This document shows, piece after piece, positions 1 through 64,000 of a DNA stretch of 64,000 nt; position 1 is the stretch's first letter; each line of letters begins with the position of its first letter. The stretch is from positions 3,286,001 to 3,350,000 of the forward strand of contig NZ_CP045119.1 in NCBI RefSeq assembly GCF_011492945.1, given 5' to 3'. The position numbers and the translations under genes are program-made. Under the pieces are notes generated by a model. It made no database searches. It was not told the origin of the DNA and saw only the letters and a program-made list of their open reading frames with translations. This DNA is from Rubrobacter tropicus. GTDB taxonomy: Bacteria; Actinomycetota; Rubrobacteria; Rubrobacterales; Rubrobacteraceae.

Positions 1-24
1 CCGCCGCATCGTAGAGGCGGCCGG

Positions 25-1488
25 GTGACGAACGATCGGACGCGAAGCAGCGGGACGGCCGACGCGGTGGTGGTCGGCGCGGGGCTCGCCGGGCTCGTGG
101 CGGCGCGGGAGCTCGGGGCCGCTGGCGCGGAGGTGATCGTGGTCGAGGCTCAGGACAGGGTCGGCGGCAGGACGTGGACCCGCCGCGTCGGCGGGGTACC
201 CGTGGAGATGGGCGGGCAGTGGATCGGCCCCGCGCAGCCATACGTGAACGCCCTCGCCCGAGAGCTCGGCGTCGAGACCTTCCCCACGGAGGTTCCCGGA
301 CGGACCGTCTTCTACGAGGGCGGGAGCCGCTCGGAATACGAAGAGGACGAAGCGGTTCCCTTCCGGGAGCCGGATGCCGCTTCGGAGGTTCGGGAAGCCT
401 TCGAAGCACTGGATGGGCTCGCGAAGGAGGTCCCGGCCGGGGCGCCGTGGACCGCGGGGCGGGCGGCCGAGTGGGACGGGCAGACGCTCGAGACGTGGAA
501 GCTCCGGCACGCGCGAAGCAGGGGCGCCCGGTTCTACATAGACCTGGCGGTGCAATCGTTGTACGCCTGCGAGCCGCGCGACATCTCGCTCCTCGGCGTG
601 CTCTCGGACGTCGCAGCCTCCGGCGGCTCCGGCGGGCTCTTCGAGATAGAGGCATCGGCGGAGGAGTCCAGGTTCGTGGGCGGGGCGCAGGAGCTGTCCG
701 TCAGGGTGGCGGAGGGTCTGGAGGGGCGGGTCGTGCTCTCATCTCCGGTGCGCCGGATCTCGCAGGAACACGACGGGGTGCTCGTCGAGTCAGACGCCGT
801 CTCCATCAGGGCGGGGGCCGTGGTCGTCGCGGTGCCGCCGGTCTTGCGTGGGCGAATCGAGTACGAGCCGGCGCTGCCGGCCGCGCAAGACGGGCTCTCA
901 CAGCGGATGCCGATGGGGGCCGTGATCAAGTGCCACGCCGTCTACGACGTTCCCTTCTGGCGCGGGATGGGCCTCAGCGGCCGGGCCGAGGGCGACACCG
1001 GCCCTTGCAGGGTCACCTGCGACAACACGACCCCGGGCGAGGACGCGGGCGTCCTGACCGGCTTTATCCTCGGCGCGGACGCCCGGCTTTGGGGGCAAGA
1101 GTCCGCCGACGAGCGCGAAGCCGCGGTCCTGGAGTGCTTCGCCCGGTACTTCGGGGAAGAGGCCCTCCACCCGCGGGGTTACGCGGAGTGCGACTGGGGG
1201 GCCGAGGTCCACGCGCGCGGCGGGTACGCGGGCGTTCCGGTGCCGGGTTTCTTTCTGGACCACGGTTTCGCGCTGCAGGAGCCCGTGGGGCGCGTACACT
1301 GGGCCGGCACGGAGACGGCTTCTGAGTGGAACGGCTACATGGAAGGCGCCGTCGGGTCGGGCCTGCGAGCGGCGCGGGAGGTGCTATCCGTGCTGACCGG
1401 CGCGGGTTTTGGTCAAGGAGATCTACCGGGCAAAGTGGACCGTTCGAGGGGTAGGCCCCGCGCAGGGGCCACGGGGACAGGAGGATAA
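25..1488 (+). CDS. Flavin-dependent amine oxidase (putrescine/monoamine oxidase-like)
   Basis: Predicted FAD enzyme of the flavin amine oxidase family, which oxidises primary amines to aldehydes with release of ammonia and H2O2. The N-terminus has the Rossmann dinucleotide motif VVVGAGLAGL followed by the GGRTW flavin contact (about residues 13-55), then the GGQWIGP segment; the C-terminus has HWAGTETASEWNGYMEGA, the conserved end of the FAD site. At 487 aa it is of normal family length. A GTG start is used. It lies 2 bp ahead of a polyamine-type ABC importer, which makes putrescine or another polyamine a likely substrate (inference). The last 30 residues are basic and poorly conserved. Monoamine oxidase of other specificity is the alternative. 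Confidence 0.85.
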   Translation: MTNDRTRSSGTADAVVVGAGLAGLVAARELGAAGAEVIVVEAQDRVGGRTWTRRVGGVPVEMGGQWIGPAQPYVNALARELGVETFPTEVPGRTVFYEGGSRSEYEEDEAVPFREPDAASEVREAFEALDGLAKEVPAGAPWTAGRAAEWDGQTLETWKLRHARSRGARFYIDLAVQSLYACEPRDISLLGVLSDVAASGGSGGLFEIEASAEESRFVGGAQELSVRVAEGLEGRVVLSSPVRRISQEHDGVLVESDAVSIRAGAVVVAVPPVLRGRIEYEPALPAAQDGLSQRMPMGAVIKCHAVYDVPFWRGMGLSGRAEGDTGPCRVTCDNTTPGEDAGVLTGFILGADARLWGQESADEREAAVLECFARYFGEEALHPRGYAECDWGAEVHARGGYAGVPVPGFFLDHGFALQEPVGRVHWAGTETASEWNGYMEGAVGSGLRAAREVLSVLTGAGFGQGDLPGKVDRSRGRPRAGATGTGG

Positions 1489-1490
1489 GC

Positions 1491-2618
1491 GTGGAAGACA
1501 GGCAGACGAGGGAACGCCCGCCGGGGACGAGCCGCCCGGAGGCCGCCAGGGGCGTCGCCGTGCGGCTGGCGGGCGTGACCAAGAGGTTCGGGGAGTTCGT
1601 GGCGGTGGACGACCTGAACCTGGACATCTACGAGGGGGAGTTCTTCTCGCTGCTCGGTCCCTCCGGGTGCGGCAAGACGACGACGCTGCGCATGGTCGCC
1701 GGCTTCGAGGAGCCTACCCGCGGCGAGATCGAGGTGGCCGGAGAGCAGGTCCAGGGCGTCCCGCCGTACCGGCGCCCCGTCAACACCGTCTTCCAGTCCT
1801 ACGCCATCTTCCCCCACCTCAACGTCTTCGACAACGTCGCCTTCGGCCTGAGAAGGGCGAAAGTGCCAAAGGACGAGGTGGCGAGCCGGGTCGCCGACGC
1901 GTGCGAGATGGTGCAGCTCGCCGGCTTCGAGAAGCGCAAGCCGGGCATGCTCTCGGGCGGCCAGCAGCAGCGGGTCGCGCTCGCCAGGGCCCTCGTCAAC
2001 CGGCCCAGGGTGCTGCTTTTGGACGAACCATTGGGAGCGCTGGACCTCAAGCTCAGGAAGGAGATGCAGCTGGAGCTCAAGAGCCTGCAGGAGGAGGTCG
2101 GGATCACCTTCGTCTACGTCACCCACGACCAGGAAGAGGCGCTCACGATGAGCGACAGGATCGCGGTGATGAACGAGGGCAAGGTGCAGCAGCTCGCGGA
2201 TCCCACGACCCTCTACGAGACCCCGGCCAACCGCTTCGTCGCAGGGTTCATCGGGCAGACGAACGTGTTCTCTGGGACGGTCGACGGGATGGACGGGGAG
2301 AGGGCGACGCTCATGACGCGGGAGGGTCTCAAGATCGAGGCGGTCGTCAGGGGGGAGGGTGCGCCGGCGGGCGGCGAGGTGCACGCGGCGGTAAGGCCGG
2401 AGAAGGTCAGGTTCGGGGACTCGGGGGACAACGTGTGCGCGGCAGAGGTGCGCCAGATCGTCTACCTCGGCGCGAGCACGCAGTACATCGTGGAGCTGGA
2501 GGGTGGCGGAAAGCTGGTACTCCACCAGCAGAACGCCCACGACGCCTCCGGCCCATCGGAGGGGGACGCGGTCTCGGTCGCGTGGGACGCGCCGAACTGC
2601 CTGATACTTGGAGGTTGA
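1491..2618 (+). CDS. potA: Spermidine/putrescine ABC transporter ATP-binding protein
   Basis: ATPase of a polyamine-type importer. Walker [10 protein letters not shown] is at about residues 56-64, followed by the Q-loop, the ABC signature [15 protein letters not shown], Walker [12 protein letters not shown] and the switch histidine in VTHDQEEA. The roughly 130 C-terminal residues form the TOBE regulatory domain, as in PotA/CysA/MalK-type subunits; 375 aa is typical. A GTG start lies 2 bp after the amine oxidase stop. The next gene (binding protein) begins at the stop codon, so the five genes from 25 to 5423 are almost certainly one operon. The exact ligand (putrescine, spermidine or another amine) cannot be read from the sequence. 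Confidence 0.93.
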
Positions 2619-2620
2619 TG

Positions 2621-3724
2621 ATGACGAAGAGGATCTCGCGGGGAAGGTTCCTGAGGGCGGTGGGCGCGGCCGGCGTCGCCGGCTCCGCGCTCTCCGTGCT
2701 GGCCTGCCAGCCGAACACGAGCGCCGGGAGCGGCGGCGGAAGCGGAGGCGGCCCGGAGGAGAAGAAGCTCAACTTCTACAACTGGGCCGACTACGTCGCG
2801 GAGAGCACCGTGCCGGACTTCGAGAAGCAGACCGGCATACAGGTCACGCAGGACTTCTTCTCGTCCAACGAGGACTTGCTGGCGAAGCTTCAGGCTGGCG
2901 GGACCGGCTACGACGTCATCGTGCCGAGCGACTACATGGTCGCCATCATGATCAAGTCCGGCGTCATCCAGAAGCTGGACATGTCCCAGATCCCCAACTT
3001 CAAGAACGTCGGCAAGGAGTACGAGGGCCTCTCCTACGACCCGAAGAACGAGTACAGCGTCCCCTACCAGTGGGGCACCACGGGCATCCTCTACAACAAA
3101 AAGGAGATGGGCCAACTCCCCGAGTCCTGGGACCCCATGTGGGACGAGGAGTTCTCGGGCAAGATCTCCATGCTAAACGACACCCGCGAGACGATGGGCG
3201 CGTCCCTCTACAGGCTCGGCCTCTCCGTGAACTCCAGGGACACAGGAGAACTCCAGAGGGCCGCGGACGAGCTCAAAAAGCAGAAGCCGCTGCTACGCGG
3301 GTACTTCGACTCGACGGAGGCCCGCCCGCTCGTCCAGAACGGCGACCTTTTGGCCGGTCACGTCTTTAGCGGCGACGCCTTCCTCGCGCTCTCGGAGAAC
3401 GAAGACCTCGACTACATCGTCCCGAAGCCCGCCGCCACCCGCTGGACGGACAACATGTGCATCCCCAACGGCGCCCAGCACCCCCAGAACGCGCACAAGC
3501 TCATCAACTACATCCTCGGCGCGAAGACCGGGGCGGAGCTCTCCAACTACACCTACTACAACACCCCGAACGCCGCAGCCCTGCCCATGATCGACGACGC
3601 CCTCAAGGACCTACCCGGCTACGTCCTGCCCGACGGCGTCTTCGACAGGCTGCAGGTCATAGAGGACCCGGGCGAGGCCACGCGCGAGTACGAGCGCCTG
3701 TTCACCGAAGTGAAGAGCTCCTGA
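2621..3724 (+). CDS. potD: Polyamine ABC transporter substrate-binding lipoprotein
   Basis: Extracellular solute-binding protein of the PotD/PotF family. The N-terminus is basic, with an RGRFLR stretch recalling a Tat signal (though not a true twin arginine), a hydrophobic segment and a lipobox ending SVLAC (Cys29), then a Gly/Ser linker. The mature protein begins KKLNFYNWADYV, the classic PotD opening, and contains the YDVIVPSDYMV and YSVPYQWGTTGILYN segments. Two adjacent ATG codons (2618 and 2621) are possible; 2621 is 6 nt from the GGAGG at 2610-2614 and is preferred. It overlaps or abuts potA and lies directly ahead of the permeases. Predicted to be membrane-anchored on the outer face. 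Confidence 0.93.
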   Translation: MTKRISRGRFLRAVGAAGVAGSALSVLACQPNTSAGSGGGSGGGPEEKKLNFYNWADYVAESTVPDFEKQTGIQVTQDFFSSNEDLLAKLQAGGTGYDVIVPSDYMVAIMIKSGVIQKLDMSQIPNFKNVGKEYEGLSYDPKNEYSVPYQWGTTGILYNKKEMGQLPESWDPMWDEEFSGKISMLNDTRETMGASLYRLGLSVNSRDTGELQRAADELKKQKPLLRGYFDSTEARPLVQNGDLLAGHVFSGDAFLALSENEDLDYIVPKPAATRWTDNMCIPNGAQHPQNAHKLINYILGAKTGAELSNYTYYNTPNAAALPMIDDALKDLPGYVLPDGVFDRLQVIEDPGEATREYERLFTEVKSS

Positions 3725-3725
3725 G

Positions 3726-4592
3726 ATGAGGGAGCGCGCGGCGAAGGGCTGGTCCCTGGGGCTCGCGGCGCTGCTCGCGCCCGTGACCCTCTGGCTCGGG
3801 CTCTTCTTCATGGTGCCGCTGCTGTTTATAGTGGTGTACTCGTTCGGGTCGAGCCCGATCTACGGCGGGATCACTTTGGGCTTCAACCCGGGCAACTACC
3901 TCAAGGTCTTCGAGCCCACGTACCTGGAGATAATCGTCCGTTCGTTCGGCATAGCGGCGCTCACGACGCTCCTGTGCTTCGTGCTCGGCTACCCGCTGGC
4001 GTACTTCATAGTCTTCAAGGGGAGGCGGTGGAGGAACGCCCTGATCCTGCTCGTCATGGTCCCGTTCTGGACGAGCCTCCTGATCCGGGCCTACGCCTGG
4101 GTCGTGATCCTCGGCGGCAACGGCATCGCCAACAAGACCCTTCAGTTCCTGGGGCTGACGAACGAGCCGCTGAACCTGATCTTCACGCCCGAGGCCGTCC
4201 TGATGGGCATGACCTACTCGTACCTGCCGTTCATGATCCTGCCCCTCTACGCCGCCCTCGAAAAGTTCGACGTCAGGCTCAAAGAGGCCGGCAAGGACCT
4301 CGGCGCGACCCGGTGGCAGACGTTCTTGCGGGTGACGTTCCCGCTCAGTTTGCCCGGCGTCATAGCAGGGAGTATCCTCGTCTTTATACCCTCGGCCGGG
4401 GAATTCGTCATCCCGGACCTGCTCGGCGGCTCTCGGACGTTGATGACGGGGAACCTGATCCAGAACCAGTTCCTCCAGGCCCGCGACTGGGCCTTCGGAA
4501 GCGCCCTCTCGGTGATGCTCGGCGTCCTCCTGCTCGGCGCGATCATGTTCTACATCCGCAAAGTCGGCACGGATAAACTGGAGGGGGTCTAG
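3726..4592 (+). CDS. potB: Polyamine ABC transporter permease (PotB-type)
   Basis: Inner-membrane permease of the PotB/PotH group, 288 aa with about six hydrophobic segments. The EAA loop that contacts the ATPase is visible as KEAGKDLGATRWQTFLRVTFPL (about residues 189-210), and the C-terminal part SAGEFVIPDLLGG is typical of the family. The ATG start is 1 bp after the binding-protein stop. It pairs with the next permease to form the heterodimeric channel of the importer encoded at 1491-5423. Confidence 0.92.
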   Translation: MRERAAKGWSLGLAALLAPVTLWLGLFFMVPLLFIVVYSFGSSPIYGGITLGFNPGNYLKVFEPTYLEIIVRSFGIAALTTLLCFVLGYPLAYFIVFKGRRWRNALILLVMVPFWTSLLIRAYAWVVILGGNGIANKTLQFLGLTNEPLNLIFTPEAVLMGMTYSYLPFMILPLYAALEKFDVRLKEAGKDLGATRWQTFLRVTFPLSLPGVIAGSILVFIPSAGEFVIPDLLGGSRTLMTGNLIQNQFLQARDWAFGSALSVMLGVLLLGAIMFYIRKVGTDKLEGV

Positions 4593-5423
4593 ATGGCCGC
4601 GACGACGAAGGGCTCCGGCAAGGGGATCTTCTCGGGGCTTCCGGACTGGGGCCTGCTCCTCGGCACCGTGTTCGTCTACCTGTTCCTCTACGCGCCGATA
4701 GCGGTCCTGATCTTCTTCTCGTTCAACTCGACGCGGAGCACCCAGGTATGGACGGGCTTCTCCTTCGAGTGGTACGGCCAACTCCTGAGCGACCCGACGA
4801 TCCTGCAGGCGTTCAGGACCTCGCTGACGGTGGGCGTCACGGCGACGCTCATCGCGACCGTGATAGGGACGCTGACGGCGCTCGCGCTCTCGCGCAACCG
4901 GTTCAGGGGCCAGACGGTCGCCGACTCGGCGATCTACATGGCGACCGTGATGCCGGAGATCGTCGTCGGGGTGAGCCTGCTCGTCTTCTTCGTCGCCGTG
5001 TTCATCCCCATGGGGGTCCAGCTCGGAATCACGACGATCGTGATAGCCCACGTCGCGTTCACTATCTCGTTCGTGACGATAGTGGTGCGGGCCCGCCTCT
5101 CCGGGATGGACCGCTCGGTGGAGGAGGCGGCCCAGGACCTCGGGGCGAGCCCGGTGCAGACGTTCTTCCGGGTAACGCTGCCGCTGATCCTGCCCGGCGT
5201 GATGGCGGGGGCCCTGCTCGCGTTCACGCTCTCGTTCGACGACTTCGTGATCACGTTCTTCGTGAGCGGGGTCGGGTCGAGCACGCTGCCGTTGAAGATC
5301 TACTCCATGATCAAGTTCGGCGTGAGCCCGGTTATCAACGCCCTCTCCACGGTCGTCCTGGTCGCCACGATGCTCCTTATCTTCGGCGGCAGCCGCCTGC
5401 TCGCCCGCAAGGAAGGTTCGTAA
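4593..5423 (+). CDS. potC: Polyamine ABC transporter permease (PotC-type)
   Basis: Second membrane subunit of the importer, 276 aa, about six transmembrane segments. The EAA loop EEAAQDLGASPVQTFFRVTLPL and the following FDDFVITFFVSGVGSSTLPLKIYSM region are characteristic of PotC/PotI. Its ATG immediately follows the potB TAG without any spacer, so translational coupling is likely. The complete PotA-D-B-C set is present in the window. Confidence 0.92.
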   Translation: MAATTKGSGKGIFSGLPDWGLLLGTVFVYLFLYAPIAVLIFFSFNSTRSTQVWTGFSFEWYGQLLSDPTILQAFRTSLTVGVTATLIATVIGTLTALALSRNRFRGQTVADSAIYMATVMPEIVVGVSLLVFFVAVFIPMGVQLGITTIVIAHVAFTISFVTIVVRARLSGMDRSVEEAAQDLGASPVQTFFRVTLPLILPGVMAGALLAFTLSFDDFVITFFVSGVGSSTLPLKIYSMIKFGVSPVINALSTVVLVATMLLIFGGSRLLARKEGS

Positions 5424-5427
5424 GGGT

Positions 5428-6798
5428 ATGATCGAGAAGGGCCGTACCGGGGACATCCCGCGCGGGCGCGTGAGGGACCTTTTGGAGCGCGAGCGCGGGT
5501 CCTTCGAACGCCTACACCCCGGCTCGCGCGAGCTCTACGAGCGGTCTGGCACCTCGCTCTTTGGCGGCGTGCCGATGAGCTGGATGATGAAGTGGTCGGG
5601 CGGCTTCCCGGTCTTCGCCGAAAAGGCAGAGGGCTCCACCGTGATCGATGTGGACGGCAACGAGTACGCGGACTTCTGCCTCGGGGACACGGGCGCGATG
5701 ACCGGCCACGCCCCGCCGGCCGTCGCCGAGACGGTGGGCGGCCAGGCCGCGCGCGCGATCACGACGATGATGCCCTCCCCCGACGCACCCATCGTGGGCG
5801 AGGCCCTCTCCGAACGGTTCGGGCTGCCGCTCTGGCAGGTGACGCTCTCGGCCACCGACGCGAACCGGTTCGCGATCCGGATGGCGCGCGAGATCACGGG
5901 CCGCCCCCGGATCCTGGTCTTTAACTGGTGCTACCACGGCACCGTGGACGAGACTTTCGCCGTCCTCCACGAAGGGCGCGTCGTCGCCCGTCCCGGCAAC
6001 GTGGGCCCGCCGGTTGAACTCGAACGCACGACCCGCGTGGTCGAGTTCAACGACCCTGAGGCGCTGGAGGAAGCCCTCTCCCACGAGGACGTGGCGTGCG
6101 TGCTCGCCGAGCCCGCGATGACGAACATAGGGATAGTGCCCCCGGCCCCCGGCTTCCACGAGACCCTGAGGGACCTCACGCGCCGGCACGGGACCCTGCT
6201 CGTCATCGACGAGACGCACACGATCTCCACGGGCTACGGCGGCTACACCCGCGAACACGGCCTGACCCCGGACATCCTGACGGTCGGCAAGACTATCGGC
6301 GGCGGCGTCCCCGCCGGGGCCTTCGGCCTTACCCGCGAAGTGGCCGGGCGGGCCCTCGCCCGGAAAGACGCCGACTACGTGGACGTCGGCGGCGTGGGCG
6401 GCACCCTCGCGGGCAACGCCCTCTCCGTGGCCGCGATGCGCACCGCCCTGACGCAGGTGCTGACCGAGGACGCCTACCGACACACGGTCCCCCTGGCCGG
6501 GCGCTTCGAGGAGGGAGTGCGGGAAGCCATCGCCCGCGCCGGCGCCCCCTGGAACGTGGTGAGGCTCGGCTGCCGGGTGGAGTACGGCTTCTCCCCCGAT
6601 CCGCCCCGAAACGGAAGCGAGGCCGCCGCCTCCCACGACGACGACCTGGAGACGCTCCTGCACCTCTACGCGCTCAACCGCGGGGTCCTTATAACCCCGT
6701 TCCACAACATGGCGCTAATGGCGCCCACGACCACGGAGGCGCAGGTGGACCGGCACACGGAGATCTTCTCGGAGGCCCTGGATGAGCTCTACGCGTAG
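5428..6798 (+). CDS. Class III (PLP-dependent) aminotransferase
   Basis: Fold-type I PLP enzyme of the class III aminotransferase / glutamate-1-semialdehyde aminomutase group, 456 aa. Visible landmarks are the early EGSTVIDVDGNEYADFCLG segment, the NWCYHGTVDE region at the cofactor phosphate, LLVIDETHT with the PLP-pyridine Asp, and TVGKTIGGGVPAGAFG carrying the Schiff-base lysine. It lies 4 bp after potC and overlaps the next permease by 17 bp, so it is part of the amine-uptake operon. Transamination of a diamine or of GABA would fit the context, but the sequence alone does not fix the substrate; related proteins are often only named aspartate aminotransferase family. Confidence 0.85.
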   Translation: MIEKGRTGDIPRGRVRDLLERERGSFERLHPGSRELYERSGTSLFGGVPMSWMMKWSGGFPVFAEKAEGSTVIDVDGNEYADFCLGDTGAMTGHAPPAVAETVGGQAARAITTMMPSPDAPIVGEALSERFGLPLWQVTLSATDANRFAIRMAREITGRPRILVFNWCYHGTVDETFAVLHEGRVVARPGNVGPPVELERTTRVVEFNDPEALEEALSHEDVACVLAEPAMTNIGIVPPAPGFHETLRDLTRRHGTLLVIDETHTISTGYGGYTREHGLTPDILTVGKTIGGGVPAGAFGLTREVAGRALARKDADYVDVGGVGGTLAGNALSVAAMRTALTQVLTEDAYRHTVPLAGRFEEGVREAIARAGAPWNVVRLGCRVEYGFSPDPPRNGSEAAASHDDDLETLLHLYALNRGVLITPFHNMALMAPTTTEAQVDRHTEIFSEALDELYA

Positions 6799-8332
6799 GG
6801 AAGAAGCCCCGAGCCCGGAGGTCTCCGAGCACGGGCTCAAGAGCGACGCCATAGGCTTCAGGGACGCGCTCATCATCGGCATCGCCTCGACGGCGCCGGC
6901 CTACTCGCTGGCGGCGGTCATAGGGCTCGTGGTGGTGACCGTCGGCGTGCAGGCCCCGGCGGTCCTCTTCGCGTCGTTCGTGCCGATGTTCTTCGTGGCG
7001 ACCGCCTTCTACTACATGAACCGCGCCGACCAGGACTGCGGCACCACGTTCTCCTGGGTGACCCGGGCGATGGGCCCGTGGCCCGGCTGGATCGGGGGGT
7101 GGGCGATCTGCGTGACCGGCATCCTGGTCGTGGGCTCCCTGGCGGACGTGGCGGCCCGGTACACCTACCTGTTCCTGGGCCTCGACGGCGCCGCGGGCTC
7201 GAAGGTGGCGATCACGCTCTTCGCCGTCGTCATCATCGTCGCGATGACGGCCGTCTGCGTCGTGGGCACGGAGCTCTCTGCCCGCATCCAGGACGTCATG
7301 ATCATCGCCCAGGTCGGCGCGCTCCTGCTCTTCGCGGTCGTGGCGCTGGCGAGGGTCTTCGGGGGCACCGCCCCGGAGGAGTCGCTCGCGCCGAGGGCCT
7401 CCTGGTTCTCGCCCTTCGCCGTGCCCGACGCGAGCGCCCTGATCGGGGGGCTCCTGATCGGGGTCTTTATCTACTGGGGCTGGGAGAGCTCGGTGAACCT
7501 CACCGAGGAGACGGAAAACAGCGAGAGCGCGCCGGGGCTGGCGGCGGTCGCCAGCACGGTGATCCTGCTCGTCACCTACCTCTCGGTGACGACCGCGGTG
7601 GTCGCCTTCGCCGGCGTGGGCACGGCCAGGGAGTTCGCCGACGACGACGCTATCCTGAGCACGGTCGCGACCGGCGTCCTGGGGAGCCCCTGGGACGGCC
7701 TGGTCGTCCTGGCGGTCCTGACGTCGGCGCTGGCCTCGACCCAGACGACGATCCTGCCCGCCTCGCGCACGGTCCTCTCGATGGCCCGCGCCGGCGCGAT
7801 GCCGGCCTCCCTCGGCAGGACGCACCCGCGCTTTTTGACGCCGCACATCTCGACCATCGTCGTGGGCACCTTAGCCATCGTCTGGTACGTGCCGCTGAAC
7901 TTCGTCTCGGAGAACTTCCTCTTCGACACGCTCTCGGCGCTCTCCCTGATGATAGCCTTCTACTACGCCCTCACGGGCTTCGCCTGCGCCATCTACTATC
8001 GCCACGAACTCCTCAAGAGCGCGAAGAACTTCCTGTTTATCGGGGTGGCGCCCGTGCTCGGCTCCCTGATGCTGGCCTACCTGTTTTTCAGGTCGATGGT
8101 GGACCTCGCCAACCCCGGCGCCTCCTACACCGGCGGCTCGGTCTTCGGCCTCGGGGTGCCCCTCGTCATAGGACTCGGCTTCCTCCTGCTGGGGGCGATC
8201 TTCATGGTGCTCTGGCGGCTCGGCGGGCACGAACGCTTCTTCGGGCGCCGCCCGGAGGTGGCGCACCCGGGGGCCACGGAGGGCCCGCTCGCGCAGCGCG
8301 AGACCGTCGGCGCCCCGCCGGAGGGGGACTAG
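6782..8332 (+). CDS. APC family amino acid/polyamine permease
   Basis: Secondary transporter of the amino acid-polyamine-organocation superfamily, 516 aa with about 12 hydrophobic segments. The first helix region IIGIASTAPAYSLAA and the DCGTTFSWVTRAMGPWPGWIGGW segment are typical of APC transporters. Its ATG lies inside the end of the aminotransferase gene (17-bp overlap), which indicates translational coupling. It provides a second, ion-coupled uptake route for the substrate of this operon. The cytoplasmic C-terminal tail is charged and not conserved. Confidence 0.88.
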   Translation: MSSTRREEAPSPEVSEHGLKSDAIGFRDALIIGIASTAPAYSLAAVIGLVVVTVGVQAPAVLFASFVPMFFVATAFYYMNRADQDCGTTFSWVTRAMGPWPGWIGGWAICVTGILVVGSLADVAARYTYLFLGLDGAAGSKVAITLFAVVIIVAMTAVCVVGTELSARIQDVMIIAQVGALLLFAVVALARVFGGTAPEESLAPRASWFSPFAVPDASALIGGLLIGVFIYWGWESSVNLTEETENSESAPGLAAVASTVILLVTYLSVTTAVVAFAGVGTAREFADDDAILSTVATGVLGSPWDGLVVLAVLTSALASTQTTILPASRTVLSMARAGAMPASLGRTHPRFLTPHISTIVVGTLAIVWYVPLNFVSENFLFDTLSALSLMIAFYYALTGFACAIYYRHELLKSAKNFLFIGVAPVLGSLMLAYLFFRSMVDLANPGASYTGGSVFGLGVPLVIGLGFLLLGAIFMVLWRLGGHERFFGRRPEVAHPGATEGPLAQRETVGAPPEGD

Positions 8333-8764
8333 ATGGGAGACGTGGTCCTCGGCTACGACGGCTCGCGCTCCACCCGGATGGCGCTTGACGTGGCGATCGA
8401 GCAGGCGCGGGCCTTCGGCGACCGTCTCGTGGTCGTCTTCGCCGACGAGCCACCGGGCCGCTCCGCGGGCGAGGAGTTCCGCGAACACCGCCGCGCCCTG
8501 GATGAGATCGGGGAGCAAGCCCTCGCGGACGCCGCGGAGAGGGCGAAGGCCTCTGGTGTCGAGGCGGAGACCCTGCTGGTCCCCGAGCGGCCGGCCGTCG
8601 CCCTTGAGGCCACGGCCCGCAGCCACGCCACGCGCCTGATCGTGGTCGGCACCTACGGCGAAGGCCCGTTCAAGAGCGCCATCCTCGGCTCGACCCCGCA
8701 CAAGCTCCTGCACTTCTCTGAAGTCCCGGTGCTCTGCGTCCCCTCTACCGGCGAGAACCCTTGA
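8333..8764 (+). CDS. Universal stress protein (UspA family)
   Basis: Small soluble alpha/beta protein of 143 aa with the UspA layout: an N-terminal VVLGYDGSRSTRMALDVAIEQA segment and a C-terminal ATP-loop-like stretch IVVGTYGEGPFKSAILGSTPHKLLH(x)SEVPVLCVP matching the G-2x-G-9x-G(S/T) pattern of ATP-binding Usp proteins. Its ATG follows the permease TAG directly. Usp genes translationally coupled to transporters are common, and the protein may regulate the adjacent permease (inference). Confidence 0.88.
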   Translation: MGDVVLGYDGSRSTRMALDVAIEQARAFGDRLVVVFADEPPGRSAGEEFREHRRALDEIGEQALADAAERAKASGVEAETLLVPERPAVALEATARSHATRLIVVGTYGEGPFKSAILGSTPHKLLHFSEVPVLCVPSTGENP

Positions 8765-8891
8765 TGGTCTCCAGGCCCATTCGCCCCACGGACAGGGACG
8801 CCCGGCCAATACAAAGGCCCGACCCGTTCACCCCGCGACGCGGCGGGCCTCACGACGTTCTTTGTTGTCTACGAGAGGTAAGGGAGAACAC

Positions 8892-10334
8892 ATGACGCAG
8901 AACGGGCGATTGTCCATCGTCAACCCCGCGACGGAGGAGGGCATAGAGGAGATCCCGACGACCGGCCGCGAGGAGCTGGACGACGCTGCCGAGAGGGCGA
9001 GGCGGGGTTTCGAGGAGTGGCGCGGTTTCGCCGGGCTCGACAGGGCCGAGGTCTTTCATGAGATCTCGGCCAGGATGCGCGGCCACGCGGACGAGCTTGC
9101 CGGGATCATGACCCGCGAGGGCGGTAAGCCCTTTATAGAGAACCGGGACGAGGTGACGTGGACGGCGGCGTGCTTCGACTACTACGGGGAGATCGCGCGA
9201 GATTCGATCGGCTACCTGCCCGCCCCCATCGAACCCCAACAACTCGCGATGGTCATGAAGGAGCCCGTCGGCACCGTCGCCTGCATCGTCCCCTGGAACT
9301 ACCCGCTGCTGCTCGCGGCCTGGAAGGTCGCGCCCGCGCTCGCCGCCGGCAACGCGGTTATCCTGAAACCATCGGAGGAGACGCCGCTCGGGACCAGGCG
9401 CATGATGGAGCTCATGGAAGGGCTGCCCGAAGGCCTCTTCCAGGCGGTCTACGGGGCCGGGGACGTGGGCGAGGCGCTCGTGCGGCACCCCGGCGTCGAC
9501 ATGGTCGCCTTCACGGGGAGCCAGGAGACGGGGCGAAAGGTCGGCGTGACGGCCGCCGAGCGTCTGATGCGGGCGAACCTGGAGCTCGGGGGCAAGGACC
9601 CCTTCATAGTCTGCGACGACGTGGACGTGGAGGTTGCCGCCCAGGGCGCCGTGTGGGCCGCATGCCTGAACGCCGGGCAGGTCTGCACCTCGTCGGAGCG
9701 CTTCTACGTGGACAAGAAGGTCGCGGACGACTTCGTCGAGGCGTCAAAGAGCTTCGTCGAGTCGCTCAACATCGGCGACCCGATGGACCAACGTACAGAC
9801 GTGGGGCCCATGATCAACGCGAAGGGACGGCAGAAGGTCGAAGACCACGTGGGCCAGGCGCTGGACCGCGGCGCGAAGCTCGTCACCGGGGGAGAACGCT
9901 TCGGAGACAGGGGTTTCTTCTACAAACCGACCGTGCTGACCGGCGTCGAGCCGTCGATGAGGGTGATGAGCGAGGAGACCTTCGGGCCGGTCGTGCCGGT
10001 CGTCGAGGTCGATTCTCTGGACCAAGCGATAGAGCTCGCGAACTCCGTTCCTTTCGGGCTCGGGGCGAACGTTTACACGAAGGACTTCGAGAAGATGCTC
10101 CGGTGCGCGAGAGGAATCCGGGCCGGGACCGTCTGGATCAACGACCCCCTCACGGACAACGACGCGGCCCCCTTCGGCGGCTACGGCGGCAGCGGGATCG
10201 GCAGGGAGCTGGGCCGGGAAGGCCTCGAAGCGTTCCAGGAGTCCAAGCACGTCCACATCGACCCCAGGGTCGAGAAGAAGGAGTGGTGGTATCCGTATGG
10301 CAAGGGCGAAGAGCCGGGACGGAGGGTGATGTAA
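8892..10334 (+). CDS. NAD(P)-dependent aldehyde dehydrogenase
   Basis: ALDH-superfamily enzyme that oxidises an aldehyde to its acid, 480 aa from the chosen start. It shows VPWNYPLLLAAWKVAPALAAGN (coenzyme pocket), LELGGKDPFIV with the general-base glutamate, and LNAGQVCTSSER with the catalytic cysteine; the C-terminal PFGGYGGSGIGRE motif is present. The open frame extends to a TTG at 8862, but the ATG at 8892 has an AAGGGAG ribosome site 5-11 nt upstream and gives a standard N-terminus. In this neighbourhood it probably acts on an amine-derived aldehyde such as 4-aminobutanal or succinate semialdehyde (inference). Confidence 0.9.
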   Translation: MTQNGRLSIVNPATEEGIEEIPTTGREELDDAAERARRGFEEWRGFAGLDRAEVFHEISARMRGHADELAGIMTREGGKPFIENRDEVTWTAACFDYYGEIARDSIGYLPAPIEPQQLAMVMKEPVGTVACIVPWNYPLLLAAWKVAPALAAGNAVILKPSEETPLGTRRMMELMEGLPEGLFQAVYGAGDVGEALVRHPGVDMVAFTGSQETGRKVGVTAAERLMRANLELGGKDPFIVCDDVDVEVAAQGAVWAACLNAGQVCTSSERFYVDKKVADDFVEASKSFVESLNIGDPMDQRTDVGPMINAKGRQKVEDHVGQALDRGAKLVTGGERFGDRGFFYKPTVLTGVEPSMRVMSEETFGPVVPVVEVDSLDQAIELANSVPFGLGANVYTKDFEKMLRCARGIRAGTVWINDPLTDNDAAPFGGYGGSGIGRELGREGLEAFQESKHVHIDPRVEKKEWWYPYGKGEEPGRRVM

Positions 10335-10335
10335 C

Positions 10336-11037
10336 GTGTCGCAGATACCGGAGAACCTGGCGCCCGGCGTCTACCGGGTGGACGCCATAAGGTTGAAGAA
10401 CGCCATCAACGTGCTGCTGCTCGAGAACGACGACGGCTGGACGCTGGTGGACACGGGCCTCGCGGGCAGCGTCGGGCGGATAAAGGAAGCTCTCGCCGCG
10501 CTCGGCGCCGGGCCGGAAGACCTCAAGCGCATCTTTATAACCCACCAGCACGACGACCACACCGGGGGCCTGAAGGGGCTTCTGGAGTGGGCGCCGGACG
10601 CCGAGGTCGGGGCGACGCCGCACGAGGCCGACGTGATCTCCGCCCGACGCGGCCTGGACCCGCCGAGCAACGCGTTCTTCCGCCGCATGTCCTCCGGCGC
10701 GCAGCCGCCCGGGGTGCCCGTCGGAAAAGTCTTGCGGGAGGGCGATCTCGTCTCGGGCTTCCGCCTGATCTCCACACCCGGGCACACGCTCGGGCACGTC
10801 TCGCTCCTCAGAGACGGGGACGGGCTCCTGTTCACGGCCGACGCCTTCGGGTGCCTGCCGCGGAAGATACGCGTCGGTGTCCGCAAGGCGTTCTGCGCGG
10901 ACCCCTCGCTCGCGAAACGCTCGGCGGACAAGTTGCTGAACGAGCGATTTTCAACCGTTGTCATGGCCCACGGACCCGTCTTGAGGGCTGACGCCCGGGC
11001 GAAGCTGCAGCGGGCGGTCGAGCGTTGCCGGTATTAG
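10336..11037 (+). CDS. MBL-fold metallo-hydrolase
   Basis: Metallo-beta-lactamase-fold hydrolase of 233 aa. The metal-binding motif THQHDDHTGG gives His70, His72, Asp74 and His75; a further His is in TPGHTLGHVSLL and an Asp in FTADAFG. The GTG start lies 1 bp after the ALDH stop, so it is co-transcribed with it. The substrate is not predictable: glyoxalase II-like thioesters, lactones or quorum lactones are all possible within this fold. Confidence 0.85.
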   Translation: MSQIPENLAPGVYRVDAIRLKNAINVLLLENDDGWTLVDTGLAGSVGRIKEALAALGAGPEDLKRIFITHQHDDHTGGLKGLLEWAPDAEVGATPHEADVISARRGLDPPSNAFFRRMSSGAQPPGVPVGKVLREGDLVSGFRLISTPGHTLGHVSLLRDGDGLLFTADAFGCLPRKIRVGVRKAFCADPSLAKRSADKLLNERFSTVVMAHGPVLRADARAKLQRAVERCRY

Positions 11038-11072
11038 CCGAGACGGGCGAGGGTCCGGGCAAAGCGGGCGGG

Positions 11073-11621
11073 ATGGGACCACGCGAAGTCTCTTTCAGGA
11101 GGCTGCGGTCTTCTGATCTGGATCTCCTGCACCGCTGGCTCAACGCTCCCCACGTCCTCCGGTGGTGGTACGACGAGGGAACCTCTTACCGGGAGATCGA
11201 GGAACGGTACCTGCCCCGTATCGAGGGCCGGGAAACGGTGAAGCCGTTCGCGATCCTGCACCAAGACAACCCGATCGGCTACATCCAGTCCTACCCCATC
11301 TCAGACGGGGGCGACGAACAGTACGCTGCCCTGGTAGACGTAGAGGCCTCGGCTGGCGTCGACCTCTTCATCGGAGATCCGAGGTACGTTCACCGGGGCC
11401 TGGGACAGTACATCGTCCGCGCATTCCTCTCCGAACACGTCTTCTCGAACCCCGGTGTAGAGGTTTGCGCAATCGGGCCAGAACCGAAAAACAAGGCCGC
11501 GATCCGGGCCTACGAGAAGGCCGGCTTCCGGTTCTTCAAGACCGTCCAGATCCCCGGAAAACCGGAGACCGAGTACCTGATGACGCTAACCAGGAAAGAG
11601 TTCGAGGGACATTTTGACTGA
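11073..11621 (+). CDS. GNAT acetyltransferase, AAC(6')-like
   Basis: GCN5-family N-acetyltransferase resembling aminoglycoside 6'-N-acetyltransferases: FRRLRSSDLDLLHRWLNAPHV near the start, YIQSYPISDGGD in the middle, then DLFIGDPRYVHRGLGQYIV (acetyl-CoA pyrophosphate loop) and PEPKNKAAIRAYEKAGFRF near the end. The frame can begin at a TTG at 11025 inside the MBL gene, but the ATG at 11073 places the conserved FRRL segment where the family usually starts. It overlaps the next gene by 8 bp. A housekeeping or siderophore-type acyltransferase role cannot be excluded; drug resistance is not shown. Confidence 0.82.
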   Translation: MGPREVSFRRLRSSDLDLLHRWLNAPHVLRWWYDEGTSYREIEERYLPRIEGRETVKPFAILHQDNPIGYIQSYPISDGGDEQYAALVDVEASAGVDLFIGDPRYVHRGLGQYIVRAFLSEHVFSNPGVEVCAIGPEPKNKAAIRAYEKAGFRFFKTVQIPGKPETEYLMTLTRKEFEGHFD

Positions 11622-13194
11622 TCGGACAAATGTCCGCTACGACGCCATCGTTGTCGGCTCGGGTCACAACGGGCTTATTGCCGCGGCGTACCTGGCGAGG
11701 GCGGGCAAGAAGGTATTGGTTCTGGAGCGGCGGGGGGTCATCGGCGGGGCTACCGTGACGGAGGAGCCGTGGCCGGGGTACAGGATCTCGACCTGCTCCT
11801 ACGTCTGCAACCTGTTGTTGCCGGAGGTGATCCGGGACCTCGGCCTCGTCCGCCACGGCTACGACGTCCGTCCGCTCGATCCCCAGTACTTCATCCCCTT
11901 CCCGGACGGCGGGCACCTGATCTCATACCTGGACGGCGGGAAGACGGCGGGACAGATAGCGAAGTTCTCAAAGAAAGACGTCGCGGCGTACGGCGCGTAC
12001 TGGTCGATGTGGGACCGGATCATCGCCAGGATGCGCCCGCTTTTGGACCTTCCCGCCCCTACGCGGCAAAACTTAGAGCGGGCCTTCGATGGGCGCGACG
12101 GCGAAGAGGACTGGCGGACGCTCACGAAGAAGAGCGTGGCGGAGGTCCTGGACGAGTATTTCGAGTCCGAGGAGCTAAAAGCGGTGCTCTGCGTGGGCGG
12201 CGTCATCGGGACGAACGCGGGCCCCCGCACCCCCGGCACGGCCTACGTCAAGTACCACCACATCCTCGGCGGGGTCGGCGGCCACCAGGGTGCCTGGGGC
12301 TACGTCCGCGGCGGCATGGGCGCCGTCTCGCAGGCGATAGCCTCGTCGGCGCGGGAGGCCGGGGCCGAGATCCTCACGAACGCCGAGGTGGCCGAGATAG
12401 ACATCCGGGAAGGCGTCGCGAGGGGCGTGCACTTGCGGGACGGCCGCTCCTTTGGGGCCCGCGTCGTCCTCTCGGGCGCCGACCCGCACCGGACCTACCT
12501 CGGCATGGTCGGCGAGAAGCACCTGCCGGAAGACCTCGTCGAGGGCGTCAAAGAGATGCGCGTCGAGGGATCGGTGGTGAAGGTGTTGCTGGCGCTCGGG
12601 GAGTTGCCCGATTTCTCTGCGCTCCCGGGAAAGGAGGCCGGGCCGCAGCACACGGGCGGCATCGTAATAAACCCATCCGTAGACTCGTTGCAGGAGGCGT
12701 GGGAAGAATCCGAACGGGGCGAGCCGTCCGCCCGGCCCTTCATAGACGGGTACATACAGAGCGCGACCGAAGACGGCCTCGCGCCGCCCGGCAAGCACAC
12801 GATGAGCCTGTTCTGCCAGTACGCGCCGTACCGGCTCGCGAGAGGAACCTGGGAGGGGCGCCGGGAGGAGATCGGCCAGAACATCATCCGGACGCTCGCG
12901 GAGTACGCGCCGAACGTTCCGGACGCCGTGGAGGGAATGGAAGTGCTCGGGCCGCCGGACATAGAGGCCAGGATCGGGATAACGGGCGGGAACATCTTCC
13001 ACGGCGAGATCCTGCCTGACAGCATGTTCGCCGACCGCCCCGTCCCGGGCTACGGCGGCTACCGCACCCCAATAGAGAACCTATACCTCTGCGGCGCCGG
13101 CACCTGGCCCGGCGGCGCCGTCTTCGGAGCCCCCGGCCGCAACTGCGCGAGAGAGGTGCTCGGGGCCGCCAGGGCCAGCCCACAACAAATCTGA
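11614..13194 (+). CDS. FAD-dependent oxidoreductase, phytoene-desaturase (CrtI)-like
   Basis: NAD(P)/FAD-dependent oxidoreductase of 526 aa. The N-terminal Rossmann motif is DAIVVGSGHNGLIAAAYLARAGKKVLVLE (about residues 9-38), followed by VIGGATVTEE; the C-terminus has NLYLCGAGTWPGGAVFGAPGRNCA, the CrtI/pyridine-nucleotide-disulfide signature. A TTG start overlaps the acetyltransferase gene. This subfamily is often labelled phytoene dehydrogenase-related, but no carotenoid genes are nearby, so a carotenoid role is doubtful. The surrounding amine and aldehyde oxidation genes suggest oxidation of a small substrate instead (inference). Confidence 0.82.
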   Translation: MTDRTNVRYDAIVVGSGHNGLIAAAYLARAGKKVLVLERRGVIGGATVTEEPWPGYRISTCSYVCNLLLPEVIRDLGLVRHGYDVRPLDPQYFIPFPDGGHLISYLDGGKTAGQIAKFSKKDVAAYGAYWSMWDRIIARMRPLLDLPAPTRQNLERAFDGRDGEEDWRTLTKKSVAEVLDEYFESEELKAVLCVGGVIGTNAGPRTPGTAYVKYHHILGGVGGHQGAWGYVRGGMGAVSQAIASSAREAGAEILTNAEVAEIDIREGVARGVHLRDGRSFGARVVLSGADPHRTYLGMVGEKHLPEDLVEGVKEMRVEGSVVKVLLALGELPDFSALPGKEAGPQHTGGIVINPSVDSLQEAWEESERGEPSARPFIDGYIQSATEDGLAPPGKHTMSLFCQYAPYRLARGTWEGRREEIGQNIIRTLAEYAPNVPDAVEGMEVLGPPDIEARIGITGGNIFHGEILPDSMFADRPVPGYGGYRTPIENLYLCGAGTWPGGAVFGAPGRNCAREVLGAARASPQQI

Positions 13195-13222
13195 CAGGCT
13201 GAAATGCTGACCAACTGACAAG
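13193..13222 (+). repeat. Copy of the GCTGA intergenic repeat at a stop codon
   Basis: This 30-bp stretch starts inside the TGA of the CrtI-like gene and is 27/30 identical to the reverse complement of 23701-23730, which spans the end of the MFS gene. It contains the words GGCTGAAATGCTGA and CTGACAAG typical of the dispersed family. Confidence 0.75.
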
Positions 13223-13244
13223 CTGCCGACCATAGGGAGGCCAA

Positions 13245-14687
13245 ATGCAGACGCAGACGAAAAACATAAGGAACTTCGTGAACGGGGAGCACGTGGACCC
13301 GGCCGACGGCCGGTTCTACGACGTCGTGAACCCCGCGACGGGCGAGGTCTTCGCCCAGGCGCCGGCCTCGGGCAAGGAGGACGTGGACCGGGCCTACAAA
13401 GCGGCGGAGAGAGCGTTCGAGGGGTGGCGGGACGCGACGCCGGCCACCAGGCAATTGGCCTTGTTCAGGATCGCCGACGCTCTGGAGGAGCGGGCCGAGG
13501 AGATCGTGCGGGCCGAGTCCGAGAACACGGGCAAGCCCATAGGCCTGACGATGGAAGAAGAGATACCGATGGCGGTGGACCAGATCCGGTTCTTCGCCGG
13601 CGCCGCCCGCGTCCTGGAAGGCAAATCCGCCGGGGAGTACCTCGAAGGCCACACTTCCTTTATCCGGCGCGAACCCGTGGGCGTGTGCGGCCAGGTGACC
13701 CCCTGGAACTACCCGATGATGATGGCGGTCTGGAAGTTCGCCCCCGCCATCGCCGCCGGCAACGCCATCGTCCTCAAGCCATCTGACACCACCCCCGTCT
13801 CGACGGTGATGCTCGCGGAGATCGCCTCGGAGTTCCTCCCCGCGGGCGTCTTCAACGTCGTCTGCGGCGACAGGGACACGGGCCGCGCCGTGGTCGAGCA
13901 CCCCATCCCCCAGATGGTCTCCATCACGGGCTCCGTCCGGGCCGGGATGCAGGTAGCGGAGGCCGCAGCAAAGGACCTCAAGCGCACCCACCTCGAGCTC
14001 GGCGGCAAGGCCCCGGTCGTCGTCTTCGACGACGCGGACATCGAGGCCGCTGCCGAGGCCATAGCCCTAGGCGGCTATTTCAATGCCGGCCAGGACTGCA
14101 CCGCGGCAACCCGTGTCCTCGCCGCCCCCGGTGCCTACGACGACTTCGTGGCCGCCCTCACCGAGCAGGCCAAGAACACCAAGACCGGCCGTCCCGACGA
14201 CGAGGACGTACTCTACGGTCCCCTCAACAACCCCACCCAGTTAGAACACGTCTCGGGAATGGTCGAGAGGCTCCCGGGCCACGCCGAGGTGACCGCGGGC
14301 GGAGAGCGGGCCGGTAATGGCTCCGGGTACTTCTACTCGCCGACCGTCGTCTCGGGTCTCAGGCAGGACGACGAGGCTTCGCAGAACGAGATCTTCGGCC
14401 CCGTCATCACCGTCCAGCCTTTCTCCGACGAGGACGAGGCGGTCCGTTGGGCCAACGGCGTCCGCTACGGTTTGGCCTCCAGCGTCTTTACCAGGGACCA
14501 CGGCAGGGCGATGCGGGTCAGCAAGAGGCTCGACTTCGGGTGCGTCTGGATCAACACGCACATCCCCATCGTGGCCGAGATGCCCCACGGCGGCTTCAAG
14601 CACTCCGGCCACGGCAAGGACCTCTCGATGTACGGCCTCGAAGACTACACCCGCATAAAGCACGTGATGACGAACCTCGAAGCCTGA
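13245..14687 (+). CDS. Aldehyde dehydrogenase, gamma-aminobutyraldehyde dehydrogenase-like
   Basis: ALDH of 480 aa related to betaine/gamma-aminobutyraldehyde dehydrogenases (PatD-like). It has VTPWNYPMMMAVWKFAPAIAAGN, LELGGKAPVVVFDDADIEAA, the catalytic NAGQDCTAA and the C-terminal MPHGGFKHSGHGKDLSMYGLEDYT block typical of aminoaldehyde dehydrogenases. An ATG start with AGGGAGG 6-12 nt upstream is clear. In the pathway suggested by its neighbours it would convert 4-aminobutanal, made from putrescine by the oxidase or aminotransferase, to GABA. Betaine aldehyde is an alternative substrate. Confidence 0.88.
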   Translation: MQTQTKNIRNFVNGEHVDPADGRFYDVVNPATGEVFAQAPASGKEDVDRAYKAAERAFEGWRDATPATRQLALFRIADALEERAEEIVRAESENTGKPIGLTMEEEIPMAVDQIRFFAGAARVLEGKSAGEYLEGHTSFIRREPVGVCGQVTPWNYPMMMAVWKFAPAIAAGNAIVLKPSDTTPVSTVMLAEIASEFLPAGVFNVVCGDRDTGRAVVEHPIPQMVSITGSVRAGMQVAEAAAKDLKRTHLELGGKAPVVVFDDADIEAAAEAIALGGYFNAGQDCTAATRVLAAPGAYDDFVAALTEQAKNTKTGRPDDEDVLYGPLNNPTQLEHVSGMVERLPGHAEVTAGGERAGNGSGYFYSPTVVSGLRQDDEASQNEIFGPVITVQPFSDEDEAVRWANGVRYGLASSVFTRDHGRAMRVSKRLDFGCVWINTHIPIVAEMPHGGFKHSGHGKDLSMYGLEDYTRIKHVMTNLEA

Positions 14688-14694
14688 AGCCATT

Positions 14695-14849
14695 AGCTGT
14701 CAGCTTTTTGGGTTTGGCCGGTGGCTAACCGTAGGCTGTGAACCGCTCTGCGCACTACTGTAAGGCGACTCGCTGGATTCGATACTCCAGCGAGTCGCGC
14801 CGTCGGCGGTCGGCTTTTGGCCCTGGCTGGAAGCTGATGGCTGACAGCT
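14695..14849. repeat. Intergenic repeat with terminal inverted repeats
   Basis: A 155-bp spacer element bounded by the 10-bp inverted pair 14695-14704 (AGCTGTCAGC) and 14840-14849. It begins 8 bp after the aldehyde dehydrogenase stop and encloses the long hairpin at 14765-14798. It belongs to the GCTGACAGC family dispersed through the window. Confidence 0.7.
14765..14798. terminator. Perfect 13-bp stem-loop, possible terminator
   Basis: GCGACTCGCTGGA at 14765-14777 pairs perfectly with 14786-14798 around the 8-nt loop TTCGATAC. It lies 77 bp after the aldehyde dehydrogenase stop. There is no T-run directly after it, so termination would be atypical; the stem itself is unambiguous. Confidence 0.6.
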
Positions 14850-14863
14850 GACCGCTATACCGC

Positions 14864-14893
14864 TTGCCATGGGGCACCGCCCGCTGTTATAAG
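14864..14893 (+). promoter_or_regulatory. Sigma-70-type promoter for the 14948 gene
   Basis: TTGCCA (14864-14869) and TATAAG (14888-14893) are each one base from consensus and separated by 18 bp. The expected start at about 14900 leaves a leader of nearly 50 nt that contains the AAGGAGG ribosome site of the gene at 14948. Confidence 0.65.
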
Positions 14894-14947
14894 TGGGGTA
14901 GACGAGGTGCCCGATAGCAAGGGCATCGTTCCAAGGAGGCAAGGGGT

Positions 14948-15748
14948 ATGACCGAGACGCTTCTCTTGTTTGCCGGCGCTTCGCTTCTGGGCGTCGGCGT
15001 CGCCACCCTCCTGGTCGCTATACAAACCTTACGTACCGCCCGCAGGTACGTGGACCTGGCCGAGGAACGGCTGGAACACCTGCGCGAGGGACAGGACCGC
15101 CTCCTGGCCCATCTCGAAGAACAGCGGCGGGTTCGGTATGAGGCGCAAGAAGAGGCCGAGCCGGACGTCCGTACGTACCAGGGAGCCGGGTTGAGCATCG
15201 AGCGGACCAAACAAGAGCTGCTGGGGCGGAGGGCCGCCGAGCGCGGACCGGAGGCCCCCGGCCGTACGGAAGCGAAGCCTCCCGAGGAGCCCCGGAAGGC
15301 CGAAAAGCCCAGAAGACCGGCGGGCCTGCCCGAGACCCGGTCGTCCGGGAGTGCCGGGTCTCCCGCCGCACCCCCGGTCCGCGCCGTGCGGCATCCCCAC
15401 CCGGACGACGACGTGCCGCCTGGCAGCACGCTCGCGGGCCAGGTGCGGGCGTCGGGCGGATCCCCGGTCCAGATGTTCCGCGTCTTTTACGACAGGTACC
15501 TGGACAACTACGAGGGTTACGTGAAACTGGCAGGGAGGATCCACGACACCAGGACGGCCGAGGAGAAGATCGCCGGCTCCAGGGCCGAGCGCGACTGGAA
15601 AGAGCGGCTGCGCCGGGTAAACGACGGCATAGAGAGAACGACCGAGAGGCTCGACATCCTGGAGCATTCCAACCCCGAGCTCGTCTCCGACGACCGCGTC
15701 TCCCGCCGGGCCGGCATCGCCCGCAGCCACTCGCGGCTCACGAAGTAG
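14948..15748 (+). CDS. Membrane-anchored coiled-coil protein of unknown function
   Basis: Not recognised. The 266-aa product begins with one hydrophobic segment (about residues 4-27), followed by a charged helix with heptad-like RRYVDLAEERLEHLREGQDRLLAHLEEQRR (about 33-62), a Pro/Glu/Arg-rich disordered middle with a long alanine/proline stretch, and a helical C-terminal part rich in Arg and Glu. The arrangement suggests a short N-terminal anchor with a cytoplasmic coiled coil. The ATG start has AAGGAGG 10-16 nt upstream, and a good promoter lies at 14864-14893, so it is probably a monocistronic real gene. Confidence 0.7.
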   Translation: MTETLLLFAGASLLGVGVATLLVAIQTLRTARRYVDLAEERLEHLREGQDRLLAHLEEQRRVRYEAQEEAEPDVRTYQGAGLSIERTKQELLGRRAAERGPEAPGRTEAKPPEEPRKAEKPRRPAGLPETRSSGSAGSPAAPPVRAVRHPHPDDDVPPGSTLAGQVRASGGSPVQMFRVFYDRYLDNYEGYVKLAGRIHDTRTAEEKIAGSRAERDWKERLRRVNDGIERTTERLDILEHSNPELVSDDRVSRRAGIARSHSRLTK

Positions 15749-15963
15749 CTTTCAGCAAATACAGACTGCTGCGAGAATGAGGAAGCGGCGATCCTCTCGC
15801 TCGGCCTGACCCGAAATGCAACGGACCCGGCCTTGCCGAGTGTCTTCAGATCGACCCGTCGGCCGGACCGGTGGGGTCGCCAGCGAAGACACGCCCGCCG
15901 GCCTCGCCCGCTTCCAGCTCTCCGAGGGGCCGGGTCCGCGCCTTTGGGTACATTAGAGACGTC

Positions 15964-16443
15964 GTGACAGACGAGATCCCAACCCTCCGCCGCGCCTCAC
16001 GCGTCGTCTTGCTCGACGAGTCCGACCGGGTGCTGCTCGTGAGGTTCGAGTACGGTGGACGTAAGTGGTGGGCCACGCCGGGCGGCGGCCTCGAGGGCGA
16101 AGAGACCCACGAAGACGCGGCGAGGAGGGAGATTGAGGAGGAGACGGGGCTGCGCCTCGAGATTCTCGGGCCCCGGGTGTGGAACCGCGAGCACGTCTTC
16201 CGCTTTGAGGGACGCCTCTACCGCCAGCGGGAGCACTACTTCGTCGCCGTTGTCCCTGCCTTCGCACCGCAGCCAGGGGCGTTGGGAGCGGCGGAGTCCA
16301 TAGCCTTCCGTGATCTGCGTTGGTGGACGATGGAGGATCTAGAAGCCGGCACAGAAGAGTTCGCGCCGGCCGAGCTACCAGCGCTAGTGAGGCGGCTGGT
16401 CGAGCACGGACCCCCCGAGCGACCCATCGAGGTAGGCATCTAG
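15964..16443 (+). CDS. Nudix hydrolase
   Basis: Hydrolase of nucleoside diphosphates linked to another moiety. The Nudix box is complete: GGGLEGEETHEDAARREIEEETGL, matching GX5EX7REUXEEXGU with all acidic metal ligands. The open frame reaches back to 15871, but the upstream residues are a Pro/Ser-rich non-conserved stretch; the GTG at 15964 gives a typical 159-aa protein, and a TACATT box at 15949-15954, ending 9 nt before it, would give a leaderless mRNA. Substrate is not predictable from the sequence. Confidence 0.83.
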   Translation: MTDEIPTLRRASRVVLLDESDRVLLVRFEYGGRKWWATPGGGLEGEETHEDAARREIEEETGLRLEILGPRVWNREHVFRFEGRLYRQREHYFVAVVPAFAPQPGALGAAESIAFRDLRWWTMEDLEAGTEEFAPAELPALVRRLVEHGPPERPIEVGI

Positions 16444-16813
16444 TCCCGCCGCAACCGCCCGAACCGCCGACGCAGACCGGGGCCGCTGATACTACTCCGG
16501 GGATCTCGTACGCCAGGATAGCTACCGGGTATTGCCCCGCTGAAGGTTCTGCAGGCCAGGCGTTCTCCCCCCAATAGGCCTTATTGAGACGTTACTGCGA
16601 ACAGCCCACGCACCGATCAGCCAGCCCCTCGTGCGCTGGCCGAGAATCTCGGCGGCGATCGCCAAGACCTCCAAAACGGGCTTGATACGTGGGCGGACGC
16701 CCCGCAATATTCAACATAACAGTTGAACAACTATCGGCTTGAATAAGCCGGCCGATTGACGACTTCGCTGAGATGGCGAGGTCCACGCGGCAACATCGAC
16801 GCGGAGGTAAAAA
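16444..16813. other. 370-bp gap without a supported gene; AT-richer segment
   Basis: No convincing gene. A 61-codon minus-strand frame (16522-16707) has no ribosome site or recognisable domain. The part near 16700-16760 is clearly richer in A/T than its surroundings and contains the palindromic word GTTGAACAAC and the inverted pair TATTCAA/TTGAATA, which could be operator or promoter DNA for the gene at 16814. Confidence 0.5.
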
Positions 16814-17362
16814 GTGGGAGCAATACACGTGCACGAGTTCATGAGCCTCGACGGCGTGATCGACGCGCCGACGTGGACGTTCGACTACGGCTTCGACCCG
16901 CAGATGGGAGATGCCATCGGCGCGGTCACGGAACGCTGCCGGGGCATCTTGCTCGGGCGCACGACCTACGAGATGTTCGAGCCGGCGTGGTCGACGCGGA
17001 CTGTGGAGGACGATCCGGGGGCGCCGTTCTTCAACGACACCACCAAGTACATCGTCTCCTCGACGCTCACGACGGCGACGTGGAGGAACTCGGAGATCAT
17101 CGGGCCGTACGACCGCGACGCCATCCGCAGGCTGAAGGACGAAGTCGACGGCGACATCTACACCAGCGGCAGCGGCACGCTGGTCCGGGCGATGCTCGCG
17201 GACGGCCTGGTCGACGGGCTGCACCTGTTCGTCTACCCGCTCACCCGCGGGTCCGGTCCGCGGCTCTTCCCCGAGGAAGCCGCGCCCGGCAACCTGTCGC
17301 TCGCTGCCTGCGAGTCGTACGGGAACGGTGTGGTCTACCTGGCCTACCGACCGCAAGCGTGA
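16814..17362 (+). CDS. Dihydrofolate reductase family protein (RibD C-terminal-like)
   Basis: Protein of 182 aa in the DHFR/RibD-C fold group often found as single-domain proteins in actinobacteria. It begins IHVHEFMSLDGVIDAP, has ILLGRTTYEMFEPAW, a central IVSSTLTTATW segment, YTSGSGTLVRAMLADGLVDGLHLFVYPLTRGSGPRLF and a hydrophobic end. A GTG start with GGAGG 6-10 nt upstream is clear. It is an isolated gene after an AT-richer spacer, which may indicate later acquisition. The reaction is unknown; true DHFR activity is unlikely because the family is divergent from FolA. Confidence 0.82.
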   Translation: MGAIHVHEFMSLDGVIDAPTWTFDYGFDPQMGDAIGAVTERCRGILLGRTTYEMFEPAWSTRTVEDDPGAPFFNDTTKYIVSSTLTTATWRNSEIIGPYDRDAIRRLKDEVDGDIYTSGSGTLVRAMLADGLVDGLHLFVYPLTRGSGPRLFPEEAAPGNLSLAACESYGNGVVYLAYRPQA

Positions 17363-17517
17363 GGCCGCCGCGTCAGGAAGCGCCGGTGCGGCCCCGGGTC
17401 TTGCACCTCCAAGATCAAGCCGGACCCGGCTGGGCCGGATGATAGCCTCAGCGCGGCGGCGCTCTGCGATCTGGTGAAGATGTTGGGGCCTTAAGAACCG
17501 GGCCCGGGGTACTGCGG

Positions 17518-18324
17518 TTACTCTCCCGTTCGTCCGGCCGTCCTTACCGAGAGCTGCGGGCGGCGTTGTTCGAGGTAGTTCGGTCTCAGGTGCTCCGGTT
17601 TCCCTTCGTCCCTGGCGGAGAGGTCGAGGGAGACTTCGACCTCTCCCTCCGACGGGCCGGCTTGCGCCAGGCGCTCCCCGTCGGCGGAGACGGCCATCGT
17701 GCCGCCGGCGAAGGTGAAGACCTCTCCGGGGCCAACCTGGTTGACGTAGAGGTGGGTCAACCCGTTCTCCAGGGCGCGGGCTGTGGCGAACACGTCGTGG
17801 TCGCGGCCGAAGGGGTCCATGTTCGCCGAGATCGTAACGAGCAAGTCGGCCCCGGCCAGGGCGAGCGAGCGGGCCACCTCCGGGAACTCGACGTCGAAGC
17901 AGATGAGCAAGCCGGTCTTGATCCCATCGAGCTCGACCATCATCAGCTCGTCTCCGGCGACGAAGGCGCCGCGCTCGTCTCCGAAAAGGTGGGTCTTGCG
18001 GTACGAACCCACGACCCTACCCGTTCGATCCACGCAGACGGCCGAGTTGGCTACCCCGCCGGAAACGCGCTCCGGAACGCCGAAGATCACGGCCGCGCCG
18101 TTCTCCCGCGCCAGCCGCGCCACCTCCCCCACCTCGGGGCCGTCGAGGTCGAGCGACAGGCCGTCGACCCCGCGCGTCGTGTAGCCGCTCAGGAAGAGCT
18201 CGGGGAAGACGACGAGATCCGCCCCGGCGTGACGGGAGAGGACACCTCTGGCCTTCTCGACGTTCCCCTCCACGTCGCGCAGCTTCGGGGTGGGCTGCGC
18301 GAGGACCGCGTCGAGCCTCGTCAC
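17518..18324 (-). CDS. Carbon-nitrogen hydrolase (nitrilase superfamily)
   Basis: Amidase/nitrilase-superfamily hydrolase of 268 aa. The catalytic triad is visible as Glu42 (FPELFLSGY), Lys110 (GSYRKTHLF) and Cys142 (LLICFDVEFPE). The GTG start overlaps the stop of the upstream alcohol dehydrogenase as GTGA, so the genes are translationally coupled; a longer upstream frame in the same phase is overlap with that gene. With the NCS1 permease and alcohol dehydrogenase it suggests import and hydrolysis of an amide or carbamoyl compound (inference). Confidence 0.88.
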   Translation of the reverse strand: MTRLDAVLAQPTPKLRDVEGNVEKARGVLSRHAGADLVVFPELFLSGYTTRGVDGLSLDLDGPEVGEVARLARENGAAVIFGVPERVSGGVANSAVCVDRTGRVVGSYRKTHLFGDERGAFVAGDELMMVELDGIKTGLLICFDVEFPEVARSLALAGADLLVTISANMDPFGRDHDVFATARALENGLTHLYVNQVGPGEVFTFAGGTMAVSADGERLAQAGPSEGEVEVSLDLSARDEGKPEHLRPNYLEQRRPQLSVRTAGRTGE

Positions 18325-19442
18325 GAACCGTTCCCGTGCCGGATGATCGTCCTCAGGCCGACGGTGCGGCGGAGGTCGTCGAGCGCCCCGTCCACCTCGT
18401 CGAGCGTCGCGGTACGTCCGACGAGACGGTCGAGCGGGAGGCGGCCGGAGGCGTAGAGCCGCGCCAGCTTCGGGAAGTCTACCGACGGTACGCTGCTGCC
18501 GTAGTTGCAGCCGAGCACGCGCTTTCCGCCGTCGGCCAGGTCGAACGGGTCGAGCGGGACGGTAACGCCCTCGGCCGGCATGCCCACGATCACGGCCTGT
18601 CCGCCGCGGCAAACGAGCGAGGTCAGCATCCCCATGGTAGCGGCCCGCCCGATGGCCTCGAAGGCGTGGTCCGCGCCTTCGCCGGTGATGGACCGGATGT
18701 GGTCCTCGAGGTCTGGGTCATCACCCCCGAGCGCGTGCGTGGCGCCGAGCTCCCGCGCCAGCGCGAGGCGTTCTTCGGAGAGGTCGACGGCGACTATCGG
18801 GTCCGCGCCGGCGAGCCCGAGGCCGAGGAGAACAGCCTGCCCGACGCCCCCGCACCCGATCACGACGGCCGAGTCCCCGGTCCGGACCCGCGCCGTGTTG
18901 ACCACGGCCCCGACGCCGGTCGTGACGGAGCACCCGATCAGGGCCGCCACCGGGAAAGGGACCCCATCGGGTATCTTTACGGCCGCCGACTCAGGGACCA
19001 CCGTCGCCTCGGCGAAGGTGCCAAGCCCCAGGAAGGCCGGCACGGGCTCTCCGTCGGGAGCCTCGAAGCTCGTCGTACCATCCGGCAGGGTGTTCTCCAG
19101 GGCCTTCGTGTTCTGGCAGAGCCAGGCCCGGCCCCCGGCGCAGTTCCGGCACCTCCGGCAGGGCGCGAACCACGAGAGCACGACTCCGTCCCCGACACGG
19201 ACGTCCTTCACGCCCGGCCCCACCTCTTCCACGGTCCCAGCCCCTTCGTGGCCCAGCACGAGCGGCCCTCGCGCCGTCCAGTCCCCGTCCGCGACGTGTA
19301 GGTCCGATCCGCAAACGCCGCTGGCGCGCAGCCTGACCCGGACGAGGTCGTCGCGTATTTCGGCGAGGCGCAACTCCCTGGCCGCGAGCGCCTCGCCGGG
19401 GGCTTCGAAGACCCTCGCCCTGACGGTCTGGGCCGGCCCCAT
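18321..19442 (-). CDS. Zinc-dependent medium-chain alcohol dehydrogenase
   Basis: MDR-family dehydrogenase of 373 aa. The catalytic-zinc region GVCGSDLHVADGDW and GHEGAG, the structural-zinc cysteines CRRCRNCAGGRAWLC and the Rossmann motif VVIGCGGVGQAVLLG are all present, so it should be an active NAD(P)-dependent enzyme. Start: the ATG at 19442 shares its A with the TGA of the upstream permease gene; a TTG one codon earlier is possible. It is the middle gene of the three-gene operon 20896 to 17518. Confidence 0.9.
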   Translation of the reverse strand: MGPAQTVRARVFEAPGEALAARELRLAEIRDDLVRVRLRASGVCGSDLHVADGDWTARGPLVLGHEGAGTVEEVGPGVKDVRVGDGVVLSWFAPCRRCRNCAGGRAWLCQNTKALENTLPDGTTSFEAPDGEPVPAFLGLGTFAEATVVPESAAVKIPDGVPFPVAALIGCSVTTGVGAVVNTARVRTGDSAVVIGCGGVGQAVLLGLGLAGADPIVAVDLSEERLALARELGATHALGGDDPDLEDHIRSITGEGADHAFEAIGRAATMGMLTSLVCRGGQAVIVGMPAEGVTVPLDPFDLADGGKRVLGCNYGSSVPSVDFPKLARLYASGRLPLDRLVGRTATLDEVDGALDDLRRTVGLRTIIRHGNGS

Positions 19443-20896
19443 CAAACGGAGGGGGCCCCTGTGGGATCTCCTTCGAGCTTCTGCTCGCTGGCGCGGACCT
19501 CGGCGCCCTCGGCTTCGACGTCAAGGGATCTGCTGAGGACATAGTAAGTGGCGCCTGAGACGATGAGGCCGACGAGCCACGCTATATCGATCCCCTGAAG
19601 GACGTTGCCAAGTGGCGCGGTCCAGATGCCGGGCAAGACCCAGAAGGGAATGCTGGCGGCGAGGCCGACGAGGAAGGCGGTGATGCCGCGCCACGCCCAG
19701 GTCCCGTAGAGGCCGCCTGGGACGAAGAGCTCGGTGATGGCGTAGCGGCCGTGCCTGACGAAAAAGTAGTCTATGAGGTTGACGGCGGTCCACGGCGAGA
19801 GCAGGTAGAGCATCATTATGAGCGCCGCGAAGAGCACGTCCACGGCCCCGGCCGAGATGCTCAAGGAGACCGCGACCCAGAGCACCGCGAGCGCGAGGAT
19901 GGTAATAACCCGCAGCCGCCGCGTCGGCTCCACCTTCTTTACGGCGTCTATGGCGGTGACGGTCGTCAGCATAGCGCCGTAGGCGTTTATGCCCATCGTC
20001 GCCACGAGCGCCGCCACGGAAGAGAGAGCCAGCACCACCCCGAGGCCCGTGAACACGGCGTCCCCGGCGTCGCGCAACGAGACCAGCGCGTCGGTCGCCT
20101 CCAGGCGCGTGGCGAGCCAGGCACCCAGAGATATGAGCCACACGGCGGACCCCGAAGCCCCGAAGAAGACGGCGGCGATGATGGCGCGCGGGCGCGTGTA
20201 ACGCGGCAAATACCGCGAGTAGTCCGAGACGTAGGGCGCGTAGGTGATGTTGTACGAGGCGCTCGCCGTGAACTGGGCCATGAAGGCGATCCAGGTAAAA
20301 GCTCCAGGCGACGAACCGTTCCCACCCGCCCCGCCCAGGAAAATGGCAACCGTCAGGACCACGTAGAGCGGCAACGAGATGTAGAAGAGCACCCGGAACA
20401 GCGTGTGCAGGTAGTCGTGGCCGTAGATGGCGAACAGCGCCGCGATCACCGCTATCGCCACGATGACGACCGTCCCGTTCCAGCCGAAAAGCCCGCCCAG
20501 ACCGGCGGAGATCAAAACCGAATCGACCACGTTGAACGCAACGAAAGTGAAGAACGTCGCCACAAGCGGCAGCAAGACCCCCCTGTAGCCGAACTGCCCC
20601 CTGGACTGGATCATCTGCGGCAACCCGAGCTGCGCCCCCTGGATGGCGTGGAACGCCATGAACAGCGTCCCGAACAGAATACCCAAGGTCCCGGCGAGGA
20701 TCGACCACCCCAGAGAGAGCCCGAGCCCGGGGCCTATGAACCCTATCGTGATCGTGAAGAACTGGAAGTTACCCAGAAACCAGAAAGGTCCCTGGTGCCA
20801 GACCTTGCCGTGCCGCTCGTCCTCCGGCACGTAGTCGATCGAGCGGCGCTCTATCTGCCGCCCCAACCCCTCGCGCCCCTCTGCGCTGGCCGCCAT
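19442..20896 (-). CDS. NCS1 family nucleobase:cation symporter
   Basis: Purine-cytosine/allantoin/hydantoin-type permease, 484 aa with about 12 hydrophobic segments. The family features seen are an N-terminal RRSIDYVPEDERHGKVWHQGPFW(x)LGNFQ, the GTLFMAFHAIQGAQLGLPQMIQSRGQFGYRG block and NITYAPYVSDYSRYLPR. It is the first gene of the minus-strand operon with the dehydrogenase and C-N hydrolase, which therefore likely process the imported compound. Actual ligand unknown: cytosine, purine, allantoin and hydantoin transporters share this fold. Confidence 0.9.
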   Translation of the reverse strand: MAASAEGREGLGRQIERRSIDYVPEDERHGKVWHQGPFWFLGNFQFFTITIGFIGPGLGLSLGWSILAGTLGILFGTLFMAFHAIQGAQLGLPQMIQSRGQFGYRGVLLPLVATFFTFVAFNVVDSVLISAGLGGLFGWNGTVVIVAIAVIAALFAIYGHDYLHTLFRVLFYISLPLYVVLTVAIFLGGAGGNGSSPGAFTWIAFMAQFTASASYNITYAPYVSDYSRYLPRYTRPRAIIAAVFFGASGSAVWLISLGAWLATRLEATDALVSLRDAGDAVFTGLGVVLALSSVAALVATMGINAYGAMLTTVTAIDAVKKVEPTRRLRVITILALAVLWVAVSLSISAGAVDVLFAALIMMLYLLSPWTAVNLIDYFFVRHGRYAITELFVPGGLYGTWAWRGITAFLVGLAASIPFWVLPGIWTAPLGNVLQGIDIAWLVGLIVSGATYYVLSRSLDVEAEGAEVRASEQKLEGDPTGAPSV

Positions 20897-20973
20897 CCCC
20901 GCCTTCTTTCACCCGTGGACTCAATTTCCAGCCACCCTTCATCGTTCCAGTCTAAAGAGACGACGAACGCCGG

Positions 20974-22365
20974 TCAATGGGCGGGACCGCGGGCCCCTTC
21001 GTAAGCGTGTCCGAAGCGGTAGAGCGTCGCCTCGTCGAAGGAGCGTCCGATGATCTGGAGTCCGACGGGGAGGCCCGAGGCCGTCGTCCCGCACGGCACG
21101 GAGAGGCTCGGGAGGCCGTTCATGTTGGTAGGGCCGGTCAGGCGGGTGAGGGCCGAGTAGACCGCTTCTTGGTGGCCTTCTATGGAGATCTGCCTCTGCC
21201 CGATCTCGGTGGCCGGAACCGGGACGCTCGGGGCGAGGATGGCGTCCACCTCCCCGAGCACCTCCTCGAACTCGCGCCTCGACCGGAGCTTTCTCTGCTG
21301 GGCGTTCGCGTACCTGTGGGCCCGGAGATCTTCGCCCTTCAGCAGCCGCTCCAGTCCGTGGTCGTCGAACTTCTCGGGTTCGGTCTTCAGGCGTTCCTCG
21401 TGGACGGCGTAGGCCTCGGCGGCGAGGGTCAGGCGCTGGGCGCGTAGCGTCTCCCACAGGTTTGGGATCTCGATCTCCCTGACCTCGGCCCCGAGCGAGC
21501 GGAAGACCTCGACGGCTTCCCGGACCCGCGCTTCGACCTCCGTATCGACGTGCTCGAAGTAGAAATCGGTCGGGACGCCCACGACCGTTCCACGGATGCT
21601 GTGGGCCAGATGCCGGGCGAAGTCTTCTCCGGGAAGGTTCACGGAGTACGGGTCTTCCGGGTCGTACCCGGCGAGGGCGGAGAGCATGAGGGCATTGTCT
21701 TCGACGGTTCGGGTCAGGGGCCCGACGTGGTCCATGGTCGGGGCGAGGGGAAAGACGCCGCTCTTGCCCACGCGCCCGAAGGTCGGCTTCATGCCGACGA
21801 CGCCGCAGAGGGCCGCCGGGATGCGGACGGAGCCGCCGGTGTCGGATCCGATGGCGCCGTAGCAGAGGCCCGTGGCGACGGCGGCCCCGGAGCCGCCGGA
21901 GGAGCCGCCGGTGATCCTACCTGGGTCGTGCGGGTTGAGCGTGGGTCCGAAGAGAGACCTGTCGCCCGTCGGCCCGTAGGCGAACTCGTGGGTGTTCGTC
22001 TTCCCGAGCAACACGGCGCCGGCCTCCCCGAGCCTCCGGGCGACCTCGGCGTCGTTGTCCGGGACGAAGTTTTTGAAGAAGGCCGAGGCCATGGTGGTAC
22101 GAACGCCCGCCGTGTGGACGAGGTCCTTGATGGCGACCGGCACGCCGTGAAGGGGTCCGCGGTACTCTCCGGCCCCGATCTCCGCCTCGGCCCGCGCCGC
22201 GTCCTCCATCGCCCGCCCCGCCGCTACCGTAATGAAGGCGTTTGTCTCGTCGTCCTCGATCCGCCCGAGCAACGCCTCCGTCACCCCGACCGGCGACAGA
22301 ACGCGCGTCCGTAAAGCGTGAGACAGCTCCGAAAGTGAATACGGAAGTTCCATATCCTGCGCCAA
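20974..22365 (-). CDS. Amidase signature family enzyme
   Basis: Amidase of the Ser-cisSer-Lys family, 463 aa. The triad is Lys80 (GVPVAIKDL), cis-Ser155 (ITGGSSGGSG) and nucleophile Ser179 (GSDTGGSVRIPA). The frame is open much further upstream, but AAGGAG stands 7 nt ahead of the TTG at 22365 and gives a standard N-terminus; an ATG at 22353 is the alternative with poorer spacing. It could be GatA-like, but no gatB or gatC is nearby, and proximity to the NCS1/C-N hydrolase operon suggests catabolic amide hydrolysis (inference). Confidence 0.88.
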   Translation of the reverse strand: MAQDMELPYSLSELSHALRTRVLSPVGVTEALLGRIEDDETNAFITVAAGRAMEDAARAEAEIGAGEYRGPLHGVPVAIKDLVHTAGVRTTMASAFFKNFVPDNDAEVARRLGEAGAVLLGKTNTHEFAYGPTGDRSLFGPTLNPHDPGRITGGSSGGSGAAVATGLCYGAIGSDTGGSVRIPAALCGVVGMKPTFGRVGKSGVFPLAPTMDHVGPLTRTVEDNALMLSALAGYDPEDPYSVNLPGEDFARHLAHSIRGTVVGVPTDFYFEHVDTEVEARVREAVEVFRSLGAEVREIEIPNLWETLRAQRLTLAAEAYAVHEERLKTEPEKFDDHGLERLLKGEDLRAHRYANAQQRKLRSRREFEEVLGEVDAILAPSVPVPATEIGQRQISIEGHQEAVYSALTRLTGPTNMNGLPSLSVPCGTTASGLPVGLQIIGRSFDEATLYRFGHAYEGARGPAH

Positions 22366-22439
22366 GTTCCTTCTCCTTCCCCACCAAAGACAGGCGGAGT
22401 ATCTCACAGTCGAAAACCCATCCGAACACGAACACCCGA

Positions 22440-22468
22440 TACCTGAAACCTGATGCCCGAAGCCTGTT
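22440..22468. repeat. CCTGAAGCC-type intergenic repeat
   Basis: Between the divergent amidase and MFS genes, the words ACCTGAAACCTGATGCCCGA and AGCCTG resemble, in reverse complement, the stop-codon-proximal repeats at 28345 and 61535. The ATG at 22453 that could start the MFS gene lies inside this repeat. Confidence 0.55.
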
Positions 22469-22473
22469 TCCGC

Positions 22474-22479
22474 TATCAT
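22474..22479 (+). promoter_or_regulatory. Minus-10 box TATCAT for a leaderless MFS transcript
   Basis: TATCAT ends 6 nt before the GTG at 22486, so transcription would begin at or next to the start codon. No good minus-35 is seen. It supports the GTG over the ATG at 22453, which lies upstream of this box. Confidence 0.5.
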
Positions 22480-22485
22480 CGGCTG

Positions 22486-23712
22486 GTGTTTCTTCGTGCC
22501 GCAAAGGCGTTCCGGGGTTTCGATCGTCGGGTGTGGCTCCTGCTCTTCGCTATGGTCGCGTTCAGGTTCGGGCACGGGCTGTACTTCCCGTTCAGCTCGA
22601 TCTACTTCCACAACGTCCTCGGCATCCCGCTCTCCCTGGTCGGCGTGGGCCTCGCCGTCTTCGCCGCTTCCAGCGTCGTCTCGGGCCTCGTCGCCGGCCC
22701 CCTCACGGACCGCTACGGGCGCAAACCGACGATGCTCGTCGCCCTCTGCGGGAGCTCCGCGAGCTTCTTCGGCTTCGCCCTGATCGACGGTTTCGCCGGA
22801 TACCTCGCCGTCTCGGCGGCCCACGGGCTGCTCGGCTGGTCCATGTTCGAGGCCTCCCGCAATGCCATGGTCGCCGACGTCACCCAACCGGGGGCGCGCT
22901 CCCGCGCCTACGGCCTCGTCAGGGTCGGCGGCAACGTCGGATGGGCCGCGGGGCCCATGGTGGCGGGTTTGGTCTCCGCCGCGGCGGCCGGCTCCGCGGG
23001 CGTCTACCCGAAGCTCTTCGTCGGCACCTCCGTCCTGACGGCGCTCGTCGCCCTCGCCCTCGCCCTGACCGTCAGGGAGTCGCTCCCTTCGCGGCGGGAG
23101 GCCGGAACCGGGAAGAGGGGCAAACGCGGCCTGCGGGAGGCCTTCACGGACGGGCCATTCGTCCTTCTCCTCGGCGTTGGGGTGCTGCTCTACTACGTCT
23201 TTACGCAGGACTGGCAGGCCCTGCCCATCTACGCCAAGAACTTCGTGGGCGCGACGGACGGGCAGATAGGGTTCTTCCTCGGGGCCAACGGTCTCATGGT
23301 CATCCTGTTCCAGCTCCCCGTCTCCTACCTCATAGACCGCGGCTCGAAAGTGATGGCGCTCCTCGCCGGAGCAACCCTCTTCGCCCTCTCGTCCGCCACG
23401 CTCCTCCTGACCGAGTCTTTCGTTGGCATCGTAATCGCCTTCGTCCTCTTCTTCACCCTGGCCGAGATGGTCCTGGAGGTGGCAGGCGCGGCGCTGGCGG
23501 CCGAGATCGCCCCCGTACACCTGCGGGGAACCTACCTCGCCCTCTTCGGGGCCTGCTTCGGCGCCGCCTGCGGCGTCAGCCCCATCGTCGGCGGCGCGCT
23601 CCTGCAGGCCGAACTGCCGGACGTGATCTGGACGATCCAGCTGGTAGCCGCCCTCATAGCCGTGTCCGGCCTGCTGGTGCTGGCAGCGCTACGTAGAGAG
23701 CTTGTCAGCTAG
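22486..23712 (+). CDS. MFS family transporter
   Basis: Major facilitator transporter, 408 aa, about 12 transmembrane segments. The loop 2-3 motif GPLTDRYGRKPTM is intact, and the mid-loop is basic (SLPSRREAGTGKRGKRG). The ORF can begin at ATG 22453, but that codon lies in repeat DNA and upstream of a TATCAT box that would drive a leaderless mRNA from GTG 22486, so the latter is preferred. The last codons (Leu-Val-Ser-stop) come from a repeat copy. Drug or metabolite export is likely; substrate unknown. Confidence 0.85.
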   Translation: MFLRAAKAFRGFDRRVWLLLFAMVAFRFGHGLYFPFSSIYFHNVLGIPLSLVGVGLAVFAASSVVSGLVAGPLTDRYGRKPTMLVALCGSSASFFGFALIDGFAGYLAVSAAHGLLGWSMFEASRNAMVADVTQPGARSRAYGLVRVGGNVGWAAGPMVAGLVSAAAAGSAGVYPKLFVGTSVLTALVALALALTVRESLPSRREAGTGKRGKRGLREAFTDGPFVLLLGVGVLLYYVFTQDWQALPIYAKNFVGATDGQIGFFLGANGLMVILFQLPVSYLIDRGSKVMALLAGATLFALSSATLLLTESFVGIVIAFVLFFTLAEMVLEVAGAALAAEIAPVHLRGTYLALFGACFGAACGVSPIVGGALLQAELPDVIWTIQLVAALIAVSGLLVLAALRRELVS

Positions 23713-23913
23713 TCAGCATTTCAGCCCGTCAGCAAGTCGTCCGTGCGCGTCAGGCCTTCCGTACTCGAACCGCTTCGAAATACGCGACCGGGTAGGGCTA
23801 CGGGCGGCAAAAAGCTGACGGGCTGAGAGCGAGGGCCGAAGGCCCGAAGCGTGCCGAGAGCGGAGCCCTTAGGGCGGAGCGTGCCGAGAGCGGAGCCCTT
23901 AGGGCGGAGCGTG
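23701..23913. repeat. Modular intergenic repeat with two tandem 30-bp units
   Basis: The element spans the MFS stop and ends directly at the stop codon of the PP2C gene. It contains GGGCC-GAA-GGCCC (23833-23845) and two exact 30-bp units at 23851-23880 and 23881-23910, each holding GCCC-TTA-GGGC flanked by GCGTGCCGAGAGC. The left end 23701-23730 matches 13193-13222 in reverse complement (27/30). Confidence 0.85.
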
Positions 23914-26064
23914 CTAGTCCTCCGCCACGCGGAGGACTAACAGCGCGAGGTCGTCTCTGGGATGACCTTCCTGGAATTCGAGGACGGCGTTCTTGAGGGT
24001 GCGGGCCACGTCTTCGGCGTGTTGGCCCGCGCTGGCGGCGAGGATCTGGTGTAGCCGGTCTTCCCCGAAGAAGCCGCCGTCGGGGGAGCGGGCCTCGGTG
24101 ACGCCGTCGGTGTAGAAGACGAGCGTCTCCCCGGGCATCAGGCGCATGTGGGTGTCTTTTAGCTCCGCGTCGGGGAAGACGCCGAGGGCGCGGCCCGGGC
24201 AGCTCACCTCCTCGACGGATCCGTCGGTGCGCACGACGAGGGGCGGCGGGTGTCCGGCGCGGGAGAGGTCCAACCCGACACCCTGGGCGCCGTCCAGGGG
24301 TTCCAGGCGGGCGCAGGCGGCCGTGCAGAAGCGGTCCTCGGGGAGCTGGCGGAGCATGGCTTCGTTAAGGGCGGAGAGGAGTTCCGAGGGCCGGTCGTCG
24401 GTCATGGTTACGGCGCGGATGGTGTAGCGGGCCAGGGCCGTGACCGCCGCCGCCTCGGCGCCCTTGCCGCGCACGTCGCCTATGGTGCAGATCCAGCCGT
24501 CCTCTATGGTGTTTATGACGTCGTAGAAGTCCCCGCCGACCTCGTTAGCCTCGCCCGCGGGCAGGTACTCGGCGCCCAGCTCGACGCCCGGTATCTCGGG
24601 CAGGACGGGCGGCAAAAGGCTCCTCTGGAGGGTGTGCGCGATCTCGCTGCGGTCCCTGTACAGGCGGGCGTTGTCAACCGCCAGCGCGCACCGGTAGGAG
24701 AGGTTCTCGGCGAGCAGGAGGTCCTCGTCGTCGTAGCGGCGTCCGGGGCCGGAGGAGACGAGGGTCATGGCGCCAAGGGTCCGGCCGCGGGCCAGAAGCG
24801 GCACGCTCATCAAGGAACGGGGCTCCAGGGCGCGGAGCAGCTCGCGGTGCTCGCCCCCGAGCTCCCGCTCGTAGAAGACGCGCCCCGGAAGCTCGGGGAC
24901 GAGGACCGACCTCCCGGTCCTCAACACCTCGGCCGTGCTGCCGGGGTCGTCCTCCCCGAAGGAGCGGTGCCCCCGCAGGCGGACCAGGAGGTCCTCTTTC
25001 TCGGGGTCGGCGTGGGAGGAGGCGAGCTGGTGGACGGCGCCGTTCTCCTCGACGATGTCGAGCAGGCACCAGTCCGCGAGGTCCGGGACCATCAGGCTCG
25101 TTACCCGCCGGAGCGTCTCCTCGTAGTCCAGGGATGCCGAAAGGGCAGGTCCCGCGGCGGCGAGCAGGGCCAGGCGCTTGCGGGCCGCGACGGCCTCGGC
25201 CCTGGCGAGCTGCTCCCGGACGAGCAGGAGGTCGCGCTCCTCCTCCACCCTCTTGCGCTCGCTTATGTCCTCGACCACGGAGATAAAGTACCGGGGCTCG
25301 CCCGATGCCTCGCGCACGAGCGAGACCGTCAGGTTCACCCAGACGGGCGAGCCGTCCTTCCTGACGTACCGCTTCTCCATCGAGTAGACCTGCCTCTCGC
25401 CCCGGAGCATGGCCCGCGCGTGTTCGAGGTCCTTCCCGAGGTCGTCCGGGTGGGTGATGTCCCCGAAGGTCTTTTCGAGCAGCTCCTCCTCGGTGTAGCC
25501 GACGATCTCGCAGAGGCGCCGGTTGACCCGCAGCCACCGGCCTTCGGTCGAGATCTGGGCCGCCCCGACGGCGGCGTGCTCGAAGGTCGCCCTGAAGCGC
25601 TCCTCGCTCTCGCGCAGGACCTCCTCGATCCTGCGCCGGTCGGTGATGTCGTTTTGGACCCCGACGAAGTTGGTGAGGCGCCCCTTTTCATCGTGGACCG
25701 GCGAGACGTACAGCTCGTTCCAGAAGAGAGCGCCGCTCTTGCGGTAGTTCCTCAAGACCACCCGGCATTCCCGCTCTTCCCGCAGGGCCGCCCTCAGCTC
25801 GTCGAGCGCGGGCTGGTCGTGCTCGCCGTTCTGCAGGAAGCGACAGTTGCGGCCCATTACCTCGTCCGCCGGGTAGCCGGAGATCCTCTCGAAGGCCGGG
25901 TTGACGTAGACGATGGGGTTGTCGGGGACTTTCGGGTCCGTGATGACGATCCCGTTCGAGCTAGCCGCCACGGCCCGGTCGAGCAGGCGCCGCATCTCCT
26001 CCGGGGCCGAGAGCCCCGGAACGTCGCGCCCGGCCGGTGAGAACGAGGAGTCCAAGAACCGCAT
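23914..26064 (-). CDS. LOV-PAS-GAF-PP2C (SpoIIE-type) phosphatase, putative blue-light receptor
   Basis: A 716-aa multidomain signalling protein. Residues about 25-145 form a LOV domain with the flavin signature GRNCRFLQ (photoactive Cys74) and [29 protein letters not shown]; about 150-275 is a second PAS domain with PAC end; about 305-470 is a GAF domain; about 490-716 is a PP2C/SpoIIE phosphatase ([45 protein letters not shown]). Light would act on a serine phosphatase of an anti-sigma antagonist type (family knowledge plus inference). ATG 26064 has GGGGAGGG about 8 nt upstream; the frame opens 13 codons earlier. No partner-switching genes are in the window. Confidence 0.9.
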
Positions 26065-26176
26065 TCTACAGCCCTCCCCGATCTCCCACCGCCTCCCGTA
26101 CACGTTAAAACCCGCCTATTCCGGGGTATGCTAGAGTCTGCAACGGGAATAAGGCTACGAGAGGAGAAGGACGAAG

Positions 26177-26806
<630 letters not shown>

Positions 26807-26830
26807 CCGAAACAGCCGCGCAGCAATGGA

Positions 26831-26854
26831 GCCCCGGGGAACACCCTCCGGGGC
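26831..26854 (+). terminator. Rho-independent-type terminator after sodA
   Basis: GCCCCGG (26831-26837) pairs with CCGGGGC (26848-26854); the stem extends by a G-U and a G-C pair toward a 6-nt loop. A short T-run follows. It lies 25 bp after the sodA stop. Confidence 0.75.
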
Positions 26855-26968
26855 TTTCGCGTGCCTGGAGGGCTTTCGGCCGGGGAAACGTGCGAACAAA
26901 CCCACCTTCGGGGGGCCATCCGTTAGAGTAGGTCGGAAGAGAGGGCGAAGCGGGGAGGATCCCAACTT

Positions 26969-28345
26969 ATGCGGCTGGTGGTAGTGGGCGGGGTTGCGGC
27001 GGGAACGAAAGCGGCGTCACGGGCGCGGCGGGTAGACCCTGAGGTGGAGATCACGGTCTACCAGGAAGAACCCGAGCCTTCCATCAGCGAGTGCGGCCTC
27101 CCCTACCTCCTCTCGGGCATGGTGGAAAGCCGCGACCGGCTCGTGGCCCGAACCCCGGAGAAGTTCGCGGAGCAGGGCATCGAGATGAAGGTGCGCCACA
27201 GGGTCGAGAAGGTACTCCCCGACACCAGGAAGCTTTTCGTGCGCGACCTCGCGACCGGCGGGACCTTCGAGGACTCGTACGACCGTCTCGTTATCGCCAC
27301 CGGTGCCAGCGCCGTCATGCCCCCCATTCCCGGCGCCGACCTCGACGGAATCTTCGAGTTCCGTTTCCTGACGGACGCCGACGAGGTGATGCGCCACACG
27401 AAGGAGCGCCGGCCCGCGAAAGCGGTAATCGTTGGCGGCGGGTACATCGGGCTTGAGGTGGCCGAGAACCTGTGCCGCATCGGGATGGAGGTGGCCCTGA
27501 TCGAGGGCGAAGACAGGGTCGCCCTCGCATACGGCCCCGAGGTCTCAGAGAGGGTGGAGGCGGAACTCGAAAGAAACGGCGTGGACATCTTTACCGGCGA
27601 GAGGGTCGAGGCGTTCGTCGGCGACGGGCGGGTTCGGGCCGTAAAGTTCGGCGAAGGGCAGGTCGAGGCGGACCTCGTAATCCTGGGCGTCGGCGTGAAG
27701 CCCTCCGTGGAACTGGCCCGGGAGGCGGGGGCGGAGATCGGGGCCACCGGCGCCATTCGGGTGGACAAAGGTATGAAGACGAACCTCCCCGACGTGTGGG
27801 CCGCGGGCGACTGCGTCGAGACCACCAACCTGGTAAGCGGCGAGCCGTCGTGGGTCCCGCTCGGCGACACGGCCAACCAGATGGGCCGCGTCGCCGGCAC
27901 CAACGCCGCCACCGGCGAAGACACTTTGGAGTTCCCCGGCGTCCTCGGCACCGGCATCTTCCAGGTCTACGACCTCGGCGTCGGCAAGACGGGCCTCTCC
28001 GAAAAAGACGCGGAAGCCGCGGGCTACGAGACCGTCAGCGCCGGCGTCGAGGCCCGCGACCGGGCGGGCTACTACCCGGGCGCCGAGAAGGTCTTTCTCA
28101 AGCTCATAGCCGACGCCGGGACGGGCCGCATCCTCGGGGCCGAGGCCGCGGGCTCCGGCGCCGACAAGCTAACCGACATCTGCGCGACGGCCATCTGGGG
28201 CGGCCTCTCCTACCCCGACCTCGTCAACATAGATCTCGCCTACTCCCCCCCCTTCGGCCCCGCCCTGAGCCCCGTCATCCAGGCCGCCACCATCCTCTCC
28301 GGAAAGTTCGACCGCGCCCGCGAAGGCGTCAGGGCTTCGGAGTAG
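26969..28345 (+). CDS. FAD-dependent disulfide oxidoreductase (CoA-disulfide reductase/NADH oxidase-like)
   Basis: Flavoprotein of 458 aa of the Nox/CoADR group. It has the N-terminal Rossmann motif VVVGGVAAGTKAASRAR, a single redox Cys42 in SISECGLPY, a second dinucleotide motif VIVGGGYIGLEVAENL (about 153-168), WAAGDCVE and the C-terminal dimerisation domain. Single-Cys enzymes of this group reduce CoA disulfide, persulfide or O2 using NAD(P)H. It lies after sodA, consistent with a redox-defence role (inference). ATG start; no strong ribosome site, but GGGGAGGA is 10-17 nt upstream. Confidence 0.88.
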   Translation: MRLVVVGGVAAGTKAASRARRVDPEVEITVYQEEPEPSISECGLPYLLSGMVESRDRLVARTPEKFAEQGIEMKVRHRVEKVLPDTRKLFVRDLATGGTFEDSYDRLVIATGASAVMPPIPGADLDGIFEFRFLTDADEVMRHTKERRPAKAVIVGGGYIGLEVAENLCRIGMEVALIEGEDRVALAYGPEVSERVEAELERNGVDIFTGERVEAFVGDGRVRAVKFGEGQVEADLVILGVGVKPSVELAREAGAEIGATGAIRVDKGMKTNLPDVWAAGDCVETTNLVSGEPSWVPLGDTANQMGRVAGTNAATGEDTLEFPGVLGTGIFQVYDLGVGKTGLSEKDAEAAGYETVSAGVEARDRAGYYPGAEKVFLKLIADAGTGRILGAEAAGSGADKLTDICATAIWGGLSYPDLVNIDLAYSPPFGPALSPVIQAATILSGKFDRAREGVRASE

Positions 28346-28446
28346 GCTACAGGCGTCAGGGCGCTTCGGGCCTTCGGCCCTAGCTCTCATGCATCAGGCC
28401 TTGTCGTCGACGCCCGGACCCGAATACCACACCTGAAGCCTAGATT
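28345..28446. repeat. Intergenic repeat after a stop codon, convergent region
   Basis: Starting in the TAG of the oxidoreductase gene, the words GCTACAGGC and GTCAGGG match the repeat after the lipoprotein gene at 61535, and the hairpin GGGCC-TTC-GGCCC lies at 28368-28380. CACACCTGAAGCCTAGATTTC at the far end reaches the stop of the minus-strand gene. It separates two convergent genes and may serve as a two-way terminator. Confidence 0.7.
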
Positions 28447-30006
28447 TCAGAACCTCTCCACGACGGTCCTCGCGAGCATGTGCAGCGGCAGGTAGTCGGG
28501 GCCGCCGGCCTTCGAGTCGGTGCCGCTCATTCCGAAGCCGCCGAAGGGCTGGACGCCGACCAAAGCGCCGGTTATTCCGCGGTTGAAGTAGACGTTGCCG
28601 GCCTTGAACTCCCGGCGGGCGCGTTCTAGGTGGTCGCGGTTTTTGGAGTAGACGCCGCCCGTGAGGCCGTAGGGGGAGTCGTTGGCGAGCCTTAGGGCGT
28701 CGTCGAAGTCGCGGGCCTTTATGACGGAGAGGACGGGGCCGAAGATCTCCTCCCGCGCAACTTTAGCGTCGGGCTCGACGGCGAAGATGGTCGGGCTGAC
28801 GAAGTAGCCGTTCTTCGGGTCCCCAGGGTCCTCGCCGAGCACCCTGTCACCCTCCTGCTTGCCGGCGTCGACGTAGCCCGAGACCTTCTCGAACTGGGGC
28901 TCGCTTATGACGGGGCCGACGTTGACGGTCGCGCCGTCTTCTTCTGCGGGAAGTCCTATCTTGAGCGCCCGCGCGTTTTCGAGGACCTTGCCGAGCACCT
29001 CGTCGTAGACGTCGGCGTGGAGGATGGCCCGGGATGCCGCGGAGCACTTCTGGCCCGAGTAGCCGTAGGCGCTCTTGACGATGTCGGCCGCGGCGGAGTC
29101 GAGGTCGGCGGAGTCGTCTATGACCATCGCGTCCTTGCCGCCCATCTCGGCTATGACCCGCTTGACCCAGCGCTGGTTCTCTATCTGTCTGGCGGCCAGC
29201 TCGTTTATCCTCAAGCCCGTCTTCATCGAGCCGGTAAAGGAGATGAAACGCGTACGGGCGTCGCCGACGAGGTAGTCCCCGATGTCCGAGCCGTAGCCGG
29301 GAAGGAAGTTCAGGACGCCCTCGGGGAGGCCCGCCTCCTCGAAGATCTCCGCCACCACGGCGCCGATCACGCTCGTGAACTCGGACGGCTTCATGACGAT
29401 GGTGTTGCCGGTGACGATGGCCGCGCTCGACATCCCGGTAAGTATCGCGGTCGGGAAGTTCCAGGGCGCTATGATGACGCCGACGCCCATCGGCTGGTAG
29501 GAGTAGCGGCTCTCCTCGCCCGGTATCGCGTAGATCTCGACGCCGTCCTTGAGGCGGAGCATCTCGCGGGCGTAGTACTCCAGGAAGTCTATGCCCTCCG
29601 CGACCTGGGCGTCGGCCTCGTTCCAGGGCTTGCCGCCCTCGAAGACCTCCCAGGCCAGAAGCTCGAACCGGCGGCGCTTCATGATCGCCGCGGCCCTGAG
29701 CAGTATCCTGGCCCGCGACTCGGGCGTCGTCCTGCTCCAGTGCTCGAAGGCGCCCGTCGCCACGTCGAGGGCCATGTCGGCCTCGCGCTCCGTGGCGGCC
29801 GCGGTGCGGCCCACGATCTGGGAGGGGTCGGCCGGGTTGACGGAGACGATCTCACCGTCCGTCTCGATGGGCTTGCCGCCTATGATGGCCGGGTGGCTCT
29901 TGCCGAGTCTGCCCCCCACGTCTTTCAAGGCGGCGCGCATCTTGGCGACGTTCGCCTCGTCCGACCAGTCCAGGTACTCTTCGTTCTTGTAGGGTATGAG
30001 GCCCAT
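28447..30006 (-). CDS. pruA: L-glutamate gamma-semialdehyde (P5C) dehydrogenase
   Basis: Second step of proline breakdown: oxidises glutamate semialdehyde to glutamate with NAD. The 519-aa protein starts MGLIPYKNEEYLDWSDEAN, has APWNFPTAILTGMSSAAIVTGN, ERVIAEMGGKDAMVIDDSADLD-like glutamate region (VIAEMGGKDAM), the catalytic SGQKCSAASR and the C-terminal GVQPFGGFGMSGTDSKAGGPDYL block specific for P5C dehydrogenases. The ATG at 30006 has AGGAGC 5 nt upstream; sequence further upstream in the same frame is overlap with the proline dehydrogenase gene. It is 8 bp downstream of that gene, forming a two-gene put operon. Confidence 0.95.
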   Translation of the reverse strand: MGLIPYKNEEYLDWSDEANVAKMRAALKDVGGRLGKSHPAIIGGKPIETDGEIVSVNPADPSQIVGRTAAATEREADMALDVATGAFEHWSRTTPESRARILLRAAAIMKRRRFELLAWEVFEGGKPWNEADAQVAEGIDFLEYYAREMLRLKDGVEIYAIPGEESRYSYQPMGVGVIIAPWNFPTAILTGMSSAAIVTGNTIVMKPSEFTSVIGAVVAEIFEEAGLPEGVLNFLPGYGSDIGDYLVGDARTRFISFTGSMKTGLRINELAARQIENQRWVKRVIAEMGGKDAMVIDDSADLDSAAADIVKSAYGYSGQKCSAASRAILHADVYDEVLGKVLENARALKIGLPAEEDGATVNVGPVISEPQFEKVSGYVDAGKQEGDRVLGEDPGDPKNGYFVSPTIFAVEPDAKVAREEIFGPVLSVIKARDFDDALRLANDSPYGLTGGVYSKNRDHLERARREFKAGNVYFNRGITGALVGVQPFGGFGMSGTDSKAGGPDYLPLHMLARTVVERF

Positions 30007-30014
30007 CGATGCTC

Positions 30015-30932
30015 CTATCTCTTTACCTTGCCGGTTATGCTCCCGATCACGTCTTTCGCGACGTAGCCGGCTATCTTCGGGTTCTCCTTCAGGCGACGCG
30101 TCGAGTACTCGTACCAGTCCTCCCCGTAGGGCACGTAGACGCGCAGCTTGTGCCCGGCGTCGACCAGTATGCTCCTCAGCTCCTCGTCCACACCGAGCAG
30201 CATCTGAAACTCGTAGCGGTCGGCCGGGACTTCGAGCTGGTGGATGAGCCTGAGGGCGTGCCAGATCAGGAACTCGTCGTGCGTGGCTATCCCGACGTAC
30301 ACGCCGCCCTTGAGCAACTCGTCCAACAGAAAGATGTAGTTCTGCCTGACGGTGGCGAAGTCCTTGTACGCTATGGACCGGGGCTCGTCGTAGATGCCCT
30401 TGCACAACCTCACGGAGAACCCGGCGTCTATGACGTTCTGCACGTCGTCCAGGCTGCGGCGCATGTACGCCTGCAGGACGGCGCCGGTGTTGCCGTGGCG
30501 CCTATACAGGTCGTGGACGATGCCTAAAGTCGCGTCCGTGTAAGGGGAATCTTCCATGTCCACCCGCACGAAGCGGCCCCTCGCGTCCGCGTATTCGACT
30601 ATCTCCTCCGCGTTGGCCCTGCACAACTCCTCGTTCAGGGTGAGGCCGAGGCCCGTGAGCTTTATGGAGATGCCGCTTTTCAGGTCGTGCTCGTCGATGG
30701 TGTCGACCACCTTTTTGTAATCCTTGAGCTTCCGGGCGGCGTCGGCCTTGCTCTCGGTGCTCTCGCCGAGGAGGTCTATGGTGGCGACGCAGCCTTCGCG
30801 GTTCAGGTCGCGAACCGTCTTCACGGCCTCGTCCAGCGTGTCTCCGGCTATGTAGCGGCCGGAGATCCTCTTGACGATGGGCCGCGGTATCACCGGCACC
30901 GAGTTTGCTATGGCCCTGTCCACTATCCCCAT
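30015..30932 (-). CDS. Proline dehydrogenase (monofunctional)
   Basis: FAD enzyme converting proline to pyrroline-5-carboxylate and passing electrons to the respiratory chain. The 305-aa TIM-barrel product has SIKLTGLGL, VRVDMEDSPYTDATL, the VQAYMRRSLDD-like LQAYMRRSLDDV strand and the C-terminal YVPYGEDWYEYSTRRLKENP signature that binds proline. ATG 30932 is preferred; a GTG five codons earlier is in frame. First gene of the operon with P5C dehydrogenase, so the two enzymes are separate chains rather than a PutA fusion, as usual in Gram-positives. Confidence 0.93.
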   Translation of the reverse strand: MGIVDRAIANSVPVIPRPIVKRISGRYIAGDTLDEAVKTVRDLNREGCVATIDLLGESTESKADAARKLKDYKKVVDTIDEHDLKSGISIKLTGLGLTLNEELCRANAEEIVEYADARGRFVRVDMEDSPYTDATLGIVHDLYRRHGNTGAVLQAYMRRSLDDVQNVIDAGFSVRLCKGIYDEPRSIAYKDFATVRQNYIFLLDELLKGGVYVGIATHDEFLIWHALRLIHQLEVPADRYEFQMLLGVDEELRSILVDAGHKLRVYVPYGEDWYEYSTRRLKENPKIAGYVAKDVIGSITGKVKR

Positions 30933-31063
30933 GTTCTCAAACCCCACAAAACGTCCGACGTCCGGTCCGTGATCCTTACCCGGATTCTACTTCAACGAGC
31001 CCCCTTGGACTTTGGTGTAGGATGGCTCTGGAACAGGGGATCACGAACGCCCGGAGGTAACTC

Positions 31064-32659
31064 ATGCGCACCACCGACGCCCGCGGGGAGGCCGCCTCCA
31101 CCGCGCAGACCATCGCCTCCGTAGTCGGGGGACGCACCCTCGAAGACGCGCCCGGCGGCAGAACGGAATCGGTAAACCCGGCCCACAAGGACGAGACCGT
31201 CGCCGAGGTGCTCCTCGGCGACGCCGGCACGTTCGTCCAAGCCTGCCGGGCGGCGCGGGAGGCGCAGGGGGATTGGGCCGCCGTACCCGCCCCGATCCGG
31301 GCCCAGGTCGTAAAGAAGATAGGCCGCATCGTCGAGAGCAACAAGGAGGCCCTAGCCCGTCTCGTGACCCGCGAGATAGGCAAACCCTATACGGAAGCCC
31401 TCGGGGAGGTGCAGGAGATAATAGACACCTGCGACTTCTTTACGGGAGAAGGCAGACGTCTTTACGGTCAGACCGTGCCCTCCGAGATGCCGGACAAACA
31501 GCTCTTCACCTTCAGGGTGCCGGTCGGGGTCGCGGCGATCATCACGGCGGGGAACTTCCCCGTTGCCGTTCCGTCCTGGTACCTGATCCCGGCCCTCACC
31601 TGCGGCAACGCCGTCGTCTGGAAACCGGCCGAGTACTCCCCGGCCGTCGGCGACGCCCTCGCGAAACTCTTCCAGGCGGGCGGCCTGCCCGACGGCGTCC
31701 TGAACGTCGTCCAGTGCGAAGGCCCGGCGGCCTTCGAGGGCCTGGAGAACGCCCTGGATGAAGGCCTCGTGGACAAGGTTGGTTTCACGGGCTCTTCCGC
31801 GGTGGGGGGCAAGATCGGGGAGCTCTGCGGCAGGCACCTCCAGTCCCCCTGCCTGGAGCTCGGCGGCAAGAACCCCCTCGTCGTCATGCCGGACGCGGAC
31901 CTAGATCTGGCCGTCGAGGGTGCCCTCTTCTCCGGCTTCGGCACGGCTGGCCAGCGCTGCACCTCCCTCGGCACGGCCATCGTCCACGAGTCCGTCCACG
32001 ACGAGTTCCTCTCGCGGCTCACGGAGAGGATCGAGGGCGCGAAGGTCGGCGACCCGACGGACGACGCCGTCCTCTACGGCCCGATGCTCAGCGAGCGTTT
32101 CATGGACCGCTTCGTCGATTCCCTGGGCATGATCGAAGCCCACCACACCGCCCACGGCTCGACCGGGACGGGCCGCATCACGAACGACAACCCGCGCGAG
32201 AACTTCGTGGGCGACCCCGAGGCCGGCTTCTTCTGCCACCCGACGCTTGTCAGCGGCGTAAAGAAGGGGGACGACCTCTTCAACACCGAGACCTTCGGCC
32301 CGCTCGTCGGCGTGGCGTCGTTCTCAAGCTTCGAGGAGGCGGTCGATCTCAGCAACGCCCACGGCTACGGGTTGTCCGCGGCGATCTACACCCGCGACGC
32401 GACGAACGCCCTGCGTTTTCGCGAGGGCAACCGGGCCGGGATGCTCTCCGTGAACAACTCGACTAGCGGCGCCGAGGCCCACCTGCCCTTCGGGGGCAAC
32501 GGCAAGAGCGGAAACGGCAGCCGGCTCTCCGGCATCTGGGTGATAGACCAGTTCACCCGCTGGCAGTCCATGAACTGGGACTACGCGGGCAGGCTCCAGA
32601 AGGCCCAGATGGACGTCGCCGACCTCCCCGCCGACCTCGACTTTACGCTGCCGGAATAG
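31064..32659 (+). CDS. Aldehyde dehydrogenase, ALDH7/aminoadipate-semialdehyde-dehydrogenase-like
   Basis: ALDH of 531 aa. It shares with antiquitin-type enzymes the segments GEVQEIIDTCDFFTGEGRR, ITAGNFPVAVPSW, FGTAGQRCTS (catalytic Cys) and NNSTSGAEAHLPFGGNGKSG, the last resembling the TSGAE carboxylate-binding motif. This suggests a substrate with an amino acid head group such as alpha-aminoadipate semialdehyde (inference). It leads a tight operon with an amine/imino-acid oxidase gene and an ornithine-cyclodeaminase-like gene and is divergent from proline dehydrogenase. ATG with GGAGG 6-10 nt upstream. Confidence 0.85.
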   Translation: MRTTDARGEAASTAQTIASVVGGRTLEDAPGGRTESVNPAHKDETVAEVLLGDAGTFVQACRAAREAQGDWAAVPAPIRAQVVKKIGRIVESNKEALARLVTREIGKPYTEALGEVQEIIDTCDFFTGEGRRLYGQTVPSEMPDKQLFTFRVPVGVAAIITAGNFPVAVPSWYLIPALTCGNAVVWKPAEYSPAVGDALAKLFQAGGLPDGVLNVVQCEGPAAFEGLENALDEGLVDKVGFTGSSAVGGKIGELCGRHLQSPCLELGGKNPLVVMPDADLDLAVEGALFSGFGTAGQRCTSLGTAIVHESVHDEFLSRLTERIEGAKVGDPTDDAVLYGPMLSERFMDRFVDSLGMIEAHHTAHGSTGTGRITNDNPRENFVGDPEAGFFCHPTLVSGVKKGDDLFNTETFGPLVGVASFSSFEEAVDLSNAHGYGLSAAIYTRDATNALRFREGNRAGMLSVNNSTSGAEAHLPFGGNGKSGNGSRLSGIWVIDQFTRWQSMNWDYAGRLQKAQMDVADLPADLDFTLPE

Positions 32660-32665
32660 GAAGTC

Positions 32666-33801
32666 GTGTACGACGTCATAGTCGCGGGTCTCGGCGGTAT
32701 GGGAAGCTCCGCCGCCTACCACCTGGCGGGCCGGGGCAAGAAGGTACTCGGGCTGGAGCGGTACGCCCCGGCGCACGACAGGGGCTCCAGTCACGGCGAA
32801 TCGCGCATCATCCGCCAGGCGTACTTCGAGGGGCGGAGTACGTGCCGCTCCTGATGCGGGCCTACGAGTTGTGGGAAGAGTTGGAAGCGGAGACGGGTGA
32901 GGATCTCTTGACGCTCTGCGGGGGTCTCTTTATCGGCGCCGAAGACGGCGAACTCGTCGCCGGCAGCGCTGCCAGCGCCGACGAACACGGGCTCCCCTAC
33001 GAGATGCTGAGCGCCCCGGACCTCAAACGCCGGTTCCCGGTCTTCGATCCGGCACCCGGAACCGTCGCCCTCTTCGAGAAACGGGCGGGCTTCGTGCGGC
33101 CCGAAGCCACGGTAAAGGCGCACCTCGGCCGGGCCTCCGCCCTCGGCGCGGACCTCCGGTTCGGGGAGCCGGTCGTCTCCTGGGAGGCGACGGGCTCGGG
33201 CGTAAGGGTGCGGACGGAGAACGGTCTCTACGAGGCGGAGCGGCTGGTCGTATCGGCCGGGGCGTGGGCCGGGGAGATCCTGTCGGAGCTTGGGCTTCCG
33301 CTGGAGGTGACCCGCCAGATCCTGTTCTGGTTCAGGCCCCCGGAAGGCACGGCTGCCTTCGCGCCTGACCGTCTCCCCATCTGGATCTTCGAGCCACCCG
33401 ACGGCAACATGTTCTACAGCTTCCCGGCCGTCGACGGCGCCGATACCGTCAAAGCCGCCTTCTTCCGGGCCGACGGGACCCCGGCCGACCCTTACACCAT
33501 CGATCGCGAGGTACACGAAGACGAGGTGGACTTTATCCGCCGCTACCTCGGCCGTCACGTTCCTTCTCTGAACGGCGAACTCGTCAGCGCCAGGACCTGC
33601 ATGTACACGAACACGCCGGACCAGCACTTCGTGATCTCGACGCACCCGGAACACCCGCAGGTCGCCGTCGCAGCCGGGTTCTCCGGGCACGGCTACAAGT
33701 TCTGCAGCGTGGTCGGCGAGATCCTCGCGGACCTCTCCACCTCGGGCGAGACCGGCCACCCGATAGGTCTCTTCTCCCCGTCGCGCTTCGTAAGGAGCTA
33801 G
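32666..33801 (+). pseudogene. Sarcosine/pipecolate oxidase-like FAD gene with a frameshift
   Basis: The gene should encode a SoxA/N-methyltryptophan-oxidase-type flavoprotein of about 378 aa. The first part (from GTG 32666, with AGGAAG upstream) reads [22 protein letters not shown] and [16 protein letters not shown], the conserved FAD end of the family; the frame is then lost and resumes as [14 protein letters not shown]. Restoring one base in the GGGGCGG stretch at about 32829-32836 would give EGPEYVPLL. The rest, including the C-terminal AAGFSGHGYKF block, is intact. It is either a recent pseudogene or a sequencing error; the lack of any other damage favours recent change or error. Confidence 0.85.
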
Positions 33802-33803
33802 CG

Positions 33804-34721
33804 GTGGAGGTCCTGACCGCGAGGGAGACGGCAGCCCGCCTCCCCTACGCGGCCCTCGCCGACGCCATCCGGGAGGTGGCCCTGGCCCGCTCCTCCGGCT
33901 CCGTCCAGGCCCCGCCCCGGATCGCGCTGCCCCTCCGGGCGAAGCCGGGCGCCGTCCTGCTCGTCATGCCCGCCTCGGACGCGGAGATCGCCATCACCAA
34001 GCTCGTCACCGTCCACCCCGACAACGCGGGCCACAACCTCCCGACCATCCAGGGCGAGGTCGTCGTGATGGAGGCGGAGACCGGTACGCGGCTCGGTCTT
34101 CTGGACGGCGCCACCGTAACCGCCCGCCGGACCGCCGCCCTCTCGCTGCTCGCCGCCCGCGAGCTCGCCCCGCGGCCCGACGCTCCGCTCCTGATCGTGG
34201 GCGCCGGGGCCCAGGCCCGCTCGCACCTCGAAGCGTTCGCCGAAGGTCTCGGCGTCTCGAAGGTCTTCCTGACCTCTCGCACGCGGGAGAGGGCGGAAGC
34301 TCTCGCCGCGCGAGCGCGCGAGCTGGGCGTGGAAGCCGCGGTGGCGGAGAGCCCGGAAGAGGCGCTGTCCGAGGTCGGCCTGATCGTCACGGCCACGACG
34401 AGCCGGGAGCCCGTGCTGCCCGAAGGCGTGCGAGACGGCACGTTCGTCGCGGCGGTAGGTTCGTTCGAGCCCGAAGCTGCGGAGTTGCCGCCCGGTTTGA
34501 TCTCCGGTTCCACCGTTGTCGTGGACACCATCGAGGGGGCGAAGGAGGAGGCGGGAGACCTGATCCGGGCCGAGCAGGCCGGCGCCTTCAGTTGGTCCGA
34601 CGCGACCTCCCTCGAAGACGCCCTCCGCGACGAGGCACGCCCGACCGGCACGGTCGTCTTCGAGAGCGTGGGCCACGCGCTCTGGGACCTGGCCGCCGCC
34701 CGCGCGGCCTTCGCCCGGTAA
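33804..34721 (+). CDS. Ornithine cyclodeaminase/mu-crystallin family protein
   Basis: NAD(P)-binding protein of 305 aa with VTVHPDNAGHNLPTIQGEVVVMEAETG, LDGATVTARRTAALSLLAAREL and the Rossmann motif LLIVGAGAQARSHLEAF (about 127-143). Members convert ornithine to proline, lysine to pipecolate, or reduce ketimines and P5C-like imines. Its GTG start is 2 bp after the oxidase gene. With ALDH7-like and pipecolate-oxidase-like genes, lysine or pipecolate metabolism is a reasonable guess; with the neighbouring proline operon, ornithine to proline is the alternative. Confidence 0.88.
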   Translation: MEVLTARETAARLPYAALADAIREVALARSSGSVQAPPRIALPLRAKPGAVLLVMPASDAEIAITKLVTVHPDNAGHNLPTIQGEVVVMEAETGTRLGLLDGATVTARRTAALSLLAARELAPRPDAPLLIVGAGAQARSHLEAFAEGLGVSKVFLTSRTRERAEALAARARELGVEAAVAESPEEALSEVGLIVTATTSREPVLPEGVRDGTFVAAVGSFEPEAAELPPGLISGSTVVVDTIEGAKEEAGDLIRAEQAGAFSWSDATSLEDALRDEARPTGTVVFESVGHALWDLAAARAAFAR

Positions 34722-34761
34722 GGGGTCCGCCCCACAACGCATCGCCGATCACCCGCCCGGG

Positions 34762-34767
34762 TATAAT
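34762..34767 (+). promoter_or_regulatory. Consensus TATAAT box, leaderless start
   Basis: A perfect TATAAT ends 9 nt before the TTG at 34777. Transcription would start 1-3 nt from the start codon. No clear minus-35 is present. Confidence 0.65.
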
Positions 34768-34776
34768 CCGCCTGGC

Positions 34777-36585
34777 TTGATCCAGGCGCTACCAAGAACG
34801 GCGACGTACCTCTGCTCCCTCGCGGCGGTTCTCGCATTCCTGGCGTTTCCCGCCCTCGCCGCGGCCCAGAACGCGGACACGATCTTCGACGACGCGGGCG
34901 AGCTCAGCGACGCCGAGGAACGGCAGGTTCAGCAGGCCTTCGACGCCGCCGGGGAAGAGTCCGGGCAGCCGCTCTACGCCTTCCTGGCGCCGGAGACGGG
35001 CGTGGCCGCGAACGACGGCGCGGCCCAACGGGAACTCCTGACCCAGGAGGCCCGTGACGAGAACCTCCCGCAGGACGCGGGAGTCGTTTTCGTCGCCCCG
35101 GACGACGGATGGGTCCAATCGGGGAACCTGGACGGGGTCTCCGAGCAGGAGGTCTACGAGGCCATGATCCCGGACTTCCGGGATGGGGATTTCGCGGCGG
35201 GCCTCGTCGCCGGCGCCGGGGAGATACGGGGCGAGCCCGTGGCCGCGGGGGACGGTTCCGCCGCGGCCGGCGGCCTGCCGGGCGGCGGTCTGCTCCTCTT
35301 CCTCGTGGCGGCGGTAGGGGCGTTCCTGCTTTTCAGGAACCGGCGCGCCAACAGGCGGCGCGCCGAAGAGGAGCGCCGGGCCGCGGAGGAGGAGTTCGCC
35401 GGGCTCACCACGCGGCTGGACGAGTTCGACGGGAAGGAGAGGCTCGTCTCGGGCTACCTGGAGGCGCAGCGTCCGCTGCTCGACCAGCGGACGGAAGCTT
35501 GGGTGGAGCAGAAGATCTCTGACGCCAGGACCGCCGGCTTCGCCAGGGAGTTCAACGACGCCGCCCCCATCCTGACCTCGAACCCCGCCGCGGCCAGCCG
35601 CAAGATGGAGAACGGCCGCGTCCTCCTGGAAGGCGCCCTGCAAGACCTCGCCGAGGCCGAGAAGACCATGGACGACTACAGGGCCGCCGACGAGGCCCTG
35701 GACGGCAAGCTCCGCGCGGCGAAGGAGGAGATACGGGCCGCCGAAGCGGCCGAGCAGGCCGCCCGCTCCGAAGGCGTGGCCGCCGAACGTCTCGACCTCA
35801 ACCCGGAATTCGACCGTCTGGCGCGGGAGGCCGCCGACCGGGCCGCCCGCCGGGAGGAGTTCGACCCTCGCGAGAACTTGGCCGCGGTGGAGGCGCTAAC
35901 GCGGCGGGCCCGCGACCGCAGGAGGGCCCTGCGCGAAGAGGCCGCCGCCCGCGAGGCCCTCCCCGACGAACGCCACGCCGCGGAGGGCGCGCTCGTCCGG
36001 GCCGGGGAGACGCTCAAGGCCTACGAGCGATCCCACCAGAGGGCGCTGGACGGGTTCGGCCCGGCCGCGCTCGAGGATGTTCCGAGCCCGGATGAACTCT
36101 CGTCGGGCCTGCTCCACGCCGAGGGCTGCATGGACCGCGCGGACCGCGCGGCCTCCGCCGGCCGCTTCGCCGAGGCCCGTTCCCTGCTCCGGGAGGCCAC
36201 GGGCCTCGCCCGGAACGTCATGGACACGCCGGGCCGGCTCAAGGCGGCCGTGGCCGCGGCCGACCGCAAAAAGCGCGAGGGCGAGGAGAAGCTGAACGAG
36301 CTCGAAGCCCGCCTGGCGCAGGCCAAGGCAAACGAGCACCTCATGGACCCTTACCAGCGCCAGAGGCTCAGGGACTACGAGTACCAGCTGGGCAACGCCC
36401 GCTACGGCTTCTTCGGGGGGGATTGGCTCACCGCGCTCCTGCTCTTCGAAGCTCTGGATAACGACTACATGTACATGGGAGACCCCTCGATGTACTCCGG
36501 CGACGGCTTCGGCGACGACTGGGGCGGAGGAGACTTCGGCGGTGGCGACTTCGGAGGAGGAGATTTTGGAGGCGGGGATTTCTAG
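34777..36585 (+). CDS. TPM-domain membrane protein with coiled coil and Gly-Asp-Phe tail
   Basis: A 602-aa secreted/membrane protein. Signal peptide at about 1-31 (ends ALAAAQ), then a TPM domain at about 34-150 (DDAGELSDAEERQVQQAFDAA, AFLAPETGV, DAGVVFVAPDDG), a membrane segment GGGLLLFLVAAVGAFLLF at about 168-185, a long basic/acidic coiled-coil region (about 190-560) and a C-terminal repeat of GGGDF units. TPM proteins occur in cell-envelope and photosystem repair contexts; a precise function is unknown. The TTG start is supported by the signal peptide and by a TATAAT box just upstream. Confidence 0.8.
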   Translation: MIQALPRTATYLCSLAAVLAFLAFPALAAAQNADTIFDDAGELSDAEERQVQQAFDAAGEESGQPLYAFLAPETGVAANDGAAQRELLTQEARDENLPQDAGVVFVAPDDGWVQSGNLDGVSEQEVYEAMIPDFRDGDFAAGLVAGAGEIRGEPVAAGDGSAAAGGLPGGGLLLFLVAAVGAFLLFRNRRANRRRAEEERRAAEEEFAGLTTRLDEFDGKERLVSGYLEAQRPLLDQRTEAWVEQKISDARTAGFAREFNDAAPILTSNPAAASRKMENGRVLLEGALQDLAEAEKTMDDYRAADEALDGKLRAAKEEIRAAEAAEQAARSEGVAAERLDLNPEFDRLAREAADRAARREEFDPRENLAAVEALTRRARDRRRALREEAAAREALPDERHAAEGALVRAGETLKAYERSHQRALDGFGPAALEDVPSPDELSSGLLHAEGCMDRADRAASAGRFAEARSLLREATGLARNVMDTPGRLKAAVAAADRKKREGEEKLNELEARLAQAKANEHLMDPYQRQRLRDYEYQLGNARYGFFGGDWLTALLLFEALDNDYMYMGDPSMYSGDGFGDDWGGGDFGGGDFGGGDFGGGDF

Positions 36586-36668
36586 GCCCTTGTTCCGCTA
36601 ACCCAATGTGAAAGCGTGTACACTTGGCAGGAGGGGGACGAATCTGCAAGACGTGAAAGGAGCTGGCA

Positions 36669-37049
36669 TTGCGGGAGAACGTCGTCGGATACGAGCCCCT
36701 ATCGAGCATCGCGGTCGGGCGTGAGAGCGAGGAGATGTGCCTGCTGGCCCGTCTCTTCAACGGCTTCTCCAACTCGACCCGGCTCTCCATCTTGCTGCTC
36801 CTCGTGCAGCGGGGCGAGATGAAAGTAGGGGAACTCGTAGAAGAGCTCGAAGCCCCGCAACCCCGCGTCTCCGACCACCTCCGCTGCCTCTCGGGGTGCG
36901 GGTACGTGCAGGTCAGGCGCGAGGGCCGCAACGCCTACTACTCCGTCTCCGACGAACGCATCCTGACGATCCTCGGCCTCGGCGAAGAACTACTCCGCGA
37001 CAACCGCGAGTGCCTGGAAGCCTGCGACACCATAAAGAAGGATTTTTAG
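36669..37049 (+). CDS. ArsR/SmtB family metal sensor, CmtR-like
   Basis: Winged-helix repressor of 126 aa. The recognition region PQPRVSDHLRCLSGCGYVQVRREGR carries Cys73 and Cys77 in the same spacing as the Cd/Pb-sensing cysteines of mycobacterial CmtR (HLxCLxxCG); further cysteines 24, 115 and 119 (ECLEAC) could complete the site. It would bind its operator without metal and release it on binding soft metals (family knowledge). A TTG start has AAAGGAG 8 nt upstream. No metal pump is adjacent; the only candidate targets nearby are its own promoter and the membrane-protein gene at 37172. Confidence 0.85.
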   Translation: MRENVVGYEPLSSIAVGRESEEMCLLARLFNGFSNSTRLSILLLLVQRGEMKVGELVEELEAPQPRVSDHLRCLSGCGYVQVRREGRNAYYSVSDERILTILGLGEELLRDNRECLEACDTIKKDF

Positions 37050-37050
37050 G

Positions 37051-37134
37051 GCTGTCAGCTCTCAGCCCGCTGCGGCTTCGCCTCCGCTCTCAGCCATCAG
37101 CCCTTTGCTTTTGCTGAAAGCCGATGGCTGAGAG
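37051..37134. repeat. Intergenic repeat with 12-bp inverted arms
   Basis: CTCTCAGCCATC (37087-37098) is the exact inverse of 37123-37134. The element begins right at the ArsR-gene stop with GGCTGTCAGCTCTCAGC and separates convergent genes, so the hairpin may act as a terminator in both directions. Confidence 0.75.
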
Positions 37135-37171
37135 AGTTCTGCGGATCGCCCCATACTTTCTTCGGAACCTC

Positions 37172-37648
37172 TCATGCATTACTCGTCCTCGGAGGGCGCG
37201 AGAACTTCCAGTAGACGAGCGCCAGCAGGATCACCAGCCCCACGGCCACCGCGCCGAACCGGATCTGCTCGTCTTCTGTCATGAACGCCCGGATCAAACC
37301 GTAGAACAGCGTGAAGACCGCCCCGAGGGTCGCCCCTTCGCCGATCACGGGCATACCGCTGATCCAGACTAGCCCCGTCACCAGCAACAGCACCGCCACT
37401 CCGATCGAGATGGAGGCGACAACCAGGTTGTAGTTCGAGAAATCTTCCCGATAAGCCTTCTCGTCGGCCCGAAACTCTTCCATCTTCCGCTGCTCCTCCG
37501 GCGTGCGCTCCTGACCGGGCCCCTGCTCCATCCCGGAAGGGTAAGCCGGGTACCGCGGCTCCTGGTAGAACGCCGAGATCCCAAACCCCACGAAAGCAAC
37601 CACCAGCAACGCTATGGCCAGCGCGTACAACGGCTTCAACGGCGACAT
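37172..37648 (-). CDS. Small polytopic membrane protein, unknown
   Basis: Not recognised. The 158-aa product has hydrophobic segments at about 7-27, 75-94, 100-120 and 128-148, with a hydrophilic loop of about 45 residues between the first two (PGQERTPEEQRKMEEFRADEK region). There are no cysteines or other obvious catalytic residues. ATG start with AGGAGG 7-12 nt upstream. Its promoter at 37745-37774 overlaps a 40-bp perfect palindrome, so expression is probably controlled tightly by a repressor. Confidence 0.72.
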   Translation of the reverse strand: MSPLKPLYALAIALLVVAFVGFGISAFYQEPRYPAYPSGMEQGPGQERTPEEQRKMEEFRADEKAYREDFSNYNLVVASISIGVAVLLLVTGLVWISGMPVIGEGATLGAVFTLFYGLIRAFMTEDEQIRFGAVAVGLVILLALVYWKFSRPPRTSNA

Positions 37649-37713
37649 ACGACCTCCTCAAACGGCTAACGCATCCCCCACGACCCTCCTCCTCGGAAGT
37701 CCGACCTCCTTTC

Positions 37714-37753
37714 CGCTAGACTTACGTTGTAAATTTACAACGTAAGTCTAGCG
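37714..37753. promoter_or_regulatory. 40-bp perfect palindrome, probable operator
   Basis: The two 20-bp halves (37714-37733 and 37734-37753) are exact reverse complements with no spacer. Each half contains TTACGTTGTAA, itself a near-dyad of the TTAC-N3-GTAA type often bound by TetR-like repressors, so two dimers could bind. It overlaps the minus-10 and start region of the promoter for the gene ending at 37172. Confidence 0.85.
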
Positions 37754-37774
37754 CTTGCGTGGGACGGTTGTCAA
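37745..37774 (-). promoter_or_regulatory. Promoter for the 37172-37648 gene
   Basis: On the minus strand, TTGACA (37774-37769) is perfect and TAGACT (37750-37745) lies 18 bp downstream. The minus-10 is inside the palindrome, so an occupied operator would block RNA polymerase. Confidence 0.7.
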
Positions 37775-37805
37775 GAGGTGCGGGGGTATTTGCGGGGGTG
37801 CGGGG

Positions 37806-38126
37806 CTATTCGGGGTTGGTTTCGGTCCTCTGGCGGGCGGTTTTGAGCTTCCGTTTCCAGCGCTCGCCCCAGCGGGCCTGGGCGGCGAGGGCGACGCGGT
37901 TGTGGGGGAGTTCGCCGGAGGTCAGGGATTCGTCGTAGCCGTTCAGGTATCCGAGTCTGGCATCGCGGAGGGCGTAGGGTGAGATCCAGGCCGGCAGGTC
38001 GAGCCCGCGCCACAGCTCGACCATCTCCGCCGCCGACCTGAAGCCGGCTTCGCGCGCGTCTTCGGAGCCCAGCCCTTCTCCCGCCTTGCGGCAGGCTTCC
38101 CGCAGTTCGTCTGGGGTGAAACCCAC
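37806..38126 (-). CDS. Small protein of unknown function
   Basis: Not recognised. The 106-aa product starts GFTPDELREACRKAGEGL, is Arg/Glu-rich, contains LWRGLDLPAWISPYALRDARL and ends in a basic helix WGERWKRKLKTARQR. GTG 38126 has no ribosome site. In the same frame an upstream CTG at 38180 follows GAGGAG by 6 nt and would add SHPPYRLPEALARHAPK, which reads like real protein; the true start may be this non-standard codon. It has no membrane segment. Confidence 0.6.
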   Translation of the reverse strand: MGFTPDELREACRKAGEGLGSEDAREAGFRSAAEMVELWRGLDLPAWISPYALRDARLGYLNGYDESLTSGELPHNRVALAAQARWGERWKRKLKTARQRTETNPE

Positions 38127-38304
38127 TTTCGGGGCGTGACGGGCCAGGGCTTCGGGGAGCCGGTACGGGGGATGGGACAGGGGATCTCCTCGGTAGCTTG
38201 CGAAAAGGCTAACACGGGTGGGAGGGGTAGGTGTTTACCGAAAGAGGACCGCGGGAACCTTGGGGTTTCGTCACACGCACTAATACGGATCAGGGGTATC
38301 TCAC

Positions 38305-39417
38305 ATGGCGCAGGCGCGAGATTTGAGGCAGGCGATAGATTCGATGGCGGGCCGCGACGGGCCCATGCTTTCGGCTTACGTGAGCGTGAACGCCGCCATC
38401 CCGGAGAACCAGGAGCGGGCCTACCTGGTGCGCCTCAGGGACGCCATGAACGACGAGGGCGTCCCTGAAAGTCTGCAGGATCGGGTCCGCGAGAGCCTTG
38501 AAGGGGAGACCCATCCCGGGGCCAGGACGCTCGCCGTCTTCGCGGACGAGGGCGGGCTCTTCGAGGTCTACCGGCTGCAGGTGGACCTGCCGGAGTCGAG
38601 CCGCTGGGGCGACCCGTACGTGGCGCCGCTAACCCTCGTGCTCGACGAGTACGAGGCCTACGGGGCGGTCGTACTGGACGCGGAGCGGTTCAGGTACTTC
38701 GTCGTCTCGCCGCTGGCGGACGCCGAAGGCGGCGAGCAGGTCAAGGGCAACGGTTTCAGGGAGTTGGACGTGGATCCCAGCGAGCCGTACCCCAGGGGCG
38801 GGATGGACCAGGAGCCGACCAGCCGCCGGACGGAGGCGAACGTCCACAAGTTCTACAACCAGCTCGGCGAGCTGACGCGGGACCTTACCCTCCGCGAGGG
38901 GGTGAAGCGCCTGATCCTGGCCGGCCCGAAAGAGAGGACCGCTGAGTTCCGCAACCTGCTGCCCAACGAGGTCAAGGACCGCGTCGTCGCCGAGGAACAT
39001 TTGGACCTGAGCGCTTCGGAAGGAGAGATCCTGGACCGCCTGGAGGAGATCCGGGAGCGGGCCGAGCACGAGCGCGCGGGCGAGCTTCTGGCGGAGATCC
39101 GGGAATCCGGCGTGCGCGGTCCCGGGGAGACCATAAAAGCCCTCCAGGAAGAGAACCGCGTCTACCACCTCGCGGTCCTGTGGGACCTCGACGGCGAGGT
39201 GCGCTGGTCTGACGCGGACGGCCTCGCCATAATGGACGTTACGCGGGAGAAGAGCCCCTACTCCGGCGAGCCGACCCGCGTGCGGCCTCTCACCGACGTT
39301 CTTGTCGAGCTCGCGGCTGCCCGCGGCGCCCGCCTGGACTTCATGCGCGGCGAGAACGAGAACACCGACACTTTGCGCGACGAGTTCGGCGGCATAGCGG
39401 GCCTCACCCGCTTTTAG
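38305..39417 (+). CDS. VLRF1/baeRF-type (eRF1-like) protein
   Basis: A 370-aa soluble protein resembling bacterial-archaeal eRF1-related proteins (VLRF1 group), which are thought to act in peptide release or rescue on ribosomes. The N-terminal MLSAYVSVNAAIPENQERAYLVRL, the central VLDAERFRYFVV and VHKFYNQLGELTRDLTLREGVKRLILAGP segments, and a C-terminal L7Ae-like part (VYHLAVLWDLDGEV) fit that plan. No canonical GGQ was found; GGMDQ occurs near residue 170. Monocistronic, followed by a strong terminator at 39419-39451. The family call rests on pattern memory and is moderate. Confidence 0.65.
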   Translation: MAQARDLRQAIDSMAGRDGPMLSAYVSVNAAIPENQERAYLVRLRDAMNDEGVPESLQDRVRESLEGETHPGARTLAVFADEGGLFEVYRLQVDLPESSRWGDPYVAPLTLVLDEYEAYGAVVLDAERFRYFVVSPLADAEGGEQVKGNGFRELDVDPSEPYPRGGMDQEPTSRRTEANVHKFYNQLGELTRDLTLREGVKRLILAGPKERTAEFRNLLPNEVKDRVVAEEHLDLSASEGEILDRLEEIRERAEHERAGELLAEIRESGVRGPGETIKALQEENRVYHLAVLWDLDGEVRWSDADGLAIMDVTREKSPYSGEPTRVRPLTDVLVELAAARGARLDFMRGENENTDTLRDEFGGIAGLTRF

Positions 39418-39418
39418 A

Positions 39419-39451
39419 GCGGAATGCGGGGGCATCGCCCCTGCATTCCGC
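39419..39451 (+). terminator. 15-bp stem terminator after the VLRF1-type gene
   Basis: 39419-39433 pairs with 39437-39451 (one mismatch) around the loop ATC. It begins 1 bp after the stop codon. Confidence 0.75.
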
Positions 39452-39545
39452 GCGGTCAGCGATCAGCCCGCTCCGGCTCCGCCTGCGCTGTCAGCTATCA
39501 GCTTTTCTGCTCTTGCTGAGAGCTGACTGCTGATGGCTGACAGCT
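39452..39545. repeat. Intergenic repeat with 16-bp inverted arms
   Basis: GCTGTCAGCTATCAGC (39487-39502) pairs with 39529-39544 with one mismatch. Contains CCGCTCCGGCTCCGCCTGCG, a module also found at 50370 and 57602. Member of the dispersed family. Confidence 0.75.
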
Positions 39546-39700
39546 TCACTCTCCCGCATGTTTCGTTTTTGTTAAGAGTATTGCGAAATATGGGTTGGGG
39601 TGTTAGCTTTATTGTGTCATCTGCCGTGTCTCGGCGGTGACATCAGGGTCGTAAAAACACTATTCTTGGTTCCCGCACGGGGAAGAAGCAAGGAGGAGCG

Positions 39701-40489
39701 ATGAGGGGAAGGTTCGGCTGGATCGGGGCCGGGGTGTTGTTGCTCGGCATCGTGGCGATCCTGGCGGTCGGGTTCACGGCCCTTGGGGGTACGGACCTGC
39801 TGGCGGGGGCGGGCGCCGACAAGACGGAGCGGGCCAAGGAGCCCACCGGCGCGAAGAAAGACCCTCCAAAAGCCGCCCAGGAACCCGAGAAGGAGCAAGC
39901 CAAGAAAGAGGAACCCAAAGAAGAAGAGTCGAAGAAAGACGAGCCGGACGAGGAGCTGAACAACAAGGAGCAGGCGAAGGCCGCGGAGAAAGAGCCTACG
40001 CCGACGGAGGCGTCCGCCGAGGCCTCCGCTTCGGCGGCCGCTTCGGCGCCCGCCGACACCACCATGACGCTCGAAGTCCCGGCGATAGGCCTCTCCGTCC
40101 CCGTCTACGAGGGTACGGGCGAGGCTTCGCTCTCGGCCGGGACCGGCCACCTTTCGGGGACCGGGTACCCCTGGATCCCGGGCTCCAACACCTACGTCGC
40201 CGGGCACCGCATCGGCTATCCCGGCACCGCCAGCGACTACGTTTTCTGGGACCTTCCCTCGCTCGTCGAAGGCGACGAGGTCTACCTTACCGACGCCAAC
40301 GGCAAGACCTACACCTACGCGGTAAGCGAGATCCTGGAAGTACCGATCACGGACCTCTCGGTTACCGCCCCCGTCGCCGGCAGGGACGTCGTGAGCCTTC
40401 AGACGTGCATCGAAAACTACGGCGATTACTGGACCCCCGGACCCAACTGGTACGTCCGCTACGTGGTCCGCGCTGACAAGGTGGCGTAG
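39701..40489 (+). CDS. Sortase (class E-like transpeptidase)
   Basis: Cell-surface cysteine transpeptidase, 262 aa. One N-terminal membrane segment (about 7-30), a long Lys/Glu/Ala-rich spacer (about 38-118) and the sortase barrel (about 120-262) with catalytic His169 (YVAGHR), Cys236 (SLQTC) and Arg253 (YVRYVVR). ATG with GGAGG 6-10 nt upstream. Its leader at 39626-39655 can fold (TGTCA/TGACA with GCCG/CGGC). It is one of three sortases in the window, and no LPXTG- or LAXTG-type substrate gene was seen nearby. Confidence 0.88.
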   Translation: MRGRFGWIGAGVLLLGIVAILAVGFTALGGTDLLAGAGADKTERAKEPTGAKKDPPKAAQEPEKEQAKKEEPKEEESKKDEPDEELNNKEQAKAAEKEPTPTEASAEASASAAASAPADTTMTLEVPAIGLSVPVYEGTGEASLSAGTGHLSGTGYPWIPGSNTYVAGHRIGYPGTASDYVFWDLPSLVEGDEVYLTDANGKTYTYAVSEILEVPITDLSVTAPVAGRDVVSLQTCIENYGDYWTPGPNWYVRYVVRADKVA

Positions 40490-40626
40490 CTGTTAGCTTT
40501 CAGCGGTCAGCCTTCAGCTTTTTCTGCTGGGGGGCTGGCCGCTTCCGTTTCGGGTCTTCCGGCGTATCGAATCTGCCCAGCTGACGGCTGAAAGCGGAGG
40601 CCGAAGGCCCAAGCGGGCTGATAGCT
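40489..40626. repeat. Modular intergenic repeat between sortase and sixA
   Basis: The element starts in the sortase stop codon. 40497-40511 pairs with 40580-40594 (14/15), and GGCC-GAA-GGCC lies at 40599-40609. It lies between convergent genes next to the long hairpin at 40627-40669. Confidence 0.75.
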
Positions 40627-40669
40627 GATGGCAGAAGCGATTCGCTTTCAGCGAATCGCTTCTGCCATC
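40627..40669 (-). terminator. 19-bp perfect stem-loop at the sixA stop codon
   Basis: 40627-40645 is the exact reverse complement of 40651-40669; the 5-nt loop holds the sixA TGA. The last six codons of sixA therefore pair with their own inverted copy in the 3' untranslated region. A terminator or RNA-stabilising role is likely. Confidence 0.7.
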
Positions 40670-41160
40670 GCGCGCAGCATCTTCGGGGTGGCGAGCCAGC
40701 GTAGTTGACCGGTGCCTGGTGACAGCGCGCCGTCGAAGCGGACGCACACTACGCCGCCTTTCTTTATGGTGATCTCGGCGCCGTTCGCCTCGCCGGTGAG
40801 CAAGTACGAGGCGAGCTCGTGCAGGCCGGGCCGGTGCCCGACCAACGCAACGGTCCCAGCCGCTTCGTAAGCTTCGAGGACCCGCGCGGCCCTATCCGGC
40901 GGCAACGTCGGTTCGAGCGAAGCCCAGGCCTTCGGCGCGGGCCAGCCTTCCAGCTCGGCCAGGACCTCGGCCGTCCGCCACGCCCGCTCGAAGGGGCTGC
41001 TGAGGAGCGCGTCGACCCGGGGCGCGAGTTGGACGAGACCTGGGAGAGAGTGCCGAAAGGCTTCCTCTCCCTCGGGTGTCAGGGGACGGAGCGAATCGTC
41101 GGGCCAGCGCTCCGGGTCGCGCCCGTGGGCGGATGCGTGGCGTACCAGGTAGACATCCAC
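40648..41160 (-). CDS. sixA: SixA-type histidine phosphatase
   Basis: Short histidine-phosphatase-superfamily protein of 170 aa. The N-terminal VYLVRHASA motif supplies Arg7 and the phospho-accepting His8, and a second His is in ALVGHRPGLHE. SixA-type enzymes remove phosphate from phosphohistidine proteins; here its gene lies 6 bp after a CYTH-CHAD polyphosphate-binding gene, a pairing that suggests phosphate or polyphosphate metabolism. The 3' end is embedded in a 19-bp perfect hairpin. Confidence 0.85.
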   Translation of the reverse strand: MDVYLVRHASAHGRDPERWPDDSLRPLTPEGEEAFRHSLPGLVQLAPRVDALLSSPFERAWRTAEVLAELEGWPAPKAWASLEPTLPPDRAARVLEAYEAAGTVALVGHRPGLHELASYLLTGEANGAEITIKKGGVVCVRFDGALSPGTGQLRWLATPKMLRAMAEAIR

Positions 41161-41166
41161 GCGAGG

Positions 41167-42936
41167 CTAGCGGACGGTCTTTTTCGAGCCCTTCGCCTTC
41201 TGCGGGCTCTTCCTGGCGTCCTTCATGACCTTCTCGAAGTCCTTCCAGGTCTTGCCCCTGGCGAGGGCGCGAAACGGCTTCGACCGGAGCACTTCGGAGC
41301 GTATCCTGGCGGCTTCCCTGAGGTAGCGCTCGGAGTAGACGCCCATCGTGAAGGCCGCGCCCCGCGGGACGCGGGGACCGTTCGTCGTGGTGCCGAGTTC
41401 TCGCAGGGTGCCGGCGGCGACGACGGCGTCCTGGTGATCGCCGAGGTCGTCCTGCAGCGTCTTTAGGGGTTCGATCAGGTCTTCCGTCCCCTTGCCGTAT
41501 ACCTCGGAGACGAACTCAAGCGCGTAGCGGAGCCGCTTGCCTTTCTTGCGAAGGTCGTGGAAGCTCTCGGTAGGTGACGACTCTTCCAGACGCCCGGCGG
41601 CCTTGCTCCACTTGCGGTAGCGGGCGGAGATCAGGGCCGGCGCCGCCGATGTGACGGGCTCGCCCTCGGGGCTGTGGCCGTTGCCCTGCGCGAGCTCCCG
41701 CTCCGCGCCCGGGCCACGACGCAGCATCTCGCCGAAGGACGCCTCCAGGCGCTCGTAGCGCGCCGAGTCGAGCACTTCGAGCATGAGCGCGCGGGCCTCG
41801 GTCCGCCGCTTCTTCATGACGTCGAGGATCTTGCCGAGGAACTCGGAGCTCTCCTCGTCGGCCTCGTTCTTCCAGGCCTCCAGGCGGCCGATCTGGACGT
41901 CCAAGTCCCTGACGTCGCCCAAAGAGCCCGCCACCCAGCGGAGCTCCTCGCGGAACCACTTCGCCCTCTCGGGCAGCGCCCCCTCGAACACCTTCATGGC
42001 GGCCCGCATCCGGCGCGTCGCCACGCGCATGTCGTGGAGCGCTTCCGGGTCTTCGCCGATCCTGGTGCCGGGCTCGTGGGACCGCATCTTGGCGAACTGC
42101 CTCCGCAGCACGGCGAACGCGACCTCGCCCAAAGTCATGGTCGGTTCTATCTCCGTGGGCCCCGCCTCGGTCTCGGAGCGCGGGCTGAGGCCCGTGGCGT
42201 AGAGGCCGGTCTCGAACTTGGAGATCGAGGCGGGCTTCAGTTCCAGGGCATACTGCATCTCGTCGACGAAGCCCCGCAGGTCGGGCGTCGGGGCGGTCCC
42301 GGCACCGGCCTCGACCTCGACGCGGCAGATTCGGGCCGACTCCCGGCCCTCGCCGATCGGAATTTCGGAAGAGTCGAGCACGACCTCGCCGATGCGGACC
42401 CGGTTTGCCGACGAGCCGTTCTCCGGCTCGCCCGTATCGTCCTCCAGCAGGAGCGCGAACTTCTGGCGGCTGGTGCGGACCTCGAACATCAGCCGCGTGT
42501 CCTGGCCTCCGAGAAGGGAGCGGATGCGCTCCCCGACAGGACCGGGGGCCTTGCCCAGAGTGGCGGGCTTATCGTCGCCAAGGGGCTCCGTGATCTCGCG
42601 CCGCTTTCTGACGTTGCCCTCCGCGGGCGAGAGGGACTTCATGGTAGCCTCGGCGTTGCTCCCCACCTTGCGGACGCGCAGGGCGTACCCGGCCCGGTAG
42701 AAACGCCAGTCCTCCGCGTCGTAGTAGGCGTCGGTGATCTTCTCCTCCGACTCGGGCTCGACCACGAGGCCGGACCCGGACGAGTGCTGCCGCAGCCAGG
42801 CCTCGACGGGTTCGAGCTCCACCGCGTCGAACTGCCACTCCACCTCGTGATGGTCGACCGGAGACCTCCCTCTGGAAGACCGTCCTCCCGACTTGGTGGT
42901 CCCGGCCGATCTCCGCCTGCTCCTCTGCTGCGCCAC
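41167..42936 (-). CDS. CYTH-CHAD domain protein
   Basis: The product (589 aa from the chosen GTG) carries an N-terminal CYTH domain (triphosphate tunnel fold; starts HHEVEWQFDAVE, with DAYYDAEDWRFYRAGYALRVRK, about 25-235) and a C-terminal CHAD helical domain with repeated basic His motifs (ALHDMRVATRRMRAAMKVFEG; FHDLRKKGKRLRYALEFV). CHAD domains bind polyphosphate. The frame is open to ATG 42993 and ATG 42984; GTG 42936 begins the first plausible conserved region, and a leaderless start at 42984 is possible. SixA follows, and PPK1/PPX genes are 3-6 kb away. Confidence 0.87.
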   Translation of the reverse strand: MAQQRSRRRSAGTTKSGGRSSRGRSPVDHHEVEWQFDAVELEPVEAWLRQHSSGSGLVVEPESEEKITDAYYDAEDWRFYRAGYALRVRKVGSNAEATMKSLSPAEGNVRKRREITEPLGDDKPATLGKAPGPVGERIRSLLGGQDTRLMFEVRTSRQKFALLLEDDTGEPENGSSANRVRIGEVVLDSSEIPIGEGRESARICRVEVEAGAGTAPTPDLRGFVDEMQYALELKPASISKFETGLYATGLSPRSETEAGPTEIEPTMTLGEVAFAVLRRQFAKMRSHEPGTRIGEDPEALHDMRVATRRMRAAMKVFEGALPERAKWFREELRWVAGSLGDVRDLDVQIGRLEAWKNEADEESSEFLGKILDVMKKRRTEARALMLEVLDSARYERLEASFGEMLRRGPGAERELAQGNGHSPEGEPVTSAAPALISARYRKWSKAAGRLEESSPTESFHDLRKKGKRLRYALEFVSEVYGKGTEDLIEPLKTLQDDLGDHQDAVVAAGTLRELGTTTNGPRVPRGAAFTMGVYSERYLREAARIRSEVLRSKPFRALARGKTWKDFEKVMKDARKSPQKAKGSKKTVR

Positions 42937-43039
42937 TCGTCCTCGCTTTCTTCCGGTCGCCCCTGCCGGCGAGCATTCTAACATGCACGACATATAGCAA
43001 TCGCGCTCACCACATGCACAACCCGTGGTGTATCCGGGT

Positions 43040-43068
43040 TTGAAAGCGGCGCTGCCGGCCCTTATATT
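43040..43068 (+). promoter_or_regulatory. Promoter TTGAAA-N17-TATATT for mgtC-like gene
   Basis: TTGAAA (43040-43045) and TATATT (43063-43068) are separated by exactly 17 bp. Start expected near 43075, just before the hairpin at 43080-43100. Confidence 0.7.
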
Positions 43069-43079
43069 TCGGTCGAGAT

Positions 43080-43100
43080 CCCGCGCCGAAGTAGCGCGGG
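43080..43100 (+). other. Leader hairpin ahead of the mgtC-like gene
   Basis: CCCGCGC and GCGCGGG form a perfect 7-bp stem around CGAAGTA, lying in the short 5' leader between the predicted start site and GTG 43122. It could influence mRNA stability or translation. Confidence 0.5.
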
Positions 43101-43121
43101 CGGTCCTTGCCGGGGTGGTGC

Positions 43122-43841
43122 GTGGAAAACCTGACGATCTCGTACGCGGAGATAGTGGTCCGGCTGCTCGCGACGGCGGTGCTGTGCGGGTTGATCGGGC
43201 TGGAGCGCGAGACGCGAGACCAGTCCGCGGGGTTCAGGACGCACATCCTTCTCGGCCTCGGGGCCGCGCTCTTCACGCTCGTCTCGGCCTACGGTTTCCC
43301 CGATTTCACGGGGGCGGCGCTGGAGAGCGGCGGTCGGGGCGTACAGTTCGACCCGACCAGGATAGCCGCCCAGGTCGTCACCGGCGTCGGATTTCTCGGG
43401 GCCGGCGCGATCATCCGCCAGGGTATCGACGTGCGGGGCCTCACCACCGCGGCGAGCCTCTGGACGGCCGCCGCCATCGGCCTGGCCTCTGGCGCGGGCT
43501 ACTACTTCGGCGCGGCGGCCACGACGGCCGTGGTACTCGTGGCCCTGTACCTGCTGCGCGGGGTCAGGGTCTACGTGGTCTCGCGCTTCCGCACCGCCTT
43601 CGCCGTCCTGAACGTCCACTTCACCGACGCGGGCGCCGAGATTTCCGGCGTGACGAACATCCTAGAAAGCAACGACGTCAGGATCCGCAGCACGGACGCG
43701 GAGATAGAGGATGGCAGGGCAAGCTACGAGCTCCAATTACGCGTCCCCCCGGGCCGGAGCATGCACGAGATGCTGGCCGAGGTCTCCGCCCTCCCGAGCG
43801 TAAAGCGCGCGGAGATCACGGGATTGCAGGAGGTCGAATGA
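43122..43841 (+). CDS. MgtC/SapB family membrane protein
   Basis: Membrane protein of 239 aa with the MgtC signature: LLATAVLCGLIGLERETRDQSAGFRTHILLGLGAALFTLVSAYGF, then VVTGVGFLGAGAIIRQG and GLTTAASLWTAAAIGLASGAG, about four or five membrane segments, and a soluble ACT-like C-terminus (about 155-239). MgtC proteins affect Mg homeostasis and ATP synthase in low Mg (family knowledge). GTG 43122 has GGGGTGG about 6 nt upstream; a TTG at 43107 is in frame. A clean promoter is at 43040-43068. Confidence 0.9.
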   Translation: MENLTISYAEIVVRLLATAVLCGLIGLERETRDQSAGFRTHILLGLGAALFTLVSAYGFPDFTGAALESGGRGVQFDPTRIAAQVVTGVGFLGAGAIIRQGIDVRGLTTAASLWTAAAIGLASGAGYYFGAAATTAVVLVALYLLRGVRVYVVSRFRTAFAVLNVHFTDAGAEISGVTNILESNDVRIRSTDAEIEDGRASYELQLRVPPGRSMHEMLAEVSALPSVKRAEITGLQEVE

Positions 43842-44041
43842 GTCCCGGCTCCCGTCCGACGCTCAAGGATCGAGGTTGCGGCCCACGTCACAGCCGCGGC
43901 GGCCCCGCGACGCGCGTCCTTCCCGTAGGGCTTCGCGTCAAGGTATTGCGGCCCCTCGACCCGCGCCTACTCCACCTGCCCGTCGCGGTATCCGGCGAGC
44001 AGCGCCACCGGAGCCGCGACGGTCTGTGCTTCAATGGGAGA

Positions 44042-44556
44042 ATGATGGACCCCGGGACAGCTTTGCTGGTCGTCGACGCGCAAAGGAGATTCTACGACCC
44101 CGGCTGGAGCCCGCGGAACAACCCGGCGGCTGAAGTGCTCGCCGCACGGCGGGGGGCCTGCCTGCCGATCTTCCACGCGAGGCACCTCTCTGCGGGGCCC
44201 GGATCGTCCCTCGGCCCGGGGAGCCCGTGGTAGAGAAGCGGGTGAACGGCTGCTTCGTCGGTACCGCCCTCGAAGGGCGCCTGCGGGCCGCAAGGATGAC
44301 AGGGGCGCTCGAGATCTGCGGCGTGACGACCGGCCACCGCGTCTCGGCAACCGCCAGGATGGCCGCCAACACAAGCTTCGCCGCCGTCTCCGACGCCCGC
44401 GCCACCTTCGACCGCGAGGGACCGGACGGTAGGGCGTTCCTTGCCGGGGAGGCGCACGAGGTCTCGCTGGCGAGCCTGCACGGGGCGTTCGCCGAGGCGG
44501 TTTCGTCTGGCCCGTTGCCCTCCGAGCCGGAGGCGGGAAACGGGGCCCGCCGGTGA
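44042..44556 (+). pseudogene. Decayed isochorismatase-family hydrolase
   Basis: N-terminal TALLVVDAQRRFYDPGWSP and PIFHARHLSAGPGSSL match the family start, but that frame stops at 44233. The remainder continues in another frame as EPVVEKRVNGCFVGTALEGRLR, then GVTTGHRVSATARMAANTSF and VSDARATFDREGPDG. About 15-20 residues are missing at the junction, and the motif GVTTxxCVxxTAR has Arg in place of the catalytic Cys. Two independent lesions argue for a true pseudogene. It overlaps the next gene by 4 bp. Confidence 0.82.
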
Positions 44557-45599
44557 AGGCGGTCCTGCTCACCGGCCACGGGGGTCCCGAGAAGCTCGAG
44601 TACCGGGAGGACGTCCCCGCGCCCGAACCCGCCGCCGGCGAGGTCCTCATCGAGGTCGGCGCCGCCGGCGTAAACAACACGGACCTCTGGACCAGGGAGG
44701 GCGCATACGGGGCGGCGGACGACCCCGAGGCGACGGGCGGCTGGCGGCGCGGGGAGGCGATGGGTTTCCCGCGGATACAGGGCATGGACGTGGCGGGCCG
44801 GATCGTCGCGGTCGGCGACGGGGTCGCGGGAACACGGGTCGGCGAACGCGTCCTGGTCGATCCGACCTTGTACGCCGGGGAGGGGAACGGCCTTATCGGC
44901 GCCGGGTTTATCGGCAGCGAGCGGGACGGCGGCTTCGCCGAGTACGTCGCGGTCCCCGCGGGGAACGCCCACCCCGTCGGCAGCGCCTTGGGCGACGAGG
45001 AGCTCGCCACGTTCCCAACGGCCTACGTCACCGCCCAGCGGATGCTCAAGCGGGCGAGGCTCAAGAGCGGCGAGACCGTCCTCGTGACCGGAGCCTCCGG
45101 CGGCGTCGGCTCGGCGCTGGTGCAGCTCGCGAAGGCGCGCGGCGCGTACGTCGTCGCCGTGGCGGGCCCGGGCAAGGAGGAGCGCGTCCGCGAGATCGGC
45201 GCCGACGCGGTGCTCGCACGCGGCACCCCCGACCTGCCCGCCGCCGCGTCGGAAGCCTCGGGCGGCCGCCCGATCGACGCGGTGGCCGACGTGGTGGGGG
45301 GAGACTCCTTTGCGGGTTTACTCAACGCCTTGAGGCCCGAGGGCCGCTACGTGGTAGCCGGAGCCATCGCCGGCCCTTCCGTGGGCCTCGACCTGAGGAC
45401 CGTCTACCTCAACCACCTGGAGATCATCGGCTCGACCATGGGCACGCGCGAGGACTTCGCCGACGTCGTGCGGCACGTGACCGACGGCCGGGTGAGGCCG
45501 CTACTGGCCGGCGTCTACCCGCTCCGCGACCTCGGGCGGGCCCAGGAAGACTTCGGACGGAAGAGCTTCTTCGGCAAGCTAGTGGTTGTGCCGCGCTGA
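44553..45599 (+). CDS. Medium-chain zinc-independent oxidoreductase (quinone reductase-like)
   Basis: MDR-family NAD(P) oxidoreductase of 348 aa: MKAVLLTGHGGPEKLEYREDVP at the N-terminus, GVNNTDLWTREGAYG where zinc enzymes have a Cys, no structural-zinc cysteine cluster, and the Rossmann motif VLVTGASGGVGSALVQLAKARGA (about 172-194). The missing zinc ligands point to the quinone oxidoreductase branch. GTG start. It overlaps the decayed isochorismatase gene by 4 bp, so the two were once co-translated. Confidence 0.87.
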   Translation: MKAVLLTGHGGPEKLEYREDVPAPEPAAGEVLIEVGAAGVNNTDLWTREGAYGAADDPEATGGWRRGEAMGFPRIQGMDVAGRIVAVGDGVAGTRVGERVLVDPTLYAGEGNGLIGAGFIGSERDGGFAEYVAVPAGNAHPVGSALGDEELATFPTAYVTAQRMLKRARLKSGETVLVTGASGGVGSALVQLAKARGAYVVAVAGPGKEERVREIGADAVLARGTPDLPAAASEASGGRPIDAVADVVGGDSFAGLLNALRPEGRYVVAGAIAGPSVGLDLRTVYLNHLEIIGSTMGTREDFADVVRHVTDGRVRPLLAGVYPLRDLGRAQEDFGRKSFFGKLVVVPR

Positions 45600-45656
45600 A
45601 ACGAAAATCTGCCGAACGGCATTAGTGGCAACCCGGATGCCGGGTGAGGGTGGGGA

Positions 45657-46142
45657 TCAGGGCCCGGGGTTGAGGCGCCGGATCGCGTAGAAAAGCGGAA
45701 CGTCGTATGCCAGCACGTAGATCGTGTAGGCCAGGTGGACCCACGCCGCGACCGGCTCGTAGACGAAAAGCGCAATCTGGAGCACGAGGAGCGGCCCAAG
45801 GAACCCGATTATCCCCAAGTACCCGACGAGGGTGCTCCGGTACTCGAAGAAGGCGTAGTTCCACAGGGCGTTCAGCAACATGACGACGACGAGCGCCGTC
45901 AACGCTACCGCCCTGTCCCCCGCGGAGGGGACCGCCGTCAGCACCCGGTAGGCCACGAACCCGTCGATCACGTAGACGATGAGGCCGACCAGGATGGAGG
46001 CCCACAGCGGGATCTGCCACCGGGGCTTCCTCAAACGCGGATACCAGGTCTTCGGCCCGTCCCCCGTCAGGAACCCTTCGAGTACCGCGACCGCCGCACA
46101 GAGCCCGACGGCGACCCCGAGGGGCGCCCAGTCCGGCGTCAT
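45657..46142 (-). CDS. tspO: TspO/MBR family protein
   Basis: Five-helix membrane protein of 161 aa. The family features are WYPRLRKPRWQIPLW after the first helix and LNALWNYAFFEYRS in the fourth, with hydrophobic segments evenly spaced. TspO proteins bind porphyrins and cholesterol-like ligands and take part in stress responses (family knowledge). It lies 27 bp after the ppk stop on the same strand and may be co-transcribed with ppx-ppk. This copy is slightly divergent from the classic WxPP motif. Confidence 0.82.
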   Translation of the reverse strand: MTPDWAPLGVAVGLCAAVAVLEGFLTGDGPKTWYPRLRKPRWQIPLWASILVGLIVYVIDGFVAYRVLTAVPSAGDRAVALTALVVVMLLNALWNYAFFEYRSTLVGYLGIIGFLGPLLVLQIALFVYEPVAAWVHLAYTIYVLAYDVPLFYAIRRLNPGP

Positions 46143-46169
46143 CCTCTCGACCGCCCCACCACTCTCTCC

Positions 46170-48245
46170 CTAAAAGCCCTCCGTGAGGAGTAGGGCCTGG
46201 CTGTCCAGCGGCTCTTCTCCTTCCGCGGGGTGGCGGCGCTCGAAGACGCCGTCGGTCTTGAGGTTCCAGCCGTTGGCGGTGTCGGCGAGTTGGAGGTCCA
46301 GGAGGCGCCGGACCTTCTCGCGGTGGCGTTTCTCGCGCAGGGGGAAGGCCGTCTCGACGCGCCGGTCGAGGTTGCGCTGCATCAGGTCGGCGCTGCCGAG
46401 GTAGATCCTCTCGTCATCCCCGTCGCCGAAGGCGAAGATGCGGGCGTGCTCCAAAAAGCGCCCGACGAGAGAGACGACCCGGATGTTCTCGCTGACGCCC
46501 TCCACGCCGGGCCTCAGGCAGCAGATGCTGCGCACGATCAGGTCGATCCTCACCCCTGCCTGCGAGGCCTCGTAGAGCAAAGCTATTATCCTGGGGTCCG
46601 TCAGCGAGTTAGTCTTGCACGTGATCCGGGCCGGCTCGCCGTTCTTGGCCTTCTCGGTCTGCTCCTCTATCCCTCGCATGATGCGGTCGCGCAAGGTTAC
46701 CGGGGCGACGAGCAACTCCTGGTACTCCTCGTGCTCGGAGTAGCCGGTCAGGTAGTTGAAGAGGTCCGAGCCGTCTTCCGCCAGCTTCTGGTCGTCCGTG
46801 AAGTAGGAGAAGTCCGTGTACACGCGGGAAGTGCCGGGGTTGTAGTTGCCCGTGCCGAGGTGGAGGTAACGCCTCAGGCCGTGGCCCTCGCGGCGGACGA
46901 CCAGGCAGATCTTGGCGTGCGTCTTGAGGCCCACTATGCCGTAGGCGACGTGGACCCCCCGGGCTTCCAACTGCCGCGCCCAGGTTATGTTCGGCTCCTC
47001 GTCGAAGCGTGCCTTTAGCTCCACGAGCACGGCCACCTGGGTCTGCTCGTCGCGGGCCTCGGAGAGCGCTTCTACTATGGGCGAGTTCGACCCTACCCTG
47101 TAGAGGGTCTGCTTTATGGCGAGCACCTCGGGGTCGTTGGCCGCGGCCCGGACGAAGTCGACGACCGGTGAGAACGAGTCGTACGGATGGTAGAGCAGGA
47201 TGTCCCCGTTGCGGGTCGCCTGGGTGATGGACCGGGCGTTCCGGATCTCCGGCGGCACCCGCGGCGCGATGGGCGGGTAGAGGAGGTCCGGGCGATCCAG
47301 GTGCGTGAGCTCCTGGAGGTCCGCGAGCCCTATCGGGTGGGGGGCCGCAAAGACCGAGTTCTCGTCGAGGTTGAGGTTGCCGGCGAGCCACTCCACGAGG
47401 TCGTCGGGCATCTCGTCGGAGACCACGAGCCTCACCCCCTGGCCGAACCAGCGGCCCTCGAGCTCGTCCTCTATAGCCTGGAGGAGGTCCGAAGCTTCGT
47501 CCTCCTCTATGACGAAGTCCGCGTTGCGCGTCACCTGGAAGACGTAGCTCGCCGTGACCTCCTTGCCGGGGAAGAGCTCGTCCAGGTTGGCCGCGATGAC
47601 CTCCTCGACCCGCACGAAGCGTATCTCGGGGCGCGTGCCGGGCTCGGGCTCCCCGTCCTGCAGCCGCACGAAGCGGTCTATGGTCGTCGGCATCTTTACC
47701 CGCGCCATCACCCTCCGGCCCTCGTCCTCTATTACGACGAGCAGGTTCAGGGATAGGTTGGAGATGTGGGGGAAAGGGTGGGCCGGGTCTATCGCCAGCG
47801 GCGTCAGGATCGGCAGGATGTCCCGGACGAACCTCTCCCGCAGCTGCCGCTTCTCGGCGGCGCGGATCTTCTTGTGGGGGACTATCTTTATGCCCTCACT
47901 CTCCAGGGCGGGGATGATCTCCTTGTTCAGGATGCTGCGCCGCTCCTCGAAGAACTCCTCGGTGCTCTCCTTTATGCGGGATATCTGCTCTTCGGGCGTC
48001 ATGCCGTCGGGGACGGGGTTCGGTAGTTCCGAGGCTACCTGCTGCTGGAGCCCTGCTACCCGGATCATGAAGAACTCGTCCAGGTTGGTCTCGGAGATCG
48101 AGACGAACCTTACCCTCTCCAGAAGCGGGTGACGCCCGTCCCTGGCCTGCTCGAGCACCCTGTCGTTGAAGCCGAGCCACGACAACTCGCGGTTGATGTA
48201 GAGCGACGGGTCCGAGAGGCTGGGCCTGTGCGCGACGTCCGTCAT
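46170..48245 (-). CDS. ppk1: Polyphosphate kinase 1
   Basis: Makes long-chain polyphosphate from ATP. The 691-aa protein has the N domain (YINRELSWLGFNDRVLEQA), head domain (SETNLDEFFMIRVAG) and the two PLD-like C domains; the autophosphorylated histidine is His443 in GLKTHAKICLVVRR, followed by HLGTGNYNP. Length and motif order are typical of PPK1. The ATG overlaps the ppx TGA (ATGA), so the two genes are translationally coupled. Together with CHAD and SixA genes it defines a polyphosphate region. Confidence 0.96.
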   Translation of the reverse strand: MTDVAHRPSLSDPSLYINRELSWLGFNDRVLEQARDGRHPLLERVRFVSISETNLDEFFMIRVAGLQQQVASELPNPVPDGMTPEEQISRIKESTEEFFEERRSILNKEIIPALESEGIKIVPHKKIRAAEKRQLRERFVRDILPILTPLAIDPAHPFPHISNLSLNLLVVIEDEGRRVMARVKMPTTIDRFVRLQDGEPEPGTRPEIRFVRVEEVIAANLDELFPGKEVTASYVFQVTRNADFVIEEDEASDLLQAIEDELEGRWFGQGVRLVVSDEMPDDLVEWLAGNLNLDENSVFAAPHPIGLADLQELTHLDRPDLLYPPIAPRVPPEIRNARSITQATRNGDILLYHPYDSFSPVVDFVRAAANDPEVLAIKQTLYRVGSNSPIVEALSEARDEQTQVAVLVELKARFDEEPNITWARQLEARGVHVAYGIVGLKTHAKICLVVRREGHGLRRYLHLGTGNYNPGTSRVYTDFSYFTDDQKLAEDGSDLFNYLTGYSEHEEYQELLVAPVTLRDRIMRGIEEQTEKAKNGEPARITCKTNSLTDPRIIALLYEASQAGVRIDLIVRSICCLRPGVEGVSENIRVVSLVGRFLEHARIFAFGDGDDERIYLGSADLMQRNLDRRVETAFPLREKRHREKVRRLLDLQLADTANGWNLKTDGVFERRHPAEGEEPLDSQALLLTEGF

Positions 48246-49126
48246 ACCTGTCCCCCCTCTGCCAGCGCGAGAAGCGTGCCCTCCCTGATGCCCCCCCGCG
48301 CCACGGTCAACTCCTCCTTACCGAATACTTCGAGCACCGTGGCGAGCGTCGTGATCGCCGCCGGCAAGACCCGCGCCCGCTCCGGCGTGAGCCCGTGCTC
48401 CCTGGCGAGCACCCCGGAAGGCCACTTCCTGATCTCCTCCGACAGCCGCCACAGGCGCCCGGCGGTGAGGTCGTCCTGCGTGATCTTGACCATCGCCCGC
48501 GCCGACCCGCCGACCGCCACCACGGGCGCATCCCCGATGTCCCACGCGGGCAGCAGCCCGGCCACGTGTTCCCCGAGCGCCCCGAGTTCCCCGTCCGTCG
48601 GAGGGTTCGTCCGCACGAAGCGCTCCGTGGTGCGGTTGGTGCCGAGGGGCAGGGAGACGCGCTCCTCCACCACGCCCGACGCCTCGCCGAAGATCAACTG
48701 CGCGGACCCGCCCCCGAGGTCGACGACGAGCACCTTCCCCTCCCGGCGCCCCCCGAGCGCCGAGAGGGCGCCCCGGAAACCGAGTTCGGCCTCCTTCTTG
48801 CCCGAGATGAGGCGCATCTTCAACCCCGTCGTCTCCCGCACCCTTTCGACCAGCTCCGGGCCGTTCTCGGCGTCGCGGACCGCGCTGGTCGCGAGCACCT
48901 CGGGCGACGGCGCGCCGTTCAGGGCGGCGATCCGGGCGAAGAAGTTTATGGCCTCGGCAGCGAGCAGGAGCCTCTCCTGCTCCAGACGACCCGTCTTCTC
49001 CACGCCGGCACCCAGCCTGGCGGAGAACTTCTCCCCCGTGACGGGCAAAACCTCTCCGCCGTCCACCTCCCCGACCAGGAGGTGTATCGTGTTCGATCCC
49101 ACGTCTACGACCGAATACCGACTCAA
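48242..49126 (-). CDS. ppx: Exopolyphosphatase (Ppx/GppA family)
   Basis: ASKHA-fold phosphatase that trims polyphosphate or hydrolyses pppGpp. VVDVGSNTIHLLVGEV opens the protein, followed by EVLATSAVRDAENG, VVDLGGGSAQLIFGE (phosphate loop) and VAVGGSARAMVKI. At 294 aa it is the short two-domain form found in actinobacteria. The TTG at 49126, with GGGGG 7-11 nt upstream, gives the conserved N-terminus; no ATG or GTG is suitably placed. It overlaps ppk by 4 bp. A TATCAT box at 49174-49169 is its likely minus-10. Confidence 0.9.
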   Translation of the reverse strand: MSRYSVVDVGSNTIHLLVGEVDGGEVLPVTGEKFSARLGAGVEKTGRLEQERLLLAAEAINFFARIAALNGAPSPEVLATSAVRDAENGPELVERVRETTGLKMRLISGKKEAELGFRGALSALGGRREGKVLVVDLGGGSAQLIFGEASGVVEERVSLPLGTNRTTERFVRTNPPTDGELGALGEHVAGLLPAWDIGDAPVVAVGGSARAMVKITQDDLTAGRLWRLSEEIRKWPSGVLAREHGLTPERARVLPAAITTLATVLEVFGKEELTVARGGIREGTLLALAEGGQV

Positions 49127-49195
49127 ATCATTGCCCCCAATCGCGCGGCGTGAATGCTCATACCGACCATGATACCGTTCCCCGATCCGGGGTGA

Positions 49196-49225
49196 TATAT
49201 TCGCCCCGCTAACGAGAATTTCTCG
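49196..49225 (+). promoter_or_regulatory. TATATT box and downstream palindrome for the ferredoxin-like gene
   Basis: TATATT (49196-49201) is the probable minus-10. The 13-bp palindrome CGAGAATTTCTCG (49213-49225) lies just after the predicted start site, where a repressor could bind. No clear minus-35. Confidence 0.5.
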
Positions 49226-49277
49226 CTCTTGATGGGGTACGCGTACGCCGCGAACCGGCGTTGGAACCGGAGAGATC

Positions 49278-49670
49278 ATGGCAAAGAAGGGCAAAAAATC
49301 AGCCGGCAAGGCCGCGAAGAACGGCGCGCTCGCCACGCTGGCGAAACCCGACGCGAAGGTCCGCGACTACGACGCCCACGTGCTCGTCTGCAAGGGCGGC
49401 GACTGCAAAAAGCGCGGCTCGAAAGACGTGAAAAAGGCGCTCAAGGACGAGCTGCGCGCCGCCGGGATGAACCGCGACGTCCGCCTCGATTCCGTCGAAT
49501 GCCTCGGCCTCTGCAAGCACGGCCCGAACGCCATCGTCTACCCCTCGGGGACGTGGTACCTCGGCCTGATCGAAGCCGACGCCCCCGAGATAGTCGAGAG
49601 CCACCTCAAGAACGGCGAGCCGGTCGAGCACCTCGCCGCGGAACTGCGTCCGCGGAAGAAGAGGCGGTAA
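49278..49670 (+). CDS. Thioredoxin-like [2Fe-2S] ferredoxin
   Basis: A 130-aa protein with a Lys-rich N-terminal extension (about 1-30) and a thioredoxin-fold ferredoxin domain: VLVCKGGDCKKRG supplies Cys38 and Cys43, and VECLGLCKHGPNAIVYPSG supplies Cys75 and Cys79, the usual four cluster ligands. It resembles stand-alone (2Fe-2S) ferredoxins and the NuoE C-terminal fold. ATG with GGAGAGATC about 6-14 nt upstream. Its redox partner is not evident from neighbours. Confidence 0.88.
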   Translation: MAKKGKKSAGKAAKNGALATLAKPDAKVRDYDAHVLVCKGGDCKKRGSKDVKKALKDELRAAGMNRDVRLDSVECLGLCKHGPNAIVYPSGTWYLGLIEADAPEIVESHLKNGEPVEHLAAELRPRKKRR

Positions 49671-49678
49671 GAGCCCTC

Positions 49679-50260
49679 CTACACCACGCTCGTCAGCTCG
49701 GCCTGGACTATCAGGCGCTGCGAGTAGTCCGGAAGCGTACAAGTCTGGAGGCTGACGACGCTCCTGCCGGGGACCGGCTGGGTGACGGAGTAGGCGTCGG
49801 GGTTGACCACGAACTTCTCGAAGACCTCGTAGTTGTAGCGCGTCCCGTTCGCGTCGGTAAGCATGACCTTGTCGCCGGCCTCCAGCCTGTTCAGGTCGTT
49901 GAAGACGAGAAAGCTGGCGGTGCCGGGGAAGCCCATGCGGTGGCCAGCGATGTAGACGTTGGCGCCGTCCTGCCAGGGGAAGCCCGTGCTGTCCACGTGG
50001 AGCGTGCCGTCGTGGAGGGCGGCCTCGTCGTTGGCGGGGCCGGTGTAGACGGGCACGTCGTCGACGCGACGCATCTCGGGGACCGTAAGGCTCAGGTCGC
50101 CGCTCTTCGGCGGCTCCTTGCCGAAGATGGCCGCAGTGGCGAGCGGGTCACCCATCAGGAACGAATACCCGATAAGCGCAAGCCCCGAGAAGACCATGAG
50201 CACGGCGAGCAGGTAGCCGAAGACCCTGCCAACGCTCCTCTTGCCCCGGTAAGTTCTCAC
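49679..50260 (-). CDS. Sortase (class E-like)
   Basis: Sortase of 193 aa with one N-terminal membrane segment (about 11-34) and the transpeptidase domain: His107 (YIAGHR), Cys174 (SLQTC) and Arg182 (QRLIVQ). The GTG at 50260 has AGGAGG 9 nt upstream; the longer in-frame extension lacks support. It is closely similar to the sortase at 50653-51315 (VDDVPVY, GANVYIAGHR, VVSLQTCTLPDYS shared), pointing to tandem duplication, with a 307-bp palindromic element inserted between the copies. The promoter contains phased GTAACC/GTTACT words. Confidence 0.9.
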   Translation of the reverse strand: MRTYRGKRSVGRVFGYLLAVLMVFSGLALIGYSFLMGDPLATAAIFGKEPPKSGDLSLTVPEMRRVDDVPVYTGPANDEAALHDGTLHVDSTGFPWQDGANVYIAGHRMGFPGTASFLVFNDLNRLEAGDKVMLTDANGTRYNYEVFEKFVVNPDAYSVTQPVPGRSVVSLQTCTLPDYSQRLIVQAELTSVV

Positions 50261-50309
50261 CCTTCTAAGCCTCCTGTGCGAGCGGTCAAACGGAGCATAC
50301 TCTAAGAAA

Positions 50310-50325
50310 GTAACACCACGGTTAC
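50310..50325 (-). promoter_or_regulatory. Phased GTWAC repeat upstream of the 49679 sortase
   Basis: On the minus strand GTAACC and GTTACT occur with an 11-bp period, and GTTGCT one period further upstream. The same words in the same period precede the neighbouring sortase (51376-51413). Confidence 0.5.
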
Positions 50326-50342
50326 AAGTCAGCAACGCTTTT

Positions 50343-50649
50343 GCTCCTCCCTGCGGTCGTCGCAGCACGCTCCGGCTCCGCCTCCGCTTGTCAGCCCGGC
50401 GCTTCGCGCCTCTCAGCACGTTCCCTTCGGAGGCTTTCAGCCAGTCGTCTTCATCCGGCCTTTCGCTGCGGAAGCCGCAACCTTTCGGCTTCCGCGGCCC
50501 GGCTTCGCCCTGCGCGGCCAGAGAGCTGATAGCTGAAAGCGAGGGCCTGCTAAGGCCCGACGCGTGCCGAGAGTGGAGCCCATAGGGCGGAACGTGCTGA
50601 CAAGCGAAGCCCGAAGGGCGCAGCGGGCGCGACGACCGCAGGGAGGAGC
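50343..50649. repeat. 307-bp palindromic modular element with 21-bp inverted ends
   Basis: 50343-50363 is the exact reverse complement of 50629-50649. Inside are hairpins GCGC-TTC-GCGC (50399-50409), GCCC-GAA-GGGC (50609-50619), GCCC-ATA-GGGC and GGGCC with AGGCCC, joined by GCTGATAGCTGAAAGC and GTGCTGACAAGC words. It fills the 392-bp gap between the two sortase genes and ends next to the sortase stop. No open reading frame with coding features is inside. Confidence 0.85.
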
Positions 50650-50652
50650 CCG

Positions 50653-51315
50653 CTACTTCAGCTCTCCCTGAACGACTAGGCGCCTGGAGTAGTCAGGGAG
50701 GGTGCAAGTCTGTAGGCTTACTACGCTCTTGCCCTTGATAGGGCGCAGGACGCGGACGGCGCTCGGGTCGACGACGAACTTGTCGAAGACTTTGTAGGTG
50801 TAGCGTTCGCCGCCGGCGTCGGTGAGGATGATCTCATCCCCCTCCTGCAGCCTGTCCAGGTCCCAGAAGACGAGGTTGCTCTTGGTCCCCGGGTAACCGA
50901 CCCTGTGGCCGGCGATGTAGACGTTGGCGCCTCTCTGCCAGGGGAACCCCGTGCCCTTCACGTGGGCGGTGCCGTCGTGCATGGCGTCCTCGTACTCGGG
51001 CTTCGCGGCGTCGTAGACGGGTACGTCATCGACCCGGTCCAGCTTCGGGACGGTCAACTTGAGGGTCTTCTCCTTCGGGGCGTCCACCCTGGGGCCGCGG
51101 ACCTTCTCGACTATCCTCTCGGGGAGGCTCCTGGCGAACCTGTCCTGCACCTCTTCGGTGACTTTGTCGGAGACTTTCTCGGGGGTGTTGGCCGAGGCCG
51201 GCCCTCCCCCGCCAAAGAGCGAGTACAAGAGGAGCCCGAGCCCGACGAAGAGCACACCGGCCGCGGCGACCGCCGTCATCACCTTCCCGGTCAGCCGACC
51301 CTTTACCTTCTTCAT
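50653..51315 (-). CDS. Sortase (class E-like)
   Basis: Sortase of 220 aa: membrane segment (about 12-34), a charged spacer (KVSDKVTEEVQDRFARSLPERIVEKV, about 47-72) and the catalytic domain with His137 (YIAGHR), Cys204 (SLQTC) and Arg212 (RRLVVQ). ATG start, GGGGGT about 9 nt upstream. Paralogue of the sortase at 49679. No pilin or LPXTG protein is present in the window, so its substrates are encoded elsewhere. Confidence 0.92.
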   Translation of the reverse strand: MKKVKGRLTGKVMTAVAAAGVLFVGLGLLLYSLFGGGGPASANTPEKVSDKVTEEVQDRFARSLPERIVEKVRGPRVDAPKEKTLKLTVPKLDRVDDVPVYDAAKPEYEDAMHDGTAHVKGTGFPWQRGANVYIAGHRVGYPGTKSNLVFWDLDRLQEGDEIILTDAGGERYTYKVFDKFVVDPSAVRVLRPIKGKSVVSLQTCTLPDYSRRLVVQGELK

Positions 51316-51375
51316 CGCTTTCGACCCCCTTTCCGGTCTCGGTCTGGATCTATGGTTAAAAATTACTTCTTTCGG

Positions 51376-51413
51376 GTTACAAATCGGTAACAGAAGGGAG
51401 ATTTGTTGGTAAC
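51376..51413 (-). promoter_or_regulatory. Three phased GTWACC words upstream of the 50653 sortase
   Basis: Minus-strand GTTACC, GTTACC and GTAACC are spaced 22 and 11 bp apart, all on one DNA face. The layout recalls PHO-box-like direct repeats bound by winged-helix response regulators. Confidence 0.5.
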
Positions 51414-51447
51414 GATGCGGCAGCGGGCACGGAAGCCGCGTCGTCGC

Positions 51448-51453
51448 TATAAT
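51448..51453 (+). promoter_or_regulatory. Consensus TATAAT for leaderless pntAA mRNA
   Basis: A perfect TATAAT ends 8 nt before GTG 51462, so transcription should begin at the start codon. No recognisable minus-35. Confidence 0.65.
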
Positions 51454-51461
51454 GCCTCTTC

Positions 51462-52769
51462 GTGAGGATCGGGGTACCGAAAGAAGTCCTTGAGGGGGAG
51501 CGGCGGGTCGGGCTGGTGCCCGAGACCGTCGCCAGGCTCGTCAAGGAGGGTTTCGAGGTCGTAGTCGAGTCGGGGGCTGGCCGCGACTACAACCTGGACG
51601 AGAACTACGAAGAGGCCGGGGCGAAGGTCGTGGGCGAGGCGCCCGAGGTCTACGGCGGCTCCGACCTTATCGTCAAGGTCGCCTCTCCCACCGAAGAAGA
51701 AGTCGGGATGATGGAGAAGGGCCAGATCCTGCTCTGCTTCCTGAACGGCCCGGGCAACCCCGAACTGGTCCGGAAGCTGGCCGAAGCGGGCGTAACGGTC
51801 TTCTCGAACGAGGCGATCCCCCGCACGAGCGTGGCCCAGAGCATGGACGCCCTCTCCTCGATGGGCTCCATCGCGGGCTACAAAACGGCCCTCATAGCAG
51901 CCGACTCCTTGGGGAAGTACGTCCCGATGCTCTCGACCGCCGCGGGCACGACCAAGGCGGCCAAGGTGCTCGTCTTCGGCGTCGCGGTCGCGGGGTTGCA
52001 GGCGATCGCGATCATGAACCGCCTGGGGGCGGAGGTCTTCGCCTACGACATCAGGCCCGAGACGAAAGAGCAGGCCCAGTCTTTGGGCGCCTCGTTTATA
52101 GACTCCGACGACGAGGGCGAGGAAGAAGAGCCCGAGGACGAGTTCGTCGAGTACGAGCCGACGGGGTTCAACAAGTTCATGACCGCGCTCGGCTTCTACT
52201 CCTTCGCGGAGCCTCCGCGCGACCGGTACGTCGTCGAGGGCGAAGAGGAGCCCGAGGAGGACGAGGAAAAAGATGAAGGCTGGTCCAACGAGAAGCTCGA
52301 GCGGGACCAGGAGCTTTTGCGGGAGAGGATCAAGGAGATGGACATCGTCCTGACCACGGCGCTCGTGCCCGGCAGGAAGGCGCCGACGCTCGTGGACAAG
52401 GCGATGGTCGAGAGCCTGAAGCCGGGGAGCGTGATCGTCGACCTCGCGGCCGAGGCCGGGGGCAACTGCGAGCTCACGGAGGCGGGAGAGACCGTCGAGC
52501 ACCAGCAGGTAAAGATAATAGGCCCGGTCAACCTGCCGAGCACCATGCCCATTCATGCGAGCCAGCTCCTCTCGCGCAACATGCACAACCTCATAGGCCA
52601 CGTCACAGAAGACAGGGCAGAAGACAAGAAGGAGCACGATCTTCACCCGAACCTCGACTTCGAGGACGAGATCATAGCCACCACCTGCATCGCCCACGAC
52701 GGCGAGATCCGCCAGGAGGCGACCCGCGAGGCGCTGCAGGAAGACTCAAAAGAGAGCGAGGCCGGGTAG
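51462..52769 (+). CDS. pntAA: NAD(P) transhydrogenase alpha subunit, NAD-binding part
   Basis: Domain I of the proton-translocating transhydrogenase, which transfers hydride from NADH to NADP. The 435-aa protein begins MRIGVPKEVLEGERRVGLVPETV and contains SMGSIAGYKTALIAA, VLVFGVAVAGLQAIA (Rossmann) and MIHAS-like STMPIHASQLLSRN. Residues about 215-272 hold a Glu/Asp-rich insertion (DSDDEGEEEEPEDEF and EEEPEEDEEKDE) not usual in the family. The GTG start is apparently leaderless. It is the first of three genes in split-subunit order. Confidence 0.93.
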   Translation: MRIGVPKEVLEGERRVGLVPETVARLVKEGFEVVVESGAGRDYNLDENYEEAGAKVVGEAPEVYGGSDLIVKVASPTEEEVGMMEKGQILLCFLNGPGNPELVRKLAEAGVTVFSNEAIPRTSVAQSMDALSSMGSIAGYKTALIAADSLGKYVPMLSTAAGTTKAAKVLVFGVAVAGLQAIAIMNRLGAEVFAYDIRPETKEQAQSLGASFIDSDDEGEEEEPEDEFVEYEPTGFNKFMTALGFYSFAEPPRDRYVVEGEEEPEEDEEKDEGWSNEKLERDQELLRERIKEMDIVLTTALVPGRKAPTLVDKAMVESLKPGSVIVDLAAEAGGNCELTEAGETVEHQQVKIIGPVNLPSTMPIHASQLLSRNMHNLIGHVTEDRAEDKKEHDLHPNLDFEDEIIATTCIAHDGEIRQEATREALQEDSKESEAG

Positions 52770-53078
52770 ATGCAGGAGCTACTGGCGCAGCTCGCCATCC
52801 TCATCATCGCGGCGTTCCTCGGGTTCGAGCTGATCTCGCGCGTGCCCAACCTGTTGCACACGCCACTCATGAGCGCCACCAACGCCATCCACGGGGTGAT
52901 CCTGGTCGGCGGCATGATCACGCTCGCCTCCGAAGGCTCCTTCGCCATAAAGGTCGTCGGCTTCGTGGCCGTCTTCTTCGGGGCGATGAACGTGGTCGGC
53001 GGTTTCTGGGTGACGAACCGGATGCTCGGCATGTTCCGTCCCCCCCGCCCCAGGGTCAAGAAGAGAAGAGAGGGCTAA
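52770..53078 (+). CDS. pntAB: NAD(P) transhydrogenase alpha subunit, membrane part
   Basis: The 102-aa product has three or four membrane helices (IIAAFLGFELISRVPNLLHTPLMSATNAIHGVILVGG is diagnostic of the PntA membrane domain). The ATG begins directly after the pntAA TAG, without spacer. Forms the proton channel with PntB. Confidence 0.93.
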   Translation: MQELLAQLAILIIAAFLGFELISRVPNLLHTPLMSATNAIHGVILVGGMITLASEGSFAIKVVGFVAVFFGAMNVVGGFWVTNRMLGMFRPPRPRVKKRREG

Positions 53079-53081
53079 ACC

Positions 53082-54488
53082 TTGCAGGTCGCCACGTTCC
53101 TGGCCTACCTCGCGGCGGCCGCGCTGTTCATCGTCGGCATCCGCCGTTTGCGCAAGCCGGAGACAGCTCGCTCCGGCAACACCATAGCCGCCGTCGGGAT
53201 GACGGTGGCGCTCGTCGCCACGCTCTTCGTCATCCGGTTCGAGAGCCTGCTCCTGATTGGGGCCGCCGTGATACTCGGCGCGGTCGTCGGCGCCGTCTCG
53301 GCCCAGAGGGTCCAGATGACGGCTATGCCCCAGATGGTCGCCGCCTACAACGGCGTCGGCGGCGGGGCCGCGGCGCTCATTGCGCTCTCCGAGTTCTACC
53401 ACCTGCAGGTCGAGGGCGAGATGAGCCTGGTCGCCGCTCTCACGGTACCTTTGACCATCCTTATAGGCTCGGTCAGCTTCATGGGCAGCGTCGTGGCTTT
53501 CCTGAAGCTCCAGGAGCTCGCCTTCACGGGCGCCGTCTCCTTCCCGCTTCAGCAGGTGGTCAACGCCTTGCTCTTCGTCGGCGTCCTCGTCCTCGGGGCG
53601 AACGCCATCACGGGCGGGGCGATACTCCCGTTCCTCTCGCCCGTCGCCTCCGTGGTCGCCGTGCTCGCGGCTTCGGCCGTGCTCGGGGTGCTGCTCGTCA
53701 TCCCGATAGGCGGGGCGGACATGCCGATAGTGATCTCGCTCTTGAACGCCTTCACGGGCCTGGCGGCGGCGGCCTCGGGGTTCGTGCTGGAGAACTACAT
53801 CCTCATCATCGGCGGCACGATAGTCGGCGCCTCGGGCACCATCCTCACGCGCCTGATGTCGAGCGCGCTGGGACGCCCTCTGGGCAAGATCATATTCGCC
53901 GGCATCGCCGCCGCAGGCTCTAGCAAGGGCGAGGACCAGGAGGACCGCGAGGTCAACGACGTGGGCGCCGGCGAGGTCGGCGAGTACCTCTCCGACGAGG
54001 CGGAGAAGATAATCATAGTCCCGGGCTACGGCCTGGCCGTGGCCCAGGCCCAAGGGCCCATGCGCGAGCTGATGGAGACGCTCGAAGCCGAGGGAAAGAC
54101 CGTCCTCTTCGGCATCCACCCCGTCGCGGGCCGGATGCCCGGCCACATGAACGTCCTGCTTACCGAGGCCGGCGTCCCGTACGAGAAGCTCTATGACCTC
54201 GAGGACATAAACCCGGAGCTCGAAGACGCCGACGCCGCCATCATCGTCGGCGCGAACGATGTCGTGAACCCGGCGGCCAACGACGAGGAGCAGGACAGCC
54301 CCATAAGCGGCATGCCGATCCTAAACGTCGAGGCCGCGGAACGGGTAATCTTCATCAAGCGCTCCTTGAGCCCCGGTTTCGCCGGCGTGGACAACCCGCT
54401 CTTCTACGACACGGACAAGACGATGATGCTCTTCTCCGACGCCAAGCAGGGCCTCCAGGAAGTCGTCGAGGCCGTCAAGGGTTCCTGA
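53082..54488 (+). CDS. pntB: NAD(P) transhydrogenase beta subunit
   Basis: The 468-aa subunit has about nine membrane helices followed by the NADP-binding domain III: MTAMPQMVAAYNGVGGGAAAL, GGADMPIVISLLNAFTGLAAAASGF, then IIVPGYGLAVAQAQ, FGIHPVAGRMPGHMNVLL, GANDVVNPAA and MPILNVEAA. All are signature segments. TTG start 3 bp after pntAB. The enzyme likely supplies NADPH; the complete complex is encoded by 51462-54488. Confidence 0.95.
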   Translation: MQVATFLAYLAAAALFIVGIRRLRKPETARSGNTIAAVGMTVALVATLFVIRFESLLLIGAAVILGAVVGAVSAQRVQMTAMPQMVAAYNGVGGGAAALIALSEFYHLQVEGEMSLVAALTVPLTILIGSVSFMGSVVAFLKLQELAFTGAVSFPLQQVVNALLFVGVLVLGANAITGGAILPFLSPVASVVAVLAASAVLGVLLVIPIGGADMPIVISLLNAFTGLAAAASGFVLENYILIIGGTIVGASGTILTRLMSSALGRPLGKIIFAGIAAAGSSKGEDQEDREVNDVGAGEVGEYLSDEAEKIIIVPGYGLAVAQAQGPMRELMETLEAEGKTVLFGIHPVAGRMPGHMNVLLTEAGVPYEKLYDLEDINPELEDADAAIIVGANDVVNPAANDEEQDSPISGMPILNVEAAERVIFIKRSLSPGFAGVDNPLFYDTDKTMMLFSDAKQGLQEVVEAVKGS

Positions 54489-54557
54489 CACCCGTCAGCG
54501 ATAGCTATCGGAGAGAGTCCGCCGTGCTCTGAACGTCGCCCTCCACCCGATGGGCGA

Positions 54558-55616
54558 CTACCGGCCGAGGCCCGCGTCCTCGAAGGCCTGGTCTATCTTT
54601 CTGTCTATGGTGACGGAGATCCGGCCTCGTTCATCCCCGCCCGCGGGGGCGGGCGCGGGCGCCCTTGCTCCTCTGTCTCCCGGTAGGGATGGTGCGTTTG
54701 CGACGCTTCCCGGGGCGGTGGCCGGCGGGGCGGAGGCCGTATCCGGGTCGTCTTCGAGCGGGGCGGGCGACGATGCTCCGTGGTTCACCGGGGCGTGGGA
54801 GGCAGAGGGGCCATCCGGTTTCGCCGTCGCCGAAGCCGAGGAGGGGGCTGTCGCCGAAGCCGAAGAAGGGGCCGTCGGGGGAGACGGCGACATGGGGACG
54901 AACTTCGCGTCCCCGAAGAGGGAGGTTGCCCGGGAGGCTTCCCGGCCCTTACCGTCCTCTCCGTCTTTCGACGCTTCGGGCTCGTCCTCTCTGTTTTCTT
55001 TCCCGACACGTTCGCCGCCTTTGTTTCCCACGTCTCCGTCGTCTTTCGCGGCCGGCGCGTCGTTCGCGCGCGGGGGCTGCGGGCCGGCGCCGTCCTCCAC
55101 GTTCGCGGCGAGGGCTATCTCGGATGGGGTTTCGGGGGTCGAGGGTTCGTCTAGCTGGGAGATGGGCGAATCGTCACCCCGGGCGAGCGCGGTAACGATG
55201 GTCATCACGGCGAGGATGGAGATCAGGAGCACGCCCATGCCGAGAAACAACTGGTCGAAACCGACGGCCGTTGCCGGGACCGCCTCGTATTCGTCGTCTT
55301 CGTCGCCCAACCCTTCGAGGGCCGCGAGCTGGGCGGGGAGGTCAGGCCCGGCCGGCTGTACGAGGCTACCCTTGAGCCGTCCTGAGAGGGCGGCCCCGTC
55401 CAGGCCGAGGAAGTCGGCGTAGGTCTTGAGGGAGCCGAGGACGTAGACGGCGGGCAGCACGTCGAAGTTTTCCCGCTCGAAGGCCTGGAGGTACCTGGCC
55501 CGGATCTTGGTCCTCTGCTCGACCTGTTGGAGGGTTAGGCCCTTCTCCTCCCTGGCTTCTTGCAGGCCGCGGCCTATCCCCGGCTCGGGTCGCGGGCTTC
55601 CGTGTTCGTCGTTCAT
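54558..55616 (-). CDS. RodZ-like HTH membrane protein
   Basis: A 352-aa protein with a cytoplasmic HTH_25 domain (GRGLQEAREEKGLTLQQVEQRTKIRARYLQAFERENFDVLP, about 15-55, continuing to GSLKTYADFLGLD), one membrane helix (LFLGMGVLLISILAVMTIVTAL, about 123-144) and a roughly 200-residue low-complexity extracytoplasmic tail rich in Pro, Ala, Ser and Asp, with a doubled PSSASATA unit. The plan fits RodZ/YmfM, a cell-shape factor that links MreB to the envelope, but no mre genes are nearby. ATG start. Confidence 0.82.
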   Translation of the reverse strand: MNDEHGSPRPEPGIGRGLQEAREEKGLTLQQVEQRTKIRARYLQAFERENFDVLPAVYVLGSLKTYADFLGLDGAALSGRLKGSLVQPAGPDLPAQLAALEGLGDEDDEYEAVPATAVGFDQLFLGMGVLLISILAVMTIVTALARGDDSPISQLDEPSTPETPSEIALAANVEDGAGPQPPRANDAPAAKDDGDVGNKGGERVGKENREDEPEASKDGEDGKGREASRATSLFGDAKFVPMSPSPPTAPSSASATAPSSASATAKPDGPSASHAPVNHGASSPAPLEDDPDTASAPPATAPGSVANAPSLPGDRGARAPAPAPAGGDERGRISVTIDRKIDQAFEDAGLGR

Positions 55617-55735
55617 GACCGCCCATGCCTGTAGAGTGCCGTGCCCGCAGGCGAACCCGCGCCCCCGTCCAGATCGTTACGACCGCATCATAACCCGAAG
55701 TCCGCCGCCAAACACCCCGAACCGCGAAATATTTC

Positions 55736-57160
55736 TTACTCGACGATGGGTTGGGCCAGGATCCAGAGGCCAAAGACAGTGTAAAGGACCATGAGCGAGA
55801 GCATCGGCAGTTGGCCCACCACGCTGTGCCGCGGGGCGAGGCGAGTCGTTACCCGGTGCGCCAGCCACACGGCGACCACGTGCCCGGCCACGATAAGCCC
55901 GGCCTGCGCGTACCAGACGGCCCCTGCCCCGATCAACCCGTACCCCGGCCTGAGTGCCGCGGTCCCTAAGAGGTCCCACCCCCACCCGAACGGGTCCGAA
56001 ACGCCGGCGACCGTCTTCTGCGCCCCGACCAGCAGAAAAGTACCGTAGTGGGCGACCTGGTAGGCGACGGCTATGGGCACAACCGAGAGCACGTAACCGG
56101 CGGCCGCCCCGCGGAAGCAACCACGTTCACCGCCGAAAACCCGGCAGAGCCACACGCAACCCAGGTAGACGCCGAGGAACGCCGCCCAGGTCAGTAGCAG
56201 GCCCGTCGTCTGGGTTAAGGGCGTCGTCCTCACGACCTCGACCCAGATCGGGGTCTCTAGCAGGCCGTCGTAGGTAACGCCGGCGAGCACCAGCACCACG
56301 AAAGGCACGCCACCGGGCGGCGCCCGTTCCGCCAGCCCGAGCCCTACCCCAAAGGGCCTCAAGTTCAACTCCCGGTCCCCCATCGCCGCCCGCGCGAAGC
56401 ACGGGCACGAACCCGCGCAACCAAAGGCGCCGCCAGTGCGACCCCGCCCGTTCTTCACGCGCGCCTCCATTGGCGCGAACCCGCCGAGAAGGCCGAAGAA
56501 CACGGAGAACGCCTCGCCGCGGCGAAGCCAGGTTTCCCCGCCGAAAGAGGCCATGCCGTAGAAAGTGACCAGCGAGTACAGGAGCGCGGCGAGGGCCACG
56601 TTACGGGGCAATCCGGGATCGGCGAAGACGTTCTCGAACCAGATGAAAGCGAGATAGAACGCGACCGCGGGCCACACGCCCAGGGATTCCGGATAAACCC
56701 ACCCGAGCCACAGTCCGTCCCCGCGGCCCAGCCTGCGGGCCTTGCCGTCGACCCACCCGAAGAGTATCTTCCACGGGTTCACTACAGGCCAGAGGTTACC
56801 CACGAAAGCCACGAAAAGAGAGAACCCGACCCACCACACGGCCCAGACGAAGACCGGCGCTACATTCTCGCCGCCCTGAACCCCGAAGAGACCGGCCGCC
56901 ACCACGAGCCCGAAGACCGCGACAGAAGTCAGCCGCAGGGCCCGCACCACCAGCCGCGAGCCCAAAAGCCCCCGCAGGACCGGGACGCGGAGCAAGTCCA
57001 GGCGCGGGTATTCGCCGGCGGGACGACCACGCTTGCCGGAAAGCAAGGCAAGCGGGAGAAAAGAGAGCAAGACCGCGGCGGCGGCCCCGTAGAGGTAGAG
57101 CCAGAGCGGCAGGGGCAAGTCGTAGCCCTGCCCGAAGCCGTGGGCCAAAACAGGCCGCAC
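55736..57160 (-). CDS. Polytopic membrane protein with CxxxCxC motif, unknown
   Basis: Not firmly recognised. The 474-aa protein has about 11-12 hydrophobic segments, a conserved-looking LWPVVNPWKILFGW stretch (about 123-136) and, in a hydrophilic loop, the cysteine cluster GCAGSCPCF (Cys248, Cys252, Cys254). Proteins of this look, often paired with a small cupredoxin, have been labelled fenitrothion hydrolase in some annotations; I give that only as a weak memory. It lies 5 bp after the cupredoxin gene in the same operon, so copper or an oxidised substrate at the membrane may be involved (inference). Confidence 0.7.
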   Translation of the reverse strand: MRPVLAHGFGQGYDLPLPLWLYLYGAAAAVLLSFLPLALLSGKRGRPAGEYPRLDLLRVPVLRGLLGSRLVVRALRLTSVAVFGLVVAAGLFGVQGGENVAPVFVWAVWWVGFSLFVAFVGNLWPVVNPWKILFGWVDGKARRLGRGDGLWLGWVYPESLGVWPAVAFYLAFIWFENVFADPGLPRNVALAALLYSLVTFYGMASFGGETWLRRGEAFSVFFGLLGGFAPMEARVKNGRGRTGGAFGCAGSCPCFARAAMGDRELNLRPFGVGLGLAERAPPGGVPFVVLVLAGVTYDGLLETPIWVEVVRTTPLTQTTGLLLTWAAFLGVYLGCVWLCRVFGGERGCFRGAAAGYVLSVVPIAVAYQVAHYGTFLLVGAQKTVAGVSDPFGWGWDLLGTAALRPGYGLIGAGAVWYAQAGLIVAGHVVAVWLAHRVTTRLAPRHSVVGQLPMLSLMVLYTVFGLWILAQPIVE

Positions 57161-57165
57161 GGCCC

Positions 57166-57519
57166 CTACCGAGGCCCCACCACGAGGGTGCCGACCTCCC
57201 TCCCGGAGCGGTGGTTCTCGATCCCAAACCTCCCCGTAAGCCCGGCCTTGAAAGCGACGACGGCCCCACCCCCCGGCCCGGCATCCAGCTCGACACCGTG
57301 CCCGTGAATATGCAGCTCAACGGGCTCGTCGGCCCCCACCTCGAGCGTCACCCGGTCCCCCTCCCCCACGCGCAACTCGCGAGGAACCATCCCCCCGTCC
57401 TCCACGAAGACCTCGAACGTCCGCTCCCGGGACCCGGCGGCACGAGGATCCGGCCGCAACACCAAAAAGAGCCCGACCAACACGACCACCACGGCGAAAG
57501 CCACAAGGAGCCTGACCAT
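57166..57519 (-). CDS. Membrane-anchored cupredoxin-like protein lacking the copper Cys
   Basis: A 117-aa protein with an N-terminal membrane helix (about 3-21) and a cupredoxin fold domain: RTFEVFVEDGGMVPRELRVGEGDRVTLEV, then VELHIHGHGVELDAGPGG and GRFGIENHRSGREVGTLVV. Several histidines are present (HIHGH, NH), but there is no cysteine at all, so a normal type 1 copper site is impossible. ATG 57519 follows GGAGGGAG closely; the longer frame to 57786 runs into repeat DNA. First gene of the pair with the membrane protein at 55736. Confidence 0.78.
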   Translation of the reverse strand: MVRLLVAFAVVVVLVGLFLVLRPDPRAAGSRERTFEVFVEDGGMVPRELRVGEGDRVTLEVGADEPVELHIHGHGVELDAGPGGGAVVAFKAGLTGRFGIENHRSGREVGTLVVGPR

Positions 57520-57600
57520 CTCCCTCCGTTCCGAACGGGTTCGGCCCCCTATCTTCGGTAGGCCCCCGCCAAAGCTGTAGGTGCTCCCTTCGGTCGCGCA

Positions 57601-57888
57601 CGCTCCGGCTTCGCCTACGCTTGTCAGCACGCCCGCTTCGCGGGCTTTCAGCACGCTTCGGCCTGCTCCGCAGTCCTCGCTTTCAGCACGCCTCCTTCGG
57701 AGGCTCTCAGCTAGAGTCGTCCCAGAGCGCTGCCTCTCGCAACATCCGAACTGTGCCGCCAGGCGCTCCCCGGTAACGCCCCGCACGGCTGAAAGCTGAC
57801 AAGCTGAGAGCGAGGGGCCGCGGAGGCGAAGCCGGAGCAGAGCCGATGCGTGCTGAAAGCGGAGGCCCTAGCCGGAGCGGGCTGACTA
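57601..57888. repeat. Largest cluster of modular hairpin repeats
   Basis: Contains GCCCGC-TTC-GCGGGC (57631-57645), GCCTCC-TTC-GGAGGC (57690-57704) and several GCTTTCAGCAC / GTGCTGAAAGC linkers in inverted order on the two flanks. It runs into the TAG stop of the MBL gene (57886-57888). It fills most of the 366-bp gap 57520-57885; no gene is supported within. Confidence 0.85.
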
Positions 57889-58794
57889 GCTCTCTTTGCG
57901 GCGTTTCTCCACGTACCTGAGGATCCCGGCGGTCAGCATCTCGTAATTGCCCGCGAGGTCGTAGCGTTCGGACTCTTCGGGGTCGGCGCCTTCGGCGAGC
58001 ATCTCGGCGTCGCCCTTGGTCCTGAGCTCCTCGGAGATCTCCTCCGGCGATGCGCCCTCGTCTACCTGATCTTCGACGAAGAGCAGCCAGTCCTGGAGGC
58101 GCTGTTCGAGCTCCGAGAGGTGACGGTCCACGTCGTCGTAGCTTCCGAAGTGGGTGGGGTGGAGGGTGCGGGGATCCATGGTACGGATCTTCTCTATGCT
58201 CCGTACCCACGCCTCGACGTCGATCTCGGGCGGCGGCGTCGGCGGCCTTACGTACGACTGCCCCGGCAAACGGATACCAGCGACGTCACCCGCAAAGAGC
58301 GACCCGGAATCCGGCTCGAGGTAGGCGAGGTGGTGGTAGGCGTGCCCCGGCGTGTCGTGGGCGACGAGTAACCCGCCCGCGGTCTCGACCTCGTCCCCGT
58401 CGCCGAGCACGACGAGGCGCTCCTCAGGCACGGGGTGGGCGTCGCCCCAGAGCTCTTCCATCCTGTCGCCGTAGATGCGGGTCGCGCTCTTGAGAAGCTT
58501 CGACGGGTCGGCCAGGTGCGGGTAGCCGAGCTCGTGGACGTAGAAGGTGGCGTTGGGCAGGATCTTTGCGAGGTGGCCGGAGGCTCCCGCGTGGTCGAGG
58601 TGGATGTGCGTCAGGAAGACTTCTTGCACGTCCTCCGGGGAGACGCCGTTCGTCTTCAGGCCGGTCTGCAGGTGATCCAGGCACGTGGTCGGGCCCGTCT
58701 CGATTATGGCGGCCGAGCCGTCGCCGATCAGGAGGAAGGAGGCTATCACCTGCTCTGTCCCGAGGAAGTTCAGGTCTACCGTCTCTATCTTCAT
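57886..58794 (-). CDS. MBL-fold metallo-hydrolase
   Basis: Metallo-beta-lactamase-fold enzyme of 302 aa with THIHLDHAGASGHL (His63, His65, Asp67, His68), a DTPGHAYHHLAYL segment and LFAGDVAGI for the remaining ligands. The C-terminal quarter is a helical domain (DRHLSELEQRLQDWLLFVEDQVDEG). ATG with GGGAGGGG about 7-14 nt upstream. The minus-10 TATAAT is at 58832-58827. Substrate unknown; its 3' end abuts a repeat cluster. Confidence 0.86.
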   Translation of the reverse strand: MKIETVDLNFLGTEQVIASFLLIGDGSAAIIETGPTTCLDHLQTGLKTNGVSPEDVQEVFLTHIHLDHAGASGHLAKILPNATFYVHELGYPHLADPSKLLKSATRIYGDRMEELWGDAHPVPEERLVVLGDGDEVETAGGLLVAHDTPGHAYHHLAYLEPDSGSLFAGDVAGIRLPGQSYVRPPTPPPEIDVEAWVRSIEKIRTMDPRTLHPTHFGSYDDVDRHLSELEQRLQDWLLFVEDQVDEGASPEEISEELRTKGDAEMLAEGADPEESERYDLAGNYEMLTAGILRYVEKRRKES

Positions 58795-58826
58795 GCGCGC
58801 CCCTCCCGAGTTCTATACGTCCGGAG

Positions 58827-58832
58827 ATTATA
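58827..58832 (-). promoter_or_regulatory. Consensus TATAAT for the 57886 MBL gene
   Basis: Perfect TATAAT on the minus strand, giving a start near 58820 and a leader of about 25 nt that carries the ribosome site. Confidence 0.55.
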
Positions 58833-58887
58833 CGCAGGTGCTTTGTTAGACTTCCGGCTCCGGAAGCAGAGCGAAAGGACACCCGTT

Positions 58888-60096
58888 TTGGACCTGAACC
58901 TCATGCGCGAGCTGTCGGTGAAGACGGACTCCAAGATCGTGCTCCTCGTGGTGGACGGCCTCGGCGGACTCCCGCTGGAGCCGGGCGGCCGGACGGAACT
59001 CGAGGAAGCCAGCACCCCCAACCTCGACGCCCTCGCGGCCCGCTCGGACCTCGGCCTCTCACGGCCCGTCGCCGCGGGCGTGAGTCCCGGCAGCGGCCCC
59101 GGACACCTCGGTCTCTTCGGCTACGATCCCTTGCGTTTTCAGGTCGGTCGCGGCGTCCTCTCGGCGCTCGGCGTCGGTTTCGACCTCCAGAACAGCGACC
59201 TCGCCGCCCGAATAAACTTCGCGACCCTCGATGACTCCGGCAAGATCTCCGACCGCCGCGCCGGCCGCATCCCGTCCGAGAAGGGCGAGGAACTCGTGGC
59301 GCTCTTGAACGAGAACCTGAAGATAGACGGCGTCGAGGTCTTTATCACCCACGAGAAGGAGTACCGCGCGGTCGCCGTCTTCCGCGCCGAAGGCCTCTCG
59401 GGCGAGCTCTCCGACACAGACCCGCAGAGGGTCGGCCTCGAACCGCTCCCCGTCAAGCCGCAGGACGATTCTCCGGAGACCAGAAAGAGCGCGCAGCTCG
59501 CCAACGCTTTCGTCGAAGAGGCGAACGAGATCCTGGCCGACCAGCACCCGGCGAACACGGTCCTCCTGCGCGGCTTCGGGATGCACCCGGCCCTCCCCTC
59601 CTTCGAGGAGGCCTACAAGCTCGACGCCGCCGCCATAGCCAGCTACCCGATGTACAAGGGCCTCGCCCGCCTCGCCGGTATGCAACTCCTGCAGGAGGGC
59701 GCCGGCATCGCCGGCGAGTTCGAGACGTTGAAGGAGAACTGGCACGCCCACGACTTCTTCTTCCTCCACGTCAAGCCGACCGACGCGGCCGGCGAGGACG
59801 GCGACTTCGCCCGCAAGGCTTCTGTCATAGAAGAGGTGGACGCCCAGATACCGGGCCTGCTCGACCTCGCCCCCGACGCTATCGCCATCACCGGCGACCA
59901 CGCCACCCCGGCGAAGATGAAGAGCCACTCCTGGCACGGGGTCCCCATCCTCGTCAACTCGCCCTACACCCTGCCGACGACGGACCGTTTCGGCGAACGC
60001 CCGTGCGCCGGGGGCTCGCTCGGCGTCTTCCCGGCCGAGGAGATCATGGGCTACCTCATGGGCCACGCCCTGAAGCTCAACCGCTTCGGAGCTTAG
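58888..60096 (+). CDS. apgM: 2,3-bisphosphoglycerate-independent phosphoglycerate mutase, archaeal (ApgM) type
   Basis: Alkaline-phosphatase-superfamily mutase interconverting 3- and 2-phosphoglycerate. The 402-aa product starts MDLNLMRELSVKTDSKIVLLVVDGLGGLP (metal Asp), has ASTPNLDALAARSDLGLS and GVSPGSGPGHLGLFGYDP with the phosphoserine loop, and ends with DAIAITGDHATPAKMKSHSWHGVPILV. The TTG at 58888 follows AAAGGA by about 9 nt and matches the family N-terminus; an ATG at 58903 would cut it. The long upstream frame overlaps the divergent gene and is not coding. Confidence 0.92.
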   Translation: MDLNLMRELSVKTDSKIVLLVVDGLGGLPLEPGGRTELEEASTPNLDALAARSDLGLSRPVAAGVSPGSGPGHLGLFGYDPLRFQVGRGVLSALGVGFDLQNSDLAARINFATLDDSGKISDRRAGRIPSEKGEELVALLNENLKIDGVEVFITHEKEYRAVAVFRAEGLSGELSDTDPQRVGLEPLPVKPQDDSPETRKSAQLANAFVEEANEILADQHPANTVLLRGFGMHPALPSFEEAYKLDAAAIASYPMYKGLARLAGMQLLQEGAGIAGEFETLKENWHAHDFFFLHVKPTDAAGEDGDFARKASVIEEVDAQIPGLLDLAPDAIAITGDHATPAKMKSHSWHGVPILVNSPYTLPTTDRFGERPCAGGSLGVFPAEEIMGYLMGHALKLNRFGA

Positions 60097-60102
60097 GGCT
60101 TT

Positions 60103-60321
60103 CAGCGGTCGGCTTTCAGCTACCGGCTTTCATACCGGCCCCGCGTACCATGCGGTGCCCGGTCATATCGCGCTAGTTGATCCCGAACCGGTCCTCCACA
60201 ATCGGGGTAAGACGGTCGCCCTCAGCGCGGGCCTGCGCGAGCACGAGCCCTCGAGTCCGTACGGGCTGTGTTTGAAGAACGGTCCGAGAGCCGCCAGCAA
60301 CAAGCTGAAAGCCGACCGCTG
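60103..60321. repeat. 219-bp element bounded by 18-bp perfect inverted repeats
   Basis: CAGCGGTCGGCTTTCAGC (60103-60120) is the exact inverse of 60304-60321. It starts 7 bp after the ApgM stop; the right arm stops immediately before ATG 60322, and the next codons of the UDG gene (ATGGCTGAAAGC) continue the repeat word. Confidence 0.8.
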
Positions 60322-61035
60322 ATGGCTGAAAGCGGCGGCGCGAGCCGCCTTGAACTCGCTACGCTGGAGCGCGAAGTCACTTCCTGCCGCGCCTGCCCGC
60401 GGTTGGTCGAGTGGCGGGAGAGGGTCGCGCGGGAGAAGCGGGCGGCTTACAGGGACTGGGAGTACTGGGGGCGGCCGGTGCCGGGGTTCGGGGACCCAGG
60501 GGCGCGGGTGGTCGTTTTCGGGCTCGCTCCGGCGGCGCACGGGGCGAACAGGACGGGGCGGTTCTTTACGGGGGACCGGTCGGGCGATTTCTTGTTCGCG
60601 GGGCTCCACAGGACGGGCTTTTCGGACAAGGCCGTCTCGCGGACGATAGAGGATAACGTCCGCCTATCTGGGCTCTGGATCTCGGCCGCCGTCCGGTGCG
60701 CGCCGCCGCAGAACAAACCGACCCCCACGGAGCGCGACGCCTGCCTCCCCTACGCGGCGCGCGAGATAGAGATCCTGCAGGCAAACGTCGTCGTCTGCCT
60801 CGGCGCTTTCGCGTGGGACGCGGCCCTGCGCCTCCGCAACGTCAGGCCGAAGCCGAAGTTCGGCCACGGCGCGGAGGCCCGGGCCGGCGACCTGACCCTC
60901 GTCGGCTGCTACCATCCATCCCAGCAGAACACCTTCACCGGCGTCCTCACCCCTCCCATGCTCGACGCCGTCCTCCTCAGGGCGCGGGATCTCGCCGGCC
61001 TGAACAGGCCGGAAGCGGGCCACCCCGTCAGATAA
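60322..61035 (+). CDS. Uracil-DNA glycosylase, family 5 (UDGb-like)
   Basis: DNA repair glycosylase of 237 aa from the chosen start. Fe-S cluster cysteines are Cys22 and Cys25 (SCRACPRL), Cys126 (VRCAPPQ) and Cys141; motif 1 is GLAPAAHGANRTGR, where family 4 has GEAPG and family 5 lacks the acidic water-activating residue; motif 2 is CYHPSQQNTFTG. These features fit family 5, which removes uracil and some deaminated purines. The ATG at 60322 lies in repeat DNA, so the first few residues (MAESGG) derive from the repeat; a GTG at 60268 is also in frame. Confidence 0.88.
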   Translation: MAESGGASRLELATLEREVTSCRACPRLVEWRERVAREKRAAYRDWEYWGRPVPGFGDPGARVVVFGLAPAAHGANRTGRFFTGDRSGDFLFAGLHRTGFSDKAVSRTIEDNVRLSGLWISAAVRCAPPQNKPTPTERDACLPYAAREIEILQANVVVCLGAFAWDAALRLRNVRPKPKFGHGAEARAGDLTLVGCYHPSQQNTFTGVLTPPMLDAVLLRARDLAGLNRPEAGHPVR

Positions 61036-61038
61036 AAT
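61033..61038 (+). promoter_or_regulatory. TAAAAT box over the UDG stop, leaderless lipoprotein gene
   Basis: TAAAAT shares its TAA with the UDG stop codon and ends 8 nt before GTG 61047. Confidence 0.5.
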
Positions 61039-61046
61039 AGACCCCC

Positions 61047-61535
61047 GTGGAGACCTCCGAGACCTCAAAGGGCTTCTCAACAGCGCGCGCCGCGGCGGTG
61101 CTACTCACGGTCCTTCTGCTCGCGGCCTGCTCGGGTGAAACCGGGCAGAATGGTGGAGCTCCCAAAGAACCCCGGTCCACGGCCGCCACCCCCACAACCA
61201 TTCTTCAGGAGACGACGGCCGAGGAGCCGCCAAAGATAACGCTCGGTGAGGAGCCGGGCGGTAGCCCCCAGGTCGTCTTGCGCCTGGAGGGCGGCCCCAA
61301 GACGACGTTCTCGGGCCTCTGCTCGGTCGGTGGCCGGCAGAGCGTCCTGGGCGGGCGGGTTCCAAAACGCTTCACCTTCGACCCCGGAAGCCGGGAACTC
61401 TCCTGCCGCATCCAGAAACGCGACGACAACCGCGGCGCCCTCAAGATAGTCCTCGTCGCCGGCGACACCACCCGCTCCGTCCAACAGACGAACTCGCCCG
61501 GCGGGACCATAAACGTGACGTACCGTGATGGATAG
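61047..61535 (+). CDS. Putative lipoprotein, unknown function
   Basis: Not recognised. The 162-aa product has a lipoprotein signal peptide (hydrophobic AAAVLLTVLLLAACSGE, lipobox LAAC with Cys at about residue 28), a Thr/Pro-rich linker (about 35-60) and a compact domain with two further cysteines (GLCSVGG and LSCRIQ, which could form a disulfide). GTG start, apparently leaderless. Predicted on the outer face of the membrane. Confidence 0.72.
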   Translation: METSETSKGFSTARAAAVLLTVLLLAACSGETGQNGGAPKEPRSTAATPTTILQETTAEEPPKITLGEEPGGSPQVVLRLEGGPKTTFSGLCSVGGRQSVLGGRVPKRFTFDPGSRELSCRIQKRDDNRGALKIVLVAGDTTRSVQQTNSPGGTINVTYRDG

Positions 61536-61564
61536 GTTTCAGGCTACAGGCATCGGGCTTCAGG
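61535..61564. repeat. CCTGAAGCC-type repeat directly after a stop codon
   Basis: GGTTTCAGGCTACAGGCATC follows the lipoprotein TAG and matches the word order after the TAG at 28343 (GGCTACAGGCGTCAGGG). Confidence 0.6.
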
Positions 61565-61671
61565 AAGACCCGGTCCGGTATCTACGAGCGGGGAAACGTA
61601 TCCTGACTTCGCGCTGAGGCATTTGGTGGGTAAGGTAGGTAAGCTGAAACCTGCCAACCGGAGGGAGGCCA

Positions 61672-62235
61672 ATGAACAGAGAAGAAGCTTACGATCTGAT
61701 GTGCGAGTGGACGGAGGGCGATTCGCTGCGCAAGCACATGCTCGCGGTCGAGTCTGCGATGCGGGCTTACGCGAAGAAGTTCGGGGAGGACGAAGAGAAG
61801 TGGGGTGTTACGGGCCTCCTGCACGACATGGACTACGAGAAGCATCCCACCCCGGCCGAGCACCCGCTGGTCGGGGTCGCCGAGCTTCAGAGGAGGGGCT
61901 ACCCCGAGGACGTGCTCCACGCCATAAGGGGACACGCCGACTACCTCGACACGCCGCGCGACACCCCCATGTCGAAGACGCTCTACGCCGTAGACGAGCT
62001 CTCGGGCTTTATAGTCGCGTGCGCGCTCATGCGGCCGGAGCGGCTCGAGAACATGAAGGCCAAGAGCGTACGCAAGAAGATGAAGCAAAAAAGCTTCGCG
62101 GCGGCCGTCAACAGGGACGACATCGTGCGCGGGGCCGAGGACCTGGGCGTCGACCTCAACGAGCACATAGAGTTCGTGGCAGAGGCTCTGCAGGAGCGGG
62201 CCGACATTCTGGGGCTGGAGCCACAGGAGCCTTAG
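61672..62235 (+). CDS. HD-domain phosphohydrolase-like protein
   Basis: A 187-aa protein of the HD superfamily: RKHMLAVESAM (His22), VTGLLHDMDYEKHP (His51-Asp52) and a third histidine in IRGHADYLDTP followed by a YAVDELSGF Asp. The metal-binding HD core is complete, so phosphohydrolase activity on a nucleotide is expected. ATG with GGAGGG 7 nt upstream. The CPBP protease gene follows 5 bp later. Substrate unknown. Confidence 0.85.
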   Translation: MNREEAYDLMCEWTEGDSLRKHMLAVESAMRAYAKKFGEDEEKWGVTGLLHDMDYEKHPTPAEHPLVGVAELQRRGYPEDVLHAIRGHADYLDTPRDTPMSKTLYAVDELSGFIVACALMRPERLENMKAKSVRKKMKQKSFAAAVNRDDIVRGAEDLGVDLNEHIEFVAEALQERADILGLEPQEP

Positions 62236-62240
62236 AACAC

Positions 62241-62981
62241 GTGCCGACCTCGCCCGCTTCGCCCGGGTCCCGTAACCCGGAGCGTACGGCCTCGTTCTGG
62301 CGCAGACGCGTCTCGGGGACCGATGTCGTGGTCGCCTTCGGGGTCTACTTCTTGCTCACGCTCTCAGGCGTCGCCGCGCTGGAGGGTCTTGGCCACCCCC
62401 TACTCTCCGTAACCGGGGTGCTGCTCTCCCTCGGTCTCAGCGTCTTCGCGGCCTACTCGGGTGTCGGGTTAGCGTTGGCGCTAGGGGAGACGGCCTTCAA
62501 GCCGGCCTCCCTTGAGCTCGTGCGCCCCTCCCGGGGATGGTTGTTGATCGGGGCAGGTACGGGGCTGTTGGCCTTCGTGAGCTTCTGGGTCCTCGCGCTG
62601 TACGTCAGCAGCGCGGGCTCCCTTCCCCCGCCCCAACGGGGGCTCTTGGACGCCGCGGGCCAGGGGACGGCCCCTCAGTTCGCGCTGCTGGTCGTGCTCG
62701 GGGGCCTGCTCGCCCCCTTCGGAGAAGAGTTGCTGTTCAGGGGGATGCTCTATACCTTTCTCAGGCGCTGGGGCCCGGTCCTGGCGTTGGCGGTAAGCTC
62801 CCTGATTTTCGGCTTGCTCCACGGCGCGGACCTCGTTTTCCTGATCCACGCCGCGCTTATGGGTACCCTACTGGCACTCCTTTACGAACGCAGCGGCTCC
62901 CTATGGCCCGGGGTCATGGCGCATGGCCTGCACAACTCGCTGCTCTTCGGCCTGGTGCGTCTGCTTAACTGGCCGGCGTGA
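62241..62981 (+). CDS. CPBP family intramembrane metalloprotease
   Basis: Membrane protease of the CAAX protease/bacteriocin-processing family, 246 aa with about 7-8 helices. The motifs GEELLFRGMLYTFLRR (EExxxR), IFGLLHGAD (FxxxH) and AHGLHNSLLF (HxxxN-like) are all intact, so it should be catalytic. The GTG at 62241, with GGAG 11 nt upstream, is the first start after the HD gene. Targets unknown; in actinobacteria such proteases can act in maturation or self-protection. Confidence 0.85.
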   Translation: MPTSPASPGSRNPERTASFWRRRVSGTDVVVAFGVYFLLTLSGVAALEGLGHPLLSVTGVLLSLGLSVFAAYSGVGLALALGETAFKPASLELVRPSRGWLLIGAGTGLLAFVSFWVLALYVSSAGSLPPPQRGLLDAAGQGTAPQFALLVVLGGLLAPFGEELLFRGMLYTFLRRWGPVLALAVSSLIFGLLHGADLVFLIHAALMGTLLALLYERSGSLWPGVMAHGLHNSLLFGLVRLLNWPA

Positions 62982-63042
62982 CAAGGTCCGTGCAACTCTC
63001 TGCTACGATGGACGAACCGTTAGAGAGAGCAGGGGAGGCGTA

Positions 63043-64000
63043 TTGGCTCGGGTGATGGTCGTCTTCGGGGGGCGCAGCGGGGAGCACGAGGTCTCCCTGG
63101 CGTCGGCCCGCGCCATAACGGCGGCGTTGCGGAAGGGGGGGCGCCACGAGGTCGTGCCCGTCGGAATAACGCGCTCGGGGCGTTGGGTACACTCGGGCGA
63201 TCCCATGCGCGAGCTCGAATCGAACCACGAGCTTCTCCCCGACGGCTCGACCCTGGAAATCTCCGGGCCACCCGCAAAGGCCGGGGAGAAGCTCCCGGCA
63301 AACCTCGGTTCCGTCGACGTGGTCTTTCCCGTGCTGCACGGACCCTACGGCGAGGACGGGACAATCCAGGGCATGCTGGAGCTCGCCGGCGTCCCCTACG
63401 TCGGCAGCGGGGTGCTCGGCAGCGCCGTGGGGATGGATAAGATCACCATGAAAAAAGTCTTCGCCCACCACGGCCTCCCCCAGGTCGATTGGGTGGGCCT
63501 GACCCGCAGGGAATGGAAAAACGAGCCCGAAGCGCAGGTACGGAAGATCGAAGCCGCTCTGGGCTACCCGTGCTTCGTCAAGCCGGCCAACCTCGGCTCC
63601 AGCGTCGGCATCGGCAAGGCCGAAGACGCCGAGGAGCTTCGGACCGCCCTCGAAGCGGCGGCCGGGTTCGACCGGCGCATCATCGTGGAGAAGGGCGTGG
63701 ACGCCAGGGAGATAGAGGTCTCCGTTTTGGGCAACGAAGCGCCCGACGTCTCCGTTCCGGGGGAGATCTTCCTCCAGGCAGACGGCTTCTACGACTACGA
63801 GGCCAAGTACGTGGAGGGCGGCATGGAGCTCGGCGTCCCGGCCAAGATACCGGCCGAAACCGCCGACGAAGTCCGCCGTGTGGCCCGCACCGCGTTCGAG
63901 GCCGTCGACGCGGCCGGCATGGCGCGGGTCGACTTTTTTCTCGAAAGGGGCACCGACAGGCTGCTCCTCAACGAGATCAACACCATCCCCGGCTTCACCC
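63043..64000 (+). CDS. ddl: D-alanine-D-alanine ligase (3' end outside window)
   Basis: ATP-grasp enzyme joining two D-Ala for peptidoglycan. The visible 319 residues begin MARVMVVFGGRSGEHEVSLASARAI and include FPVLHGPYGEDGTIQGMLELAGVPYVGSG, the ATP-grasp lysine loop YPCFVKPANLGSSVGIGKA, RIIVEKGVDAREIEVSVLGN, FYDYEAKYV and the metal-binding LLLNEINTIPGFT at the window edge. A Tyr in FYDYEAKY is of the D-Ala rather than D-lactate type, so vancomycin-resistance-type ligation is not suggested. TTG start with GGGGAGG 5 nt upstream; only the last stretch is missing. Confidence 0.95.
   Translation, partial: MARVMVVFGGRSGEHEVSLASARAITAALRKGGRHEVVPVGITRSGRWVHSGDPMRELESNHELLPDGSTLEISGPPAKAGEKLPANLGSVDVVFPVLHGPYGEDGTIQGMLELAGVPYVGSGVLGSAVGMDKITMKKVFAHHGLPQVDWVGLTRREWKNEPEAQVRKIEAALGYPCFVKPANLGSSVGIGKAEDAEELRTALEAAAGFDRRIIVEKGVDAREIEVSVLGNEAPDVSVPGEIFLQADGFYDYEAKYVEGGMELGVPAKIPAETADEVRRVARTAFEAVDAAGMARVDFFLERGTDRLLLNEINTIPGFT

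Follow-up and report, generated by a model that had tools for sequence, protein, structure and literature searches.

Between the genes of Rubrobacter tropicus lies a repeat whose hairpin stems differ from copy to copy and remain paired, which raises the question of what kind of element it is and how the pairing is maintained. It forms a cluster at 57601-57888 of the window, the 64,000-nucleotide stretch analysed here (G000:C1:3286001-3350000 of a 4.58-Mb genome). The second contig of this genome matches, over part of its length, a Rubrobacter marinus plasmid at 81%. The first-pass annotation had proposed a dispersed family with covarying stems, arising by selection on, or copying of, a folded structure. 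The family, the covariation and the copying stand; the REP-like nature and the UUCG tetraloop that it also suggested do not. With a probability of about 0.68, the repeat consists of non-autonomous IS630 (Tc1/mariner) elements inserted at TA dinucleotides and stop codons, the stems of which are kept paired mainly via template switching.

The repeat is indeed dispersed and intergenic. In a 400-kb spread sample of the R. tropicus genome, supplemented with targeted stretches, 63 kb of intergenic DNA contain 58 copies of GCTTTCAGC and 392 kb of coding DNA a single one; the underlying gene calls come from a simple codon-usage script and are approximate (ORF 57886-58794, for example, was overlooked). 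The 13-base core GCTGAAAGCTGAC is found 128 times (67 + 61) across the genome, and its reversed control 0 times. Its chief motif is a heptamer that reads GCTGANR, or YNTCAGC on the opposite strand, and has a density of only 0.07/kb in the coding DNA of the sample. GCTGANRGCTGANRGCTGA is present 209 times (control 0), and the heptamers stand in tandem between genes, the arrangement that marks TAACTGA-type repeats. BLAST and HMM searches with the copy at 39402-39550 as the query yielded about 50 copies in the DNA examined, and 27 copies gathered on sequence similarity alone make up the alignment (A1). The covariance-model search that the annotation had called for was run with a model (R1) built on the first 135 alignment positions. 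At E<=1e-4 it finds at least 150 copies in R. tropicus, a lower bound in that every one of 150 scored candidates matched. It also gives 47 and 21 matches in two congeners (G006 and G008) and 4-5 each in G001, G002 and G004, with no match in G003, G005 and G007 or among 12 sampled genomes outside the genus. A known Rfam RNA family was rejected, as the search of the window returned 0 matches above the gathering score.

Two forms can be distinguished. The standard, MITE-like form is about 150-185 bp long, has many dispersed copies and contains no transposase gene. It starts with TA[AG]AGCGG, followed by a hairpin with a 15-bp stem (H1), TCAGC heptamers with a TTC/GAA cassette, and a T-rich spacer (TTTTTTGCTCTT). 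GCTGA heptamers come after the spacer, then hairpin H3 (GCAAAGAGG..CCTCTTTGC) in about half of the copies, and finally CCGCT[TC]TA. The second form, which includes 57601-57888, has on its left a string of cassettes, TCAGC(AC/CC)-[stem TTC stem]-TNTCAGC, and on its right the reverse of these; it lacks the AGCGG ends, and its pieces recur at many further places. Judged by their common modules, clusters such as 57601-57888 would be relatives of the MITE-like form. Because IS630-type ends are absent from this cluster, we can only infer its mobility.

The repeat is present at all ten places listed by the annotation (table), though not as one uniform element. Those at 39415 and 37033 are MITE-like; those at 57601, 50343 and 23701 consist of clustered hairpin cassettes and belong to a related type; and those at 13193 and 14695 hold heptamers for the most part. 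After its left end, the copy at 39415 continues with H1, the cassette and the heptamer arms, and it has no right-hand H3 or end; the site is free of the element in the relatives G003, G004 and G005. The copy at 37033 is placed between the convergent genes 36669-37049 and 37172-37648. The gap holding the 57601 cluster measures 292 bp in R. tropicus versus 82 bp in G004, and on its right the cluster ends on the stop codon (CTA, 57886-57888) of the minus-strand ORF 57886-58794. In G004, 69 bp of unrelated sequence take the place of the cluster at 50343. The genes that flank this cluster (49693 and 50658) are alike, being 73% identical over 300 bp.

Table. Copies of the repeat and their parts within the window (window coordinates).
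Feature	Position	Strand	Remarks
Best MITE-like copy in the window	39415..39548	+	Left end, TA-GAGCGG, falls on the stop of gene 38305-39417
Hairpin H1, 15-bp stem, ATC loop	39419..39451	+	Stem covaries between copies
Right heptamer arm GCTGAGAGCTGACTGCTGATGGCTGACAGC	39515..39544	+	Left arm of TCAGC units at ~39456-39505
Second MITE-like copy, centre only	37033..37145 (C1:3323033-3323145)	+	Left heptamers, GGCTTCGCC cassette, right heptamers
Convergent gap	40490..40670	.	Conserved older hairpin at ~40498-40545 and lineage-specific repeat addition with GGCC-GAA-GGCC hairpin
Perfect 20-bp stem, TTC loop	40627..40669	.	Directly adjoins heptamer array
57601-57888 cluster, left half	57601..57714	+	TCAGCACG-[stem TTC stem]-TNTCAGC cassettes (GCCCGC, GCCTCC)
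57601-57888 cluster, right half	57788..57888	+	GCTGA arms
Hairpin-cassette cluster	50343..50653	.	Bounded by exact 21-bp inverted repeat GCTCCTCCCTGCGGTCGTCGC / GCGACGACCGCAGGGAGGAGC
Cluster	23701..23917	.	TCAGC left arm, GGGCC-GAA-GGCCC cassette at right
Lone GGGCC-TTC-GGCCC cassette	28346..28400	+	Between convergent genes 26969-28345 and 28447-30006
TCAGC arm, ~190-bp centre, GCTGA arm	60100..60352	.	Gap of 244 bp versus 14 bp in G004
Inverted repeat GGCGACTCGCTGGA..TCCAGCGAGTCGC with GCTGA heptamers (14826-14855)	14696..14860	.	
Short degenerate GCTGA-type array	13193..13244	+	Directly 3' of the stop codon of gene 11614-13194

The seven stems on which the claim of covariation had rested are present: GCCCGC at 57631, GCCTCC at 57690, GGGCC at 23833 and 28368, GGCGC at 50398, and, by direct reading, those at 40599 and 50609. 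A check of the stem changes found them compensatory, with 8 of the 15 H1 pairs altered on both sides and 96.8% of cells paired. Across the 27 copies, 43 doubly changed cells in H1 stand against 8 wobble and 13 unpaired ones and comprise at least 9 different pair substitutions, the copies being related and the 43 cells hence not independent events. Pooled over four helices, 50 cells are doubly changed versus 18.9 in shuffles, and pairing of the whole structure drops from 92% to 30-45% when the partners are slid by 1-3 columns. The outer ends covary no more than in shuffles. The upper stems of 13 copies in G006 are widely different yet nearly perfect, with a bias towards intact stems because the model that found them rewards pairing. 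Intergenic triloop hairpins most often carry a TTC/GAA loop (17 of 123, with 12 distinct stems); in genes this class is not among the common ones. These 17 cassettes were picked as perfect hairpins and count as evidence only through their loop bias and shared flanks. The TTC hairpins fold as triloops closed by C-G instead of the suggested cUUCGg tetraloop. Pairing between the two free bases of facing heptamers was rejected because these bases are unpaired in 19-24 of the 27 copies, so what the heptamer arms conserve is their sequence and not a covarying stem. The older hairpin at ~40498-40545 has counterparts in G003, G004 and G005 (L199, L200 and L201), and these orthologues in four species show two-sided differences (GCGGAAGG..CCTTCCGC in G003, GCGGTCGG..CCGACCGC in G005).

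The MITE-like form is bounded by terminal inverted repeats, TA[AG]AGCGG and CCGCT[TC]TA, in a C-TA..TA-G context. Both ends are found in 15 copies, over which the 8 terminal pairs match at 91.9%; the right end is absent from 12 of the 27 aligned copies. A C precedes the left TA or TG in 22 of 30 copies, and TA is retained even where no upstream stop codon requires it (L206, L215, L218, L221 and L024). At C1:3368888, a 131-bp unit separates the halves of a site that reads GCTGC-TA-AAACC when empty and GCTGC-TA-[..]-TA-AAGG when filled, with TA on both sides. The addition at locus L228 measures about 98 bp, and the empty site reads CC-TAG-TC (C-TAG in G004); the filled site, C-TG-GAGCCG..CGGCTT-TAG, has TG for TA. 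At L205, 122 bp directly follow the stop codon, and G005 reads CTTCTAG there. At L205, L211, L224 and 39417, the relatives' counterpart of the stop codon on which the element starts stands in CTAG. TA thus flanks both sides cleanly at one junction only, and at one more with TG for TA, the chance of a TA match per site being about 1/16. The relatives are 75-89% identical, and at the other sites this divergence or a missing right end blurs the insertion boundaries. Twenty syntenic gaps have heptamers in R. tropicus, in G004 (a congener with about 84% identity) or in both, and most of them have heptamers in one of the two genomes only.

These ends match those of IS630-family elements. The relevant element of G010 (L249/L300) is 1140 bp long, has the ends TACAGCGGGTTGCGCGAA / TAGAGCGGTTGGCGCATA (also read as TACAGCGGGTTGCG and TAGAGCGGTTGGCG) and encodes a transposase that scores over the NCBIfam IS630 cut-off. 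The match is looser in G001, G004 and G017, where homologues begin TA[CG]AGC; in the same bacterial family, other IS630 elements start TAGAGC or TACAGC, mostly preceded by C. It is also short, at best 13 of 14 bases, and AGCGG is found at both ends in one full IS630 copy only. Within the same bacterial family, the IS630 elements L300, L312, L320 and L328 have TA[CG]AGC.. ends and intact or broken transposases. IS630 is reported to insert at TA with a preference for CTAG (Tenzen and Ohtsubo 1991, as referenced in PMC2170065, which also gives results on ISY100). The repeat is filed as an IS630-type MITE because of the insertions seen against relatives, the IS630-like ends and this TA/CTAG preference, and the element was probably once mobile. 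A search of the R. tropicus genome for a homologue of the matching G010-type transposase found none and so pointed to no present-day mobiliser, which counts against this reading; the single DDE_3 match there (L246) has no such ends and was rejected as an autonomous partner.

The placement of the copies is strongly biased. Convergent gaps hold 30 of 48, tandem gaps 18 and divergent gaps 0, against a background in the sample of 54, 189 and 50 gaps, respectively; the corresponding motif densities are 6.96, 1.77 and 1.12 per kb. The element starts no more than 10 nt from the upstream stop codon in 29 of 49 copies; in 13 copies, TA or TG together with the first base of the element makes up this codon. 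Recognition of the ends by an IS630-family transposase would have led to insertion at TA, mostly within CTAG and often at a TAG stop codon. The element's base after TA is A or G, which would leave the gene terminated by TAA or TAG, and insertions on stop codons may survive because the stop is restored in this way.

Once the element is in place, replication may switch template between the two arms of a hairpin, whereby one arm would be copied onto the other and the loop sometimes flipped. This would be the main reason why the stems drift yet pair, and selection for a hairpin at the gene end may add to it. Departures from pairing comprise 8 G.U and 9 A.C, and the H1 loop is found in both orientations, ATTGA in most copies and TCAAT in L170, L206, L213 and L224. 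Homogenised arms and inverted spacers are reported as a signature of inverted-repeat template switching (PMC8604942, PMC8794818). Template switching is favoured because double changes far outnumber one-sided ones, G.U and A.C are about equal, and loops are inverted; selection on hairpins acting in both transcripts would likewise give equal G.U and A.C. The varied yet nearly perfect upper stems of G006 agree with template switching. Matched arms and inverted loops point to such switching at replication, and the annotation's "copying of a folded structure" appears to be right.

It is possible, if rather doubtful, that the hairpins are instead candidate bidirectional terminators or protectors of 3' ends, so that selection on RNA would keep the pairing and usefulness would spread the repeat. 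Such a role would agree with the 4-6 fold enrichment in convergent gaps and the lack of copies in divergent ones, with the left edge on the stop codon, with the compensatory stem changes, and with the retention of the older hairpin in R. tropicus, G003, G004 and G005 despite the differences on both sides between G003 and G005. However, the same placement is expected of any insertion that genes and promoters cannot tolerate, and the equal frequency of G.U and A.C favours no strand. H1 is followed in the alignment by GCGGTCAGC and not by a U-tract, so the GC-rich hairpin with U-tract of an intrinsic terminator is not seen in the 27 copies. Moreover, repeats (40545-40666) were added beside the conserved hairpin, which implies that they were not needed there. 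Less credible is an origin without transposition, in which slippage and recombination copying produced the heptamer arrays and the cassettes are by-products. The period-7 heptamer is wider than the MITE, the same 19-mer being found in many phyla; dialects differ by species at the same gap edges; and heptamers are reported to be more common than other long simple repeats in many bacteria (Mrazek 2007, as cited in PMC4679880). Slippage predicts identical units, whereas the observed ones have a fixed 5-base core and two free bases, and it leaves the IS630-like ends, the whole-unit insertions and a 63:1 polarity unexplained.

That the repeat is of REP/BIME type and owes its movement to a RAYT (Y1) transposase is very improbable. 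The repeat does resemble REP/BIME sequences as an abundant palindrome with more than 100 intergenic copies close to gene ends. Its TA/CTAG ends and its size of 150-185 bp with several hairpins differ from theirs, and a RAYT search gave 0 PF01797 (Y1_Tnp) matches in R. tropicus, with control genomes positive. On this absence, and with the ends being IS630-like, the REP-like reading with a RAYT was rejected. As an IS630-type MITE, the repeat can be compared with the repeat unit of pneumococcus (RUP), of which about 100 intergenic copies of 107 bp with short IS630-like terminal inverted repeats and TA ends are described (PMC2229807). Copy number, IS630-like terminal inverted repeats, terminal TA and intergenic place are common to both. 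The Rubrobacter repeat differs in its length of 150-185 bp, separate hairpins, stem turnover, heptamer arms and stop-codon sites, and, unlike RUP with IS630-Spn1, no matching IS630 was found in its genome. ERIC and Correia (NEMIS) elements, palindromic, 100-200 bp long, with TA termini and in many cases intergenic (PMC2229807), are alike in palindromic MITE size, termini and location; however, they form one long end-to-end stem in place of separate short hairpins, and a sequence relation was not seen.

The heptamer palindrome is more widespread than the MITE. A scan of GTDB species genomes for the 19-mer GCTGAAAGCTGACGGCTGA gave at least 115 stretches (L041-L155), and the matches listed include Acidobacteria, Chloroflexi, Nitrospirae, Armatimonadetes, Bacteroidetes, Planctomycetes, Methylomirabilota, Omnitrophota, Deinococcota, Bacillota, Proteobacteria and others. 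In 26 of these genomes, selected because they match the 19-mer and hence no measure of prevalence, counts of GCTGANRGCTGANRGCTGA range from 1 to 317 (reversed control nearly 0). The order TCAGC arm, spacer, GCTGA arm is found in 63 clusters at the 115 loci listed versus 1 reversed, and prevails by 21 to 1 in the R. tropicus sample. A plain stem would permit either order of the arms, so the fixed polarity would not be accounted for by a stem. At the listed loci in other phyla, heptamers are not enriched in convergent gaps. Their polarity there also holds at gene 5' ends, on which ground a function as 3'-UTR sense signals only was rejected. The congener G004 (C118; L199, L257-L263) has another heptamer at the same gap edges, AGGYNTN on the left and NANRCCT on the right; by eye, this dialect mixes stop and non-stop triplets, and three-frame stop codons behind GCTGA were rejected as an explanation. 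Other period-7 arrays (TTGTCCG, GGTCTTT, TTTGCGT and GGTAACA) stand beside some of the 115 loci.

The MITE does not explain this wide palindrome, the arms of which occur in phyla without a demonstrated MITE. A tentative alternative is that TCAGC-spacer-GCTGA arms form one intergenic class across phyla, with shared machinery and dialects of the type AG-N-Y-N-T-N (third base C, G or T), and that the MITE acquired them. The TAACTGA heptamers of Beggiatoaceae, cyanobacteria and Bacteroidetes, described as direct repeats (PMC4679880), are likewise period-7 intergenic arrays. Their reverse complement, TCAGTTA, fits AG-N-Y-N-T-C in a by-eye comparison with GCTGANR, and a forward array that stands before a start codon has the polarity of a GCTGA arm. 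They differ in the third base of the unit, and palindromic pairs and hairpin cassettes are not part of their description. From sequence comparison, they look like a dialect of the GCTGA heptamer palindrome.

This likeness would connect the published TAACTGA heptamers with a palindrome that is more widespread and strictly oriented. The insertions suggest a way for a TA-targeting element to occupy stop codons harmlessly. With more than 100 paralogous hairpins in one genome, the turnover of stems becomes observable, and selection and template switching can be tested against each other.
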